Assembly (NCBI GenBank): GCA_029555025.1
Contig: JAKPTZ010000095.1
Coordinates: forward strand, 1-64,000
Direction of reading: 5' to 3'
Source of the DNA: Deltaproteobacteria bacterium
GTDB taxonomy: Bacteria; Myxococcota_A; UBA9042; DTJE01
DNA length: 64,000 nt
The stretch's first letter is position 1; each line of letters begins with the position of its first letter. The translations under genes were made by a program, and so were the position numbers. Shown here piece after piece: positions 1 through 64,000 of the stretch. The notes under the pieces are model-generated. The model saw nothing but the letters and a program-made list of their open reading frames with translations. It searched no databases and was not told the DNA's origin.

Positions 1-1973
1 CCCCCCGACATCATGGGATCGGCATGGGATCGGCATGGAATCGGCAGAACCACTGAAGCCCTGCATCCGCCTTCCTCTCGATTGCGCAGCGAAACCGCGC
101 CGCCCAGGGACTGAACTATGCGCCTGCACACCGTAAGCCCAAGGCCGGTTCCGTTGGCCTTGGTAGTGAAGAAGGGCTCGAATACCTCCCGGGGACTTGC
201 GGTCAGGCCGGGTCCGTCGTCGTCAACGTATATCGCCATGTCAAACTCGGTGCGATCGCTTGACACCGTGATCGTACCGTCGTTCGAAGTGGCTTCCATG
301 GCATTCAAGACCAGATTGAAAAGCACGTGACGAATGGAATCGGCATCAGCCAGGATGGTCTCGCCGGGACGCACTTTCGACACCAGCCGCCTCTGTCCCC
401 ACCTCGGGGATCCGCACAGCAGGCGCCTGATGTCGTCGATGATTCCCGCAACATCGACCGCGGCTATTGCGGCGTTGTGCCGTGCAGCCATGGACAGATA
501 GTCGCGAAGCAGCATGTCGAGCCTGTTGATCTCGCTGCCAAGGCCCTCGAACAACGCCGAGTCATCCTTGTCTGCCGCATCCCTGGCCATGGCCTCCAGG
601 GTCGCTCCAATGGCCAGAATGGGGTTCCTGATCTCGTGCGCGACCTGGGCCCCGAGTTCCCCCATCGTGGCCAGCCTTTCACGACGAACCAGATGTTCTC
701 CACCGGCCTTGTCCAGCGGGGCCCACTGCTCGCGAATCCTGACCAGATATCCAAGCTGATTCTCGTCGGCATCGACCAGAAGCAACGCCTCGACGTAGCC
801 GGGGAAGCATTCGCCGTCCTTTCGGCGCAGCAGGGCGCATTCCTCGTAATAACCGCTGGTCAGATCCATTATCTGCTTGTCCAGAAGATCGCCGATGTCA
901 TCCGCGTCACGGAAAATTTCGGCAATCGACAGGCCCGACATGCCTCCATCCTCGAACCCGAAAAGCCGGTCGGCGGCCTCGTTTTCCGACGTGATCCGAA
1001 AATCGGGACCGACCAGAACGACAGGAGATGCCTCGCCCAGCGCAAGACGCACAAGTTGATGGGTCGCCATTCCCTGGTGTGCGCGTATCTCGTGAAACGA
1101 TGCAAGGGCCAGATCACCGGAATCCGTATGAATACGTGAAACGGACACCTCGATCCTGATGTCGAACCCGGTGTCCTTCAGCCTGACTGCATCTTCGGGA
1201 ACGAACCTGCGCGGGACGATACCCTCGTCGTCCGATTCAAGAAACGAAACGACCTGGCGCCGAACCTGATCGACGAATCCAGGCGAAAACTCCATTGCGG
1301 GAACAAGCTCCCTGAAAACGAACTGGAACCCGCCGTCGCGGCCGACAGTGACACCGGAGTTGTAACCGACTATGTGACCGGCGGCGTCCATCAGGAAACG
1401 TATCAGCGCGGTGTTCTCGCGGATCACCCCCAGGTCCGCTCCCTGTGGCAGTGTCGATGCCCGCATGTGCATGTCGAGGATCTCGCCCACCCTCTGTGCA
1501 TACCGGATCAGCAACTCACGCTGCTGCGGACTGAACGGATTGGTGCCAGGCTTCTCAAAAATGAGAACCCCGAAAGACAGGCTTCCCGACATCACCGGAA
1601 CCAGGAAGAAACGGTGATCCCCAAGAAGATCCATTGCCGCCTCGACACCATCGTCGGGCATCAGTTCCGGCCCGATGATCTCGGCAAGCGACGGCGTCTC
1701 CATCGCCGTGCGTTCCTTCCAGGATCTGTACGCAAGGGCCGACGTGGAGACCGCCTTCAACGGAAAGGCCACGTTCTGAACCGCACCCACCAGATTCTCG
1801 ACTTCCCCGATCTGGTTCCTGTTCGCTGCCATCGTCGCGACGACGACCGTTGCCGTCTGGGCCTTTTCGTCCATCAGGACCATGTTGGCCGACGTGCACC
1901 CAAGCAACTTGGCCGCGCCACGCAGAATCGAAGTCAGGACATCAAGGATACCGCCGGTCGGTTCGCCAGCCAT
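1..1973 (-). CDS. Sensor histidine kinase with GAF-like and PAS domains, HisKA and HATPase_c; C-terminus truncated by window edge
   Basis: Manual minus-strand translation from ATG at 1973 stays open to position 1. H-box 'GELGAQVAHEIRNPILAIGATLEAM', N-box 'LFNLVLNAMEAT', 'DDDGPGL', 'EVFEPFFTTKANGTGLGLTVCRRIV'; PAS-like 'PVVLVGPDFRITSENEAADRLFGFEDGGMSGLSIAEIF'. Not in the ORF track because it has no stop in the window. Confidence 0.93.
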   Translation of the reverse strand, partial: MAGEPTGGILDVLTSILRGAAKLLGCTSANMVLMDEKAQTATVVVATMAANRNQIGEVENLVGAVQNVAFPLKAVSTSALAYRSWKERTAMETPSLAEIIGPELMPDDGVEAAMDLLGDHRFFLVPVMSGSLSFGVLIFEKPGTNPFSPQQRELLIRYAQRVGEILDMHMRASTLPQGADLGVIRENTALIRFLMDAAGHIVGYNSGVTVGRDGGFQFVFRELVPAMEFSPGFVDQVRRQVVSFLESDDEGIVPRRFVPEDAVRLKDTGFDIRIEVSVSRIHTDSGDLALASFHEIRAHQGMATHQLVRLALGEASPVVLVGPDFRITSENEAADRLFGFEDGGMSGLSIAEIFRDADDIGDLLDKQIMDLTSGYYEECALLRRKDGECFPGYVEALLLVDADENQLGYLVRIREQWAPLDKAGGEHLVRRERLATMGELGAQVAHEIRNPILAIGATLEAMARDAADKDDSALFEGLGSEINRLDMLLRDYLSMAARHNAAIAAVDVAGIIDDIRRLLCGSPRWGQRRLVSKVRPGETILADADSIRHVLFNLVLNAMEATSNDGTITVSSDRTEFDMAIYVDDDGPGLTASPREVFEPFFTTKANGTGLGLTVCRRIVQSLGGAVSLRNREEGGCRASVVLPIPCRSHADPMMSG

Positions 1974-2105
1974 CAGGTCTCACCCCCGAAAAACACATCC
2001 GCGGCCACAATGGCGCACGCCGGCGCTTCTTGCGGCAATCAGTCCGTAATGATACCTTAATCCCCACGTCCCGGTTCAGTTTCGGCACCTTCCGGAGCAA
2101 TTCAG

Positions 2106-3617
2106 ATGAAGAAATCATGCTTCCTTTTGCTTGCAGGCCTTCTGGTCGCGGCGGCGCTTGTTCAGGGCTGCGGCGGCGGGGAAAACATTTCGGACACCAT
2201 TCCCGACTCGACCGGCGCCGAGCTTCCCGACCAGGACGCGCGCGATGCACAGGCGCCTGATCCGGGAACGGATTCGGGCGATTCCGACGTTGTCGATGCA
2301 ACCGTACCGGAAGACGTGCCGACCGACGCACAACCTGACGCGGAAAAGGACGTTTCGGTTCCGGATCCGATTTCGACCGTCGGGCTCTTCAGATTCGACA
2401 ACGTCCAGTCCCCTGCCGGACAGAAGGATCTGTTCACGACCATCCTGCCTGGTGAACGCCGCGTGACCGCCGTGAACCGCTGCGGGCTGATGGGCCTGGT
2501 CTTTAACGACGTGGTCTCGGACGGTCAGGGCGGATTCGTGTCCTCGCTGGTTTTTTCGGAAGTCAACCTGGCCACGCCGCCCGGGGAAGGGGAACCGGTG
2601 TCGCGGGCGACCCTTATGTCCCTGCCGCCATCTGAAGACCCGGCGCGAAGCATTGCGACCCTGGCCTACACGGAAGACTGCCAGCCGATCATCATCGTCC
2701 AGACGGAAAACGGCTTCAATTTCACGCGGGTGGGCGGGGGCCAGATTGCCTTCGACGAGCTCAATGAAGACACTCAATATCTGAATATCGAATCCTTTGG
2801 CGCCAGAACGGGGCTTGACGACAAGGTTCACCTGATATTCCGCGCACGTCCCGGCGCGGGCGCCACGATGCAACTGTTCAATGCCGTATTCAACGGAACC
2901 GGGTTCGACGTCGCTGCCATGCCGAACCCGGACACCGCACTTGTCTCGATAATCGATGTCGCTGCAAGAAAGGATGGCCACCCCGTCGCGTGTTACCTGA
3001 AAGACGGTGACAGCGGGCGTGAAGTCTGGGTTGCCGCGTTCAACGGCTCGACGTGGGATCGGGAAAAGGTAAGCGGCGTCGCTCCGTCCGGATTGCCATG
3101 GATTTCTTTCACAATCGGAAGCTACGGACGTGAAAGCATCGCCTGGGCAAACGTCGTCACCAACGACGAAGACCAGATTCTGTCAGTCGATCTGCGGCAC
3201 ACGTACAGGGATCTCGACAAGACATTCAAGACCGAGACGGTTGCGTTTGAAAACAACGGTTATCAGGGCGGCGGGGGAAAAAGGTTTACGGGCGCCTTCC
3301 CGGAAATCATCGTTGACGGCGCCGGCAGGCCGCACATCCTGTTTTCCGACATTGCAATCGAGACCTCCGGCAGCGGCCAGGAAATCATGACTGGCCAGCT
3401 CAGGTACGCCTGGCGCCGTAACATGAAATGGAACGAAATCACGGTCTTTGAGCAGGAACCGGAACAGGATTCAAATGCCGCATCCGTTCATTTCAGGGGT
3501 CTCGGCACATCCCCGGACGGCACTGCCACAGGAATCGCCGCGCTTGAAGTCCTTGAAGGTTCCGATTCGACCTTCCAGCTTTCCACGATCGGGATTTCGG
3601 TCGCCAACGCGAAGTGA
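2106..3617 (+). CDS. Secreted lipoprotein with Asp-rich linker, function unknown
   Basis: Lipobox 'MKKSCFLLLAGLLVAAALVQGCGGG' followed by Asp/Pro-rich linker and a ~400 aa domain. Confidence 0.85.
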   Translation: MKKSCFLLLAGLLVAAALVQGCGGGENISDTIPDSTGAELPDQDARDAQAPDPGTDSGDSDVVDATVPEDVPTDAQPDAEKDVSVPDPISTVGLFRFDNVQSPAGQKDLFTTILPGERRVTAVNRCGLMGLVFNDVVSDGQGGFVSSLVFSEVNLATPPGEGEPVSRATLMSLPPSEDPARSIATLAYTEDCQPIIIVQTENGFNFTRVGGGQIAFDELNEDTQYLNIESFGARTGLDDKVHLIFRARPGAGATMQLFNAVFNGTGFDVAAMPNPDTALVSIIDVAARKDGHPVACYLKDGDSGREVWVAAFNGSTWDREKVSGVAPSGLPWISFTIGSYGRESIAWANVVTNDEDQILSVDLRHTYRDLDKTFKTETVAFENNGYQGGGGKRFTGAFPEIIVDGAGRPHILFSDIAIETSGSGQEIMTGQLRYAWRRNMKWNEITVFEQEPEQDSNAASVHFRGLGTSPDGTATGIAALEVLEGSDSTFQLSTIGISVANAK

Positions 3618-3624
3618 CGGCGGT

Positions 3625-4545
3625 TCACGCAGAAACGCGGGAATCGAGCCAGGCCTTAAGATCCCGTATGACCTCGTCCCGATTGGTTTCGTTCAGCATC
3701 TCGTGCCTGCCGCCTTCGTACAGCCGCATCATAAGGTCATTGATTCCATGCTTGCGGTATCTGTCATGAAGGGCCTTGACGCCCTTTCCATACCCGCCGA
3801 CCGGATCCCCGGTACCCGCGAAGATATATATCGGCAGGGAGGCAGGGATCCTCTTTTCGTGGACAGGCTGCCAGATGTTCTTCAGAAGCATCAGCATCTG
3901 AAGATAGAAACTGTTCGGGAAGTCGGCGCCGCACTCCGGGTCATCGAAGTACGCCCTGACCACGGAAGTGTCGCGCGACAGCCAGTCCAGGCCGGTGTCG
4001 GTGTCGGCAAGGCCCTTGTTGTAGGGACCAAGGGAAAGCTGCCACAGCAGTTCGGCCTTTGTTTCCCCGCCGCGCACCGCACAGACCACGCGGGCCAGCA
4101 CCAGGCCGATTGCGACCAGGGGGTTGGAACCGTTGGTGCCTGAAAGAATGCACCCGTCAACCCTGTCGCCGAACGACTGGATATACGCCTGGGCCAGGAA
4201 GGAACCCCACGAATGGCCAAGAAGGAATACCGGAACGCCCGGCAATTCGGCCCTGATGGTCGCCGTAAGCTGTGTCATTGCAGACAGGACCGCCTGCCAG
4301 CCGCCGTCGCCAAGTCTTCCCCTGGCGTTATCCACCAGGGTCTTTCCGTGGCCCCTGTGATCGTTGGCATAAACCGCGTAACCGGCGGCGGTCATGTCCT
4401 GCGCGAACGCCTGGTAACGATAGGCCGGTTCCTGCATCCCGTGGGAAACCTGGATGACCGCCTTGACATCCCCGTCGGGAAGCCACTTGTGAACATGAAC
4501 AGGAAGTCCGTGACTGTCGTTGAAAAAAAACTCGGATGACTGCAT
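3625..4545 (-). CDS. Alpha/beta hydrolase (monoacylglycerol lipase/lysophospholipase-like)
   Basis: 'VIQVSHGMQEPAYRYQAFAQDMTAAGYAVYANDHRGHGKT', nucleophile elbow 'LLGHSWGSF', 'YEGGRHEMLNE'. Confidence 0.9.
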   Translation of the reverse strand: MQSSEFFFNDSHGLPVHVHKWLPDGDVKAVIQVSHGMQEPAYRYQAFAQDMTAAGYAVYANDHRGHGKTLVDNARGRLGDGGWQAVLSAMTQLTATIRAELPGVPVFLLGHSWGSFLAQAYIQSFGDRVDGCILSGTNGSNPLVAIGLVLARVVCAVRGGETKAELLWQLSLGPYNKGLADTDTGLDWLSRDTSVVRAYFDDPECGADFPNSFYLQMLMLLKNIWQPVHEKRIPASLPIYIFAGTGDPVGGYGKGVKALHDRYRKHGINDLMMRLYEGGRHEMLNETNRDEVIRDLKAWLDSRVSA

Positions 4546-4603
4546 GTGATGCCCCGCGTCAAAAAGATCTGCGGGTCAATCATAATTCGAAATCACAATA
4601 TGT

Positions 4604-6046
4604 TCAGCAGTCAAGATGGGTTTCAATCTCCCACGGATGGGGGCGGGAACGCATTTCCTCGACTTCCGACTTCCTGTGGATGGAAATCCAGTCCTTGATT
4701 AGCAACTTGCTGAAAACACCGCCTTCTTCAAGGAAGGCGTGATCGGCCTCAAGCGCGTCAAGCGCCTCCGGCAGGCTGCTTGGCAGCGGCTTGATCTTCG
4801 CGGCCCTTTCTTCCGGCGACATCGCGAACACGTTCATGTCGTACGGGCCGAACCCCATGGCGGTCGGATCCATGTTTTTCCTGACGCCGTCAATACCGGC
4901 CATCAGCATCACGGCCATGGCCAGGTACGGATTGCACGTTCCATCGGGCGACCTGAACTCGATGCGCTTCTTGTCGGGCCGGCTGGCATACTTCGGAATC
5001 CTGATTGCCGCGCTGCGGTTGCCCAGGCTGAAGAACGCGTTGACCGGGGCTTCGTAACCGGGCACCAGGCGGCGGTACGAATTGGTGCTCGGGTTCGTGA
5101 TCGCCAGTATGGACGGCGCGTGGTGAAGCAGACCGGCGACATAGGACAGGGCGGTTTTTGAAAGACCGGCATAGCCGTCCTTGTCGAAAAACACCGGCTG
5201 GCCGCCCTTGAACAGGTGCTGGTGGAAGTGCATGCCGCTTCCGGCCTCGCCGAAGAACGGTTTCGGCATGAAGGTCGCGACCATGCCGTGCTTTCTTGCG
5301 GTCATCTTGACGAAATACTTGACCAGGAACGCCACGTCCCCGGAACGCATCGGGCCTGCCAGATCCACCTCTATCTCCTGCTGCCCGGTGGCCCCGACCT
5401 CGTGATGGTGATAATTGACGCCGACACCCGCCTGCTCCAGAAGAACGGCCATCTCGTTCCTGATGTCGAAGAATGCGTCGGCCGGCGGGCAGGAATGATA
5501 ACCGCGGTGCGGCGCGATCATGACCTTTTCCCGGGCACCATCGGCCGCCGAAACCTGCCCTTCGCGGCAGACCAGCCTGTGGCTCATCTCGGCACAGCCC
5601 GTGCGCGTCGAAACCTCATCAAGAAGGTAAAACTCAAATTCCGGACCGAACCGGCAGTCGTCCGCGATGCCGGTCGAAGCCATGTAGTCGCATGCGTGCT
5701 TCAGGATCCCGCGCGGATCCCTGGGAAACGGATCCAGGCTTCCAGCTTCGTAAACCCCGCATATCAGGGAGAGTGTCTTTTCCGAAAAGAAGGGATCTAT
5801 GAACGCCGTGGTGATGTCGGGAACGATAACCATGTCCCCGGCCTCGACCGTCTTGAATCCTGGCATGTTCGATCCGTCGAAGCCAATCCCGCTTTCCCAG
5901 ATGGACTCGTCCATCTTGCGGGCAGGCAGGGTGACGTGATGGGCCTTTCCCATCAAGGCGGTGAACTTGAAATCGACCGTCGTGACGCCTTCCTTCCTGA
6001 CATACGCAATAAGTTCGCGAATCGTCGAAAACATTTTCCTCTCCAA
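4604..6046 (-). CDS. glnA: Type I glutamine synthetase
   Basis: 'GIGFDGSNMPGFKTVEAGDMVIVPD', 'GPEFEFYLLDE', 'ATFMPKPFFGEAGSGMHFHQHL', 'NPSTNSYRRLVPGYEAPVNAFFSLGNRSAAIRIP', 'RIEFRSPDGTCNPYLAMAVMLMAG'. Start may be the second Met. Confidence 0.96.
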   Translation of the reverse strand: MERKMFSTIRELIAYVRKEGVTTVDFKFTALMGKAHHVTLPARKMDESIWESGIGFDGSNMPGFKTVEAGDMVIVPDITTAFIDPFFSEKTLSLICGVYEAGSLDPFPRDPRGILKHACDYMASTGIADDCRFGPEFEFYLLDEVSTRTGCAEMSHRLVCREGQVSAADGAREKVMIAPHRGYHSCPPADAFFDIRNEMAVLLEQAGVGVNYHHHEVGATGQQEIEVDLAGPMRSGDVAFLVKYFVKMTARKHGMVATFMPKPFFGEAGSGMHFHQHLFKGGQPVFFDKDGYAGLSKTALSYVAGLLHHAPSILAITNPSTNSYRRLVPGYEAPVNAFFSLGNRSAAIRIPKYASRPDKKRIEFRSPDGTCNPYLAMAVMLMAGIDGVRKNMDPTAMGFGPYDMNVFAMSPEERAAKIKPLPSSLPEALDALEADHAFLEEGGVFSKLLIKDWISIHRKSEVEEMRSRPHPWEIETHLDC

Positions 6047-6138
6047 AAGGGGTAAGGGATCCGATCGTCAACCTGAAAACACTGTGATGTCAAGAAACTG
6101 AATTGTAATTGCTTCACAACCCGCGACCGCGGGACGAA

Positions 6139-7242
6139 TCACGGAAGCTTGCCCTCGATGATCCTGGCGACAGGTTTCAAGGTTTCGATATGCGAGAAAA
6201 TGATCTTGAGCACCGCGGTAAGGGGGGCGGCCATGAGCATGCCCGGCACGCCCCATATGAGCCCCCACATGACCAGGGAAAACAGGATGACGACCGGATG
6301 TATGTCCAGCCTTTCTCCCATTATCCTCGGTTCAATCACATTTCCGATGGTGACCTGGATCGCCGCGGGTATCACAAGCACGAGTGCCGGCTGAAGCATC
6401 GTGTCGAACTGAATGATCGCCATCAGGAAGGGCACTATGGTTGCGACAATCGAGCCGAAGGTCGGGACGAAGTTCAACAGGAAGGCCAGCACCCCGAAAA
6501 GGATCGCAAGATCCAGCCCGATGAAGCTGAGTGCGGCGCCGACCAGGATACCGGTGAACACCGAAACCATCGATTTGACCAGCAGGTACGTCTTGACCTT
6601 TTCGTCGATCTCGGAAATCAGGCGGCCACGCGGTATCTTTCCCCTGATCGGGCGCCCCAGCAACATGAAAAAGACGAAAAGCATTACGGTGAAAAGGCTC
6701 CCGCCCCAACCCAGAACCTTGCCAAACGCGCTCATCACCAGGCCGCCCGATCCCGGGATCAGATCAAGCAGCCTTCGGCCGACGGGATCCTTGTCGATAA
6801 ACCCCCTGGCCTTCAACCAGTCGATCGTGGCACCGACAACACCCTGCAGGCGATCCTGATAAGCTGGCCAGCCTTCGATTGCCTCGGAAACCGAATAGAA
6901 GATGATGTACCCGACCAGCCCCATTACCGCGGTCGCGACGAGCATGGCAAGAACTACGCCGATAACATGGCCGAGGTGCAGGCGATCCCGGAAGAACCTG
7001 GCAACCGGCGAAACAAGGTACGAAAGCACGAAGGCCAGCACAAGCGGCACCATCACCGAGGAAAGGGCCCACATCGTGTATCCGATCGCAAGACCGGCCA
7101 GGATGACGGACGATGCCGCGAGAAGCCTGAGATTGTTCCTGATGGCCGCACTGCCCTGAACGAGAAACTCGGCCGTGTGGCTGCCGTCGGCTCCCTTTCT
7201 TTCGGGACTGTCCGGGACGGGGTGACCTTCCAGATCGTCCAT
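6139..7242 (-). CDS. AI-2E family transporter (PerM-like multi-pass permease)
   Basis: Multiple TM segments; 'FVPTFGSIVATIVPFLMAIIQF', 'NVIEPRIMGERLDIHPVVILFSLVMWGLIWGVPGMLMAAPLTAVLKII'. Confidence 0.93.
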   Translation of the reverse strand: MDDLEGHPVPDSPERKGADGSHTAEFLVQGSAAIRNNLRLLAASSVILAGLAIGYTMWALSSVMVPLVLAFVLSYLVSPVARFFRDRLHLGHVIGVVLAMLVATAVMGLVGYIIFYSVSEAIEGWPAYQDRLQGVVGATIDWLKARGFIDKDPVGRRLLDLIPGSGGLVMSAFGKVLGWGGSLFTVMLFVFFMLLGRPIRGKIPRGRLISEIDEKVKTYLLVKSMVSVFTGILVGAALSFIGLDLAILFGVLAFLLNFVPTFGSIVATIVPFLMAIIQFDTMLQPALVLVIPAAIQVTIGNVIEPRIMGERLDIHPVVILFSLVMWGLIWGVPGMLMAAPLTAVLKIIFSHIETLKPVARIIEGKLP

Positions 7243-7403
7243 ATTTCACCTTGATGGAAAGGATTCGGTCGAACCGGAACGATTATAGCCTCTTGGCAGG
7301 CATCATGACAGTCGGCACAAGGCTGCTGGTCCTTCTGGACTCAACTTCAAGATGATGCATAATCGTCCTGAAAACACTTCAAGGCCAATGGCCGAAGACG
7401 CGG

Positions 7404-9131
7404 ATGGAAACACTCAACAACGTTCTCTCACTCGCCTCCGACCTCGTGTGGAACACCCCGTCGGCACTTCCGGCGATGGTCGTGCTGCTTCTGTTTTCCG
7501 GCCTGTTCCTGACCGTCAGGCTGGGTTTCATCCAGTTCAGGCGGCTCGGGCACGCCATACGGGTTGTCGCCGGCAAGTATGACAACAACTCGTCGTCAGG
7601 CGACGTATCCCACTACCAGGCCCTGACCTCGGCACTGTCGGCCACCGTCGGCATCGGTAACATCGCCGGTGTCGCGACGGCAATCCATTACGGAGGACCT
7701 GGTGCCGTCTTCTGGCTGTGGCTGACCGGCTTCCTTGGGATGGCGACCAAATTCGTGGAATGCACGCTGGCGCAGAAGCACCGGGTCATCCACCCGGACG
7801 GATCGGCTTCGGGCGGACCGATGTACTACATCGAAAAGGGCCTCGGTCCAAGATGGAAGTGGGTAGCCATCCTGTTCGCGGTCTGCGCCGCCACCGGGGC
7901 CATGGGCACAGGAAACTCGATACAGGCCTTCACGATGGCCGACAGTCTGCGGGCGGATTTCGGCATCCCGAACTGGGTGTCCGGCCTGGTATCCGCATCG
8001 ATTATCGGACTGGTCATCGTCGGCGGCATCCGACGAATCGGGACGGTCACCGGCAAGCTCGTGCCTTTCATGGGCCTTCTCTACGTGGTAAGCGCGCTGG
8101 TCGTGGTCGCCTTGAACATCGATCGCCTGCCCGGTGCGGTTTCCGACATCGTCACTTACGCGTTTTTGCCACCTGGAATGATCGGCGGATTCGCAGGATC
8201 CACGTTCGTCTTCACGCTCACATGGGGTGTCAAGCGCGGGCTTTTTTCCAACGAGGCAGGACAGGGCAGCGCCCCGATCGCCCATGCTGCCGCAAAAACC
8301 GACCGACCGGTAAGCGAAGGTTCTGTCGCGCTGCTTGAGCCCTTCGTCGATACCGTTGTCATCTGCTTCATCACCGGTCTTGTAATCGTCACGATGGGAA
8401 CCTGGAACCAGAAACACCCCGATCGGTTCGACATCACCGCCAAAAGCGGACTGACGTGGGTCAGGGCCGACGCGAAAGTCATTGAGCGCGGCCAGGTCGA
8501 TGCGGGATCGCTTTTTGTCGGGACTTCAAGGATAACGGACGGACTGGCGGAAACGGTTCTGGTCGTCCGGAACAACTCGATTGTTGACGGGGCAAGATTC
8601 CATCTTGACGGCAAGCCATTCTCCGGTGAAATCACCTTGTCCGGCGGCGTCCCGATCGCGCGCGACAACAACGGCAAGACAATCCCGGCATCAAGGGTCT
8701 TCATCACCGGGAATGCCCTTCTTAACGGTTCGCCGCTGACCGCGACCGCATTCCGGGACGGGCTGATGCCGGTATTTCCGTGGGGAAACTACCTGATTAC
8801 GATTGTGGTCTTTCTTTTCGCCATATCGACCGCCATTTCGTGGAGCTACTACGGCGACAGGGCAATCCTTTACCTGGCTGGCCCCAGGGCCGTCCTTCCG
8901 TACAAGGTGCTTTTCACGGCGGTGCACTTCATCGGCGCGATCGTTTCCCTGGAGGCCGTTTGGGCCTTCGGGGATACGGCACTGGGGCTGATGGCGATAC
9001 CAAATCTTATCGCGGTCCTGATCCTTTCGCGCAAGGTCAGGAAGGAATCCGACGCGTACTTCGCCCAAGTCGATGCCGATGAAATGGCACAGCGCCGCGA
9101 GCACAAAAGGAAAAGACCAAGGGAATCTTAA
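7404..9131 (+). CDS. Alanine/glycine:Na+ symporter (AGCS family) with inserted extracytoplasmic region
   Basis: 'LTVRLGFIQFRRLGHAIRVVAGKYD', 'SALSATVGIGNIAGVATAIHYGGPGAVFWLWLTGFLGMATKFVECTLAQKHR', 'GLFSNEAGQGSAPIAHAAAKTDRPVSEGSVALLEPFVDTVVICFITGLVIV', 'TAISWSYYGDRAILYL'. Confidence 0.95.
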   Translation: METLNNVLSLASDLVWNTPSALPAMVVLLLFSGLFLTVRLGFIQFRRLGHAIRVVAGKYDNNSSSGDVSHYQALTSALSATVGIGNIAGVATAIHYGGPGAVFWLWLTGFLGMATKFVECTLAQKHRVIHPDGSASGGPMYYIEKGLGPRWKWVAILFAVCAATGAMGTGNSIQAFTMADSLRADFGIPNWVSGLVSASIIGLVIVGGIRRIGTVTGKLVPFMGLLYVVSALVVVALNIDRLPGAVSDIVTYAFLPPGMIGGFAGSTFVFTLTWGVKRGLFSNEAGQGSAPIAHAAAKTDRPVSEGSVALLEPFVDTVVICFITGLVIVTMGTWNQKHPDRFDITAKSGLTWVRADAKVIERGQVDAGSLFVGTSRITDGLAETVLVVRNNSIVDGARFHLDGKPFSGEITLSGGVPIARDNNGKTIPASRVFITGNALLNGSPLTATAFRDGLMPVFPWGNYLITIVVFLFAISTAISWSYYGDRAILYLAGPRAVLPYKVLFTAVHFIGAIVSLEAVWAFGDTALGLMAIPNLIAVLILSRKVRKESDAYFAQVDADEMAQRREHKRKRPRES

Positions 9132-9142
9132 GGGAGTCGGGA

Positions 9143-10690
9143 ATGAATGCTCCAGAGCAGAATGGATGCGACGATGCCGGTCGCGGACAGTTCAAAAGCA
9201 GGCTCGGGTTCGTCCTTGCGGCCGCGGGAAGCGCGGTCGGCCTTGGCAACCTGTGGCGCTTTCCATACCTGACGTACAAGTACGGCGGGGCCGGGGAGGA
9301 GGGAGGCGGCGCGGGCACCTTCGTGCTGGTTTACCTGCTGTGCATCGCACTGGTCTGCCTTCCGCTGATACTTGCGGAAATCCTTGTGGGAAAGCGTGGA
9401 CGCCGCAACCCGGTCGGTTCCTTCAACGCAATCCGCCCGGGCACAAGGTGGAACATCGTCGGCTATATGGGGATTGCGACAGGCTTCCTGATCCTGTCGT
9501 ATTACGCGGTCGTGGCGGGATGGTCGATCGAATACACATACAAGTCGGTGATCAATGAGTTTGCCGGCTTCGAGACGGCCATTTCGGACAGCGAGGCGGC
9601 CCAGGCGCTTGGTGCCAAGCTCACATCGGAACGCCGGGGTATCGGCGAAGCCAGGGCGGGTGATTCGGTCTGGGTCGTGGATGGAAACCCGGAAGAGTTC
9701 AAGGCGAAACTGATCGCCAAAAAGGCGGAACTGTACCCGCAGCATCTTTTTTCCCAGTTCGTGGCCAACCCCGTCAAGCAGGTGGGTTACTTCCTGGCAT
9801 TCATGGTACTGACGGTCATCCTTGTGCTGGGTGGCGTGGCCGGGGGAATCGAGCGCGGCAACAAGATAATGATGCCTCTGCTGCTGCTGATGCTGGTGGT
9901 GCTGGCAATCCGGGTTCTGACCCTGGATGGCGGCGGTCGCATCATCGGATACCTTTTCAAGCCCAGCATTTCAACACTTTCATGGGATCTTGTGCTGGGG
10001 GCCATGGGACAGGCGTTCTTCTCGCTTTCAGTGGGCATGGGCGCGCTGCTTACGTATGGAAGCTACCTCGGGCCCAAAGACCGCATCGACACCTCATCTG
10101 CCGCGATTCCGGCGATCGATTCGTCGGTCGCCCTGCTTGCAAGCATCGTCGTCTGCGGCGCAATCATTTCCTTCGGCCTTGCGATGACGGGATCCGGCAC
10201 AGGTAACGTCTTCACGGCCATTCCGGTTATCTTCCAGAGCATTCCCGGCGGCAGGTGGCTGGTTGTGCTTTTCTACCTTCTCGTGACCATCGCGGCCCTT
10301 ACATCAACTATATCCCTGCTGGAAGTGGTCGCTTCGTACATGATCGACGAGAGGAAGATGAAACGCACTGAAGCTGTGCTCATTTCCGCTGCCGCGATTT
10401 CCGCGGTCGGCATTCTGTGCGCGCTTTCGTTCAACCTGCTCGCCGGATACACGCTGTTCAACATGACCTTCTTCGACCTTCTGGATTACCTGTGTTCCAA
10501 CATCCTTCTTCCGGTCGGCGGGATACTGATCGCGGTATTCGTGGGCTGGGTGATGCGTCACGACGAAAAACGCCAGGAACTTGCATGCATGAACCCGATT
10601 GTCTATCGGATCTGGAATGTGCTGCTGAAGTTCCTCGCGCCCGCCGCCATACTGGCCGTTCTTGTGGGCCAGTTCATCTTCAGGGCTTGA
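9143..10690 (+). CDS. Sodium-dependent transporter, SNF (NSS) family
   Basis: 'SRLGFVLAAAGSAVGLGNLWRFPYLTYKYGGAG'-type TM1 motif, 'GGVAGGIERGNKIMMPLLLLMLVVLAIRVLTLDG', 'GQAFFSLSVGMGALLTYGSYL'. Confidence 0.95.
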   Translation: MNAPEQNGCDDAGRGQFKSRLGFVLAAAGSAVGLGNLWRFPYLTYKYGGAGEEGGGAGTFVLVYLLCIALVCLPLILAEILVGKRGRRNPVGSFNAIRPGTRWNIVGYMGIATGFLILSYYAVVAGWSIEYTYKSVINEFAGFETAISDSEAAQALGAKLTSERRGIGEARAGDSVWVVDGNPEEFKAKLIAKKAELYPQHLFSQFVANPVKQVGYFLAFMVLTVILVLGGVAGGIERGNKIMMPLLLLMLVVLAIRVLTLDGGGRIIGYLFKPSISTLSWDLVLGAMGQAFFSLSVGMGALLTYGSYLGPKDRIDTSSAAIPAIDSSVALLASIVVCGAIISFGLAMTGSGTGNVFTAIPVIFQSIPGGRWLVVLFYLLVTIAALTSTISLLEVVASYMIDERKMKRTEAVLISAAAISAVGILCALSFNLLAGYTLFNMTFFDLLDYLCSNILLPVGGILIAVFVGWVMRHDEKRQELACMNPIVYRIWNVLLKFLAPAAILAVLVGQFIFRA

Positions 10691-10748
10691 ACCCCGGACA
10701 GGCCTGAATCAGTTCATTGGTGGTGAAGGAAGCTGGGGCCCGGACAGC

Positions 10749-11126
10749 CTACTTGCAATCCTCGGGTTCATCGCAGCAGCCGCATTCGCAGCCGTCGATG
10801 CCATCGTCATCGTCATCCTCGAAGTCTTCGTCATCGAAGTCACCGGCCTCGATCATTTCGTCCAGCAATTCGTCGATTGCCTCGCGTACGCCCTCGGCCT
10901 CGTTTTCAAGTTCCTCGAGGTAGTCGTTCAGTGCCTCAAGCTTCTCGGCCCTTGTAATGAAATGTCTTCTGAAGCCGAACTCGGGACAGCCGTATCCCTC
11001 GACATCATCCTGGCGCGGCCTTCCCGGCCAGTCGTCGCGCATATCGCCACATGGCTTTCCCGGCCAGTCCCCATGACGCTCCCCGTGCATCCCGAAACAA
11101 TCGTCCCTGTTTCCCCGGTTACCCAT
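10749..11126 (-). CDS. Small acidic coiled-coil protein with C-terminal Cys cluster (DUF5320-like pattern)
   Basis: Start at ATG 11126 (MGNRGNRDDCF...) with GGAGGAAATC upstream; 'RAEKLEALNDYLEELENEAEGVREAIDELLDEM' helix then Asp run and 'CECGCCDEPEDCK'. The longer ORF start at 11312 would overlap the tRNA gene. Confidence 0.72.
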   Translation of the reverse strand: MGNRGNRDDCFGMHGERHGDWPGKPCGDMRDDWPGRPRQDDVEGYGCPEFGFRRHFITRAEKLEALNDYLEELENEAEGVREAIDELLDEMIEAGDFDDEDFEDDDDDGIDGCECGCCDEPEDCK

Positions 11127-11234
11127 GATTTCCTCCAGAATGATTACGATCCCCGGCACGACTATATTGCCACGCCGCCACGGTGTCAAAACAGTTCGAC
11201 CCGCAGTAACGATCGATGAAGTCTTTTGTTCTTG

Positions 11235-11305
<71 letters not shown>

Positions 11306-11392
11306 GCTTCAAAAGCAGGACGATTTTACAGGCCGCCGGGCTGCTGTGTCAAGGTCAGATTCCTGTCGGCAGAACCGGGAAATGCCGGAAAT

Positions 11393-11420
11393 CCGGCCCC
11401 TCCCCTGCGGGAAGGGCCGG
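11393..11420 (-). terminator. Terminator-like GC-rich hairpin downstream of the giant Cys-rich gene and upstream of tRNA-Cys
   Basis: Inverted repeat ccggcccctccc-ctgc-gggaagggccgg (12-bp stem, one mismatch) about 16 bp past the stop; T-tract is weak. Confidence 0.5.
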
Positions 11421-11435
11421 TTCCGGGACAAATGA

Positions 11436-14400
11436 TTACAGGCAGGTGCCTGCGTTGCAGTTGTTCGAGAGGCAGTCGCGGTTATAGATGCACTTCTTGC
11501 CGGCCGTGCACTTCGGGCAGACACGACCGCCGCAGTCAACGTCGGTTTCGGACTGACCCTGGATCCTGTCCCAGCACCCGGTCACCACGGTGACGCTTTC
11601 GAAGGTGCCGAGTTCCATGCCGACCGTGCGTCCACCCGTTGCAGGCCTTTCGGCAAGCGGAACGGTCGGAGCGAACTGCACGTAACCGGACTCGGTCGAG
11701 AACGGGCCTTCGTAGCCGGCGTTGCCGAACGACGGGGTCGCGTTGGTGACCTTGCAGCCGGCGCAGCAACCACCGATATCGCAGCAGTAGCCAGCCTGGC
11801 AGAACGTGCTGGTGCAGTCGGAATCCTCGTCGCACGGCTGATCGTTGGCCAGGTCGGCCATGCAGATTGCGTTGGTGTAGGTCGGGCCGACCGGATCGCA
11901 GTGCGCGTTGTCGTCGCACATGCTGTCCAGTTCAACGCCCGTGCCGGCTTCCAGGCAGGTGGTCGGGCACGGCGGGTCGATCTGGTCAACCTGTCCGTTG
12001 CAGAACACCGGCTTGTAGAAACCACAGTCGTCCGACGGCTGACCGATGTCGAACACGCAGGCGGTGTCCTCGGGCAGGTACTCGGATCCGCACCGGAAGT
12101 CGTTGCAGGTCGCAAGCTTCTCCAGGCCCTGGCAGGTCGTGAAGTCGCTGCACACCGGAGCGCCCCAGTAATCGCCGCGCGGGGTTTCGGTCGGGCAGTC
12201 ATTCCTGCGGCTGCAGCAATCGCCGAAGTCGCAGCAGAATCCGTTCTGGCAGTGACCGATGCCACCGGGCAGCCACTGCTGGTTCAGGCACTCCAGGTCT
12301 TCCAGGCACGGTCCGCCGTTCGGCACCAGCGGGATGCAGATGGCGTTGGTCGGGTCGTCCTCGTCCCAGTCGCAACGCGCGTCGTCATCGCACAGGCTGT
12401 CGTCGGGCACGCCGTTTGTCAGACATGAAGTCAGGCAGACCGTTCCACCGGAAACCCACTCGACACCCCACTCGGCACCGGGGCAATCGGTGGTCGGCGA
12501 AAGCGGACAGCGGGCCGGCAGGAATGCGCCGCAGTTGTCGGCAATCGCTCCGCCGCACCGGCAGTCGTCGCGCACCTGCTCGTCGCCGCAGATGTTATCG
12601 ACGCAGACCGGATCGCGCCTGTGGCCTTCGCAGACCATTTCGTCGGTAAGCGGATCCCTGACCGTGTCGCAGGAGGCCGGCGTCGTGTACTGGGCCGGGC
12701 ATTCCATCGCGCCGAACTGATCGTCGGTCGGGCAGCAGTCTCCGGCCCTGCAGCAGTAACCGTTCTGGCTGTGGCCGCTTGCGCAGTCGCTGTCTTCGTT
12801 GGAAGCGGCGCCGTTCGGCAGGTCGGCCACGCAGTACATCTGCCGAAGTTCCGGCGCCGGATCCGGATCGGTCGCCACCAGTGGGTCGCAGTGCGCGTTC
12901 GCATCGCAGTCCGTATCCGACGTGCAGTACGTCAGGCAATCCGGCTTGGTCTGCACCGCTGGCGGAAGGGGACCGTCATCGCCGCAGTTTTCGGAGTGAT
13001 AGTAACCGCAGCGGTCGGATTCGACCGTGTCGTCGCAGGCGGTGTCGTCGGCGACCTCGGTCTTGACGCACTGGTTGTTGACGCACCTGGCGTCCCAGCG
13101 CTGACCCTGGCAGAAGTTGATCGGGTTCTGCGGATCCGTCATGTCGGGATCGTTGCAGATCGCGTCTTCCTTGTACTGGGCCGGGCAGACCGCGTCCGTC
13201 ACAATCCAGTCCGGATCCAGCTTGAGCTCGTTCGGGTCGAATCCGTCGCCGCCGAATTCCCACGCCTCGGACGGACAGCAGTCGCCTTCGTCGCAGCAGA
13301 ATCCGTTCTGGCAGTGCAGGCTGCCGCAGTCCAAATCCTGTTCGCCGAGGACGTCATCAACGCAGTCCGCGCCGTTATCGAGCAGCGTCTTGACGCGCAA
13401 TTCGAAGCGGAACGGTGTGTATCCGAACATTCCGTCGTTCGAATCGACGCCAAGGAAGTACTCGCCCGGATCAAGCTGCATGTCGATGGTGCTCGGCTGG
13501 TCGTCGGTCGTCTCGCCGCACCGCATCGAGCCGGCGGCGCACGTACCGTTTTCCGCACCCTTCATGAACAGAATGAGCCTGTGACCCGGAACGGGAAGCA
13601 ACTTGATGGTGACGCGCTTCTTGGTCGTCAGGTTGAACTTGTACATGCGATCCGGACCGGTCACGCCGCCGCAACCGGAATCGTTGACCGTGTCCAGGGC
13701 GCATTCAAGCGTGCCATCGACGAAAATCGCCGGATTGACGTCCTGGTTGCCCAGGTCGATCGCATCGTCGCACCGATGGCCCTTGTTCAGGTTGACGTCA
13801 TCGGAGCCCTTCAGGTAAAGCGACCACTTCTGCAGAACGCCGCTGTTGCCTTCGGCGGTGTCGCAAACCTGCAGCGTCCAGATACCGTCGATCTGCTCGC
13901 CCTTCAGTGCGCACATCGGCTGGCCCGACGTTTCGATTCCGGGGTACGGAACCGGGAAGGAAAGATCGAAGGTGTTGGCGAACCCGTCATTGCTTTCGCC
14001 AAGGTTGTGCCAGATGCGGTGCCTTGCGCCCTGGGGATCGATCAGGTTGATCTGCAGGTCGCCAAGGGCTTCGTGCTGCAACTTCAGCTTCAACTCGGCG
14101 TTGCTCACGAACGCAAAGCCGGTGCTGACCGGCACCGAACTGCTGATGCAGCCGCCGACGCCTGCACGTTCGTTGATGGTCAGGTCGATGTTGCCGGAAG
14201 CGGCCTGATAGCACATGCCGTCCGGGCAGGTCGGCGTGCAGCCGCCCTGCATGTCACCGGCAATGCCGCCATCGCAGGAGTCCTCGATGCCGCAGTCGTC
14301 ATCGCCCGCGTCGAACGGATGTTCGCCACCGCATGGTCCGTTGCAGTTCATCAGAAGGTCGTGCTCGCAGATACCGAGCTGGCACGTATCCTCGGTGCAC

Positions 14401-17400
14401 GGGTTCGGTTCGTCGCCGCACGGAGTTCCGTCGGGGAAGGCACCCTTGGCGCAGACGTATCCGCCCCAGCCCATGTTCTGGCAGATGCCTTCGTTGCACT
14501 CGTCGCCGGTGTCCGAACAGTCAACGACCTGCTTGAACTGGCACGTTCCGTCAAGGCATGCATCGTTCGAACAGCCGTATCCGTCCTTTTCGCAGACGGT
14601 GCCGTCATCCTTGTTGATGGGCAGGCAGTTGTTGGCGTCCTCGTCGCAGTAACCGGTCTTGCAGTCCTGGTCGAGTGACGTGCAGTCGCGGGCGCCGCCG
14701 GCCGTGCATTCGCCCGACAGGCAGTAATCCGCCACGCTGCAGTAGAGCCCGTCCTCGCACGGGACATAGTTCAGTGCGCTGCGCATCTTGCAAGCGCCGT
14801 CGAACGGGTCGCAGACGTTGCTGCGGCACGGGATGCCGAGTTCCGGGCATTCGACGGGGTCGTCGGCAAGTTCGCACATCTTGTCAGCATTGCAAATCCA
14901 GTCCACGCCGTTGCACTTGTTGCCGTCGTCAAGGCATGCGGAATTCTGGCCGCTCGGGCAGCCGCATACGAGCGTCGGGCCTGGCTGGCACGCGCCGGCC
15001 TCGCAGAAGTCGCCGGCATTGCACGGCTCGCCGTCGTTGCAGGAAGCCCCGTCGGCCGCCGGCACCACAATGCACTGATCGAGATCCTCGGAACACTCCC
15101 CGACGGTGCAGTTGCCGTCAAGGTGAGTGCAGACCTTCGCATCCCCAGCCGTGCAGGCGCCGGCGCGGCAGAAGTCGTCCTCGGTGCAGAACAGGCCGTC
15201 GTCGCACGGAGCCCCGTCCGCGGCCGTCTTCGGGCCGCACACGCCGGTCGTCGGCTCGCACACGTTGGCCATGCAGGGATTGTCGGACGGTTCGCACTGC
15301 TTTGCCTGGTGGGCGCAGGTGCCGCCTTCGTTGGGATGCAGACAGGCATCGATGGTGCAAAGGTTGTTGTCGTCGCAGGCCGCGTTGTTGAAACACTGGG
15401 CCGCAACCACATAGATGTTGAAATACACCAGGGATCCCACCCTTTCCGGAACGCGATCCCAGACCTTCAGGGTCCATTCGCCGCGAACCGGCAGCCGGCG
15501 GAAGTTGTCAATCGCGCCGGGGCCCGAGACCGGATCCCATTCATAGACGTCATGGAAGCCCGGGTTGGTTCCACCCCTGGCATCCCGCAGACGCACGCAG
15601 ACGCCCTCGTGGCACAGTTCGACACGCAGGTCGCCCGCGGCCTCGTGGGTCGTCTTAACCTTAACCTTAAGCTTGTTGACGTACCCGCTGGCGTTGACGT
15701 TCAACACCTTGATCAGCGGGGTTACGCCCTCGTCGTCCGGAATCGCGGCCGGCAGGTCGGTCTGCCAGTCGTACTCATAGGGCTGGCCTTCAATCGCGCG
15801 GCAGACGCACAGGGCTTCGCCCGAAACCGGATCGATATCGGACGCGGGATCGCAGACCCTGTCCTCGGATCCCGACACCAGGCAGACTTCGTTGCGGAAG
15901 CAGTCGTCATGGGTCATGCACGGACCGCCGCAAGCCTGGATTACTTCGTACTCGCATTCGCCGGTGGCCGGGTTGCACGAGTCAATCGTGCACGACCTTT
16001 CGTCGTCGCAGTTCCTGGGGGTGAACACGCAGATGCTGTCCGTGCAGGTCGCGACCTGGCAGAGCGACTGCGGGCAGTCGGCACTGTCGGTGCAGGCCAC
16101 GTCCGACAGTTCGCCGAACAGGTTCCATCCTTCAAGATTACCGTTTGCAAGTGTCGGATCCATGTCCTGGGCGACGACGGTCCACGTTCCGGCGGAAGGC
16201 TCGCCGTCAAAGATGGTAACCGGCTCGGAAGGAACCACGCCGATATCGTAGGTTTCGTAAACCGTCCGCTTCGAATCGATCATCGATTCCGAACGAAGCC
16301 TGGCCGTGGTTCCGGCCGGGCTCGTAACGGTAAGCCTGACGTCGCCGCGGTATTCGTGGGTCATCGCGACCTTGAAGTTGGAACTGTCCATGACGCCGTT
16401 TGCATCGACGTTGATGGTGCAGGTCGCGGAAACCGGTGCCGCGCCGAAATCGGTATCACACTCGGCATCCCAGCGGAATCCGGGGATATCGACGCAGTAT
16501 CCGACGCTTACGTCGCAGGCCTGGTTGATTCCGCAGGAAGGTGATCCATCCGGCCGGTAGCGGTCGTCCTTGCACGGGACGCAGCCGGTTATCGGCAGGT
16601 TGGCGCAGACGCTGGCCGAGCAATAGTCGGTCGTGCAGACTTCGAAGTCCTCGCAGTTCTCGACCGTGGTGCACGGCGGATAGCCGTTTTCAAGGAAGTT
16701 CAGGTACAGCGCCATCAACTGGGCCTTTGTCGTTCCGGACTCCACCAGCGCCCCGAACGGGAGCGACGAGGCGATTGTCCGGTACTTGACGTCCGGGGCG
16801 ACTTCCTGTTCGTACGAAACCGCGACCGCGAAGGGATCGGCGGGATTCGCGTTCCTGAAGATCTCGCGACCGCCACCTTCCGGCGTGTGAACCAGCTTGT
16901 CGATCCAGGAGTTGACGGTCGCCAGGTCGAGAAGACCGAAGGTCGCGCCGTGCAGGAAGTTCTTGCCTTCGATCGGGCCGGCCATGCGCATGACGCCGCC
17001 GTCCGAGGTGGCCTGGGCCTTGAAGTACGGGTGCAGCACCGTGGGCGCCTGGCTTCCGGCCGCGTTGTAGAAGAAGTCGCCGCCTTCGAGATAAACCTTG
17101 CCGCCCTGATCCAGGAACAGACGCAGGCGCGCCGCGTTCATCGGCGAAAGCGCGGTGTAGCGACCCTTGACGCCGAGGACGGCGAACACGCCGTCATACT
17201 TGGTCAGATCGGAAACCATCGACAGATCCTTGATGATCTGTGCCCTGCGGCCAGCCGCCTTGATCGCGTCCTTGATGGCCACGGCACTCGGGTCGGCGAC
17301 TCCGTTCGGCGACCAGATGATGTATCCGTCTTCAAGGAGAACGGTCAAATCGAACTTGGTAAGGGATTCGAACGGGCTGTGGAGTTCGGAGACGCCGGTT

Positions 17401-19973
17401 CTGTCGTATTCGTCCATTGAAACCAGACCTGATCTGTAGGCCCCGGCGTAGTCCTCGTTGCAGTTCGGCTTTATGTCGATGCCGCAGTAGTAGTAGCCGT
17501 TGATGTTTCCGGGGGTATTGCAGACGCTCTGAACCGCGATCGGCAGGGTGTCGCAGAAGCCGTACGCGCCGACGTCCTGGGCGCCGGTCACGAACGGGGC
17601 CTGATCGAGGGGCGCGCCGTCGAGGTACGAAACCGGATATCCGTGGAACGACCACGTCTGGCTGTACGCGTCCTCGTCGTAGTAGCACATGTAGATTCTG
17701 GTCCAGGCGCAGGCATCGACCGTGGCCGGCGGCATTTCGCCGGGAACGTTCGACTGGAACATGAGCTGCCCGTTCTGGGGCGAGCACGCCCTGCCGTCCT
17801 GCGGACACTTGTAGAACTTCGCCTTGACAAACTTGTTGGCGCGACCGGGGCCCACCTTGACGTCATCGATGCGCCACGAATCCATCATGTACGTTGAACC
17901 CGGGGTCGTATCGACCATGAAGCCGATCTTCAGGGTCGGTGAAAACTTCACCGCGTCCGGGAGTTCGACGGAAACAAGCCGGTATTCGAGGTCGGTCGCG
18001 ACCGATTCTTCCCAAACGACCAGGCCGTTGAACAGGTCGGACGAGTCCGATGCCACGACCTTCAGCTTGATGATCTGGCCTGGGGCCGAATGCTTGTATG
18101 CCATCCTGAACTGAAGCGTCGTCTTCAGGAGCTTGGAGTTGAAACCGTCCTTGCCCGCGGTGACGCCGTCAAGGGTCGGGGTGATCGCGATTGTCTTCAC
18201 GACGATTGTGGGCAGAGGATCCCAGGTGAAGGCCACATGGGTGTCCGGGCCAAGCGAACCTTCGGTCGTCTGGAGCCTCCAGTGCGCGGTGGCGTCGGTC
18301 TGCTGGTTGGCAATCGTCCATCCGATGGTCTGGAACGAATCCTGGCCGTCGAAGGTTTCGACATAGGGCAGGCCGAGCTTGCAACTGGCCAGATAGACGT
18401 GCTGGCAGGTGTAGCGATCGGTGACCGGATCGAGCATGCAGCGCTCGTCCGTGCAGACGTTGCCGTCGTCGTTGTTGGCGCGGCAGAATGCATGGTCGGT
18501 GCAGCAGGCCGTCGAATTCCAAGGATGCCTGCAGCTTCCAAGGTGGCACGTGTCGGTGGTGCACGGGTCGCCGTCGTCACAGTCTTCCGCCGTATTGCAG
18601 CATCCGTAATTCAGGATTTCATTGGTGCACTGATGATTCCAGCACAGGTCGTACGTACATTCGTTGCCGTCGTCGCATTCCGAATGGAGGTTGCAGCAGC
18701 CATCGACCGCGGGACCAACATCGCAGAGATTGGTTCCCATGTTGCAGAAGTCGGGGGTACAGAACTTCTTGTCGTCGCACTGCGCGTTGGCGAAGGCGAC
18801 GCGCTCATCCGGGCTCGACCAGGGCAGTCCCGTGACGGGGTTGCCGGATTCCGGGGCATAGCAGCACCCGGGGTTGACGATGTACGCCGAGAACCGGCAG
18901 CGATTCTGGACGCAGTACTCAATGTTGCAGGGATTGTCGTCGGCGCAGTCGGCGACGGTCTCGCAGCAGAATTCGATTTCGTCATTGGTGCAGGTGAGGG
19001 TCTGCAGGTTGCAGACGTCCTGGGTGCAGACGTCGCCGTCGTTGCACATCGAATTGGACGTGCAGCATCCGGGCTTGGGAACGTTGACGCAGACGCCTGC
19101 GTCGCAGGAGTCCCAGGTGCAGACGTTGGCATCGTAACAAGCCGGGTGTTCCTGTTCCTCGTAACCGTCGTTCTTGGCGCCCGGGGTTCCCTTGTCGCCG
19201 CCGCCGAAGGCCGCCGAGGAGACGGTCCAGTTCGATGCGTCCCATTCGGCCGGATCTGACGGATTCTCCGGGAAAACGATCTGGGAATTGTCCAGGAAGG
19301 GATGCTTCAGGACGATCGATGCCCCGGCCGGTGCCGAAGTGGCGAAGCCCTCGGCCGGACCGAAAGCGACCCTGTCGATTTCCGCCAGGGACGGATCCAG
19401 CAGCAGAAGGGTGTCACCGCCGTTCTGAAGCACGAAGTTCGAAAGCGTGTAGGCGCAGGTGACGCCGCCGTTCTGCAGCGGATCCCCGTTTCTGCAGAGA
19501 ACCGCGTAACCGCCCGGCGGAACCACGACGCTGCTGACAATCTTGTGGATTCCAGGCCCGTCCTCGGCGATGTACCAGTCGATCAGATCAACCGGCGTCG
19601 AGGTCGGGTTATAGATTTCCACCCATTCGCCCGCCGCATCGCCAACGGCCACCGGGTCAATCATGATTTCGTTGATGACCGGGTGCTGGACGGTTGGCTC
19701 GCACGTCTTGATGTCGCGCGGAACAAGGGCGCGCTCGACGTTTCCACCCTCGGTCGCGGCCGGTTCGACGGGCTCGGCCGCCTGTTCCTGGCCGGCCCTG
19801 GCCGCGTCTTCCTGGCCTGCGTCGGCAACGACCGCGTCGGCTGCCGCGTCACCGGGCAACTGGACGGCCGATACCTGCGGGGCAACGCCGTTCGGGCCGG
19901 CTTCGTTACAGCCGGAAACGGCCCCGGCCACAAAAACGGCCAGAATCGCAATGGAGAATGGGTGGAGCTTCAT
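11436..19973 (-). CDS. Giant (2845 aa) Cys-rich secreted lipoprotein with lamin-tail-like domain, Cys-rich repeats, three P-domain-like modules and a PPC-like module
   Basis: Start at ATG 19973 preceded by AAGGAGG; lipobox 'MKLHPFSIAILAVFVAGAVSGC'. LTD-like 'HPVINEIMIDPVAVGDAAGEWVEIYNPTSTPVDLIDWYI'; repeats such as 'DDGDPCTTDTCHLGSC' and 'CQNGFCCDEGDCC'; P-domain-like 'MTHEYRGDVRLTVTSPAGTTARLRS...GTWTVVAQDMDPTLANGNLEGWNL'. Confidence 0.9.
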   Translation of the reverse strand: MKLHPFSIAILAVFVAGAVSGCNEAGPNGVAPQVSAVQLPGDAAADAVVADAGQEDAARAGQEQAAEPVEPAATEGGNVERALVPRDIKTCEPTVQHPVINEIMIDPVAVGDAAGEWVEIYNPTSTPVDLIDWYIAEDGPGIHKIVSSVVVPPGGYAVLCRNGDPLQNGGVTCAYTLSNFVLQNGGDTLLLLDPSLAEIDRVAFGPAEGFATSAPAGASIVLKHPFLDNSQIVFPENPSDPAEWDASNWTVSSAAFGGGDKGTPGAKNDGYEEQEHPACYDANVCTWDSCDAGVCVNVPKPGCCTSNSMCNDGDVCTQDVCNLQTLTCTNDEIEFCCETVADCADDNPCNIEYCVQNRCRFSAYIVNPGCCYAPESGNPVTGLPWSSPDERVAFANAQCDDKKFCTPDFCNMGTNLCDVGPAVDGCCNLHSECDDGNECTYDLCWNHQCTNEILNYGCCNTAEDCDDGDPCTTDTCHLGSCRHPWNSTACCTDHAFCRANNDDGNVCTDERCMLDPVTDRYTCQHVYLASCKLGLPYVETFDGQDSFQTIGWTIANQQTDATAHWRLQTTEGSLGPDTHVAFTWDPLPTIVVKTIAITPTLDGVTAGKDGFNSKLLKTTLQFRMAYKHSAPGQIIKLKVVASDSSDLFNGLVVWEESVATDLEYRLVSVELPDAVKFSPTLKIGFMVDTTPGSTYMMDSWRIDDVKVGPGRANKFVKAKFYKCPQDGRACSPQNGQLMFQSNVPGEMPPATVDACAWTRIYMCYYDEDAYSQTWSFHGYPVSYLDGAPLDQAPFVTGAQDVGAYGFCDTLPIAVQSVCNTPGNINGYYYCGIDIKPNCNEDYAGAYRSGLVSMDEYDRTGVSELHSPFESLTKFDLTVLLEDGYIIWSPNGVADPSAVAIKDAIKAAGRRAQIIKDLSMVSDLTKYDGVFAVLGVKGRYTALSPMNAARLRLFLDQGGKVYLEGGDFFYNAAGSQAPTVLHPYFKAQATSDGGVMRMAGPIEGKNFLHGATFGLLDLATVNSWIDKLVHTPEGGGREIFRNANPADPFAVAVSYEQEVAPDVKYRTIASSLPFGALVESGTTKAQLMALYLNFLENGYPPCTTVENCEDFEVCTTDYCSASVCANLPITGCVPCKDDRYRPDGSPSCGINQACDVSVGYCVDIPGFRWDAECDTDFGAAPVSATCTINVDANGVMDSSNFKVAMTHEYRGDVRLTVTSPAGTTARLRSESMIDSKRTVYETYDIGVVPSEPVTIFDGEPSAGTWTVVAQDMDPTLANGNLEGWNLFGELSDVACTDSADCPQSLCQVATCTDSICVFTPRNCDDERSCTIDSCNPATGECEYEVIQACGGPCMTHDDCFRNEVCLVSGSEDRVCDPASDIDPVSGEALCVCRAIEGQPYEYDWQTDLPAAIPDDEGVTPLIKVLNVNASGYVNKLKVKVKTTHEAAGDLRVELCHEGVCVRLRDARGGTNPGFHDVYEWDPVSGPGAIDNFRRLPVRGEWTLKVWDRVPERVGSLVYFNIYVVAAQCFNNAACDDNNLCTIDACLHPNEGGTCAHQAKQCEPSDNPCMANVCEPTTGVCGPKTAADGAPCDDGLFCTEDDFCRAGACTAGDAKVCTHLDGNCTVGECSEDLDQCIVVPAADGASCNDGEPCNAGDFCEAGACQPGPTLVCGCPSGQNSACLDDGNKCNGVDWICNADKMCELADDPVECPELGIPCRSNVCDPFDGACKMRSALNYVPCEDGLYCSVADYCLSGECTAGGARDCTSLDQDCKTGYCDEDANNCLPINKDDGTVCEKDGYGCSNDACLDGTCQFKQVVDCSDTGDECNEGICQNMGWGGYVCAKGAFPDGTPCGDEPNPCTEDTCQLGICEHDLLMNCNGPCGGEHPFDAGDDDCGIEDSCDGGIAGDMQGGCTPTCPDGMCYQAASGNIDLTINERAGVGGCISSSVPVSTGFAFVSNAELKLKLQHEALGDLQINLIDPQGARHRIWHNLGESNDGFANTFDLSFPVPYPGIETSGQPMCALKGEQIDGIWTLQVCDTAEGNSGVLQKWSLYLKGSDDVNLNKGHRCDDAIDLGNQDVNPAIFVDGTLECALDTVNDSGCGGVTGPDRMYKFNLTTKKRVTIKLLPVPGHRLILFMKGAENGTCAAGSMRCGETTDDQPSTIDMQLDPGEYFLGVDSNDGMFGYTPFRFELRVKTLLDNGADCVDDVLGEQDLDCGSLHCQNGFCCDEGDCCPSEAWEFGGDGFDPNELKLDPDWIVTDAVCPAQYKEDAICNDPDMTDPQNPINFCQGQRWDARCVNNQCVKTEVADDTACDDTVESDRCGYYHSENCGDDGPLPPAVQTKPDCLTYCTSDTDCDANAHCDPLVATDPDPAPELRQMYCVADLPNGAASNEDSDCASGHSQNGYCCRAGDCCPTDDQFGAMECPAQYTTPASCDTVRDPLTDEMVCEGHRRDPVCVDNICGDEQVRDDCRCGGAIADNCGAFLPARCPLSPTTDCPGAEWGVEWVSGGTVCLTSCLTNGVPDDSLCDDDARCDWDEDDPTNAICIPLVPNGGPCLEDLECLNQQWLPGGIGHCQNGFCCDFGDCCSRRNDCPTETPRGDYWGAPVCSDFTTCQGLEKLATCNDFRCGSEYLPEDTACVFDIGQPSDDCGFYKPVFCNGQVDQIDPPCPTTCLEAGTGVELDSMCDDNAHCDPVGPTYTNAICMADLANDQPCDEDSDCTSTFCQAGYCCDIGGCCAGCKVTNATPSFGNAGYEGPFSTESGYVQFAPTVPLAERPATGGRTVGMELGTFESVTVVTGCWDRIQGQSETDVDCGGRVCPKCTAGKKCIYNRDCLSNNCNAGTCL

Positions 19974-20210
19974 GGCGCCTCCTTGTCCGACGTCAAGGCC
20001 GGACACGCAAACATTGCACACCGGACATCCGGGGTGCCCTGGGCAAACATGCATTTACCCAAAAAAATCAAAACTTTAAGAACAAAACGCAACAACGTTC
20101 GGCGCGGAAAAATTCCCGCCGGGGCTCGATAACAGCATCTTTTGTGCCAACATGTTCCTCGTTCAACCGTAATGTTTCGATTCCCGGAAACCCCGCTTCG
20201 CTGATCCGGT

Positions 20211-20241
20211 TTGTCGTTTCGGTTCCGATTCGGTTTATAAT
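20211..20241 (+). promoter_or_regulatory. Candidate sigma70-type promoter for the 20311 lipoprotein
   Basis: TATAAT at 20236-20241 with TTGTCG at 20211-20216 (19-bp spacer), ~70 bp upstream of the start codon. Confidence 0.4.
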
Positions 20242-20310
20242 GCTTCCCGTTCGGAGTGGTCCCGGATCGACCGGGAAGCCGGACGGAATGAACGACCTGT
20301 GGAGGAAAAC

Positions 20311-20811
20311 ATGAGCAGATACTCTGGCGTGCTTCTTGTTGCTATGGTGGCGCTGGCCTTTTCAGCCTGCGGGGAAAAACCGGCCGGCACGAAGACGGCA
20401 GCTCCCGAACCGGCCGCGGAAGCCCGGCCCGAGACAGCGCCCGCACCCGCCGCCGAACCGGTGAAACAGGCAGATCCGCAGGCCGCCGCTGCCACTCCGG
20501 AAGCCGCAAAGGCGGCCGAACCCGAAAAGCCGGCAGAAGCGGCCGCCGCCGAGGAATCACCGGACGACCCCGACGACGACTCGACATGGGACGATTCAAA
20601 GGCAGCCAACGTGGATCGTGACAAGCTTGCAAAGGCTTACCAGGAAGTCTATTGCGCGCAGAAGAAGGGCGAAATGGACAAGCTGCTCGATATCTACAAG
20701 GCCAACGGTTTCGAAAAGCCGGAAGATTTCATATCGACGTGGGTTGAAGTGGCCAGGGATACGGCCTGGGTGACGAAGGTCGCGACGGATGCCGCCGCCC
20801 GCTGCAAATAA
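20311..20811 (+). CDS. Small lipoprotein with Ala/Pro/Glu-rich linker and helical C-terminal domain
   Basis: RBS GTGGAGGAAAAC then ATG at 20311: 'MSRYSGVLLVAMVALAFSACGEK' lipobox. Confidence 0.82.
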   Translation: MSRYSGVLLVAMVALAFSACGEKPAGTKTAAPEPAAEARPETAPAPAAEPVKQADPQAAAATPEAAKAAEPEKPAEAAAAEESPDDPDDDSTWDDSKAANVDRDKLAKAYQEVYCAQKKGEMDKLLDIYKANGFEKPEDFISTWVEVARDTAWVTKVATDAAARCK

Positions 20812-20823
20812 CGGCCTGCGGAT

Positions 20824-21618
20824 TCATTCCGGACTTTTCATCGGCACAACGAAAAGCCTTCCGTTAAGTTCGTTCCTTCCGACGTAGAAATCGCACCGAA
20901 AAACGTCCTTCAGCGCCTGGTACCGCATCACTTCCTCGGGTGTCCCGAAGCCGACCACGGCACCCTGGTTGAGCAGCATCACCCTGTCACACACCAGAAG
21001 GGCAAGGTTCAGGTCGTGCATGGCCGCGACTATGCTGACTCCGTCCCGCCTGGCCATCGAAGCAAGTCCGTCAAGCATCCTGACGGCCTGCGACGCGTCA
21101 AGGTTGGCTGCCGGCTCGTCCAGCAGCAGCAGCCTGGATTCCTGGGCAAGGGCCCTGGCTATCAGAACCCTCCTCTGTTCGCCGGCGGAAAGTTCGGTGT
21201 AACGGCGGTCGGCAAACTGGGCCACGCCCGAGAACTCCATGGCCGAAGCGACCGATTCGCGATCGCGGGCCGATTCAAAGACACCTTCCAGGTGACAGGT
21301 GCGGCCAAGGGATACAAGTTCCCTTACGGTCAGCGGAAACCCGACATGAAGCGCGGCGGGGAGGAAAGCTGCAAGCCGGGCGGCCCGCCTTCTGGAAACC
21401 CTGGACGGGTCAAGACCGAAGGAAAGCACACGTCCGGCGTCAGGCCTGATGAATCCCGCGGCAGTGCGGAGAATGGTCGATTTTCCGGCCCCGTTCGGCC
21501 CCAGGATGCCGACGAACTCGCCGGGCGCGAAGGTCGCGGAAATGTCCTTCAGGACTCTTTCGGCCGAACCTGGCCACGAAAAGGAAACGGAATCGAGATT
21601 CAGGGGAACCTGCGTCAC
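20824..21618 (-). CDS. btuD: ABC transporter ATP-binding protein, iron siderophore/cobalamin type (BtuD/FecE-like)
   Basis: Walker A 'GILGPNGAGKSTILRTAAG', signature 'TELSAGEQRRVLIARALAQESRLLLLDEPAANLD'; in a riboswitch-led operon. Confidence 0.9.
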   Translation of the reverse strand: MTQVPLNLDSVSFSWPGSAERVLKDISATFAPGEFVGILGPNGAGKSTILRTAAGFIRPDAGRVLSFGLDPSRVSRRRAARLAAFLPAALHVGFPLTVRELVSLGRTCHLEGVFESARDRESVASAMEFSGVAQFADRRYTELSAGEQRRVLIARALAQESRLLLLDEPAANLDASQAVRMLDGLASMARRDGVSIVAAMHDLNLALLVCDRVMLLNQGAVVGFGTPEEVMRYQALKDVFRCDFYVGRNELNGRLFVVPMKSPE

Positions 21619-22616
21619 CTTGCCCCCCTTCGAAGCAGCCAGACGAACACCGGCCCGCCGATTATCGCGGTCATCACGCCAACCGGCGCCTCGGTTTCAA
21701 ATACCGGGAAGAGCATCCTGGTGGCAACGTCGGCCAGGACCAGGAATGAGGCGCCGGTCAGGATCGATGCAGGTATCGCGAACCTGTGATCCGAACCGAC
21801 CAGGACTCGAACGCCGTGCGGCACTATCAGCCCGACGAAGCCGATCATCCCCGCGACCGAAACGGCCGAAGCAACGAGAAGCGAGCCCGCCACCAGGACA
21901 ATCCTGGTGGTTGAAGCGGTATCGACCCCGACCGACGCGGCGTCTTCCTCGCCGACCGAAAGCGCGTTCAGCGCCGGGGCCTGGCGGAACAGGATGATGG
22001 AACCGACGATGGTCATCCCCACGGACATGGACACAGCAACCGGGCCCCTGACGTCGGAAGACAGCGTGCCCATCAGCCACATCAGCATTTCCTGTGCCTT
22101 CTGGGCCCGGACCACGGACTTCATGAACATGATCACGGCAGACGCGAAAGTGTTGAAAATCACTCCGACAAGAAGCACTTCCCAGACGTTGACGCGCCCG
22201 CGGGAATCCCTTGAAAGCCACCAGGTTCCGGCAATGGCCAGAAGCCCGAACACGAATGCGAGGATCGAGACGCCGGCCTGACCGGCGACCGCGGCGACGG
22301 GAAGGATCATCGCCAGGGTGCCGCCGATCGCCGAGCCGCCGGCGACGCCGATCACGTACGGATCTGCCAGCGGATTCTTCAGGATGGCCTGAAAGGCCAG
22401 CCCGGCTGCGGCAAGCGAGGCGCCGACAGAGGCCCCGAGAATTGTTCGGGGCAGGCGTTCCCTCAGGAGTATGGCCTTGTCGGCGGCATCGTGACTGGTT
22501 CCCGACAGTATCCCGAATATGTCGATGCTGGATGCGCCGAAAAGGATCGAAAGAATCATCGAGCCAATCAGCAGGATCAGCATTGACGAAAGCATCAACG
22601 GCCTTGGAATCTTCAC
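21615..22616 (-). CDS. btuC: ABC transporter permease, FecCD/BtuC family
   Basis: 'RLPRTILGASVGASLAAAGLAFQAILKNPLADPYVIGVAGGSAIGGTLAMIL', 'VAGMIGFVGLIVPHGVRVLVGSDHR'. GTG start at 22616 overlaps the upstream stop (GTGA); the longer ORF start at 22835 lies inside the upstream gene. Confidence 0.9.
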   Translation of the reverse strand: MKIPRPLMLSSMLILLIGSMILSILFGASSIDIFGILSGTSHDAADKAILLRERLPRTILGASVGASLAAAGLAFQAILKNPLADPYVIGVAGGSAIGGTLAMILPVAAVAGQAGVSILAFVFGLLAIAGTWWLSRDSRGRVNVWEVLLVGVIFNTFASAVIMFMKSVVRAQKAQEMLMWLMGTLSSDVRGPVAVSMSVGMTIVGSIILFRQAPALNALSVGEEDAASVGVDTASTTRIVLVAGSLLVASAVSVAGMIGFVGLIVPHGVRVLVGSDHRFAIPASILTGASFLVLADVATRMLFPVFETEAPVGVMTAIIGGPVFVWLLRRGAR

Positions 22617-23473
22617 TTCCCGGCACCTCCGCGCAAGGCCGCCCTCACGGCATCGCCCAGCCGTGCAGCGGCCCCGAGGGCTCCTGGCGACGGCAGGAGT
22701 ATGGCGTCGTCGGGCATCCGCACCACCGATGCATTGACCCCGGCATCGGAAAGCAGGTCGGCGGAAGGTTCTCCACCGGCGATTCCGTCGATGATCACGT
22801 CGGGGGCCGCCCGGATGACCTGCTCGAGCGACCATGTGGGAAAACCGCCCCTGCTGGAAACAACCACGTTCTGAAGCCCCATGGCTTCAAGCAGTTCGCC
22901 CTGGAATGACAGATCGGAGGCCACCACCAGCGGCTTGGTTCCGACAACGAAAAGCACCCTGACCGGGTTCCCTGGCTGTCGCAGGCCTTTCAGATCCTCG
23001 TCAAATCGCGCCAGCAGCCGGCTTGCCTCGTTCTGCCTGCCGACGGCCGCACCGATATCCGCAATGCCGCGACGGACATCGTCAAGATTTTCAAAATCGA
23101 GCGGCAGCAACCGGGCACCGGCAGCCGAGCACAGATCGGCCAGACGCCCCTTCAGGACTGCGGGGGAACCTATTACCAGGGTTGGCCTCAAGGCAACCAC
23201 CGCCTCGGCCGACACGTCCAGAATGCCACCCACCCGAGGCAGATCCGCCAACGCCGCAGGCAGCCTGCAGTATCGCGTCGCACCCGCCAGATCCGAACCT
23301 GCGCCCAGATCCAGCAGTATGGACGTCGCGCTGGGAATCAACGATACAACCCTGGCCGTCGAGCTGGAAGGCGCGATTGAAGGCGGTGATGCCGGATCCT
23401 TCCCGCAGCCGGCGACGAACGCCATCGCCACGCACGCAATCACGACTGGACCGGGGCGTTGTCGGCGGTTCAT
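22613..23473 (-). CDS. btuF: Cobalamin/iron-complex ABC substrate-binding lipoprotein (BtuF-like)
   Basis: Lipobox 'VIACVAMAFVAGCGK'; 'RVVSLIPSATSILLDLGAGSDLAGATRYC', 'VGGILDVSAEAVVALRPTLVIG', 'GFPTWSLEQVIRAAPDVIIDG'. Confidence 0.88.
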   Translation of the reverse strand: MNRRQRPGPVVIACVAMAFVAGCGKDPASPPSIAPSSSTARVVSLIPSATSILLDLGAGSDLAGATRYCRLPAALADLPRVGGILDVSAEAVVALRPTLVIGSPAVLKGRLADLCSAAGARLLPLDFENLDDVRRGIADIGAAVGRQNEASRLLARFDEDLKGLRQPGNPVRVLFVVGTKPLVVASDLSFQGELLEAMGLQNVVVSSRGGFPTWSLEQVIRAAPDVIIDGIAGGEPSADLLSDAGVNASVVRMPDDAILLPSPGALGAAARLGDAVRAALRGGAGK

Positions 23474-24648
23474 TTTATCTCCAGGATGTCCGGATCATCC
23501 ATGCGAACCCTGACCACGGAAGAGGACTTCAGGCAGGTAAGCCAGATTTCGATTGAGTCCCCGACAATCCCGCCGTCAAGTTCCCACGGATTGCAGTTGA
23601 CCGGCAAGCCCGTCCTTCGCACAGGTTCATCCCCGGAAGGGTCGATGACTGCCAGGCTGTTGTCACCGGAGCACACGACGTGAAGCTTGCCGCCAATCAT
23701 CTTCATCCTGTTGGGAACGACCAGTCCGGCGGCCACTTCGGTCACCCCGCCCGCCGGCCCTGTCGCGGCATCGATGGACACAATCCGGCCGGCCATCCCA
23801 AGCAGAAGGAATATCCTGCCGCCGGCGTCATCAATCTCGACATCCAGGATTCCATCCAGCTGGCCTTCCATTCCGACACTGGCTGGAGCCCAGGGATCGT
23901 CCAGTACGCGACCGTCGATCCGGTCGATGAGCATGACCGTGTCCTGGTTGAACAAGGCTGCCACCATTGTGCCGGCCGGGCCGCGACCGATGGAGACCGT
24001 ATTCTGCCCGGAATCCGAAGAAATCATTATCGGATCCCCAGCCCCGCGAAGAAGCCGGCCTTCCCCGAGATCGGCAAGGAACAACGAGGCGGACGTGCCG
24101 CTTCCAAGCCATGCCCTGCCTTCATCAACCAGCATTCCGGATGGATACCCGACTATCGAACCTTCTGATGATGGGATCGGTATCAGAACACCTGGCTCAG
24201 ACGCGGAATCAATACCGTCCAGTTCAATCCCGGCGAGACCGCCCGATTCGGAAATCGTGACCAGGGAGGATACAGGATCGAACGTGGTTGATCCGGAACA
24301 TAGAACCCACAAGCGGCCACCGTATATGGCCATCTCCTGGGGATTTGGAAAAGGAACCGGAATACGGTTGACGACGCTGCCGGTCGATGAGTCGATAACC
24401 GTTATAAATCCGGCCTTGAAGACCAGGCTTGCCCCCTGGTACGCAAAATTTGCATTGGCAACAAAAACCCTGTCATTCCAAACAATTATACCTTCCGGAG
24501 ACGCCATATTAGTATCCGGGAGCGACAGCCCTGAATCGTCCGGCAACATGGATGAATCGGACGAACCGACGTTTCCATCGATGCACCCCGACAGGCCGAC
24601 GGCAACAAGAAGCCCTGCGGCGAAAAATCTGATGCAACCGAAAATCAT
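23470..24648 (-). CDS. YncE-like beta-propeller lipoprotein within the B12 uptake operon
   Basis: Lipobox 'MIFGCIRFFAAGLLVAVGLSGCIDG'; repeated propeller-blade motifs ('ITVIDSSTGSVVNRIPVPFPNPQEMAIYGGRLWVLCSG', 'MKMIGGKLHVVCSGDNSLAVIDPSGDEPV'). 4-bp overlaps with genes on both sides. Confidence 0.85.
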   Translation of the reverse strand: MIFGCIRFFAAGLLVAVGLSGCIDGNVGSSDSSMLPDDSGLSLPDTNMASPEGIIVWNDRVFVANANFAYQGASLVFKAGFITVIDSSTGSVVNRIPVPFPNPQEMAIYGGRLWVLCSGSTTFDPVSSLVTISESGGLAGIELDGIDSASEPGVLIPIPSSEGSIVGYPSGMLVDEGRAWLGSGTSASLFLADLGEGRLLRGAGDPIMISSDSGQNTVSIGRGPAGTMVAALFNQDTVMLIDRIDGRVLDDPWAPASVGMEGQLDGILDVEIDDAGGRIFLLLGMAGRIVSIDAATGPAGGVTEVAAGLVVPNRMKMIGGKLHVVCSGDNSLAVIDPSGDEPVRRTGLPVNCNPWELDGGIVGDSIEIWLTCLKSSSVVRVRMDDPDILEIK

Positions 24649-26558
24649 ATTTCAATCCTTACGGACGCGAAGGCCGAAAAACCCGGCAGCGGCTGCTGCA
24701 CGAAATCGATCGAATCCTTCTTGTCGGTGACATTGAGAAAATCAACGGCAATTACCACGAACGGCCGTGGCCGTATCTCCAGCCCCAGATCCAGCCTGAA
24801 GCGATCCTCCTCACGAACCGACTGGTACGTGTCCAGGAAGAAGCCGGACTGCCACGAAGGTGCCAGGAACAACCTGAACGGCCCCTTCCTGAATCCGGCA
24901 AGTCCCGAAAACACGTGTTCCGGACGGGCCGGCATCCGGGCACCGGTCGATTCGAGCCTGGAATAAAGCCAGGTGTAGTTGGCCGAAAGTTCAAGCCACT
25001 TCCATTCGACCCGGGCCGACGTCTCGACGCCGCGGAGCGTGGCGGATCCGGAATTTGCCGCCCTTATCACGAAGGCCGATTCCGGGGCGAACATGATCAT
25101 GTTGAATCCGTGGTTTTCGAAATATGACGCCTTGAAATTCCACCATTTGTCCCGGCCGACCTCGATTCCGATGTCCCATGTTATCGAGTCCTCCGGCTCA
25201 AGCTCCGGATTGCCCCGAACATATCCGGTGTCGAAGTACAGCTCTTCCAGCGTTGGAAGGCGGCACGACCGGCCGACATTCGCCGACAGCCGGACCAGCC
25301 TGTGCGGCTCATACCAGGCCCCAAGCCCCGGAACGGCAAGGAAACCTGCGCCGCCGGCGTACTCAAGCCTGACATCGACGCCGACACCCCAGTTGTCCGA
25401 AGGTGCCCCGCCCTGCAGACCCGCAACGGCGGCCACGTTCCCCCGCCCGGGCCGGTAATCCGCCTGACCTACCCTGCGAACCTGCCCGGAAACCCACCCC
25501 CCCTCGAGTCCGAGTCTTATCGCAAGCCTTGGGATCGGGGCTGAAAGCGTGAAGGCGGACGCGCCGAAACCGTTCGACATCAAGGCGGTGTCAACCGGGG
25601 GGCCGAACTGCGGCGCTTCGTCGGAATATTCGAAGATCAGGCTTCGAAACCAAATGCTCGCGTTCGATGATCCGCGAACACCGAACATCCGCGGGCCACG
25701 CCAAGAAAGGCCGGCAATCGCCCTGGTATCGACCTGTCCCGCCGTCTCCGACGGAAACTGTTCCAGGCCGGCGATCTGCCTGTGAGCCCTGAAGAACTCC
25801 ACCACGGCATCCAGGCGGTGGCCGGGGGCCGGCTCCGACTCGACCTTCGCCATTGCCTCGACGGCCGTTGACGCGTTGTGCGTCCTTTCACGCAGCCGGC
25901 CGTTCGAGTCGATGAACGCAAACCCGCCGCCGGAATGTGCGACGCCGGCTGAGGCCATCAAGCCGACCGGCACCCTGGATTCGAATAACCGGGCGTGCGC
26001 GGCCTTCATCCTGAACGTGCCGAATGAACCGGCCAGCACTGCCGCCCTGGTAAATCCGCTCGCGTCAAGAATCGATGGCGTCCCGACATCGACCGTTCCA
26101 CCGGTCGAATCGCTTCCACGAAGGGAGCCCTGGCCGCCACGGGTGGTGGATATCGAGTCCAGGGTTGCCAGCGTCATCGAATTCAGATCGGCACCGCCAA
26201 GGAAGGGCGAGTTGAGCGGGATTCCGTCCAGCGATACAAGCGTTGATCTTGGATCCGAACCTCGTATGCTGATCGACACGGCTTGCCCCGGGGCCCCGCT
26301 TTCCCTTGCAAGGACGGACGGCCCGGACATCGCGGCCGCGGCAGGCCCCCTGGGGGATTCGATTGCCGATCGGTCAACCACCACATCCGATGCGGCGCTG
26401 TCACGAACAGGGACCTTGTCCGGAACCGGGTCGGCGCTGACGTCGATTTCCGGCACTTCAACCAGTTCCGGCAGGCCTTCCGCGGCATACGCATGCCCCG
26501 AAAACAACAGCATTACAGTTGGGCCGACAAGAATGATCGGATGGCGTGGCGACTTCAC
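24645..26558 (-). CDS. btuB: TonB-dependent outer membrane receptor (BtuB-like)
   Basis: GTG start at 26558 with signal peptide 'VKSPRHPIILVGPTVMLLFSGHAYA'; plug 'VSISIRGSDPRSTLVSLDGIPLNSP', barrel 'RLPTLEELYFDTGYVRGNPELEPEDSITWDIGIEVG'; downstream of a cobalamin riboswitch. Confidence 0.9.
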   Translation of the reverse strand: MKSPRHPIILVGPTVMLLFSGHAYAAEGLPELVEVPEIDVSADPVPDKVPVRDSAASDVVVDRSAIESPRGPAAAAMSGPSVLARESGAPGQAVSISIRGSDPRSTLVSLDGIPLNSPFLGGADLNSMTLATLDSISTTRGGQGSLRGSDSTGGTVDVGTPSILDASGFTRAAVLAGSFGTFRMKAAHARLFESRVPVGLMASAGVAHSGGGFAFIDSNGRLRERTHNASTAVEAMAKVESEPAPGHRLDAVVEFFRAHRQIAGLEQFPSETAGQVDTRAIAGLSWRGPRMFGVRGSSNASIWFRSLIFEYSDEAPQFGPPVDTALMSNGFGASAFTLSAPIPRLAIRLGLEGGWVSGQVRRVGQADYRPGRGNVAAVAGLQGGAPSDNWGVGVDVRLEYAGGAGFLAVPGLGAWYEPHRLVRLSANVGRSCRLPTLEELYFDTGYVRGNPELEPEDSITWDIGIEVGRDKWWNFKASYFENHGFNMIMFAPESAFVIRAANSGSATLRGVETSARVEWKWLELSANYTWLYSRLESTGARMPARPEHVFSGLAGFRKGPFRLFLAPSWQSGFFLDTYQSVREEDRFRLDLGLEIRPRPFVVIAVDFLNVTDKKDSIDFVQQPLPGFSAFASVRIEI

Positions 26559-26583
26559 TCCCTGTCCTCGAGGAGTTCGGACA

Positions 26584-26785
26584 ACGGCCTTCCGGGCAGG
26601 TCTCCTGGCTTGGGGGGTTCGGCTGGCGCCTGGAGCCCTTCCGCCTTCCCGGCAAGCAGCCAGTGGCGAATGGAAGGGCCCCGGAAATTCCTCCCCCTTC
26701 ACAGTGGCGGGACCGCGCGGGATTCGCACCCGCTTCCCTCTCCGGGACGCTCTGCGTCCACCCGGAAAGAACGGCCTGAAGGTGT
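26584..26785 (-). ncRNA. Cobalamin (B12) riboswitch
   Basis: Minus strand holds 'GGGAAGCGGGTGCGAATCCCGCGCGGTCCCGCCACTGTGA' and B12 box 'AAGCCAGGAGACCTGCC', with possible P1 TTCCGGG/CCCGGAA, directly 5' of the BtuB-like gene. Confidence 0.95.
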
Positions 26786-26831
26786 CACGTTACGGTGTTT
26801 TCGTCAAGGACGGGGGTGACGGCAGATGGGA

Positions 26832-27680
26832 TTACGGGCAGGGACAGGCCTGGTTGCAGGTCTTGGTAACGCCGTCAACGGAGGGGCAGTTGGCCAGCCA
26901 GCACTGATTCTTGTAGGTGTTTCCGTCCGAGCCGCAGACCGCCACGTTCGCAAGCGGATTTTCGGGATCGTTGTCGAATTCCTCGCACGCCGGGCACGTC
27001 ACGACACACTTGCCGAACGAACCGATGTGCTCGTCGTAGCCGGCGTCGCAGTTCTTCGCGGTCTTAAGGGCGCAGAGATCGGCGTACTCGGTCTTTCCGT
27101 CAACGCCACAGACTTCCTTGCACTGCTCGATGTCCCGGGAAAGCCTTTCGCACTCGGTCTGAAGGTTGCAGGGACAGACGTCGCAGGCGGTCATGCGCTT
27201 GATGAAATTTTCAGGCTTCCCCTGGCAGGCAATCGCGCCGGTGCAGGACGGACAATTCGCCGGATCCGGCGCGCAAAGCGAACACGCCGCGCACTGGGGG
27301 CTGGTGAAAGTCACATCGTTGACACCGCAGACCGGTTCGTTGACATTGGTGTCGCACGGACAAAAATCGATGACCTGAATATCCTCGGACGTTTCTTCCA
27401 CACCGTCCGGGACGACGTCCGGCACAATGTCATCCTCGACTTCCTTCGCATCGACCGGCGGCAGTTCCGGTTCAACGTCAAGTTCGACTTCCGGCCTGGT
27501 GTCCGGTTCAACGTCAATCCCCACATCCGGGGTGCCGTTATCCTGGATGGTGTCCGGATTGGCCACATCGTATTCGACGTCGGTGCCCTGATCGAACTGC
27601 GGCACGCCGCCGCCACCGCACGCCACCGCAAAAAGGGCTGTCACAACCACAAGAATGGAAGCAAAAGCTTTTCTGGACAT
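26832..27680 (-). CDS. Kazal-type serine protease inhibitor domain lipoprotein
   Basis: Lipobox 'ILVVVTALFAVACGGGG'; Asp/Glu/Pro-rich linker; Kazal-like 'CPCDTNVNEPVCGVNDVTFTSPQCAAC', 'CKEVCGVDGKTEYADLCALKTAKNC', 'VAVCGSDGNTYKNQCWLANC'. Confidence 0.85.
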   Translation of the reverse strand: MSRKAFASILVVVTALFAVACGGGGVPQFDQGTDVEYDVANPDTIQDNGTPDVGIDVEPDTRPEVELDVEPELPPVDAKEVEDDIVPDVVPDGVEETSEDIQVIDFCPCDTNVNEPVCGVNDVTFTSPQCAACSLCAPDPANCPSCTGAIACQGKPENFIKRMTACDVCPCNLQTECERLSRDIEQCKEVCGVDGKTEYADLCALKTAKNCDAGYDEHIGSFGKCVVTCPACEEFDNDPENPLANVAVCGSDGNTYKNQCWLANCPSVDGVTKTCNQACPCP

Positions 27681-27784
27681 TCAATCCTCCGGAAACGCTT
27701 GAAAGATAACCGAGAACACCCCCGGGACTGTCCGGACCGAACCTATCTGGATAATCCACGCAACAGTTTATTGTAATAACGGTT

Positions 27785-28741
27785 TCAGGGCAAGAAGACT
27801 CGAACGGTCGTCTGAAGATAAAATCCGTGCTTATCGAGGACATCGTGCGCGTAACCGACGTCAACAGCGACGGCCTTCGAAACGTAGCCGACACCAAGCG
27901 AAAGCCGGACCTCGTCCTTGAATTTGTCGTCGTCCGGAACGAAATGACCGACCCGATCCCAGGCAACGCCGCCCCGCAGGGAAACCACGTTCTTGATCAT
28001 GAATTCCATTCCGGCCAGCAGGCTTGGCGTCGTATCCGAGCCTCCCCTGCCATCGGTGTCCGTGGTGAAATCCACGTCGCAGTCGATGCCCATGTTGAAA
28101 ATCGAATAGGAAAAGCCAACGCCGACCGCCAGCTTCCTGGGTGCAAGGTTCCAGTACTGACGAGGCTTGTCGAGCTCGACCTGCGCGAGGTTCTTCTTGG
28201 GCTGGGCCGCGTCCTGAACCAGGTTCTTCCCGGTAATGCCGATCGAAAAGACCTTCATTATTCCAAGAAGGGCGCCGATGTCGGTATCCACGTACCAGGT
28301 CGATTTGCTGCGATCCGAACTGAGGTTCATGATTCGCATCCCGACCCCGAACCCGATGAACACTTTGTCCGTGGCATACTTGGTTCCCAGAGCGACCCTT
28401 ATGTCGTGCGTCATCGTGTCGCCGGCCTTGTCCGCATAACCGAAGGTGTACGCCAGCCCGCCGGTAAGCCACTTGTTGGTCTGCGAATCCACGAATGAAG
28501 CCGAAGCCTGGTGCCACTGGTTGATGTTCGCGTATCCGTACCCGATGTTGACCGAATACTGCGTCACCTGGCCGATGGCCCCGGGATTGACGAACAGTCC
28601 GTCCGTCCCCATCCCGATCGCGGTCACCGCGTCCCCCATTGCAAGCGAACGGGCCGACGGGCTGTCCGTCCTGCAAAGGGCCGCGGCCGGCGCAAGAACA
28701 AGTGAAATGAACACGGCCGCAAAAATTGTCGTCTTCTTCAT
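27785..28741 (-). CDS. Outer-membrane beta-barrel protein (PorV/UPF0164-like pattern)
   Basis: Signal peptide 'MKKTTIFAAVFISLVLAPAAAL'; 'PSARSLAMGDAVTAIGMGTDGLFVNPGAIGQ' followed by alternating amphipathic strands. Confidence 0.78.
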   Translation of the reverse strand: MKKTTIFAAVFISLVLAPAAALCRTDSPSARSLAMGDAVTAIGMGTDGLFVNPGAIGQVTQYSVNIGYGYANINQWHQASASFVDSQTNKWLTGGLAYTFGYADKAGDTMTHDIRVALGTKYATDKVFIGFGVGMRIMNLSSDRSKSTWYVDTDIGALLGIMKVFSIGITGKNLVQDAAQPKKNLAQVELDKPRQYWNLAPRKLAVGVGFSYSIFNMGIDCDVDFTTDTDGRGGSDTTPSLLAGMEFMIKNVVSLRGGVAWDRVGHFVPDDDKFKDEVRLSLGVGYVSKAVAVDVGYAHDVLDKHGFYLQTTVRVFLP

Positions 28742-28900
28742 TGGAACCGCCACAGACAGAAGGCTTCCGCGAAAGTCGCGCACGGACGCACTAACGGTAT
28801 TGATGCGTGCCGAAACTGTCAAGAAATCGACGGCTGGCCCTTCACGTCGGGGCGTGATAGGCTGGACGGCACCGGCTGTTGAACCAATCGGAGGTCTGTA

Positions 28901-29620
28901 ATGTCGGAAAAGAGGATCGTGGTCGTCGTTCCCACGTACAACGAAGCCCAGAACGTCAGGAACATCGTGCCCCAGATTCTTTCGGCGCTGCCTTCGGCCG
29001 ACGTGCTCGTGGTCGATGACTCGTCACCGGACGGCACGGGACAGATCGTCGCTGAGATGTCGGCATCGGAACCGCGCCTGAAGCTCCTGACCCGCAAGGG
29101 AAAGGAAGGGCTTGGAAAGGCTTACGTAGCCGGCTTCAAACACTGCCTGGACCTTGGATACGACATCATCTTCCAGATGGACTGCGACTTCTCGCACCAG
29201 CCGTCCCACCTGAAGGATTTCATGGCGAAGATCGCTGATTACGACCTGGTGCTCGGCTCCCGGTACATCCCGGGCGGCGCCACGACCGACTGGGGATTCC
29301 ACCGCAAGTTCCTGTCGCGCGGCGGAAATCTTTACGCAAGAACTATCCTGGGGGTTCCCGTGTCGGATCTGACCGGCGGCTTCAAGTGCTGGCGAAGGGA
29401 AGTGCTGCTGGCAATCGACCTGGACTCAATCGCCGCCGCCGGTTACGCATTCCAGATGGAGATGACGTTCCGAACCATCAAGAAGGGATTCAAGGTCGCC
29501 GAAATTCCAATCATATTCCCCGACAGAACCCAGGGGGAGTCGAAGCTTGTCGGTGGCATATTCTGGGAAAGCCTTGGAATTCCGTGGAGGATAAGGTTCG
29601 GCAAGAACCGCGCCCGCTAG
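28901..29620 (+). CDS. Polyprenol (dolichol-phosphate) mannosyltransferase-like GT2 glycosyltransferase
   Basis: 'VVVVPTYNEAQNVRNIVPQIL', 'VLVVDDSSPDGTGQIVAEM', 'IIFQMDCDFSHQPSHLKDFM', 'LVLGSRYIPGGATTDWGFHRKFLSRGGNLYARTILGVPVSDLTGGFKCWRREVL'. Confidence 0.95.
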   Translation: MSEKRIVVVVPTYNEAQNVRNIVPQILSALPSADVLVVDDSSPDGTGQIVAEMSASEPRLKLLTRKGKEGLGKAYVAGFKHCLDLGYDIIFQMDCDFSHQPSHLKDFMAKIADYDLVLGSRYIPGGATTDWGFHRKFLSRGGNLYARTILGVPVSDLTGGFKCWRREVLLAIDLDSIAAAGYAFQMEMTFRTIKKGFKVAEIPIIFPDRTQGESKLVGGIFWESLGIPWRIRFGKNRAR

Positions 29621-30792
29621 ACCAGAATCAACGATTCCTGCTCCGGTCCGGTAACCTCGACGCTTCCGTCCTTCCTGATGAACACGTCGATTTCCGACCT
29701 GACGGCCATCCTTCCGGCCAGGTAGATGCCCGGTTCGACCGAGAAGCAGATCCCCGGAACCAGCATGCGCAGGTCGCGGGTTTCAAGGTTATCGATGTTC
29801 ACGCCGTTGCCGTGCACGTTCACGCCGATGGAATGGCCGGTCCGATGGATGAAGCAATCACCCCATCCGGAGGCCTGAACCACCGAACGGCAAGCGTCAT
29901 CGACCTCGTACCCGAAACACTTCTGGTGCCTGGCGAACCTTTCGCGCACGAAGGAAACGGCGGCCTTGCGCGCATCGCGGACGGTCTCGAAAATCCTGAC
30001 GTATTCGTCGGGCGGATTGGTGCCCACGAATCCGCACCACGTGATGTCGTAAAAGATGGAACCCGGTTTCGCGAACTTGGCCCACAGGTCGATGAGGACT
30101 GTATCGCCCTCGCGAATGACCACCGTGTTTTCCGGGGTCGGTTCGAAATGCGGATCGGAAGGATGGCCGTTGACGCCGACGATTGGCACCTCGCCCATGC
30201 AATCGAGCCCTTCCTCGTCAAAGCGCCTGAGGATGAAGCGCTGGACTTCATATTCCGTGATGTCCCGGCCGGATCTGACGTGTTCGCCAATAAGGGCGAA
30301 CGCCTGATCCTTGATCGCGTGGATGATGCGCCCTGCTTCGATATGACTGCGGTAACCGTCCTCGCCGATAACCGCTTCAAAAACCTGAACCAGGTCGGCG
30401 GACGACGCGACCCTTGCCCCGGCCGCCTTCACCAGTTCGACCATGCCGGCATCGACGATGCTGATGTACGGTATCGAATCCTCGGGTGAGTACTGCATGG
30501 CGACCAGCCTTCCCGAAAGCATTCTTTCCAGTTCTTCCGACAGGTCTCGCCACGAAAGATAGGTCCGCTTCTCTCCGGGCAGCGTGTCAAGCCTTGAAGG
30601 CTCGACCTTGCTGACCAGACGAATCGGCTCGCCCGAGGACGGCACCAGATAGAACCAGCGCCGCGACGTGTACTTCTGGAAATCGAGGCCGAGTATCCTG
30701 TACGCCAGCGCGTCCCTGTTGTTGAAATCACAGAACAGCCAGCCATCGAAACCGGCCTCGCCAACCGCCTTCTGAATCGCCCTGATGTCCAT
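29617..30792 (-). CDS. M24 family metallopeptidase (Xaa-Pro peptidase-like)
   Basis: ATG at 30792 with AAGGAGAT RBS; 'VLIDLWAKFAKPGSIFYDITWCGFVG', 'HRTGHSIGVNVHGNGVNIDNLETRDLRMLVPGICFSVEPGIYL'. Confidence 0.9.
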   Translation of the reverse strand: MDIRAIQKAVGEAGFDGWLFCDFNNRDALAYRILGLDFQKYTSRRWFYLVPSSGEPIRLVSKVEPSRLDTLPGEKRTYLSWRDLSEELERMLSGRLVAMQYSPEDSIPYISIVDAGMVELVKAAGARVASSADLVQVFEAVIGEDGYRSHIEAGRIIHAIKDQAFALIGEHVRSGRDITEYEVQRFILRRFDEEGLDCMGEVPIVGVNGHPSDPHFEPTPENTVVIREGDTVLIDLWAKFAKPGSIFYDITWCGFVGTNPPDEYVRIFETVRDARKAAVSFVRERFARHQKCFGYEVDDACRSVVQASGWGDCFIHRTGHSIGVNVHGNGVNIDNLETRDLRMLVPGICFSVEPGIYLAGRMAVRSEIDVFIRKDGSVEVTGPEQESLILV

Positions 30793-30820
30793 TGGTATCT
30801 CCTTAACTGAAGGAAGGGCA

Positions 30821-31240
30821 TTATCGCCCCGAGTCCGCCGGCACACAAGCGGCACATTCCGGATCGACTTCCCTCACATGTCCCTGGACGGCAAGCGCCC
30901 TGACGAAAAGGGTTACGCGCGCACCCGGAAGGGGCTCGCCGGGGAAAGCGGACGCCCATTGCTCAGATATCTGTCCGACCGTTTTCCTTCCGTCAATCCG
31001 TGCCCAGACGAACGAACCGGTTCGATCCAGCCTGATATTGAAAAAAGGCTTGCGCAACCGCGGCATCAGGAACCGCCCCAGTATGGCTCCGTCGAACCTT
31101 GGAACCTGTAAGACGCAGGTTCCGTCGTCCGCGTCGATGGACTCGCGGGCCCGCTCAAACACGCGGTCACGCATGTCCGCGACGAGCCTGCCGACGCCCT
31201 CGGACTCGGCAGGGACTTCGCGGGAATCGACCTTTTCCAT
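30821..31240 (-). CDS. PqqD-like small protein (RRE/PqqD fold)
   Basis: 'RLDRTGSFVWARIDGRKTVGQISEQWASAFPGEPLPGARVTLFVRALAVQGHV' matches the PqqD winged-helix pattern. Confidence 0.7.
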   Translation of the reverse strand: MEKVDSREVPAESEGVGRLVADMRDRVFERARESIDADDGTCVLQVPRFDGAILGRFLMPRLRKPFFNIRLDRTGSFVWARIDGRKTVGQISEQWASAFPGEPLPGARVTLFVRALAVQGHVREVDPECAACVPADSGR

Positions 31241-31274
31241 TGCTTCCACTGAATACCTTCCGACGCCGAAGAGC

Positions 31275-32105
31275 TCAGTCAAGGCCGGCGACGTCCCTGA
31301 TGAACGAACGCAGACCGTCCGGATCAACGTTGAACGAATGGCGGGACAGCCCGCTGTATTCGATCCATCCCAGGCCGGGCAGCCACTTCTCGTTTTCGGC
31401 GAACCGGGGAAGACGACGGCCGTGCCAAGTCCTTGAAACCGCGATCCTTATCCTGAGACCGTAACGGAGCGGAATCAGCGAAGGCGCCGTTGAAACATGC
31501 ACCATCGTTCCTTCCAGCCAGCCGCTTGCCGAACCGCACTCGAAAACCGTTTCCGGCCTGGTGACCTCAAAACCGCATTCCTTAAGGGCTTCGATTGCGG
31601 CAAGCAGGTTTTCCCGGGGCTTGAACACGAATCGGTACCAGAACGAATCGGGCCTGGGAAGAACCACAAGACTGGATCCGAAGAAGGCAAATGCGGCGAT
31701 TGCCGAAAGGTAAAGGGAAACAAGGGGAACCGGGGCCAGGAAACTCAGATCTATTTCCTGCTCGGCAAGCATCATCACAACTATCAGCGAGCCGGTCTGA
31801 ACCGTTGCCAGAACTCCGGCGCGACCGCGGAAGTCAGGCCCATAGACCAGCATTCCGACAAGGGAAACCATCGCGAGGACGTGCGGAAGGGCAAGCCAGG
31901 CGAACCGGCCGGTAACGATGTCGATGCCCGACATCTCGACCCACGAATGACCCCAGTCGACCAGCAGGAGAAGGACGACGGCAACCTGCAGGAAAACGGC
32001 CGCATGCGACATCAGGCCGGCGGCGCGCGCGCCGTCACGGATGACCCAGATCATCCCGGCGACGCCGGCGAAAAGACATACGACTCCGCAAAGCAGTTCA
32101 AGCAC
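31275..32105 (-). CDS. Membrane protein of unknown function with C-terminal soluble domain
   Basis: Several TM segments followed by ~120 aa soluble domain; start at GTG 32105 is inferred because the longer ORF runs into the upstream gene. Confidence 0.65.
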   Translation of the reverse strand: MLELLCGVVCLFAGVAGMIWVIRDGARAAGLMSHAAVFLQVAVVLLLLVDWGHSWVEMSGIDIVTGRFAWLALPHVLAMVSLVGMLVYGPDFRGRAGVLATVQTGSLIVVMMLAEQEIDLSFLAPVPLVSLYLSAIAAFAFFGSSLVVLPRPDSFWYRFVFKPRENLLAAIEALKECGFEVTRPETVFECGSASGWLEGTMVHVSTAPSLIPLRYGLRIRIAVSRTWHGRRLPRFAENEKWLPGLGWIEYSGLSRHSFNVDPDGLRSFIRDVAGLD

Positions 32106-32155
32106 GTGGCACCCCGGCTTAAACGGCGCCTGAGACGGCCGTAAGGAAGAACGGC

Positions 32156-33595
32156 CTACCAGACCCCCGTCCGCAGGTATTCGTTTATAGATTCGGCGGC
32201 GCGCCTGCCGTCGCCCATGGCCAGAATCACGGTGGCGCCCCCGCGCACGATGTCCCCGCCCGCCCAGACGCCCTTCATGGATGTCCTTCCGGTAACCGGG
32301 TCGGCAACGATATTGCCCCACTTGCCCGTTTCGATTGCCGGCGTGGCTTCCGTAAGAATCGGGTTGGCTCCGTTTCCGATGGCGCAGATGACGACCGAAC
32401 ACGGCATGACGAACTCGCTTCCCGGAATCGGAACCGGGCGTGGCCGGCCGCTCCTGTCCGGTTCGCCGAGGGCCATCTTCTGGCACGTGACGCCGGTCAC
32501 CCATCCGGCTTCATCAGCCACGATCTCGACCGCATCCTGAAGAAGCTCGAACCTGACGCCCTCTTCCTGCGCGTGATGAATCTCCTCAATCCTGGCGGGC
32601 ATCTCGGCAAGGGATCTCCGATACACGATGATCGACTCGTCGGCCCCAAGGCGCAGGGCCGTCCTCGCCGCATCCATCGCCACGTTCCCGCCGCCGAAGG
32701 TGACGACCGTCTTGCCGCGCATGATCGGCGTGTCGGAGCCGTCCCCGAACCTGTACGCATCCATCAGGTTGGCCCGCGTCAGATACTCGTTGGCGGAATA
32801 GACCCCCAGCGAATCCTCGCCCGGGATGTTCTTGAACCATGGAAGGCCGGCGCCGGTCGCGATGAAGATGGCATCGAAACCCTCGGCGAAAAGGTCATCT
32901 ACGGACTTGGATTTGCCGATCGCGACGTTGGTGACAATATTGACGCCGCGCCTGACAAGACCTTCAACCTCGAACTCGACGATGTCCTTGGGAAGCCTGA
33001 ACTCTGGAATGCCGTAAACCAGAACGCCGCCAGTCCTGTGCAGCGCCTCGAAAATCGTGACTTCATGACCGGCGTCGGCAAGATCCCCGGCCGCGGTCAG
33101 GCCCCCGGGGCCCGAACCGATGATCGCGACCTTCCTGCCGGTCGGCTTGACCGCCCTGTCCCCATCGCCATCAACCGGATGCTCGCGATCCCAGTCGGCG
33201 ACAAAGCGCTCGAGCTTGCCGATCTGGACGCTCATCGCCTGATCCTTGTGGGACTTCGCAACGGTGCATACCGCCTGGCACTGCTCTTCCTGTGGGCACA
33301 CCCTGCCGCATACCGCCGGAAGACAGTTCGTCTTCCTGATCAGTTCGGCTGCCTGGTTGAAAAGTCCCTGCGACACCAGATCGATGAAGCCGGGAATATC
33401 GACCGCCACGGGACACCCCTCGATGCAGGGCTTGTTCCTGCACAGAAGGCACCGGCTGGCTTCAAGCATGGCCTCTTCGGGGGAATAGCCGAAAGGGACT
33501 TCCCGGATGTTGCGGCGCCTTTCCAGGGGATCCTGTTCCCTCATTGGGACCGGTGGAATCGCGAGCCTCTGCCTCGGAGTAAGTTTTTCAGCCAC
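32156..33595 (-). CDS. NADPH-dependent glutamate synthase small-subunit-like flavoprotein (GltD/NfnB-like)
   Basis: N-terminal Fe-S motifs 'CLLCRNKPCIEGCPVAVDIPGFI', 'CGRVCPQEEQCQ'; 'IIGSGPGGLTAAGDLADAGHEVTIFEALHRTGGVLVYGIPEFRLPK', 'GKTVVTFGGGNVAMDAARTALRLGA'. Confidence 0.93.
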   Translation of the reverse strand: MAEKLTPRQRLAIPPVPMREQDPLERRRNIREVPFGYSPEEAMLEASRCLLCRNKPCIEGCPVAVDIPGFIDLVSQGLFNQAAELIRKTNCLPAVCGRVCPQEEQCQAVCTVAKSHKDQAMSVQIGKLERFVADWDREHPVDGDGDRAVKPTGRKVAIIGSGPGGLTAAGDLADAGHEVTIFEALHRTGGVLVYGIPEFRLPKDIVEFEVEGLVRRGVNIVTNVAIGKSKSVDDLFAEGFDAIFIATGAGLPWFKNIPGEDSLGVYSANEYLTRANLMDAYRFGDGSDTPIMRGKTVVTFGGGNVAMDAARTALRLGADESIIVYRRSLAEMPARIEEIHHAQEEGVRFELLQDAVEIVADEAGWVTGVTCQKMALGEPDRSGRPRPVPIPGSEFVMPCSVVICAIGNGANPILTEATPAIETGKWGNIVADPVTGRTSMKGVWAGGDIVRGGATVILAMGDGRRAAESINEYLRTGVW

Positions 33596-34466
33596 GTTTC
33601 AGCTCCCGGATTCTTTCTTCAAGCCTGCATCCGTGTTCTTTCAGGAAGGCCTGGTACGAGACTTTCTCATCGGCCGAATACATCCGCTGGCGGCGCATCA
33701 TCCCGTCAAAATCGACGCCGTGGCCGTCAAATTCCGGGCCATCGACACAGACGAATTTCGTCTTGCCGCCAACCGTCACCCGACACCCGCCGCACATTCC
33801 GGTGCCATCTATCATGACGGTGTTCAGGCTTACAAACGTCTTGACGCCGTATGGCCTCGTAAGTTCTGAAACCGCCTTCATCATCACTGGCGGCCCGATT
33901 GCGACCACAAGGTTGACCGGCGCCGAAGGATCATCCAGCAAATCCTTCAGGGCATCCGTGACAAGCCCCTTTCTTCCATAACTGCCGTCGTCGGTGACGC
34001 AGATTACGTCATCCGAAGCCAGGCGCATCTCCCTTTCCATGATGATCAGGTCGGCGGTCCGGGCGCCGAGGATCGAAATTACTCGGTTCCCGGCGCTCTT
34101 CATGGCCTGGGCAATGGGATGCGACGGGGCAACGCCGATACCGCCGCCAACGCAGACGACCGTCCCGAAATTCTCGACATGCGTCGGCTTGCCGAGAGGC
34201 CCGGCCACATCCCCGAGATCGCCGCCGGCCGGAAGCAGGGCCATCTCTGCCGTTGTGCGCCCGACCACCTGATAAACCAGCGTGATGGTTCCGGCGACCG
34301 GATCCGCGTCCGCGATGGTAAGTGGAATCCTTTCCCGACCGCCCGAAGGATGGACGATGACGAACTGGCCCGCCCTGCGGTATTTCGCGATGTCGGGGGC
34401 CTCGACTTCCATCCTGAAGACGGAAGGCGCGATGGGATCATTCGATCGAATACGGAATGAAGACAT
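33588..34466 (-). CDS. Sulfide/dihydroorotate dehydrogenase-like FAD/NAD-binding protein (NfnA-like)
   Basis: 'YRRAGQFVIVHPSGGRERIPLTIADADP', 'VCVGGGIGVAPSHPIAQAMKSAGNRVISILGAR', [2Fe-2S] 'GTGMCGGCRVTVGGKTKFVCVDGPEFDGH'. 8-bp overlap with the NfnB-like gene. Confidence 0.92.
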   Translation of the reverse strand: MSSFRIRSNDPIAPSVFRMEVEAPDIAKYRRAGQFVIVHPSGGRERIPLTIADADPVAGTITLVYQVVGRTTAEMALLPAGGDLGDVAGPLGKPTHVENFGTVVCVGGGIGVAPSHPIAQAMKSAGNRVISILGARTADLIIMEREMRLASDDVICVTDDGSYGRKGLVTDALKDLLDDPSAPVNLVVAIGPPVMMKAVSELTRPYGVKTFVSLNTVMIDGTGMCGGCRVTVGGKTKFVCVDGPEFDGHGVDFDGMMRRQRMYSADEKVSYQAFLKEHGCRLEERIRELKRG

Positions 34467-34487
34467 TGTGCCCTCCGGGGGGATTGA

Positions 34488-36266
34488 TCAGTTGTTCTGG
34501 GTTTCTTCGCCGCCCGCATTCGCGGAATCGGCAGGCGCGGTTCCGGAAACGGCCTGTTCAAGGGCCTTTTCCTCGTCGGCGATCATCTTTGCAAGAAGTT
34601 CCTTTTCAACCAGTTCGCCCGAGGATGCGGCACCGGCGCGCAGGGCATCGAACCAGTCCCGCCAGACGGCGACACGCTTGAAAAGGGCGAGTTCCGAAGC
34701 GACCAGGTCGATTTCCTCCCGGGTCGGCTCCTGAACCTTCACTTCACCGGCAAGCCTGACCACGAAAACGCCGGTTCCGCCCTCCGGCTTCAGCGGCTGC
34801 TGCAGAAGCCTGGATTCGTTGGTAAGGCCTTCAAGGGCGGTCGTGATGGACTTGCCCTTTCCGATGCCCCTGTACGTGTCCGGTTCCCACATGAACAATC
34901 CCATGACCGAAGGCGGAAGCTTGCGAACCTCGCCGGTCTCTCCGACCCTTACGGGCGAATGCGGCGCGTATTTCGCGTTCAGTTCGGCCGCCACTTCGGC
35001 CAGGGGCCTTTCCGGGGCTGCGTTGAGGGCGGCGATGGCGGCCGTCGAAAGGGCTTCCATCTCGGCCGCGGCCTTCTGTTCTCCGAAAAGCCTGCGTCCG
35101 ATGACCTCGGCCGCTTCCTCGAACACCGGTTCAACCTGTGGGCGACGCGCGTCGAGCATCAGCAGGAAATACCCGCCCGCGGACTTGACGACCGGCGAAA
35201 GTTCCAATTCGGTCAGCTTCTGCGCGGCATCGGCCACTTCCTGCCCGTAAAGGCTGGCGATGGCACCGACCGACAGCGCTGCCTGCGAACGGCCGCCAAT
35301 CTCGTTCGTGACCTTGTCCTCCGAAGTCGGGGCCAGGGCGGTCATCGCATCGCGAAGTTCCTCGCCCTTCAGATCCTTCAAGCCTTCGAAGACCTCGGTG
35401 GCGCGGGCCTGGTCGGAATACTTGAGAACGTGGAAATCAAGTCCGGCTTCCTGAGCGAATTCCGACTTATTGGCATCGAAATACTCACGCACCGCCTTCT
35501 GGTTGGCCTTCTGCCACGCGGCAAGTTCCTTCTGGTTTCCCGCAAGGGCCGCACCCAGAAGAGCTGGTGATATTTCCAGGAATTCATAACTGCGGGCGTT
35601 CTTGCGCAGGCCGGCAACGTACTTCGCCTCGCGCTCGGGAACTGCGACCGCCGATGTGACCAGGGAGATCATCTTTTCGCGCTCGATTTCGCGCGCCACG
35701 AAGTCCTCGAACCTGGGCATCGTCGTCCTTATCTGGTAACGAACCCAGTTCTCGTAATAACTGCGCTTGAATTCGCCGGTTGTCGGATCCCGGAAACGCT
35801 TGAGTATGCGTTCCCTGACCTCGTCCGGAGTCGCGACCAGGCCGTTCTTCCTGGCTTCCTCGGACACCAGCCAGGTCTCGACCAGATCTTCCTTGACCTT
35901 CCGCGACTTGATTGAAGCGACGCCCATCGGATCCTGACCGAAGATGGCCATCGACGGGTCGCCGGGGAAATCATGGAATCGGTACTGCCGATACGCCCTT
36001 TCCTGGCGCTCCGATTCCGCGGTGCGCTCCTTCCCGGGCAGCGGCGCGTCCGTCGTCAGTCGCAGCCCCATCTCGAGATCGACCACGTCAATCCTGGAAT
36101 CCCCCACGACGACGAGTTCGGCGTTTTCGTACTGACGTCCATAGCCGACGGAGGAATCCCTGCGACGACTGCTCATGTTGAACGTGAACACGAACACTAC
36201 GATGATGATGCCGAACAGCACGTAGATAATTACCGATTTGGAATGTTTCCTGAGCTCAGCCAGCAT
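34488..36266 (-). CDS. SurA N-terminal/PpiD-like periplasmic folding factor with N-terminal TM anchor
   Basis: 'MLAELRKHSKSVIIYVLFGIIIVVFVFTFN' then 'EDLVETWLVSEEARKNGLVATPDEVRERILKRF' and PPIase-like 'AAQKLTELELSPVVKSAGGYFLLMLDARR'. Confidence 0.85.
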   Translation of the reverse strand: MLAELRKHSKSVIIYVLFGIIIVVFVFTFNMSSRRRDSSVGYGRQYENAELVVVGDSRIDVVDLEMGLRLTTDAPLPGKERTAESERQERAYRQYRFHDFPGDPSMAIFGQDPMGVASIKSRKVKEDLVETWLVSEEARKNGLVATPDEVRERILKRFRDPTTGEFKRSYYENWVRYQIRTTMPRFEDFVAREIEREKMISLVTSAVAVPEREAKYVAGLRKNARSYEFLEISPALLGAALAGNQKELAAWQKANQKAVREYFDANKSEFAQEAGLDFHVLKYSDQARATEVFEGLKDLKGEELRDAMTALAPTSEDKVTNEIGGRSQAALSVGAIASLYGQEVADAAQKLTELELSPVVKSAGGYFLLMLDARRPQVEPVFEEAAEVIGRRLFGEQKAAAEMEALSTAAIAALNAAPERPLAEVAAELNAKYAPHSPVRVGETGEVRKLPPSVMGLFMWEPDTYRGIGKGKSITTALEGLTNESRLLQQPLKPEGGTGVFVVRLAGEVKVQEPTREEIDLVASELALFKRVAVWRDWFDALRAGAASSGELVEKELLAKMIADEEKALEQAVSGTAPADSANAGGEETQNN

Positions 36267-36396
36267 TCAATGACTCCTGGAAAACGCAAGGCGGGCGGTA
36301 GTGTACTTCAAGTAAGTGCCCTGTGCAACACAGGTATCCTGATTCGCCGAAGGCCGGTTCCCCGACGGGCCTGAACGTGTCGCCAGCCGTACCGGG

Positions 36397-37623
36397 CTAG
36401 ACCTTCTCCAGAAGGTGTCCCATCCTGGATTTCTTCGTTTCCAGGTAGTGCCGATCCCTGTCGCTCCTGGGCGAAAGTTCAATCTGGACGCGCTCGACAA
36501 CCTCGAGCCCGAATCCGGAAAGCCCGACCATCTTTCTCGGGTTGTTGGTAAGAAGCCTCAGTTTCCGAAGTCCAAGGTGGGCCAGGATCTGGGCACCGGT
36601 TCCGTAATCCCGCAGATCCGGCGCGAACCCGAGGCTGGTGTTCGCATCGACCGTGTCCAGGCCGCGATCCTGCAGGGCGTATGCCTTCACCTTGTTCCCG
36701 ATGCCGATGCCGCGTCCTTCCTGACGGAGATACAGAAGCACGCCGCCTTCCGATGCAATCCGGCGCATCGATGCGTCAAGCTGCAGCCCGCAGTCGCAAC
36801 GCAGGGAATGAAAAACATCCCCGGTGAGGCATTCCGAATGAACCCGGACGAGGGTGGGCCCGGGGCCCGGCTCGCCCATGACCATCGCAACGTGGGCCGC
36901 CCTGCGGATGGTATCTTCATAGACAACCGACTTGAACCGGCCCCACTCGGTATCGACCATGGTGGAACCGACCGCCCTGACAAGCAGATCCTTCTGCATC
37001 CTCCAGGCAATCACGTCGGCAACGGCAACGACCGGAATCCCGTTCGCGCGTCCAAGTTCCAGCAGTTGTTTAAGGCCAGCAATGGAACCGTCTTCACCAA
37101 GAACCTGGCTGATGACGGCGGCCGGCTTGCGGCCAGCCATCCGCACCAGATCGACCGCCGCCTCGGTCTGGCCGGCCCGGTTCAACACGCCACCCGGCAG
37201 CGCCCGCAGCGGAAACACGTGTCCGGGCACCACGAAATCCTGCATCGACGCGTCTTCGGCGCAGAGATCCTCGATCGTTCTCGCGCGGTCAAATGCGGAG
37301 ATGCCGGTGGTGGTCCCGAGCCTTGAATCGACCGAAACCGTGAAGGCTGATCCGAAATGGGCGCTGCTGTTGCTGGCCATCATCGGTATTCCGATGCGAT
37401 CGACCATGTCGTGAGTCATCGCGACGCACACAAGCCCGCCGGCAATCTTCGTCATCCGGTTTACCGCCTCGGGCGTGACCATGTCCGCCGCCAGCACCAG
37501 GTCGCCTTCGTTGCAGCGCGACTGGTCGTCAACGATGATGACCATTCCGCCAAGCCGCAGCGAATCGACCGCATCGGCAACCGCCGCCGTGACCGGATGC
37601 GGGATCGAACTGGATTCAACCAT
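36397..37623 (-). CDS. ribBA: Bifunctional 3,4-dihydroxy-2-butanone-4-phosphate synthase/GTP cyclohydrolase II
   Basis: 'VIIVDDQSRCNEGDLVLAADMVTPEAVNRM', 'PGHVFPLRALPGGVLNRAGQTEAAVDLVRMAG', 'VRVHSECLTGDVFHSLRCDCGLQLDASM', 'LYLRQEGRGIGIGNKVKAYALQDRGLDTVDANTSLGF'. Confidence 0.97.
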   Translation of the reverse strand: MVESSSIPHPVTAAVADAVDSLRLGGMVIIVDDQSRCNEGDLVLAADMVTPEAVNRMTKIAGGLVCVAMTHDMVDRIGIPMMASNSSAHFGSAFTVSVDSRLGTTTGISAFDRARTIEDLCAEDASMQDFVVPGHVFPLRALPGGVLNRAGQTEAAVDLVRMAGRKPAAVISQVLGEDGSIAGLKQLLELGRANGIPVVAVADVIAWRMQKDLLVRAVGSTMVDTEWGRFKSVVYEDTIRRAAHVAMVMGEPGPGPTLVRVHSECLTGDVFHSLRCDCGLQLDASMRRIASEGGVLLYLRQEGRGIGIGNKVKAYALQDRGLDTVDANTSLGFAPDLRDYGTGAQILAHLGLRKLRLLTNNPRKMVGLSGFGLEVVERVQIELSPRSDRDRHYLETKKSRMGHLLEKV

Positions 37624-37843
37624 CGAATCACCAAGAAAAAAGATCCTGTAACAACGGGCGGTTACCTTGAGGCTCCCGGCCACGCGGCAACGTTGCCGGC
37701 CGCGGTCGAATAATGACAGCACCGCTTCATCAAGTCAACGAACGTCCAGCCATCGCGCCGCAACGAACCCGTGTGCGCCGGTTTCAGGTCTTATGACCAC
37801 AAATGCTATAATCCGGCCGGCTTTTCCCGTTTCGGAGGGTGCG

Positions 37844-38551
37844 ATGGAACCCGGCGCCGCAGAGTCTTTTGGAATCAACGTGTTTCAGCAGGTGCTGGCA
37901 TCAAGGGGCATGGTTCTGATGGTTCTGCTGCTGCTGATCGCCATGTCCCTGGTCTGCTGGTTCATCATCGGCGTCAAATTCTGGTCTTTCAGAAAGATTC
38001 GCAGGCAGACCGAGGAATTCATCAAGGCGTTCTGGCATTCCAGCAACCTTGAAGAGGTGCGCGAGGCATCCAGGCAGCTTTCGGATTCGCCTGTGGCCAG
38101 GATGTTCTCGGCGGCATACACCGAAATGAAGCGGAACCAGGAAGGACAGGGCACGACCGGGCCTGTCGGACAGGGCTCCGACTACGGCTTCGAGAATATC
38201 GAGCGCACCCTTCGGCGGGCCGTGCAGGAACAGACGACCAGGCTTGAGAAGCTGACGCCGTTTCTGGCTACAACCGGGTCGGCGGCCCCGTTCATCGGCC
38301 TGTTCGGCACTGTCTGGGGCATCATGAACGCGTTCGCGTACATCTCGCCCGACAGGCCGATCCTCGAAACGGTCACGCCCCACATCGCCCAGGCGCTTGT
38401 GGCCACCGCCATCGGGCTGCTGGCCGCCATTCCGGCCGTCATGGCCTTCAATTACTTCAATTCCAAGATCCGGGTGTTCGTGGTCGAGATGGACAACTTC
38501 TCCATCGACTTCCTGAACATCCTCAAACGGCACTTCTTCAGGGATCGCTGA
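37844..38551 (+). CDS. tolQ: MotA/TolQ/ExbB proton channel family protein
   Basis: 'TPFLATTGSAAPFIGLFGTVWGIMNAF', 'PHIAQALVATAIGLLAAIPAVMAFNYF'. Start at ATG 37844; candidate -10 TATAAT at 37807-37812. Confidence 0.93.
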   Translation: MEPGAAESFGINVFQQVLASRGMVLMVLLLLIAMSLVCWFIIGVKFWSFRKIRRQTEEFIKAFWHSSNLEEVREASRQLSDSPVARMFSAAYTEMKRNQEGQGTTGPVGQGSDYGFENIERTLRRAVQEQTTRLEKLTPFLATTGSAAPFIGLFGTVWGIMNAFAYISPDRPILETVTPHIAQALVATAIGLLAAIPAVMAFNYFNSKIRVFVVEMDNFSIDFLNILKRHFFRDR

Positions 38552-38582
38552 TTCGCGGACCGGCCGCGCCGGGGAGGTTCCA

Positions 38583-39170
38583 ATGGGCATGAGCGGTTCA
38601 AGCGGCTCGAACCGGGGCATGATGGCGGAAATCAACGTCACGCCCCTTGTCGATGTGATGCTGGTTCTTCTGATCATTTTCATGATCTCGTCGTCGATCG
38701 AGACGATCCAGGTGCAGCAGGAAAAACAGCGAATCGAAAAGACCAGCGAGACCGCGAACCTGAACCAGAAGGTTCCGGTGAACCTGCCGCGGACCGATGC
38801 GGAGCCGGTCAACCTGTCGGAAGAACAGAAACTGGTCCTGTCGATAACCCCGGACGTCAAATTTTTCGTTGGGGAAACCATGATTCTCGACTGCCTTTCA
38901 ATCGCGCCGGCCATCAAGGCCACGGTGACGGGCGACAGCCGCAGGATCTGGTCAGTCAAGGACGACGCTGCGTTCGGGCCGTGCCTGGATCAGATCGTCG
39001 CGAAGCTGGGAACGAACGCAAAGCTTCAAAACGACAAGGAACTGTATCTCAGGGCCGACAGGAGCCTTCCTTACGGCCTGACACTTAAGGTGATGGCCAG
39101 GATCCGATCGTCCGGCGTGGGAAAATTCGGCCTGGTTTCCGAGGCCGAGGGTGGCAACGAGGGCGGCTGA
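38583..39170 (+). CDS. tolR: ExbD/TolR family biopolymer transport protein
   Basis: 'MMAEINVTPLVDVMLVLLIIFMISSS' and 'ELYLRADRSLPYGLTLKVMARIRSSGVGKFGLVSE'. Confidence 0.93.
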   Translation: MGMSGSSGSNRGMMAEINVTPLVDVMLVLLIIFMISSSIETIQVQQEKQRIEKTSETANLNQKVPVNLPRTDAEPVNLSEEQKLVLSITPDVKFFVGETMILDCLSIAPAIKATVTGDSRRIWSVKDDAAFGPCLDQIVAKLGTNAKLQNDKELYLRADRSLPYGLTLKVMARIRSSGVGKFGLVSEAEGGNEGG

Positions 39171-39198
39171 TGCGTGATGTGACGGCTGGAATGTCCTG

Positions 39199-40104
39199 AT
39201 GCGGATTTCTGACTACATAGCCCAGGCACTCGGCGTTTCCGACAGGAGGCCTGTCCAGGCCGGGCTGGCGGTCACGGCGCTGGTGCACGTCGCGATCGTC
39301 GTCATGCTGGCGACCGCTGGCGGCAATGCCGCTCTTCCGCCAAAACCCGGGATGCCGGGAACCGGATCGATGTGCGACGGAATCCGGTGCGCCGAGCCGC
39401 CTTTCATGTCCGACAGGCGCGGGGCCGACTCGATGGACACGATGGACGCCGGCATCATCGAGGCGTCAATCATCCCGAAACTTGGTCTTGCCAAACCGGT
39501 TCCCGGCCAGCTACCGCGTTTCCTCAAATATGAACAGGCTGAAAAGATTGAAGAATCAATAAATATCTCCAAAGACAACCAGAAAACCGAACAGCCGTTG
39601 AAGAAGGACGTACGGCCGAAAAAGGCGCAGACGGACTCCAGGCGCAAGAAGACCGACCTCGGGGACATCCTTGGCGATGCCCCGGACGATGATGATCCCC
39701 GCGCCAGGGCGGTCGCCCTCGATCGGATCGTCGGTCACGCGGAGGGTTCGACTTCCGGAACCGGAACCGAAGCCAGGGAAGGTAGCATTTATGCCGCCAA
39801 GGTCGGGGAGGCCATAAGGGCCCAGTTCACCGTCCCCCCCTTCCTGAAGCCGGCCCAGTTGAAGGTTCTTCGGGTCAGGATAAGAATCACCAGGATTGAC
39901 GCGGCCGGCCAGATCCTGGATTTCGATGTTCTTTCAAGGTCGGGCGAAGAAAGCTTCAACAACGCGGCTCTCTTCGCAATAAGACGGTTCTCCAGGAAGG
40001 ACGGCGGCAACGTATACCTGCCATCGCCGGACTCAAAGACGCTGGAGCTTGTGAACAAGCGTGGTATCGTCGTCGATCTCGACGGTTCACTGTTTCGGAA
40101 GTAG
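39199..40104 (+). CDS. tolA: TolA/TonB-type energy transducer with C-terminal TonB-like domain
   Basis: N-terminal TM 'LAVTALVHVAIVVMLATAGG', charged middle, C-terminal 'VRIRITRIDAAGQILDFDVLSRSGEESFNNAALFAIRRFSR'. Confidence 0.82.
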   Translation: MRISDYIAQALGVSDRRPVQAGLAVTALVHVAIVVMLATAGGNAALPPKPGMPGTGSMCDGIRCAEPPFMSDRRGADSMDTMDAGIIEASIIPKLGLAKPVPGQLPRFLKYEQAEKIEESINISKDNQKTEQPLKKDVRPKKAQTDSRRKKTDLGDILGDAPDDDDPRARAVALDRIVGHAEGSTSGTGTEAREGSIYAAKVGEAIRAQFTVPPFLKPAQLKVLRVRIRITRIDAAGQILDFDVLSRSGEESFNNAALFAIRRFSRKDGGNVYLPSPDSKTLELVNKRGIVVDLDGSLFRK

Positions 40105-40153
40105 GCCACGATTGACCCGTGAAGTACCAGCTTCGGCCCGACAGACTGCCGCC

Positions 40154-41608
40154 ATGACGGTCACGGCGTTCGTCGTCCTGACCTGCTGCGGGCGCGCCTA
40201 CGGCCAATGGCCCCGGTTTGATGCCGGGGCCCAGTCCGAGCCCGACGTGGAAATCGAAAGCCTTCTGCCGGGGCAGGCTCCCCGGCCCAGACCTGCGACG
40301 CAGCCCCCGCGGCCCGGACTGGTTCCCGAAGCCATCGATCAGCGCTGTGGAAAGTTCGGCTGGTCCCTGGCGGAACCGGTGATGATACCGGTCGCTTTTC
40401 CGCTGGTGCTCGATCTGACGCTTTACGGCGAACTGGAACCCGACGCGGTCAGGATGGCTGACGCGATGGCCGAACAACTTGCCGCGACGGGCATCTTCAT
40501 GGTGAACAACCGCGATATTGCACCGGCAGGCGGTGCAATCACCTGGGCATCCCCGGTCGCCTTTGATTACCTCGGCTGGCGAAGCGCCGGCAACTGGATG
40601 GTGGTCACGGCCACCATTGCTCCGCCGTCCGGCGATACGACCGATAAGGAAAAACTGACCGTCTCCCTGTCGGCATGGCTGACGGAAGAGGGGAACTCCC
40701 TGCAGGTTTCCAGTTCGACCGCGACCGTCAGGAAAGATGAACTCATATCTTTCTGCGGACGCTTCGTCGATGCCGTCGGCCAGTGCGTTTCAGGCATTCC
40801 ATCGGCCGCATCCAGCCGCATCGCCTATTCGAAAAGGACGCCACCGCACGGCGTGAAGGAAATCTGGGTCACCCGCGTCGGATCGGCCGAACAGACAAGG
40901 ATCAGTTCCGACGGCAAGCTGGCCATGCTGCCGGCATGGGCGCCGGGCGGTTCGCTGGCATGGACGGGCTACCGGAACGACAACCCGGATCTTTATGTTG
41001 ACGGCGTCAGGTTCGGCAACCGGCCCGGAATGAACACCGGAATCGCCTGGGCCCCCGACGGCGGCAGGGCTGCGGTAACATGGGCCGACGAAGGCGCGTC
41101 GGACATCTACCTGGTAAACCCGGCAAGCGGCGAAATCATCTCAAGGCTGACCTCCTGGCCGGGCATCGAGACAAGCCCTTCCTGGTCACCCGATTCGAAG
41201 CAGATCGCCTTCGTTTCCGACCGTGGCGGCAGTCCGGGCATCTTCGTGATGAACGCCGATGGATCCGGTGCCCGGCCGCTTCCGCTTGACGGCGACTACA
41301 ACACGGGGCCCGACTGGTCTCCCGACGGAAAGACCATCCTTTACCAGTCACGCGGCGCCGGTTCCCGATTCTCGATCCATGCGTTCGACGTCCTTTCGGG
41401 AACTTCGAAAAGGCTTTCGACCGACAATTTCAACAACGAGGAGCCTTCGTGGTCGCCGGACGGAAGGTTCATCGCCTACACATCGACACGGGACGGCAGG
41501 AAGAAGCTGTTCATAATGAACCGGGACGGTTCCGGGGTTCGACAGGTCTTCAAGGACGGCGACGAATATTTCACCCCGGCCTGGGAGCGGGTGATTCCGA
41601 AAAAGTAA
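40154..41608 (+). CDS. tolB: TolB-like periplasmic beta-propeller protein
   Basis: PD40-like repeats 'SRLTSWPGIETSPSWSPDSKQIAFVSDRGGSPGIFVMNADGSG', 'NNEEPSWSPDGRFIAYTSTRDGRKKLFIMNRDGSG'. Start uncertain (TTG at 40112 also possible). Confidence 0.9.
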   Translation: MTVTAFVVLTCCGRAYGQWPRFDAGAQSEPDVEIESLLPGQAPRPRPATQPPRPGLVPEAIDQRCGKFGWSLAEPVMIPVAFPLVLDLTLYGELEPDAVRMADAMAEQLAATGIFMVNNRDIAPAGGAITWASPVAFDYLGWRSAGNWMVVTATIAPPSGDTTDKEKLTVSLSAWLTEEGNSLQVSSSTATVRKDELISFCGRFVDAVGQCVSGIPSAASSRIAYSKRTPPHGVKEIWVTRVGSAEQTRISSDGKLAMLPAWAPGGSLAWTGYRNDNPDLYVDGVRFGNRPGMNTGIAWAPDGGRAAVTWADEGASDIYLVNPASGEIISRLTSWPGIETSPSWSPDSKQIAFVSDRGGSPGIFVMNADGSGARPLPLDGDYNTGPDWSPDGKTILYQSRGAGSRFSIHAFDVLSGTSKRLSTDNFNNEEPSWSPDGRFIAYTSTRDGRKKLFIMNRDGSGVRQVFKDGDEYFTPAWERVIPKK

Positions 41609-41634
41609 CCTTTGGGAACGGGATGGAGGCTTGC

Positions 41635-42984
41635 ATGGCCGGTACCTTCGGTCAATCGAGACGGGCGGTTCGCGGAGCCCGGGTCAGAAGTGCGCTGGAC
41701 AGGCTCGAGGCGGGAAGGGGTGAAAATCCGCATCCGGCTGTTGCGGATCGCTTCCCGATGGTTATCGGGTCGGCCAGGGGCGCAAGGGTGAAGGACGCCG
41801 ACGGCAACAGGTACATCGACATGACGTCGTTCTTCGGCGTGGCCCTTGCCGGTCACAGGAACCCGGCCGTCATGTCCGCCGTCAGGGTGGCCCAGGGACA
41901 CCTGGTTTCGTCGATGGGCGACGTGCATCCCGACCCTGGCCGTGCCGGCCTCCTGCAACTGCTTGCGGGGATGATGCCGGCCGAAGGATACCGCGGCGTC
42001 CTTTCGCAGAACGGGGCTGACGCCGTCGAAACCGCACTGAAATTCGCGGCTGCCGCAACCGGCAGGCCCGGCATCGTATCTTTTGAAGGGGCTTACCACG
42101 GACTTTCCGCGGGGGCGCTTGAAGCGACATGGCGACCCTCCTTCAGGAAACCCTTCGAAGCCATGCTTTCCGGAAGGGCCGTTTTCGCGCCATGGCCGGA
42201 ACCGGATGGAAGCAATCTGGAACTGGTTCTTTCGACCGTCGAGAGGCTGGCATCTTCGCCGATCATCAACAGGTTCGGGGCGGACATCGGCCGGCCGGGC
42301 GCGCTGATAGTGGAACCGATCCAGGGCCGAGGAGGCGTCAGGGTACCACCGCCCTCTTTCCTGTCGCGACTGGCCTCGATCTGCGACCGGAACGGGATTG
42401 TTCTGATAACGGATGAAATCTATTGCGGGACTTGGCGGACGGGCACTTTCCTTGCCAGCGAACCTGAAGCTGTCGTTCCCGATATCGTTTGCCTTGGAAA
42501 GGCGCTTGGCGGGGGCTTTCCGATATCGGTCGCAATGATGCGCCCGGCAGTCGCGGACGCCGTCCTGCCCGACCACGGCGAGGCCGTCCACACGTCGACA
42601 TTCATGGGCTGGCCGGTTTCCTGCGCCGCGGCAATCGCGACCATCGCCGCGATCAAGCGGATGGAACCGCAGGAAGCGGCCACAAGGATCGAACGCGCCG
42701 TTACCGCCGCCGCCAGATCCTGGGCGGGGAAATTCGATTTCGTCCGGGGTGTCGCCGGGCGCGGCGCGATGATGGGAGTGTCGCTGGCCGGCACCAGGGG
42801 CATGAGCGCTTCCGAAGTGACACGGAAGGTTGTGTCGGAGGCTCTTTCAAGAGGTGTCCTGCTGCTTGCCGAGGGATCCGACTCCGACGTCCTGGCGCTG
42901 ATGCCGCCTCTGGTTATTGGCGACGATGATTTGGGAACGGCGTTGCGCATAATCGGCGATTCCCTGGCAAAGGTGGCCGAATGA
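41635..42984 (+). CDS. Class III PLP-dependent aminotransferase
   Basis: ATG at 41635; 'GARVKDADGNRYIDMTSFFGVALAGHRNP', 'GIVSFEGAYHGLSAGALEAT', 'IVLITDEIYCGTWRTG', PLP-Lys motif 'DIVCLGKALGGGFPISVAMM'. Confidence 0.92.
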   Translation: MAGTFGQSRRAVRGARVRSALDRLEAGRGENPHPAVADRFPMVIGSARGARVKDADGNRYIDMTSFFGVALAGHRNPAVMSAVRVAQGHLVSSMGDVHPDPGRAGLLQLLAGMMPAEGYRGVLSQNGADAVETALKFAAAATGRPGIVSFEGAYHGLSAGALEATWRPSFRKPFEAMLSGRAVFAPWPEPDGSNLELVLSTVERLASSPIINRFGADIGRPGALIVEPIQGRGGVRVPPPSFLSRLASICDRNGIVLITDEIYCGTWRTGTFLASEPEAVVPDIVCLGKALGGGFPISVAMMRPAVADAVLPDHGEAVHTSTFMGWPVSCAAAIATIAAIKRMEPQEAATRIERAVTAAARSWAGKFDFVRGVAGRGAMMGVSLAGTRGMSASEVTRKVVSEALSRGVLLLAEGSDSDVLALMPPLVIGDDDLGTALRIIGDSLAKVAE

Positions 42985-44045
42985 TTGATAAATCCCTGGT
43001 TGACGCGGTAATGACGATGATTGGCGATTCCGTCCGCGGCCATTCCGGAATCGACGACGAGGGCTTCGAATCCCTGGCCGTCGAGATTGCAGCCGCTCAG
43101 GGCCGCCTGCGACGAACTTCGCCGCTTTCCGCAAACCTTCGTGGACTGGACAAGATCGAGCCGCTTCCGGAGACGGCCTTCAAGATGATGACCGTGGCCC
43201 AGTTTCCGCCGTCCGAAGCGGTTGCTGAATTCAGAACCTCGGGCACGTCTTCAGAAAACCGTGGCCGCCTGCCCGTGCTCGACATGGAAATATACAAGGC
43301 ATCGGCACTGGCCGGCTTCGAACTGTTCTGCATGCACGACGACCCGCCGACACGTTTCATGAGCCTTATCCCGCCGGCCTCGGCAAGGCCCGACTCCTCG
43401 CTTTCATGGATGGCCACCTTCCTGGTCGAAAAATTCGACGATGGACTGGGGGGCTTCGTCGCCGGCACCCAGGGCCTGGATCCGGATGGCATGCTGTCCA
43501 TCCTTTCTCGATCCGTTTCGGACGGTAGTCGCGTTTTCCTGCTGGGCACATCGCTGGACTTCCTGTCGCTTTTCGAGTTCCTGGTGATGAACGCGACCCC
43601 GATCCCGCTTCCTGCCGGAAGCAGGCTGATGCACACGGGCGGGCCGAAGGCGTCGGGTCGCAGCATCACTCCGCGTCAGCTTGCCGCCGACGCCGGAAGG
43701 CTGCTGGGAATCGCCCCGCAGGACGTCATCGAGGAATTCGGAATGACCGAGTTGTTTTCACAGGCTTACGATTCGCCGCGAATCAGCGGTGTTCCGGGAA
43801 GACTGATCCCGGTTCCATGGATGAGGACAAGGGTTATTGATCCACGGACAATGAAGGACGTGCCCGACGGCGAACGCGGCCTGCTTGTCCACTACGACCT
43901 TGCCTGCTGCCACACATGCGTCGCAATCATGGCCGCCGACACCGCGACCAGATCCGGAAACGGATTCTGCGATATCCGCAGGGCCGCCGGTGCCGCGGCA
44001 AGGGGATGCTCCCGCAACGCGGCCCCCCGACCGGGAGGCGCGTGA
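42981..44045 (+). CDS. LuxE-like acyl-protein synthetase (adenylate-forming)
   Basis: 'FRTSGTSSENRGRLPVLDMEIYKASALAGFELFC', 'VIEEFGMTELFSQAYDSP', 'PVPWMRTRVIDPRTMKDVPDGERGLLVHYDLACCHTCVAIMAADTATRSGNGFCDIRRAAGAAARGCS'. Overlaps aminotransferase stop (ATGA). Confidence 0.87.
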   Translation: MIDKSLVDAVMTMIGDSVRGHSGIDDEGFESLAVEIAAAQGRLRRTSPLSANLRGLDKIEPLPETAFKMMTVAQFPPSEAVAEFRTSGTSSENRGRLPVLDMEIYKASALAGFELFCMHDDPPTRFMSLIPPASARPDSSLSWMATFLVEKFDDGLGGFVAGTQGLDPDGMLSILSRSVSDGSRVFLLGTSLDFLSLFEFLVMNATPIPLPAGSRLMHTGGPKASGRSITPRQLAADAGRLLGIAPQDVIEEFGMTELFSQAYDSPRISGVPGRLIPVPWMRTRVIDPRTMKDVPDGERGLLVHYDLACCHTCVAIMAADTATRSGNGFCDIRRAAGAAARGCSRNAAPRPGGA

Positions 44046-44098
44046 ACAGGAATCGGCAGACGGTGTATCATTCGTAACGGCAAGACACCGGTGACGCC

Positions 44099-45274
44099 AT
44101 GGAAATGAACGAAACCAGAAGCCTGCTTGTGACGATCAGGGATCGCTGGCTTGCCTCGGCAGGCCCGGATGGCCTGGTTCCCGGCCCGTTTCTTGACGCC
44201 CGTGACATTTCCGACCTTGCCGCCTCCACAGGATGGGCCGGAATGCACCTTGCAAGGGCCATCAGGCTGGCATTCGAACCGTTTGACGACGAAAGCATCG
44301 ACCGGCTGTTCGTTCCGACCAGGGCTCCAAGGTTTCGCGGCCGCACTCCGCACAGGGCCGATCTGCTTGCGATTCTTGCCGGCCGGATACCGGCCCTCGC
44401 CGCCAAAGTTCTGTTCCATGGCCTGGCCGGCGGAATGAGGGTGATCCTGAAGCCGTCGTCGGCCGAGACCGTATTTCCGGCACTGCTTGTGAATTCGATC
44501 ATGCTCCTGGAACGGGATGCCCCGGTTTCGGTGGCGCCTGGACGCGGGCCCGCGCTGGACGCGATGATCCGGTCGGCAACCGCTTGCGTCGCATACGGTT
44601 CGGACATGACCGTGGAAGCGATCGCTGCCGCCAGGCGCGGACGTCCGACATTCCCCGGAAGGCACATGGAATCGTTCGAAACGGTTTTTGCCGATGCCAT
44701 CGAATCGAATGACGAAGCAAGGGCCGTGGCGGAAAAGATCGCATTTGACACGGCGATTTATGATCAATCCGGGTGTCTGTCCCCAACCGTCGTGTTCGTT
44801 CAGGAAGGCGGCGGCGTCAGCGCAAGAGCGTTTGCGGGAATGCTCCTCGAAGCCCTGTCCGGATCCCAGCTGGCCATGGGTCCGATGGAAATCGACGACC
44901 TTGCGGCGGTCAGGATCTTCATTCAGGAGGCTGCAATCGGCCGGATCAAGGATCCGGTATTTTCACGTGAGGACGTGATTCCGCCGGCGGTGGTTCTTTG
45001 CGACCGGGTCAGGCCGTCGCCGGGACTGCGCACCCTGCAGGTTGTTCCGTTCGACTCGCCGGTGCCCGACCTTTCCCGTCACATGCCGGATCTGGCCGAT
45101 CGCATCCAGGGAATGGCCTGCGCCGGTTCCGACGGGGAAGTCGGATGGCTGCTGCGCAAGAATCCACGATTCAGGGCAAACCACATCTGCGCGCCGGGAG
45201 AATTGCAGAACCCTCCGGCCCTGTGGCGCGAAAACGGCATCGTGCTTGCCCACGAACTGCTTGGAATTCAGTAA
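44099..45274 (+). CDS. LuxC-like acyl-CoA/acyl-protein reductase
   Basis: 'LFHGLAGGMRVILKPSSAETVFPALLVNSI', catalytic-Cys-type motif 'AFDTAIYDQSGCLSPTVVFVQEGGG', 'MGPMEIDDLAAVRIFIQEA'. Confidence 0.87.
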   Translation: MEMNETRSLLVTIRDRWLASAGPDGLVPGPFLDARDISDLAASTGWAGMHLARAIRLAFEPFDDESIDRLFVPTRAPRFRGRTPHRADLLAILAGRIPALAAKVLFHGLAGGMRVILKPSSAETVFPALLVNSIMLLERDAPVSVAPGRGPALDAMIRSATACVAYGSDMTVEAIAAARRGRPTFPGRHMESFETVFADAIESNDEARAVAEKIAFDTAIYDQSGCLSPTVVFVQEGGGVSARAFAGMLLEALSGSQLAMGPMEIDDLAAVRIFIQEAAIGRIKDPVFSREDVIPPAVVLCDRVRPSPGLRTLQVVPFDSPVPDLSRHMPDLADRIQGMACAGSDGEVGWLLRKNPRFRANHICAPGELQNPPALWRENGIVLAHELLGIQ

Positions 45275-45280
45275 GGAAAG

Positions 45281-47686
45281 TCACATTCCCAGACCGGCGG
45301 TCTCGGGCTCCTCGGGCGGAACCGCTGCCTTTTCCTCCGGCTGGTCGGTCTCGGTGGAATCGTCGGTAATCGGGGTGCACATGACCAGGCTGAAATAGTC
45401 GCTTTCCCAGTGAACCGTCTCCACCTTCCAGGATCTGATCGAATCGAAACCTTCCGCGCCCGCCTCGCGAAGGCTCTTCGTCTCCTTGTCCAGCGACGAC
45501 TTCAGGCTGGAAGATCGATTCGGCTGGGTCAGGGCGAAAAACCTCTTTCCGCGGTTCAGATCCTTCAGATACGGCTTCAACTGGTTGGCCTTCATCAACG
45601 GCTTGATCTCGCTGTGCGTGAAGTAAGTCTCGCCGCGCCATGTGATAAGCCACGCGACCACATCTTCCCTGCACACGCGCTTGTTGAAATACCCCAGCGA
45701 ATCGGGGATGAACCCAAGCCCGATCTTCTTCAGCGCGGGCGTGTACGTACTGTTGACGTCCTCGCTGTTTTCCATCAGCTCGCACCGCTTGAAGTAATCC
45801 TCGAAGATGTATCGCTGGGACCATGCCGGCGACAGGGTCGGCATGTAGAAATTCAGGCCCCACCATGCAAGGGCCAAAGATATTCCCCAGAGCGCCGCGA
45901 GCCCCCCCTTCCTGAAGCGCCCGCCAAAGATCATCAGCAGGAAGCAGATTGACGCCACGACAAGGAAAGCCGTAAGGAACGTCTTGTACTGAAGGGCAGG
46001 CGCCTGGATGATTTTCTGCACCACGGGGCTGGTGAATTCATAGAACGTCGATTCCTTCCAGGTCATCGAGGTGCCGTCCGCGACCGGCGCGTCCGGATCG
46101 TTCGGCAGCCTGGTCGGCAGCGGCCTGTCGTACTTGTAGGTGAACATCTGCCTGAAGACCTGCATGTCGCTGCGGATGTAGAGCCCGACCGACAGCATGA
46201 TCCCGAGTCCGACGATCGCCACGAACCTTCCGATCCAGCCGCGATCCTCGAAGAAATCCTTCACCAGCAGCGCGACCAGGAAAACGGTCGGGAAGACGGC
46301 CGGGAAGATATAGTGGTGATACTTGGTGGCCGACAGCGTGAAAAGCACGTATGCGAAGAAGGCCCAGACGTACATCAGGAGCTTCATTCTGGAGCGCGGA
46401 TCGGGATCCTTCAGCCTGAGCCTTGTGATACCCCAGATCACCAGCGGAATGAACGCAATCCACGGGAAGGTTCCGACCGAAAGCCAGCGCATGAAGTGCT
46501 CGAATGTGCCGGTATCGATCTGGTGAACCCCGGCGCCAAGCCTGTTGAAATGATCATGAACCAGGAAGCGGTTGTAAAACCCCATTCCATGGCGGCAGAA
46601 CATGCCGACGTACCATGGAAGCATGACAAGCGCGAAAAAGAGCAGGCCGCGACCAAGGTCGAACCGCCTCAGCATCTTCCATTCGCCGGTGAGCAGGAAG
46701 TAAAGGAAGAGCATGGCTCCGGGCAGGCAGAACCCGAGCAGTCCCTTTCCAAGGGTCGCGTACCCGAAGAACATGTAGGCGGTCCAGAGCATGAAGCGAC
46801 GGACCCACAGGTCCTTGCCTTCGTCCGAAAAGAGGATCCCGGCCCTGTACTGGCGCCACATCGGGACAAGCACCCAGGCAAGCAGCGCGCCGGAAGCGGC
46901 GAAATACATCAGTGAATGAATCCAGCCGCTTTTCTGGAACATGAAACCAATGCGGTTCAAGCCGGTAAGGCGCTGATAGTTCCCCTCGGGGAAGAGATCC
47001 AGCCAGGTGTTCACGAACTGGGGAACGGCCGTCAGCAGAAAGAGGGCCAGAACCGCGACAAGCCGAACCACGAGCCCACGATTGGATACCGGGTAGCGCG
47101 GCGCGAACATCGCCGAGGACATGAAGAGCATGCCTATCGCCATCGTCCCGGCATACGGCAGGTCGGTGATGGCCTGTCGGGAAAGGAAGAAGAAAAGCGG
47201 GGCCGTCATAAGCATTCCCGCGGCGAGCAGCCCCGTCCGACGGTTGAATATCAATGAAAAATGGACGTACGCGAAAAGCACCACAAGACTGCCGAGAAGG
47301 GCCCACGGCAAGCGGATCGCCCAGTCGCCGAACCCGACCAGGTGCATGCCGATGATGTCACCGTACATGATGAGGACAGGCTTCGAAAAGAACCATTCAC
47401 CGGTCGGGGATTCGTTGCCGATCTTGTCCTTGTAACCCCACCACGGCGACAGGGTGTCGTGATTTTCGAACATGTACCTTGCGGTTTCGCCGTAATGCGT
47501 TTCCCAGCAATCCCACAGGCCGAACGAACCGGCGCCAATGAAAAAAAGCAGGGCCGCGGCGACGAAAACCCCAACCCTGACCAGCCCCTCTCGCGATCGG
47601 CCGGCGACCGCCGGGACGTTCTGGAAGTCATCGCACAGAAGGGGTGAAACGCATGTTCCGCGTGCATTGTCGTCGTTGATATTCAC
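45281..47686 (-). CDS. GT39/ArnT-like membrane glycosyltransferase
   Basis: 'GLWDCWETHYGETARYMFENHDTLSPWWGYKD...FFSKPVLIMYGDIIGMHLVGFGDWAIRLPWALLGSLVVLFAYVH'; many TM segments; C-terminal soluble region. Confidence 0.9.
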   Translation of the reverse strand: MNINDDNARGTCVSPLLCDDFQNVPAVAGRSREGLVRVGVFVAAALLFFIGAGSFGLWDCWETHYGETARYMFENHDTLSPWWGYKDKIGNESPTGEWFFSKPVLIMYGDIIGMHLVGFGDWAIRLPWALLGSLVVLFAYVHFSLIFNRRTGLLAAGMLMTAPLFFFLSRQAITDLPYAGTMAIGMLFMSSAMFAPRYPVSNRGLVVRLVAVLALFLLTAVPQFVNTWLDLFPEGNYQRLTGLNRIGFMFQKSGWIHSLMYFAASGALLAWVLVPMWRQYRAGILFSDEGKDLWVRRFMLWTAYMFFGYATLGKGLLGFCLPGAMLFLYFLLTGEWKMLRRFDLGRGLLFFALVMLPWYVGMFCRHGMGFYNRFLVHDHFNRLGAGVHQIDTGTFEHFMRWLSVGTFPWIAFIPLVIWGITRLRLKDPDPRSRMKLLMYVWAFFAYVLFTLSATKYHHYIFPAVFPTVFLVALLVKDFFEDRGWIGRFVAIVGLGIMLSVGLYIRSDMQVFRQMFTYKYDRPLPTRLPNDPDAPVADGTSMTWKESTFYEFTSPVVQKIIQAPALQYKTFLTAFLVVASICFLLMIFGGRFRKGGLAALWGISLALAWWGLNFYMPTLSPAWSQRYIFEDYFKRCELMENSEDVNSTYTPALKKIGLGFIPDSLGYFNKRVCREDVVAWLITWRGETYFTHSEIKPLMKANQLKPYLKDLNRGKRFFALTQPNRSSSLKSSLDKETKSLREAGAEGFDSIRSWKVETVHWESDYFSLVMCTPITDDSTETDQPEEKAAVPPEEPETAGLGM

Positions 47687-47948
47687 TGGCCAAGCACCAC
47701 CAAAGAGTCAAATCGCCCGGATTTTAACGGTTTGGGCGAGATTTGCAAGGAACGTCCTTTACGTATCGGCCCCTTTGCCCCTTGACCTGTCCGACCGCGA
47801 TGCACACTTATCCTGCCCGTCGCGTGCGCGTGCGAATCCGGGTCATCGGGAATAGCTCGAACCCGGGCGTTGTTCATCGGGGGTCGATGGCGCCGCGCGG
47901 TGCCGGAAAGGCTGTTTTCGGGCCCTTTTTGCCCGGGAGGACTCATAA

Positions 47949-48938
47949 ATGGAACAGGACGTTCGCATACTGACAGAGATGGTTCGGAAGGAAAGCGCGT
48001 TCGTTGACAGGCTCACTGCCGAAGTCGGGCGCGTGATTGTCGGACAGAAGGAACTGATCGACCGCATTCTGATTGCCCTGCTGTGCCGCGGTCATGTCCT
48101 TATCGAAGGCGTGCCGGGACTGGCGAAGACGTTGACGGTCAAGACGGTCGCCGATGCGCTGGACGCCACATTTTCGCGCGTGCAGTTCACGCCGGACCTC
48201 CTGCCGGCGGATCTGACCGGCACCCAGATCTACAACCAGCAGACCGGAGCCTTCTCGGTCAAGAAGGGGCCGATTTTCGCGGGAATCGTGCTTGCGGACG
48301 AAATCAACCGTGCTCCGGCAAAAGTTCAGAGCGCGCTTCTGGAAGCGATGCAGGAACGGCAGGTCACCATCAGCGACAAAGCTTTCCCGCTGCCGGAACC
48401 ATTCCTGGTCCTTGCGACCCAGAACCCGATCGAGCAGGAAGGAACCTATCCCCTTCCCGAGGCACAGATCGATCGGTTCATGCTCATGGTCAGGGTGTCG
48501 TACCCGACGCGCGACGAGGAACTCCAGATCATGGATCGGATGGCCCTTTCGGTGCCGACGAAGGTTGACAAGGTCATTTCGCTTGACGACCTGCAGCGCG
48601 CAAGATCGATGATGTCGGAAATCTACATGGATCAGAAGGTCAAGCAGTACATCGTTGACCTTGTATTCGCGACACGGCGGCCGGACGAAGCCGGGATTCC
48701 GGATCTTGCCGACTACATCAGGTACGGGGCGTCGCCCAGGGCGACCATCGCGCTTTCCGAGGCGGCCAGGGCCCACGCGTTCCTGCGGCACCGGGGCTAC
48801 GTGATTCCCGAGGACGTGAAGTCCATCGGCCTGGACGTGCTTCGTCACAGACTGATTCCGTCGTACGAGGCCGAGGCGGAGAACATGACTGCCGAGGACA
48901 TCCTGAACAGGATCTTTGATTCGGTTCAGGTTCCGTAG
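47949..48938 (+). CDS. MoxR family AAA+ ATPase
   Basis: 'GRVIVGQKELIDRILIALLCRGHVLIEGVPGLAKTLTVKTVADAL', 'GPIFAGIVLADEINRAPAKVQSALLEAMQERQVTI', 'VLATQNPIEQEGTYPLPEAQIDRFML'. Confidence 0.97.
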   Translation: MEQDVRILTEMVRKESAFVDRLTAEVGRVIVGQKELIDRILIALLCRGHVLIEGVPGLAKTLTVKTVADALDATFSRVQFTPDLLPADLTGTQIYNQQTGAFSVKKGPIFAGIVLADEINRAPAKVQSALLEAMQERQVTISDKAFPLPEPFLVLATQNPIEQEGTYPLPEAQIDRFMLMVRVSYPTRDEELQIMDRMALSVPTKVDKVISLDDLQRARSMMSEIYMDQKVKQYIVDLVFATRRPDEAGIPDLADYIRYGASPRATIALSEAARAHAFLRHRGYVIPEDVKSIGLDVLRHRLIPSYEAEAENMTAEDILNRIFDSVQVP

Positions 48939-48949
48939 CACCAGGCGGA

Positions 48950-49888
48950 ATGAATATGAAGACGGAAGACACGGACAACGTCAAGTCACTGCTCGCCAGG
49001 GTTCGCAGGATCGAGATCACGGCCCAGAGGCTGGTCAACGAGCAGCTCTCGGGGCGGTACCACTCGGTCTTCAAGGGCCGCGGCATGAGTTTCGACGAGG
49101 TACGGCCGTACACTCCGGGCGACGAAGTCCGGCTGATCGACTGGAACGTGACCGCCCGCACGGGAGATGCGTTCATCAAACGTTTCGTCGAGGAGCGCGA
49201 ACTGACCGTCATTATCATGGCGGATGCGTCCCTTTCCATGAATTTCGGGCTGTCGAGCTGCTCTGTCACCCAGAGACAGAAGACGACTGAAATCCACGAC
49301 ACGAAAAGGGAACTTGCAGCCCAGATTGCGGCCGCGATCGTGCTTTCGGCCCAGATGAACAACGACCGGGTCGGTCTGATAACGTTCGGCGAAACCGTTA
49401 CCAACTTCATCCCGCCCGGCAAGGGCCGCCGTCACGCGCTCAGGGTCATCCGCGAAGTCCTTGCGATGGAGGCCGCCGGCAGCAGGACCGACCTGGCCGG
49501 CGCGCTTGCATATCTTGGAAGAATACTGAAACGGCGCACCGCCGTATTCATCCTTTCCGACTTCGAGGTTCCCGATTTCGAAAGGGAGCTTCGCGTGGCC
49601 GCCAGGCGCCACGACATCCACGGATTGATGGTGCGGGATCACTTCGAGGACAACCTTTTCGAAGGGGGCATCGTCACCCTGAGGGATCTGGAGACCGGTC
49701 TGGTCAGACCGTTCTTCACCGGGGCCGGATTCCTTCAAAGGTACCGGTCAAGCGTTCAGGCGGGCATCAGGGAGGCTTCCGGCCAGTTCCAGAAGATGAA
49801 GCTTCCGTTTTCGCGCTTTTCAACATCGGAGCCTTACGACCGGACGCTCTCCGGTCATTTTGCAAGGCTTAAGGGCAAGGCCCTGTAA
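48950..49888 (+). CDS. DUF58 domain protein
   Basis: 'LSGRYHSVFKGRGMSFDEVRPYTPGDEVRLIDWNVTARTGDAFIKRFVEERELTVIIMADASLSM'. Confidence 0.96.
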   Translation: MNMKTEDTDNVKSLLARVRRIEITAQRLVNEQLSGRYHSVFKGRGMSFDEVRPYTPGDEVRLIDWNVTARTGDAFIKRFVEERELTVIIMADASLSMNFGLSSCSVTQRQKTTEIHDTKRELAAQIAAAIVLSAQMNNDRVGLITFGETVTNFIPPGKGRRHALRVIREVLAMEAAGSRTDLAGALAYLGRILKRRTAVFILSDFEVPDFERELRVAARRHDIHGLMVRDHFEDNLFEGGIVTLRDLETGLVRPFFTGAGFLQRYRSSVQAGIREASGQFQKMKLPFSRFSTSEPYDRTLSGHFARLKGKAL

Positions 49889-49902
49889 CCGGGATTGCGG
49901 AT

Positions 49903-50964
49903 ATGAAAACTTCATTTCTGCCACTTCTTGCCGTGCTGCTGACCGTGTCCGCAGGCGCGCAGCGGGCGGTCGCCCAGACGGACGTCACGAACGAGGACGT
50001 TGTGGCCGGGGCTGGGGCCGAAGCCGATGCCCCGCCCGGAGGTCCGCGCGGCGGGGAAGCCTCCGTGACGGTAACGATGGATCCCACGAACGAGCCGGTT
50101 CAGATCGGCAGGCCGTTTCATGTGGAAATCCGCTTCGGATACCCCGTCGGCACCAGAATCTATTTCCCTGACGCGCCGGACACGAAGCCCCTGACCCTTG
50201 TTTCAGTGAAGTCGGAAGATCGCACGGTACTCGGAACCTCGACCTCGGAAAGCCACAAACTTATCCTGCTTGCGATCAAGACGGGTGAGGCGATCCTGAA
50301 GCCGTTCGAGGTTCCGGTGGTGCTCCCCGACGGTCACGCGGCATCGGTCATGACTCCGGAACTTCGCATCAACGTATCCGGTTCGCTTGGCAACGAGGAG
50401 GCCCCCGAACTGGCACCGCCAGGTGAAACGCGCCCGGTGATCGTGCGCAACGACCTGCTGATATGGATTCTGGTCGCTCTGGCGGCCGCGGCCGTGGCTT
50501 CACTGACGGCTATAATGGTTTATCGCAGATGGCGCGCCTGGGCAGACGCCCACAGACCGCCGCCCCCGCCAGTGCCGCCCCATGAACGCGCAAGGGCCAG
50601 GCTTGCCGAAATCGAGGCAATGGGACTGGTCGAACAACGCGACTTCAAGACCCTGGCACTGCTGGTATCCGAGGTCATCCGCGAATTCCTTGGTGCCGTG
50701 CTCCGCTTCCCGGGAACCGATTCCACGACCTGGGAGACGCTTGAGTCGGTGCGGCGTGCCTCCGGCGGGAACGCGGTTGGAAAGATGAGCCTGATGGAAC
50801 TCGAGGACTTCCTGGCCCTGTGCGACCTCATCAAGTTCGCGAAGTTCGAGCCGTCGGTCGGGGACGCACAGGCCCTTGTCCGCAGAAGCCACGAACTGGT
50901 TGACATGGTCATGTGCGGGCCGACTGACCAGGCCGGCCGTGACGGTGACGGGGGTGCGTCATGA
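49903..50964 (+). CDS. BatD/DUF4381-like membrane protein in the aerotolerance cluster
   Basis: Signal peptide, beta-rich ectodomain, single TM 'LLIWILVALAAAAVASLTAIMVYRRW', cytoplasmic helical domain; between DUF58 and BatA genes. Confidence 0.75.
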   Translation: MKTSFLPLLAVLLTVSAGAQRAVAQTDVTNEDVVAGAGAEADAPPGGPRGGEASVTVTMDPTNEPVQIGRPFHVEIRFGYPVGTRIYFPDAPDTKPLTLVSVKSEDRTVLGTSTSESHKLILLAIKTGEAILKPFEVPVVLPDGHAASVMTPELRINVSGSLGNEEAPELAPPGETRPVIVRNDLLIWILVALAAAAVASLTAIMVYRRWRAWADAHRPPPPPVPPHERARARLAEIEAMGLVEQRDFKTLALLVSEVIREFLGAVLRFPGTDSTTWETLESVRRASGGNAVGKMSLMELEDFLALCDLIKFAKFEPSVGDAQALVRRSHELVDMVMCGPTDQAGRDGDGGAS

Positions 50965-52067
50965 GATTCGAATCCCCGTGGATGTTCCTTCTTCTGGTTC
51001 CAGTGGCCGGAATGGTCGCTTTCGGACTGTACTCGCTGCTTCGGAAACCGGCGCACCTGGACATTCCGACCGTGCGGCACGCGACGGCCGCCGGATCCGG
51101 ATTCCGCGGACGGATGGCCCACCTTCCGGCCGTTCTGACCGGAATCGCGGCAGTTCTGGCGGTCGTGGCGCTCGCAAGGCCCCAGGTACAGGATCACGAG
51201 GAACTGGTCGGAGAAGGCGCCGATTTCGTCATCGCACTCGACATGTCGGCATCGATGAACGCCGTCGATATGCCGGCCGAAGACATCCTTTCCAACCAGG
51301 CGGCCGGGCATGAACCACCGAACAGGTTCGAGTCCGCGAGACAGATTCTGAAAAAATTCATCTCGTCCAGAGACATGGATCGTGTCGGCCTGGTCATTTT
51401 CGCCTCGAAGGCCTACGTGAAGTTTCCACTGACACTGGACAGGGACGCGATGACCAGGATCCTTGACGGGCTGGTTCTTGACGACCGGATGCGCAGCCAG
51501 GATGGAAACTGCGTCAACGGATGCACGATAACCGGCGAGCAGACGGCCATCGGCGACGCCCTGGCCCGGGCTTTCAAGAGAATCGAGGACTCGAAGACGA
51601 AAAGCCGCAACATCATCCTGATAACGGACGGTGACAACAACGCCGGGATGGCCGCCCCGACTGAAATCGCGGATTTCATCGCGCGCGAGTCGGGCGCGAA
51701 CCCGGTTCGGGTATTCACGTTCCTGGTCGGTGGCGGCAAGGACACATGGATGCCGGCTTTCAACGGTTTTTCCGGCGATCTCCTGAAAGCCGGCAACGGC
51801 ATGCAGGTCTATGAGCCTGTCAAGGATCAGGCGCCCGTGAAGCCGGATCTGCTGCGTGAAATCGCCGAAAAGACTGGCGGACGTTTCTTTGCCGCTCCTT
51901 CGGAAAGCGACTTCCGCAAGGAATTTTCCGACCTGGAAAAGACGGAATTTTCGGCCCCCGCGCTGCAGGCATTCAGGGAAGCGTACGCGTGGCCGCTGGC
52001 TGCTGCGCTTGTGCTTTACGTGGCCGGACTGGCGCTCGGAACGACCATCTGGCGCCGCTGGCCGTGA
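50961..52067 (+). CDS. batA: BatA-like von Willebrand factor A protein
   Basis: 'VVALARPQVQDHEELVGEGADFVIALDMSASMNAVDM' (MIDAS DxSxS), 'IILITDGDNNAGMAAP'; two TM. Confidence 0.92.
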   Translation: MRFESPWMFLLLVPVAGMVAFGLYSLLRKPAHLDIPTVRHATAAGSGFRGRMAHLPAVLTGIAAVLAVVALARPQVQDHEELVGEGADFVIALDMSASMNAVDMPAEDILSNQAAGHEPPNRFESARQILKKFISSRDMDRVGLVIFASKAYVKFPLTLDRDAMTRILDGLVLDDRMRSQDGNCVNGCTITGEQTAIGDALARAFKRIEDSKTKSRNIILITDGDNNAGMAAPTEIADFIARESGANPVRVFTFLVGGGKDTWMPAFNGFSGDLLKAGNGMQVYEPVKDQAPVKPDLLREIAEKTGGRFFAAPSESDFRKEFSDLEKTEFSAPALQAFREAYAWPLAAALVLYVAGLALGTTIWRRWP

Positions 52068-52077
52068 CGGCAGGAGA

Positions 52078-54675
52078 ATGGAAGTGTTCCAGTTTGAATC
52101 AATCAGATGGGGTAACCCGGATCTGTGGTGGCTGCTCCTGCTGCCAGCCATGCTGGTTCCCGCGTGGGTCTGGCAGGAGCTTTCGTTCAGGAAGATTCTC
52201 GGTTCCTTCCCGGGCACCAGGCTCGTCCCGTCAATGGTTCACGGTTCCGGAACCGGCAGGCGCCTGGCGACATTCCTTTGCGCCGTCGTCGCCCTTGAAC
52301 TGCTTGGCGTCGCGGCCATGAGGCCCCGATACGGATTGAAGGACTACGCGGTCAAGGGGATCGGTGTCGATGTAGCAATCGTTCTCGATGCCAGCCGATC
52401 CATGAAGGTCTCCGACGTCGCCCCGGACAGGCTCGGCAAGTCGATCATCGAAATTTCCAGACTCCTGCGTGCTTCCGGCGGCAACCGTGTCGCCCTTGTC
52501 CCGTTCGCCGGAATTTCGTTCATCCAGAGCCCGCTTACGGTGGATCACGAGGTGATACGGCAGTACCTGAACGATCTGCGCGTTACGGACATCCCCGTCC
52601 CGGGAACCGCGCTGGGAAGGGCCCTTAACACCGCCGGCAGGGCGCTTGGCATCGATCAGGCAGGCTTCAGGGGATCGGCGCACAAGGCCATCGTCGTGTT
52701 CACCGACGGCGAGAACCACGAAGGTGAACCGGCTGAAGTGGCAAGGAACCTGGCGCAGAAAGGCGTCCGAATCTTTACCGTCGGTGTCGGTACACCGGAA
52801 GGCAAGCCAATCCCGCGCCTGAACGACAAGGGTGTCGTGACAGGGTTGACCCGGGCCGACGACGGGGTTTCCCCGGTTCTTTCAAAACTTGACGAGGCGC
52901 TGCTGAAGGAAGTTGCCGAGGTGACAGGGGGAAAGTACTTCCAGCTTTCCGGTCTGGCCGCCGGCGCAAGCGTTTCCGAACAGCTCATGAAGGAGATCGA
53001 TTCGCTTCAGAAGGCCGAGTACATGTCGGCGGTCGAACGACTGCTGGAGGACAGGTTCCAATACCCCCTCGCGGCCGCCATCGTGTTCATGCTGCTGCCG
53101 TTCCTCTGGGCCGGCGTCCGACGAAGGCCCGGCCCTGCCCGCGTCGGCGCGGCGGGTGCCGCCATGATGGTGGCGGTGCTGGCGCTGTCGATGCCCGCCA
53201 GTGCGGAACCTTTCGAACACCCGATTCTTGCCAGACTGTTCAACACCAGCCACGGAGGCGTTGACGACGCCACGGAACTGATTCAGGAAAACAGGCACTC
53301 CGAGGCCCTGACGCTTCTTAAGGAACTGGCCACCAGAATCCCGCCGTCGCCGGCGCTTGACCTTGACCTGGCGCTTGCCGCATTCGGATCCGGCGACTTC
53401 GGCGCGGCCGTGGAGTACGCCGAAGGCGCCATCAGGAAGAACGATGCCCTGCCCGAGGGTTCCCCGATCAGGCTCAGTCCCGCTTCGCTTCATCATGCGA
53501 AGGGAACCATGCTGGCAGCCAGAGCCCGCGCAATGTCCGTCGAAAAGAAGCCGCCGCGGGAAGTCCGAAAGGTTTACAGGCAGGCGGTCGATTCCCTTGT
53601 GGCCGCCCTGCTGCTCGATCCGGAAAACCCGGCCACCAGGCGCAACCTTGAAATAGTGGCGACGGCGGCGTACCCACCCTGCTCCAGCCTGGACGATGCA
53701 AGGGAACCCAACAACACCCGCGCTGACGCCGCCTTCCTGACCCCGGATCCGAGTACCCTGGAGGCCGCCGAGACTCTGCTCCTGTGCCCGGCCGACACCG
53801 ACTGGTTCAAACTTCCAGTCAACCAGGGGGAAACCCTTTTCGTTTCGGTTCAGAAGCCGCCCGAGGCCGCCGCGGCGCCAGGTGGAGATCCGTCTGCCCC
53901 GGCGCAACAGCAGAAACCGGAACCGGCCGACGTCGATCTGTCCCTTGAAGGAGATGACGGCACCCTGATTGCTGATGGGGTCAAACAGGCAAGGTGGACC
54001 GCGCCGGACGACGCGGGCTCGACCATGCTGATGAAGGTGACCGGCCCGCAGGTTGAGGACGGTGTCGATTACTTCCTGTCGGCCAGGATCGTTCCACCTT
54101 GTCCGTCCGGGGACGACCAGATGGAACCGAACGATTCCAGGGAAGCAACGAAGGCCATCCAGGAAGGCGAGATGGCCCTTCGCTCCTGTCCTCTCAACGA
54201 CGACTGGTTCCAGTTTGTCGAGCAACAGGGACAGGCAAAGGAGGTTCGTCTGACATCGTCAAACTCCGACGATCCGGTCGATCTTCAGGTATTCAGCGCG
54301 GACGGGGCCTCGATGGACGTCAGGACAGACATCGGGCCGGATGGAACGGTGCGATCCGTCCTTCTTCCAAAGGCGGAGCAGGAGGCCCCGTTCACGATCC
54401 TGGTTTCATCCGGCGCCGGACAGGCCTTCTATACCCTTTCAATCCAGGATCCTGAAGGCGGACAGAACGATCGGCAGAATGACGACCAGCAGAATAACGA
54501 GCAGAAGCCCGATGAACAGGAAGGGAAGGATCGGCAGCAGGAACAAAAATCACAGGGATCGCGTACAATGCGCGAGCTCATTGACGCGATTGACAGCAAC
54601 GACCGGAACCTCGAGGCCCAGGAGGCCGCAAGGAACAACCCGATGGGCGACTCGAGTCCGGACAAGGACTGGTAA
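52078..54675 (+). CDS. batB: BatB-like VWA protein fused to TPR (BatC-like) and PPC-like domains
   Basis: 'GIGVDVAIVLDASRSMKVSDVAPDRLGKS', 'HKAIVVFTDGENHEGEP'; TPR-like middle; two 'EPNNTR.../EPNDSR... DTDWFKLPVNQGE.../NDDWFQFVEQQGQ' PPC-like modules; Gln/Asn-rich tail. Start at ATG 52078. Confidence 0.87.
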   Translation: MEVFQFESIRWGNPDLWWLLLLPAMLVPAWVWQELSFRKILGSFPGTRLVPSMVHGSGTGRRLATFLCAVVALELLGVAAMRPRYGLKDYAVKGIGVDVAIVLDASRSMKVSDVAPDRLGKSIIEISRLLRASGGNRVALVPFAGISFIQSPLTVDHEVIRQYLNDLRVTDIPVPGTALGRALNTAGRALGIDQAGFRGSAHKAIVVFTDGENHEGEPAEVARNLAQKGVRIFTVGVGTPEGKPIPRLNDKGVVTGLTRADDGVSPVLSKLDEALLKEVAEVTGGKYFQLSGLAAGASVSEQLMKEIDSLQKAEYMSAVERLLEDRFQYPLAAAIVFMLLPFLWAGVRRRPGPARVGAAGAAMMVAVLALSMPASAEPFEHPILARLFNTSHGGVDDATELIQENRHSEALTLLKELATRIPPSPALDLDLALAAFGSGDFGAAVEYAEGAIRKNDALPEGSPIRLSPASLHHAKGTMLAARARAMSVEKKPPREVRKVYRQAVDSLVAALLLDPENPATRRNLEIVATAAYPPCSSLDDAREPNNTRADAAFLTPDPSTLEAAETLLLCPADTDWFKLPVNQGETLFVSVQKPPEAAAAPGGDPSAPAQQQKPEPADVDLSLEGDDGTLIADGVKQARWTAPDDAGSTMLMKVTGPQVEDGVDYFLSARIVPPCPSGDDQMEPNDSREATKAIQEGEMALRSCPLNDDWFQFVEQQGQAKEVRLTSSNSDDPVDLQVFSADGASMDVRTDIGPDGTVRSVLLPKAEQEAPFTILVSSGAGQAFYTLSIQDPEGGQNDRQNDDQQNNEQKPDEQEGKDRQQEQKSQGSRTMRELIDAIDSNDRNLEAQEAARNNPMGDSSPDKDW

Positions 54676-54680
54676 GGCAG

Positions 54681-56564
54681 ATGAAAGGCGTGCAGACCGG
54701 ATCATGCCGTACCTTCGGCGCCGCGTTGTCGGCCTTCGTGGCGGCAACCATGATGCTGCCGGCGGCTTTTGCATCGACCTCGGTATCGATGCGCGCCGAC
54801 AGCAGGGAAATCGCCTGGGACGGAACCGTGACGATCGAAATCGTGATGGAAGGCGAATTCGACGAGGCGCGCGGACCGGACATGCCTGACTTCAAGGTGG
54901 TCGGTCGCTCCTCCGGAAGTTCGGTCTCGATCGTCAACGGAACGGTCAGTCGGCAGCAGAGGGTCACCCTTGCGCTTGCACCGCTGCGGGAAGGCGAACT
55001 CGCAATCGGAAAGATCGAACTTGTGCGCGAAGGGCGCGTGGTCGCGACCTCGGGTGCCCTGAAAATCAAGGTGTCCGGCGGTGGGGGTCAATCCCCGTCG
55101 CCTGCCGGTTCGCCGCCGGTCCAGCCAATGCCGGAAGACGAGCCGGAACCCGGGGCCGCGCAGGCCGCCGATGAGCCGGAAGCGGCGACGGCCTCGCCGC
55201 CAGGTTCAGTCGGGCGCGGGCAGGTGCCGGCGGAGATGGCGGGCAGGCAGGCATTCATCCTGCCAAGGGTTCCGGATCGACCGGTCTATGCGGGTGAGCC
55301 GATTTATGTCGAATACGCCCTCTACACAAGGTCGGACGTACCTCTGTCCGGTCTGGCCTTAAACAGCGTTCCCGAACTGAAAGGCTTCATCATCGACAAC
55401 CCATCCCAGGATTCGGAGTCGGTTCGACGGGTCGCTATCGGCGGACGCCGCTTTGAGGAAAGAATCATATGGAGGGCTGCCGTCACGGCAATCGACCCGG
55501 GGAAAAAGACTTTCGATCCGATTTCAATCGACCTGGTCACCGGAGGCATGTTTTCGTCCAGAAGGCATAAACTGGCGAGCGAGCCGCTTGATGTCACCTT
55601 CGCGGAAGTCCCCCTTCAGGGGCGGCCGGCCGATTTCATCCCCGGCACCATCGGTCAGTACATCGTCAACTCTTCGCTGGACAAGCCGATCGTTAAGATC
55701 GGGGAATCGGCGATCCTGACGGTTGAAATCACGGGATCCGGCAATCTCAGGGCTTTGAAGCCGCCAAGGATTGTCGAGCCCGACGGCGTCAGGGTCGATC
55801 GGGTTCCATCGTCCGACCTCGACGAACTGCGCATCGACCGCGGCGGCATATCGGGACGCAAGGTCTTCCAGTTCCTGCTGACCCCTGAAAGGGAAGGAAC
55901 TTTTGAACTTGGAAGGATCGACGTGCCGTTCTTCAGCAGCCTGACCGGCAAGTACGAGCGGGCAAGATCCGACAGGATTGTCCTGACCGGAGCCGGATTT
56001 GCCGCCGGCGGAAAGGTCATGGAGGCCAGGCGCGACAACCCGCCGCTGGGGATCATTGGAGAAAGCGATCTCAAGGTTCCGGAACCGGCAGTTGACGACG
56101 AAATCAACTCCGGCCTGCTGGCGGCGGTCATGGCGGCGCCGGTTCTTTTCTTCGGGGTCGCCGAAACACTGGCCCGGCGAAGGGCGTTCCTGGTCGCGAA
56201 CGGCCGGGCGCTCCGTGGAAGGCGCGCGCTGGCGGCTGCCCGCGCCGGGCTGCGCCGCCTGCGGGAATCGAACACCGGGGGCCAGGAATTCTGGACCGGC
56301 CTGGAAGGCCTTATTCGGGTATTCCTGGACGCGCGCTTCGGGCTCAACACCCAGGCCTTGACGGCCCAGGAGATTGCCACGGCCCTGGCGGCCGCAGGCG
56401 CATCTCCCGACGACATTTCAAGCCTGGCCGGCGAGCTCGAATCCTGCGCCTTCGCGCGCTTCGCACCGGCCAGCGCACTTCAGGGCGACCGGTCGGCGGC
56501 CATCGATCGCGTCGAAAGGTGCCTTTCCGGACTGGACGGTTCGCAGGGGGGGGAGCCGGGATGA
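54681..56564 (+). CDS. batD: BatD-like protein
   Basis: 'VSMRADSREIAWDGTVTIEIVMEGEFDEARGPDMPDFKVVGRSSGSSVSIVNGTVSRQQRVTLALAPLREGELAIGKIEL', 'SAILTVEITGSGNLRALKPPRI'. Confidence 0.9.
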   Translation: MKGVQTGSCRTFGAALSAFVAATMMLPAAFASTSVSMRADSREIAWDGTVTIEIVMEGEFDEARGPDMPDFKVVGRSSGSSVSIVNGTVSRQQRVTLALAPLREGELAIGKIELVREGRVVATSGALKIKVSGGGGQSPSPAGSPPVQPMPEDEPEPGAAQAADEPEAATASPPGSVGRGQVPAEMAGRQAFILPRVPDRPVYAGEPIYVEYALYTRSDVPLSGLALNSVPELKGFIIDNPSQDSESVRRVAIGGRRFEERIIWRAAVTAIDPGKKTFDPISIDLVTGGMFSSRRHKLASEPLDVTFAEVPLQGRPADFIPGTIGQYIVNSSLDKPIVKIGESAILTVEITGSGNLRALKPPRIVEPDGVRVDRVPSSDLDELRIDRGGISGRKVFQFLLTPEREGTFELGRIDVPFFSSLTGKYERARSDRIVLTGAGFAAGGKVMEARRDNPPLGIIGESDLKVPEPAVDDEINSGLLAAVMAAPVLFFGVAETLARRRAFLVANGRALRGRRALAAARAGLRRLRESNTGGQEFWTGLEGLIRVFLDARFGLNTQALTAQEIATALAAAGASPDDISSLAGELESCAFARFAPASALQGDRSAAIDRVERCLSGLDGSQGGEPG

Positions 56565-57328
56565 AACGGATCCTTCCATGCCTGCTTCTGGCCCTCATCC
56601 TCCCGTTGTCCGTCCGGGGCGAAACGGTGCCCCAGCTTTTTGACGCCGGCGTATCCGAATACAGACAGGGAAACTTCGACCGGTCTGCCGGCATCTTTCT
56701 TGATCTTGTGGAAAAATACGACGTTGTTTCCCCCGACGTGCTGGCGAACCTCGGCTCGGCCGAATTCGCCGCCGGCCGTGCCGGCGATGCCATGCTCCAC
56801 CTCATGATGGCCGCAAGACTGGATCCCGATGGAAGGGCCGGCCAGACCGCCGCCGTCAACCTGGACAGGATCCGATCGCTGCTGAACGAGCGGCAGGAAG
56901 GCAGATCTGGTTCCGCATACGTTTTCGGCGGGTACACGGACCCCTGGATGGCCCTTTTCTCGTGGCTTCCACCACAAGCCGCCCTGATCGCCTTCCTGGC
57001 ATGCTGGGCTTCCTTCTTCGTTTCCCTGGCCGTCAGGCGCATGCTTCGGCCCGAAAGCGCAAGGACTCTTGCGGCCATCGCACTTGCTCTTACGGTCGCC
57101 ACCGGATTCATGGCCTATGCCACAAGCAGGATATCCGGATACCGAACGGGAGTCGTCCTGACCGAATCGACTCCACTGATGACGTCGATTGCATCCACGG
57201 AACCGTCGGCAACCCTGCCGGAGGGCCTGGAATTCCGGGTAATGGAACGTCGGGGGGCGTGGGTGAGGATAAGGCTCTCTTCCGGACTGACGGGCTGGAT
57301 CCCCGAATCTGAAGCCGGCATCCCTTAA
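56561..57328 (+). CDS. batE: BatE-like TPR protein with C-terminal SH3-like domain
   Basis: 'LFDAGVSEYRQGNFDRSAGIFLDLVEKYDVVSPDVLANLGSAEFAAGRAGDAMLHLMMAARLDP', TM pair, C-terminal 'RRGAWVRIRLSSGLTGWIPESEAG'. Overlaps batD stop (ATGA). Confidence 0.87.
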   Translation: MKRILPCLLLALILPLSVRGETVPQLFDAGVSEYRQGNFDRSAGIFLDLVEKYDVVSPDVLANLGSAEFAAGRAGDAMLHLMMAARLDPDGRAGQTAAVNLDRIRSLLNERQEGRSGSAYVFGGYTDPWMALFSWLPPQAALIAFLACWASFFVSLAVRRMLRPESARTLAAIALALTVATGFMAYATSRISGYRTGVVLTESTPLMTSIASTEPSATLPEGLEFRVMERRGAWVRIRLSSGLTGWIPESEAGIP

Positions 57329-57345
57329 CCGGCCGTCACGCAGCC

Positions 57346-57373
57346 TGCAACATCCCGCGTTGCAACAATTTTT
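57346..57373 (+). terminator. Weak intrinsic terminator candidate after the bat cluster
   Basis: Perfect 6-bp stem TGCAAC-atcccgc-GTTGCA followed by acaaTTTTT. Confidence 0.4.
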
Positions 57374-57383
57374 GGTCGGCGTG

Positions 57384-57412
57384 TTGGTTCCTGAACGTTC
57401 TGTCGATAAAAT
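57384..57412 (+). promoter_or_regulatory. Candidate sigma70-type promoter of the TPR gene
   Basis: TTGGTT (57384-57389), 17-bp spacer, TAAAAT (57407-57412), ~37 bp upstream of the ATG at 57449. Confidence 0.5.
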
Positions 57413-57448
57413 AAAGCCCTTCAAGTTTGAAAACACCCGGGGTGGAAC

Positions 57449-60400
57449 ATGGATCTTCTCGCTATCCAGATTAACGCGGCGTCCCACGTAGCCGTTCCGG
57501 TCAGGAAGGCATTGCTCGAGCCGGGGCCGGCCGACGCGACTTTCACCCTTCTGTACGCGGCCCACAGACTGCTGCGCCTGGCTTGCGCATTCGGCGGCTA
57601 CGACGCCGACGCGCAGGGGGCTGGCAGGTTCGACCGAATGATTCCATTCGTTGCCGACATGATTTCGCGCGGAACCCTGGATCTGAAGGAAACCGGTGTA
57701 TCGACGGCCCTTTCCGACCTCCAGGTCGCGGCCGACGAACTGGTGACGGTGGACGCGTATGCCGAAAGAACCTCCAGGGAATGGCAGCCGGCACTTGAAT
57801 TGACGATGTCCTGCCTTGGCGGGCTTCGCCCGCTGGCGCTGTTCCTGAGGACGGCTGCCGGCGATCGCGACGGAATGATGCACCTTGCGGTCGGAAGCGG
57901 CCTTCCGGCAGTCAGGAGAGTCTCCCAGCAGGGCTCGCAGGTCACCTCAATCCTGCTGCCGGATGACTCGCTGAAGGAAACCGGACCGGCAATGCGGACC
58001 GGGGACGGCATTGTCGAACCGCTGATACCATGGACCGGATGGGCCGGCTCATTCGAGACAATCGATGGAAGAATCGTTGACGGGGCGGGGGCTGCAACCA
58101 TTCCGGTGGCGCCGTTCGTTCCGGCGTCCGCCCTCGGGCGACTGGCCGCATTTCACGCCGGCGGTTCGGGCGCGCCTGCGGCCCGCATCGGACGGACCGC
58201 ACCGGGTCAGTCGGCAGCCGAATACCTGATAATTTCGACGTTCGGCGGGGATGACTGGAAGACCCCTGCCGGCATCCAGGCCATCTTCGATTTCGTGATC
58301 GACAACGGTGATGCGCGCCTCCAGCAGGCCGTAACCCATGCCGCTGCCGTCGCGATCGGCCGGATGGTGGAATCCCTCTCGACTTCGGATGACGCCGGCG
58401 CGCTGGCCGAGGCCCTGATTTCCCTTCAGCAGTTCCAGGAAGGCGCGGCGAGGACGGCGACCTTGCGCCGTGCCTCCAACCTGTACCTGGAAAAGGTCGG
58501 GGACAAGACCGCGGCGCAACTCTGCCTGCTGAAGGCAATCGAATCGGCGCCTGGCGACACGCACCAGCTTGCCGACCTTCTGGAACTGGCTTCCGAAATG
58601 CCGGCCGGTGATCAGGCCTGGGGCGAGGCGGCGGCAGAGATGGCCGGCGACCTGGTGAAACTTGGAAAGGGCCTGTCCGGTCGCCCCGAGGCGGCTCCAG
58701 TCCTGAAAACCGCGGCGGATCTGTACGACATCGCCGGCAGGGAGGAAGCGGCGGCGCAGGCCCACGCCTGCGTCCTTGAAGCGGATCCCAACGCTGTCGT
58801 AAGCATCGAAAGGGTGATCGCCTCAATTCTGGAACCGGTTGAACTTGAGCGTGAATGCAGGGCCAGGCTGAAGCGGGCATGGGACTCGACTGCCCGGGGA
58901 AAAATCCTGTCCGCACTTGCCCGTGCCCTGGCCGCCCTCGGCCGCGCATCCGAGGCCGCCGAATCCATCAAGGAAGCTCTGGCGCTGCTTCCTGAATCAA
59001 ACGACCTGCTTCAGTCGGCAAGGAGCATCCTGCTTGATGCCGCCGACTGGCCTTCCCTTTCGGGCGTCATGAACCGGCTGCTCGCGGTCGCCCCGGACGC
59101 CCAGGCCAGAACCGACGCCGCAATCGACATGGCCGCGATTGCGGTGGATCGCATGAAATCACCCGCGATTGCTCTTGCCTGGCTTGAAAAGGTCGATGAC
59201 GGAAAGAATGCCGCCATCGCCACGCGGCTTCAGCAGGTGCACGCCGAACTCGGCATGTGGAAGGAAGCCGCCGACGACCTTCAAAGGGTCTTGTCGGATT
59301 CGAACTCGGTTCAGGACTGGATCGCGCTGGCCAGGATTTTCAGGGATCGGCTGGGAAACCAGTCCGAAGCCGCACGGTCGTTCCGAAATGCCCTCGAGCG
59401 ACTTGAAGGACAGGAACTCGTCGCCATCGCTCTTGAGTACGCCGAGCTTCCGGGACTCAAGGATGTGGACGGTTTCGTGGCCACTACCCTTAACCGGGCC
59501 ATCGACGCTGCCGATGACGACATCGTCAAGGCCAGCCTGTTCAAACTGCTTGGGCGTTTCAACTCTGCGGGCGATACTGCCGGTTCTGATTCCGTCCAGC
59601 ATCTCGAAGAGGCTCTGAAGCTCAACCCTGTTGACTGCGAATGTGCGTTGAAACTGGCTGGAATATACCTTGCCAGGGATCAGGCGGAAAAGGCGTTCTC
59701 GATGTTGGAAGCCCCGGCCAGGGCCGCGGCCAGGGCCGGTGACACGGAAACCGAAATCCGTCTGCGGGAGATTTCGGCCGGTGCGGCAGTCCGCTGCTTC
59801 GATCACAAGGGCGCCGCAAGGAACCTGGAACGCATACTCGAACTGCAGCCTGCAAACATCGACGCCGCAAGAAGGCTGGCCGGGGTGCGCGCAGCGCTTG
59901 GCAACGTCGATGGCGCGATCGAAGTCCTTAATTCCCGGGCCACCCCGGATGGAAAGCCGGCGGTTTCGGACGCGCCGCTGCTGCGCGAACTCGCCCGGGC
60001 CCTTTCATCCCAGAAAAGATATGCCGAGGCTCTCGCCAGGCTGCAGGAAGCCTGGGCAATCGACTCCACGCCATCCGAGGAGGTCTTCCGGGAACTTGTG
60101 GAAGCGGCGTCGGCGGCAGGCGACAGGGATGCCATGATCGACTGGCTCAAGCGCCTGGTCAACCTGGAACAGCCTTCGGAACGCAGGTTTACCGACCTGA
60201 TACGCCTCGGCGACGCCATGAAGGCTCAAGGCGACCTCGACGGCGCGACCGAATGGTACATGGTGGCGGCGCGCGAGGAGTACTCCCGAAAGGTGGCGCT
60301 GCACAAGGCCCTGGAATCGTCCATCGAGGCCCGCCAGTTCGGACGGGCCCGCAACATACTGATGAGCATCGTTGAAGAAGAACAGGACGACCTGAAGAAG

Positions 60401-61786
60401 TCCGACTACCTCCTGGCTGCAGCGCTGATTGCCCGCGACGACCTGAACGACCTGAACCAGGCCGCTTCCATCCTGAAGGAGGCCCTGGTCAGGAACCCGT
60501 TCAACGAACAAGCCGCCGCGGCATCGGATCAGCTTCTGCTGAAGCTGGAAAGACTGGACGAGCTTGCGGAATCACTGTCCCTTCGTGCCAGGCACTACAG
60601 GGTTTCGGGCGATTCCGCGGTACTTGTCGATACGTTGAGGAAGCTTGGCGATGTCTATGAAAACGGCCTCCACAACAGCATGAAGGCGGCCGAGGTCTTC
60701 CGACAGATCCTGACCGTCACGCCGGACGATACGGCGGCGCAAAAGCATCTGGCATACTGCCTTACCAGGATTCCGGGATCCGAATCCGAGGCGCTTGAAA
60801 CCCTTCGAAGGGTGGTTTCCGGGGATCCGACGTCGATAGAATCCTACCGCGCCATACGGGATCTGAGCATTCTGACCAGCGATCAGGATCTGGCGACAAG
60901 GGCCTCCAGCGCGCTTATCGTCCTGGGCCAGGGTGACGAATCCGACTTCCACATGGCGGCCCGCAACAGATCCGCCTCGCTGCGGCTGAAGCGCGACCAG
61001 ATCCCGCCGGACGCGTTCATGCGCTTCATCGCCGGCGGCCTGGATACCAGAACGGCGAGGATATTCGCGATTCTGTACAACCCCATCCTGAAGATCGTGC
61101 CATTCAAGACACCCGAGGAAGCCGGGCTGGGCAATGTCAATCGAATCATGATGGATGAAGATGGCCTTTTCCAGAACATGGCCGATGCGGTCGGTCGCGT
61201 GTTCGACATGGAACTGCCGGTATTCTGGCATGCGAGGGGGTCGCGCGGTCTTGCCAAGGCTCCCTTTGCCGGCAGGGCGGTCGTTGTCGGCGATGATCTT
61301 GTTTCTACAAGGCGTGGAAAGGACTTGAGGTTTGCCCTTGCAAGGGCCGTGGTGTCGTTCATGCCCGGCGCGGAATTGTGCGGCGTGGTCGATGCCGCTT
61401 CCCTGCGACTTTTCTTCCTGGCCGCGCTGAAGATGAGCTTCCCTGATTACCCGCTTCCAGCCGATGGGGCCGGCGCGGCAGATTTCGTGCCCCTTCTGGG
61501 CAAGCTGCTGAAGGAACCGGAGAAGGACGAGATCCGGCGCATCCTTGTCAACTTCCGGAAGCTGCAGAAGCCGGTCGATCTGCCCGGATTCATGAGATCG
61601 ATTGACAACATCTCGGCGCGGGCGGGCCTCTTCATGGCGGCCGACCTTGAAGTCGCGGCTTCCAGGACAATGGAGGCGGACATGATCCTTTCCGACATGG
61701 AACCGGAAGACCGCCTTGTCGAACTGGCATCCTGGTGCGTATCCGCGGATTATTCCGAATTGAAAAAGCTGATGATCCAGTCCTGA
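57449..61786 (+). CDS. Giant (1445 aa) TPR-repeat protein with unassigned N- and C-terminal domains, no signal peptide
   Basis: Many helical TPR-like motifs ('HLEEALKLNPVDCECALKLAGIYLARDQAEKAFSML', 'NLERILELQPANIDAARRLAGVRAALGNVDGAIEVL'). Confidence 0.88.
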   Translation: MDLLAIQINAASHVAVPVRKALLEPGPADATFTLLYAAHRLLRLACAFGGYDADAQGAGRFDRMIPFVADMISRGTLDLKETGVSTALSDLQVAADELVTVDAYAERTSREWQPALELTMSCLGGLRPLALFLRTAAGDRDGMMHLAVGSGLPAVRRVSQQGSQVTSILLPDDSLKETGPAMRTGDGIVEPLIPWTGWAGSFETIDGRIVDGAGAATIPVAPFVPASALGRLAAFHAGGSGAPAARIGRTAPGQSAAEYLIISTFGGDDWKTPAGIQAIFDFVIDNGDARLQQAVTHAAAVAIGRMVESLSTSDDAGALAEALISLQQFQEGAARTATLRRASNLYLEKVGDKTAAQLCLLKAIESAPGDTHQLADLLELASEMPAGDQAWGEAAAEMAGDLVKLGKGLSGRPEAAPVLKTAADLYDIAGREEAAAQAHACVLEADPNAVVSIERVIASILEPVELERECRARLKRAWDSTARGKILSALARALAALGRASEAAESIKEALALLPESNDLLQSARSILLDAADWPSLSGVMNRLLAVAPDAQARTDAAIDMAAIAVDRMKSPAIALAWLEKVDDGKNAAIATRLQQVHAELGMWKEAADDLQRVLSDSNSVQDWIALARIFRDRLGNQSEAARSFRNALERLEGQELVAIALEYAELPGLKDVDGFVATTLNRAIDAADDDIVKASLFKLLGRFNSAGDTAGSDSVQHLEEALKLNPVDCECALKLAGIYLARDQAEKAFSMLEAPARAAARAGDTETEIRLREISAGAAVRCFDHKGAARNLERILELQPANIDAARRLAGVRAALGNVDGAIEVLNSRATPDGKPAVSDAPLLRELARALSSQKRYAEALARLQEAWAIDSTPSEEVFRELVEAASAAGDRDAMIDWLKRLVNLEQPSERRFTDLIRLGDAMKAQGDLDGATEWYMVAAREEYSRKVALHKALESSIEARQFGRARNILMSIVEEEQDDLKKSDYLLAAALIARDDLNDLNQAASILKEALVRNPFNEQAAAASDQLLLKLERLDELAESLSLRARHYRVSGDSAVLVDTLRKLGDVYENGLHNSMKAAEVFRQILTVTPDDTAAQKHLAYCLTRIPGSESEALETLRRVVSGDPTSIESYRAIRDLSILTSDQDLATRASSALIVLGQGDESDFHMAARNRSASLRLKRDQIPPDAFMRFIAGGLDTRTARIFAILYNPILKIVPFKTPEEAGLGNVNRIMMDEDGLFQNMADAVGRVFDMELPVFWHARGSRGLAKAPFAGRAVVVGDDLVSTRRGKDLRFALARAVVSFMPGAELCGVVDAASLRLFFLAALKMSFPDYPLPADGAGAADFVPLLGKLLKEPEKDEIRRILVNFRKLQKPVDLPGFMRSIDNISARAGLFMAADLEVAASRTMEADMILSDMEPEDRLVELASWCVSADYSELKKLMIQS

Positions 61787-61792
61787 AGCCGG

Positions 61793-64000
61793 CTAGTAGT
61801 CAACTGTCCCGCCAAGGTCGTAATCGACGGTATCCGGAAAAATCGAATCGTAGAGCTTCGCCCGCGGGCCGGGCTCAATGTATATCGCGCCGTAACGGAC
61901 AAGGTGTTCGGCGACCTTCCTGCAGTAATTACGCCCCTCGTTGTACGGGATCATCTCGACCATCTCGTCCAGTTCAAGACCCCGGTTGGCCTTCATGAAC
62001 CGACGAATCGCCGGGGCGCCAGAATTGTATGCCGCCGACGCGAACACAATCTGACCCTTGAAATCGGAAAGCAGATCCGCCAGGTAGCGGGTGCCGAACA
62101 GGATATTCCGGCCGGGCTCGAAGAAGGTATCCACCTCCCACTCGACACCGACCCGCCTTCCGACGATTCGGGCCGTGGCGGCGATCATCTGCATGACGCC
62201 AAGTGCCGCTGTGTGGCTGACCTGACCTGGATCGTACCTGCTCTCCTGCCTCATTATGGAATAAACCCACAGTTCGGGAATCCCGGTCTGCCGAGATGCG
62301 GCACCGACCAGCAACCTGTATGCCTTCGGGTACCTGGCGGCCCAGAACAGCCCGGTGTCCCTTGACGGCGTCCTGCCGAGCCTGCCGCCAAACACCTTGC
62401 CCGAAGCCTTGAAAAGCCTGCTGTACTGCTCGGTCACATCGGCCATCGTCAGCATGAACCTGGCCCTGTCGCGTCCGGCCAGCCGCTTCTCCGCGGCATC
62501 CGCGTGCGGGCGCCAGACACGCCAGGCCTCGGCCGGACGGCCCGCGGCGAACAGACCAGCGGAAACCTTTGCCGCCTCGGACGCCAGACGCCCGATCCGG
62601 GGCGAGTCGAACATCGGTTCGTAATCGCCAGCCAGGGCGGCCGGGGCAGTCATCCAGCCGGGAAGCGGTGTCCTGTACCACTGCTTGAGCCTTTTTGCGG
62701 CAAGCACTGAATACCATGTCAGAGGATACCTGGAGATCACTTCGTTCATCCAGACCCTGGCGCCCTTGTGATCACCAAGCCTGTGCAAGGCAACGCCACC
62801 CCAGTACATGGCCTTGCCGGCCACCAGGTTGTTCCCGAGTTTCTTCATGGATTCAAAAACGGAAATCGCCTCGCGGTATTGCTTCAACCGGAAAAGCGAC
62901 CAGCCCTTGAACCAGATCATGTAGCTGTACCGGCCGCTGCTCCTGTATTCCTTCAGGAACCTGTCCATCAGGGGCAGCGCGCGTTCGTATTCGCCGTGAT
63001 CGTATGGCAGCCAGGCAAGATAATACGACGAAAGCATCCGCTTGGCCTTCGCGCCGGTCGCAAGATACTCCCTGAAGCATTTTTCGGCGGCGCCATAGTC
63101 CTCCAGCTTCGCGTGAATGCGTCCAAGCAGGAAGGTTCCCTCCGGATCAACGCACACGCCACGCTCCCTCGCAAAGAGCATCATCCGCAACGCCTCTTCC
63201 GGGTCGTCGCGCACATGGACGATGTGGGATCTCGCGATTTTGCACGCCAGTTCAGGAGATCTGTCGCCACGCTGCCAGAGCTTCCGAAGAGCCGCCTGGT
63301 AATTGACGAAATCGAAGGCATCGAAGAAATTCGCCGCGCGCCTTCGCAGCGCGTCGTTGTCAAGGGAATCTTCGGAAATCCCGGCACTTGAAGCTGCGAC
63401 CGTGTCCGGCATCGCGACGAACAGATCGGTCAACGCACTGGTCCTGCCCGGTTCGGGAAGCGTGCCGGCGACCAACAGCCACGCCATGGCCTTCAGGCCG
63501 CGCCCGGCCGAACCTGTCCGCACCATGGCGGCCAGTTCGGCGGCCTCCCGATTTCGCCCCTCCTGCAGAAGGAACCTGGCAACCACGAGCCTGGCCTCGG
63601 ACGCATCGACGTGGTCAGGAAAACGATCCAGAAAAAGCCGCAGGCAGTTCACGCCCGATCCGGAATTGGCCAGTTCCCTGCCCCTTTCATACATGACATG
63701 GGCCGCCAGTTCGGGCAGATCCGGCAGGACGCCGCAATCGCGGGCGCTTCCGGCTGAAAGACCGGGAAGGCCTGCCGCTGCGGCATCAACCAGGGCGGAT
63801 ATTCGACTATTCTTTTTCGACCTGAACACGGTCGAAGCCTTGAGCGCATCTGCCGCCGCGTCCCGAAAGCCAAGCCGCCTCAATGCAGAAACATGAGCCA
63901 GTTCCATCAATGGATCGCGGTGTGCGGTCGAGGCATTACCGCCTTCGGCCTGAACCGGGCAAAGCGGCACCGATACCGCCAGGATCACCACCCATGCCGC
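61793..64000 (-). CDS. Lytic murein transglycosylase (Slt-like); 5' end probably beyond window
   Basis: 'ASRQTGIPELWVYSIMRQESRYDPGQVSHTAALGVMQMIAATARIVGRRVG', 'FASAAYNSGAPAIRRFMKANRG', 'NYCRKVAEHLVRYGAIY'. Frame stays open to the window edge (GTG at 63991 is the track start). Confidence 0.92.
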   Translation of the reverse strand, partial: AAWVVILAVSVPLCPVQAEGGNASTAHRDPLMELAHVSALRRLGFRDAAADALKASTVFRSKKNSRISALVDAAAAGLPGLSAGSARDCGVLPDLPELAAHVMYERGRELANSGSGVNCLRLFLDRFPDHVDASEARLVVARFLLQEGRNREAAELAAMVRTGSAGRGLKAMAWLLVAGTLPEPGRTSALTDLFVAMPDTVAASSAGISEDSLDNDALRRRAANFFDAFDFVNYQAALRKLWQRGDRSPELACKIARSHIVHVRDDPEEALRMMLFARERGVCVDPEGTFLLGRIHAKLEDYGAAEKCFREYLATGAKAKRMLSSYYLAWLPYDHGEYERALPLMDRFLKEYRSSGRYSYMIWFKGWSLFRLKQYREAISVFESMKKLGNNLVAGKAMYWGGVALHRLGDHKGARVWMNEVISRYPLTWYSVLAAKRLKQWYRTPLPGWMTAPAALAGDYEPMFDSPRIGRLASEAAKVSAGLFAAGRPAEAWRVWRPHADAAEKRLAGRDRARFMLTMADVTEQYSRLFKASGKVFGGRLGRTPSRDTGLFWAARYPKAYRLLVGAASRQTGIPELWVYSIMRQESRYDPGQVSHTAALGVMQMIAATARIVGRRVGVEWEVDTFFEPGRNILFGTRYLADLLSDFKGQIVFASAAYNSGAPAIRRFMKANRGLELDEMVEMIPYNEGRNYCRKVAEHLVRYGAIYIEPGPRAKLYDSIFPDTVDYDLGGTVDY

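Follow-up and report, generated by a model that had tools for sequence, protein, structure and literature searches.

Three adjacent genes, encoding a class III aminotransferase, a LuxE-type acyl-protein synthetase and a LuxC-type acyl reductase, form a conserved unit that goes beyond chance neighbourhood, and judged from sequence they probably function as one. We consider it fairly likely that they constitute a stand-alone module that makes a primary amine from a carboxylic acid, most plausibly a medium- or long-chain fatty acid. The genes were found in the window, a 64,000-nucleotide stretch of a Deltaproteobacteria bacterium genome, where they and the gene before them are placed as follows.

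40061..41608, forward strand: TolB-like PD40 protein with an uncertain start; its gene ends 26 bp before that of the aminotransferase

41635..42984, forward strand: class III (PF00202) PLP aminotransferase of the GRGG-type clade, 449 aa, catalytic Lys289

42981..44045, forward strand: LuxE-type acyl-protein synthetase, 354 aa, with TSGTS (86), FGMTEL (253) and acyl-acceptor Cys343 in RGCS

44099..45274, forward strand: LuxC-type acyl reductase (aldehyde dehydrogenase type), 391 aa, catalytic Cys226 in YDQSGCLSP

The trio runs in the order aminotransferase, LuxE, LuxC in a single file behind tolB. An ATGA overlap joins the aminotransferase stop to the LuxE start, 53 bp lie between LuxE and LuxC, and GGAGG stands just 5' of the aminotransferase ATG. 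The initial annotation had reported these open reading frames, the overlap and the 26-bp spacing from tolB, as well as the motifs CLGKALGGG in the aminotransferase and YDQSGCLSP in LuxC; the coordinates proved correct and both motifs were found. Promoter and terminator patterns at the locus were no better than those in shuffled sequences, and tolB and the aminotransferase gene are probably carried on one transcript in the window genome.

The family assignments are as follows. In Pfam, the aminotransferase matches PF00202 with 273.7 bits (cut-off 30.5) and LuxC matches PF05893 with 66 bits (cut-off 21). As a single sequence LuxE matches PF04443 weakly, with 24.9 bits, exactly the cut-off; its assignment is nevertheless firm, because a profile of its relatives has the LuxE chain 7xc6_E as its best solved match (3.4e-35). 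The corresponding profile for LuxC has as its best solved match the partner of that chain, 7xc6_A (4.3e-30), and this solved fatty acid reductase provides the sole strong sequence matches of both profiles. The catalytic residues are also kept. Cys343 of LuxE corresponds to the GCS cysteine of the solved chain 7xc6_E and is invariant in all 46 collected relatives, Cys226 of LuxC is invariant in 40 of 40, and the LuxE relatives also share the motifs TSGT and GMTEL, which are typical of enzymes that form adenylates. The window genome encodes one LuxE and one LuxC.

Reductases composed of LuxC and LuxE are established to activate an acid and then to reduce it to an aldehyde. In the pathway that we propose, LuxE would adenylate the acid with ATP and load the acyl group onto its own Cys343; the acyl group would then move to Cys226 of LuxC, where reduction with NAD(P)H would release the aldehyde; and the aminotransferase, with PLP on Lys289, would aminate the aldehyde to the amine. 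We assign the activation and reduction steps on the basis of LuxC/LuxE family membership and the conserved catalytic residues, and the amination step on the basis of the aminotransferase family, the operon and the co-retention described below. The initial annotation had put forward the same conversion of acid to aldehyde to amine, and this core idea withstood all the tests that were run; its suggestion of a fatty acid as one possible substrate fared less well, given a LuxE fold close to PaaK and aryl-acid ligases. A fatty acid is still the likeliest substrate, since the only strong sequence match is to a fatty acid reductase.

The predicted LuxE model (mean pLDDT 88), however, has a general adenylating fold, and the solved structures nearest to it include PaaK, ClxA, 2-hydroxyisobutyryl-CoA ligase and other small- or aryl-acid ligases. 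These resemblances would suit a LuxE whose substrate is a short acid, a dicarboxylic acid, an amino acid or an aryl acid; the product would then be a small amine or an amino acid, much as lysine is made by way of aminoadipate. Class III aminotransferases mostly act on small terminal amines, and in Omnitrophota the trio follows genes for the large subunit of glutamate synthase, a GltD-like flavoprotein and a ferredoxin. However, the strong matches of LuxE and LuxC are to long-chain fatty acid reductase chains only, and no amino acid pathway gene recurs as a conserved neighbour of the trio. We therefore regard a small product as quite unlikely and retain a medium- or long-chain fatty acid as the preferred substrate.

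The AlphaFold model of the aminotransferase (mean pLDDT 87) most resembles the solved GABA aminotransferases such as GabT and PuuE, with a TM-score of about 0.83-0.86 at about 30% identity, and shares their PLP lysine, which as Lys289 is kept in 49 of 49 relatives. That fold would also be expected if the enzyme were a housekeeping one (BioA, ArgD, HemL or GABA aminotransferase) and happened to lie beside LuxE. Two further class III aminotransferases were found in the window genome, and neither could be identified as BioA: the one on contig 49 we call ArgD-like, judging by its motifs and length, and the other, on contig 62, is distant. This reading is nonetheless very improbable. Against the curated aminotransferase equivalogs, those for GABA aminotransferase, ArgD and BioA included, the trio enzyme reaches at most 54% of any cut-off among those listed. 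In the tree, 33 typical aminotransferases form a single clade with 100/100 support that excludes BioA, GabT and PatA of E. coli, PuuE, an amino-acid racemase and the window genome's separate ArgD-like enzyme; genome L110 has a gene that groups with E. coli BioA in addition to its trio aminotransferase. Identity with BioA, ArgD or GABA aminotransferase was thus ruled out by the equivalog scores together with the separate clade, and the possibility raised in the initial annotation, that the enzyme might group with one of a known pathway, was not borne out for BioA, GabT, PuuE, PatA or the ArgD-like enzyme. When the aminotransferase profile was run on eight named genomes, seven yielded one gene of at least 571 bits, with the next paralogue at no more than 353; a Binataceae genome was alone among the eight in having no high-scoring copy, which matches the prediction from the tree.

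The clade is further marked by a three-part signature: GDV around residue 95, EPxxGRGG at position 227 and V[L/I]xxxPP at position 419. The second and third parts align with Glu211 and Arg398 (GabT numbering) of the GABA aminotransferase of E. coli. In that enzyme the two residues recognise glutamate and 2-oxoglutarate. Across the clade, by contrast, an Arg stands in place of Glu211 and a neutral residue in place of Arg398; in the window enzyme these are Arg232 and Ala421. The Arg and the GRGG signature are common to 47 of the 49 relatives, which is a further argument against a housekeeping enzyme. BioA likewise has no Arg398. Because the Glu211/Arg398 pair is absent, recognition of the amino donor should differ from the textbook case, and we predict that it is unusual; perhaps Arg232 takes the place of the lost pair in binding a carboxylate.

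Evidence that the genes belong together comes from a survey of 377 genomes of the phylum Myxococcota, to which the window organism belongs judging from its relatives; in this survey, presence was scored with a LuxE profile at E <= 1e-20 and, strictly, an aminotransferase profile at E <= 1e-130. LuxE was present in 303 genomes and the aminotransferase type in 230; 225 genomes had both, 5 the aminotransferase only, 78 LuxE only and 69 neither. The odds ratio of the association is about 40, with a Fisher p of 8e-28 that is overstated, as related genomes are not independent. Among the 114 comparable genomes, that is, those among the matches listed for both proteins, the aminotransferase gene immediately precedes LuxE, in the same orientation, in 108, with a median gap of 20 bp. 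A neighbourhood search for conserved co-occurrence had been suggested at the outset, and its outcome is clear: LuxE is found in 225 of the 230 genomes with the aminotransferase and is adjacent to it in 108 of 114. Minicystis rosea DSM 24000 and Polyangium sp. 15x6 are among the named organisms with a genome that carry the trio.

The exceptions to adjacency are also informative about retention. In the remaining six of the 114 genomes the aminotransferase is apart from LuxE, and in these six and other examined members of family f19 the aminotransferase and LuxE-LuxC are each kept, in separate places. In some families the aminotransferase is linked to LuxE more tightly than LuxC is, and in several LuxC is not adjacent to LuxE or escaped a search with a single query. 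If the three proteins share one pathway, such a LuxC should occur elsewhere in the genome, and in 20 genomes mostly chosen for an unlinked or unseen LuxC, a LuxC profile match was found in all 20 and was strong in 19.

The same aminotransferase type occurs in the changed order LuxE-LuxC-aminotransferase in a genome of Eremiobacterota and in two MAGs without a classification (L072, L077, L129); L055, whose NCBI label 'Oligoflexales' is probably wrong, is not counted as another phylum. The LuxE and aminotransferase trees are not fully congruent. A different class III aminotransferase lies beside LuxE-LuxC in L056 (Binataceae) and L086 (labelled Deltaproteobacteria). It retains the usual Glu and Arg and falls on a separate branch of the tree. 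That a class III aminotransferase has been paired with the same reductase a second time, separately, points to amination of the aldehyde.

LuxE-LuxC pairs without the aminotransferase are common in many other phyla, and this raises the alternative that the aldehyde serves another end, such as ether lipids, a fatty alcohol or a signal, and that the aminotransferase acts on a different substrate and is linked for regulation only. The 78 genomes that have LuxE and no aminotransferase above the strict threshold indicate that LuxE-LuxC can indeed serve other ends. Both genes occur without luciferase in flagellin glycosylation islands of Aeromonas and Enterobacteriaceae, accompanied there by genes for ACP, a 3-oxoacyl-ACP reductase (FabG-type) and an AMP ligase amid glycosyltransferases, although no aminotransferase-LuxE-LuxC unit has been described in these islands (PMC7874193, PMC4875605). 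In Myxococcus, moreover, ether lipid synthesis uses a fatty aldehyde or alcohol, made there by ElbD (PMC9131029). Against this alternative, no partner of LuxE is linked to it more tightly than the aminotransferase, and a class III aminotransferase has joined LuxE-LuxC a separate second time. On balance we think a different fate for the aldehyde rather unlikely and favor its amination by the linked enzyme.

Nor does the genome offer a luciferase as consumer of such an aldehyde. The initial annotation had pointed out that luxA and luxB are missing from the window, and this holds genome-wide: no match to luciferase (LuxA/LuxB, PF00296) was obtained in the whole 3.49 Mb genome by a search that was positive in 10 of 14 control genomes. 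Its reservation that luxAB elsewhere might use the aldehyde accordingly falls away. The LuxD family also had no match in the genome, and likewise none in any control genome. The trio shares with bioluminescence systems two protein families and their catalytic cysteines, but an aminotransferase stands in the place of luciferase, and LuxE scores only 25.1 against the 550-bit cut-off of NF052244, the equivalog for LuxE of luminous bacteria.

The genes that surround the trio differ between lineages. In the family of the window the context is tolQ-tolR-tonB-tolB, and in several of its genomes tol genes stand no more than a few kb from the trio. In several other Myxococcota the neighbours are HPPK (folK), PAPS reductase (cysH) and, recurrently downstream, a SUF iron-sulphur operon, which we take to be unrelated to the pathway; in family f19 a NUDIX gene stands beside the unlinked aminotransferase. 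These neighbour lists are approximate, since the gene caller misses some trio genes, and they contain no conserved extra pathway genes. As the neighbours vary by lineage, the module looks self-contained, with its product presumably used by genes elsewhere.

The initial annotation had drawn from the 26-bp distance to tolB the idea of an envelope aminolipid as product; the trio would then belong functionally with the tol-pal genes, and the proximity of tol genes in several genomes of the same family accords with this. This inference is weak, because tol genes are nearby only within that family: outside it the trio adjoins suf, folK/cysH or glutamate synthase genes, neighbours unrelated to tol, and even within it other genes intervene between TolB and the aminotransferase in three genomes (L037, L038, L040). 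The TolB-like gene is therefore no conserved part of the module, and we judge an envelope role of this kind unlikely.

The nearest precedent for the proposed acid-to-amine route is the TamA/TamH pair of tambjamine YP1 biosynthesis in Pseudoalteromonas tunicata, which makes dodecylamine from a C12 acid in a one-pot reaction, with L-Glu as the amino donor, through ATP-driven fatty acid activation, thioester reduction to the aldehyde and amination by a class III transaminase (PMC9594044); the trio would follow the same sequence of reactions. The parts differ, however. TamA is an adenylation-ACP fusion and TamH joins a transaminase to an AAR-like thioester reductase, whereas the trio comprises three individual proteins and has LuxE and LuxC in place of the adenylation and reductase parts. 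TamH uses L-Glu, whereas the trio aminotransferase is without the usual glutamate-binding pair, and the Tam genes form a rare secondary-metabolite cluster, whereas the trio is spread over a phylum. The mycobacterial mel2 locus was considered as a relative and set aside, as it has a LuxC-like gene but no clear LuxE (PMC1793995). No description of an aminotransferase-LuxE-LuxC unit was found in the open-access literature. The acid-to-amine chemistry is already known from TamA/TamH, and what would be new is the use of LuxE, LuxC and an aminotransferase as its parts.

With the trio present in the majority of Myxococcota, a basic role seems more plausible than that of making a rare secondary product. 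We raise tentatively, as a possibility that we would not yet favor, that most members of the phylum make unrecognised long-chain primary amines, or lipids derived from them, as a core rather than accessory trait of the phylum, by means of a dedicated LuxE-LuxC-aminotransferase set whose transaminase has an altered donor site. If the proposed pathway is correct, luminescence-type acid reductases would gain a second, widespread job, biocatalysis would gain a three-gene route from acid to amine, and a phylum noted for its natural products and unusual lipids would, in most of its members, be making an amine that has so far not been looked for.

A different class III aminotransferase lies behind LuxE-LuxC at two loci in other genomes, L056 and L086:

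L056:1951-5491, LuxE-LuxC followed by the different class III aminotransferase
L086:2112-5728, LuxE-LuxC followed by the different class III aminotransferase

Both residues of glutamate recognition in GABA aminotransferase, Glu211 and Arg398 (E. coli GabT numbering), are present in these enzymes. Judging from sequence, this arrangement may represent a second, independent-looking acid-to-amine cassette.

LuxE-LuxC pairs with no adjoining aminotransferase are found in L060, L065, L082, L084, L093, L114, L116 and other loci, and such pairs occur in Gemmatimonadota, Bacillota, Pseudomonadota and Mycobacterium szulgai. At L137, L142, L144 and L146, and in genomes of families f19 and f48, the aminotransferase of the trio (aminotransferase, LuxE, LuxC) is hundreds of kb from LuxE-LuxC or on a different contig, with all three genes retained; a NUDIX hydrolase adjoins the unlinked aminotransferase in several of these genomes.

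Two further gene groups lie in the window:

26578-26780, minus strand, cobalamin riboswitch (Rfam, 104.9 bits)
24645-26729, minus strand, TonB-dependent-receptor-like ORF behind the riboswitch
22613-23473, minus strand, ORF that on reading resembles a BtuF-type binding protein
21615-22835, minus strand, ORF that on reading resembles a BtuC-type permease
47949-54675, plus strand, MoxR AAA ATPase, then vWA-type proteins and a TPR-like protein

In that minus-strand order, the first four appear by eye to form an ordinary B12 uptake operon. The last cluster is Bat aerotolerance-like; the same MoxR-vWA run also adjoins the aminotransferase-LuxE pair in family f3 (L139, L140), perhaps by coincidence.

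Glutamate synthase, ferredoxin and thioredoxin-reductase-like genes stand directly upstream of the trio in Omnitrophota (L058, L085); in L058 no LuxC was seen before the contig ends. These neighbors may point to the donor of amino groups or of electrons for the trio.
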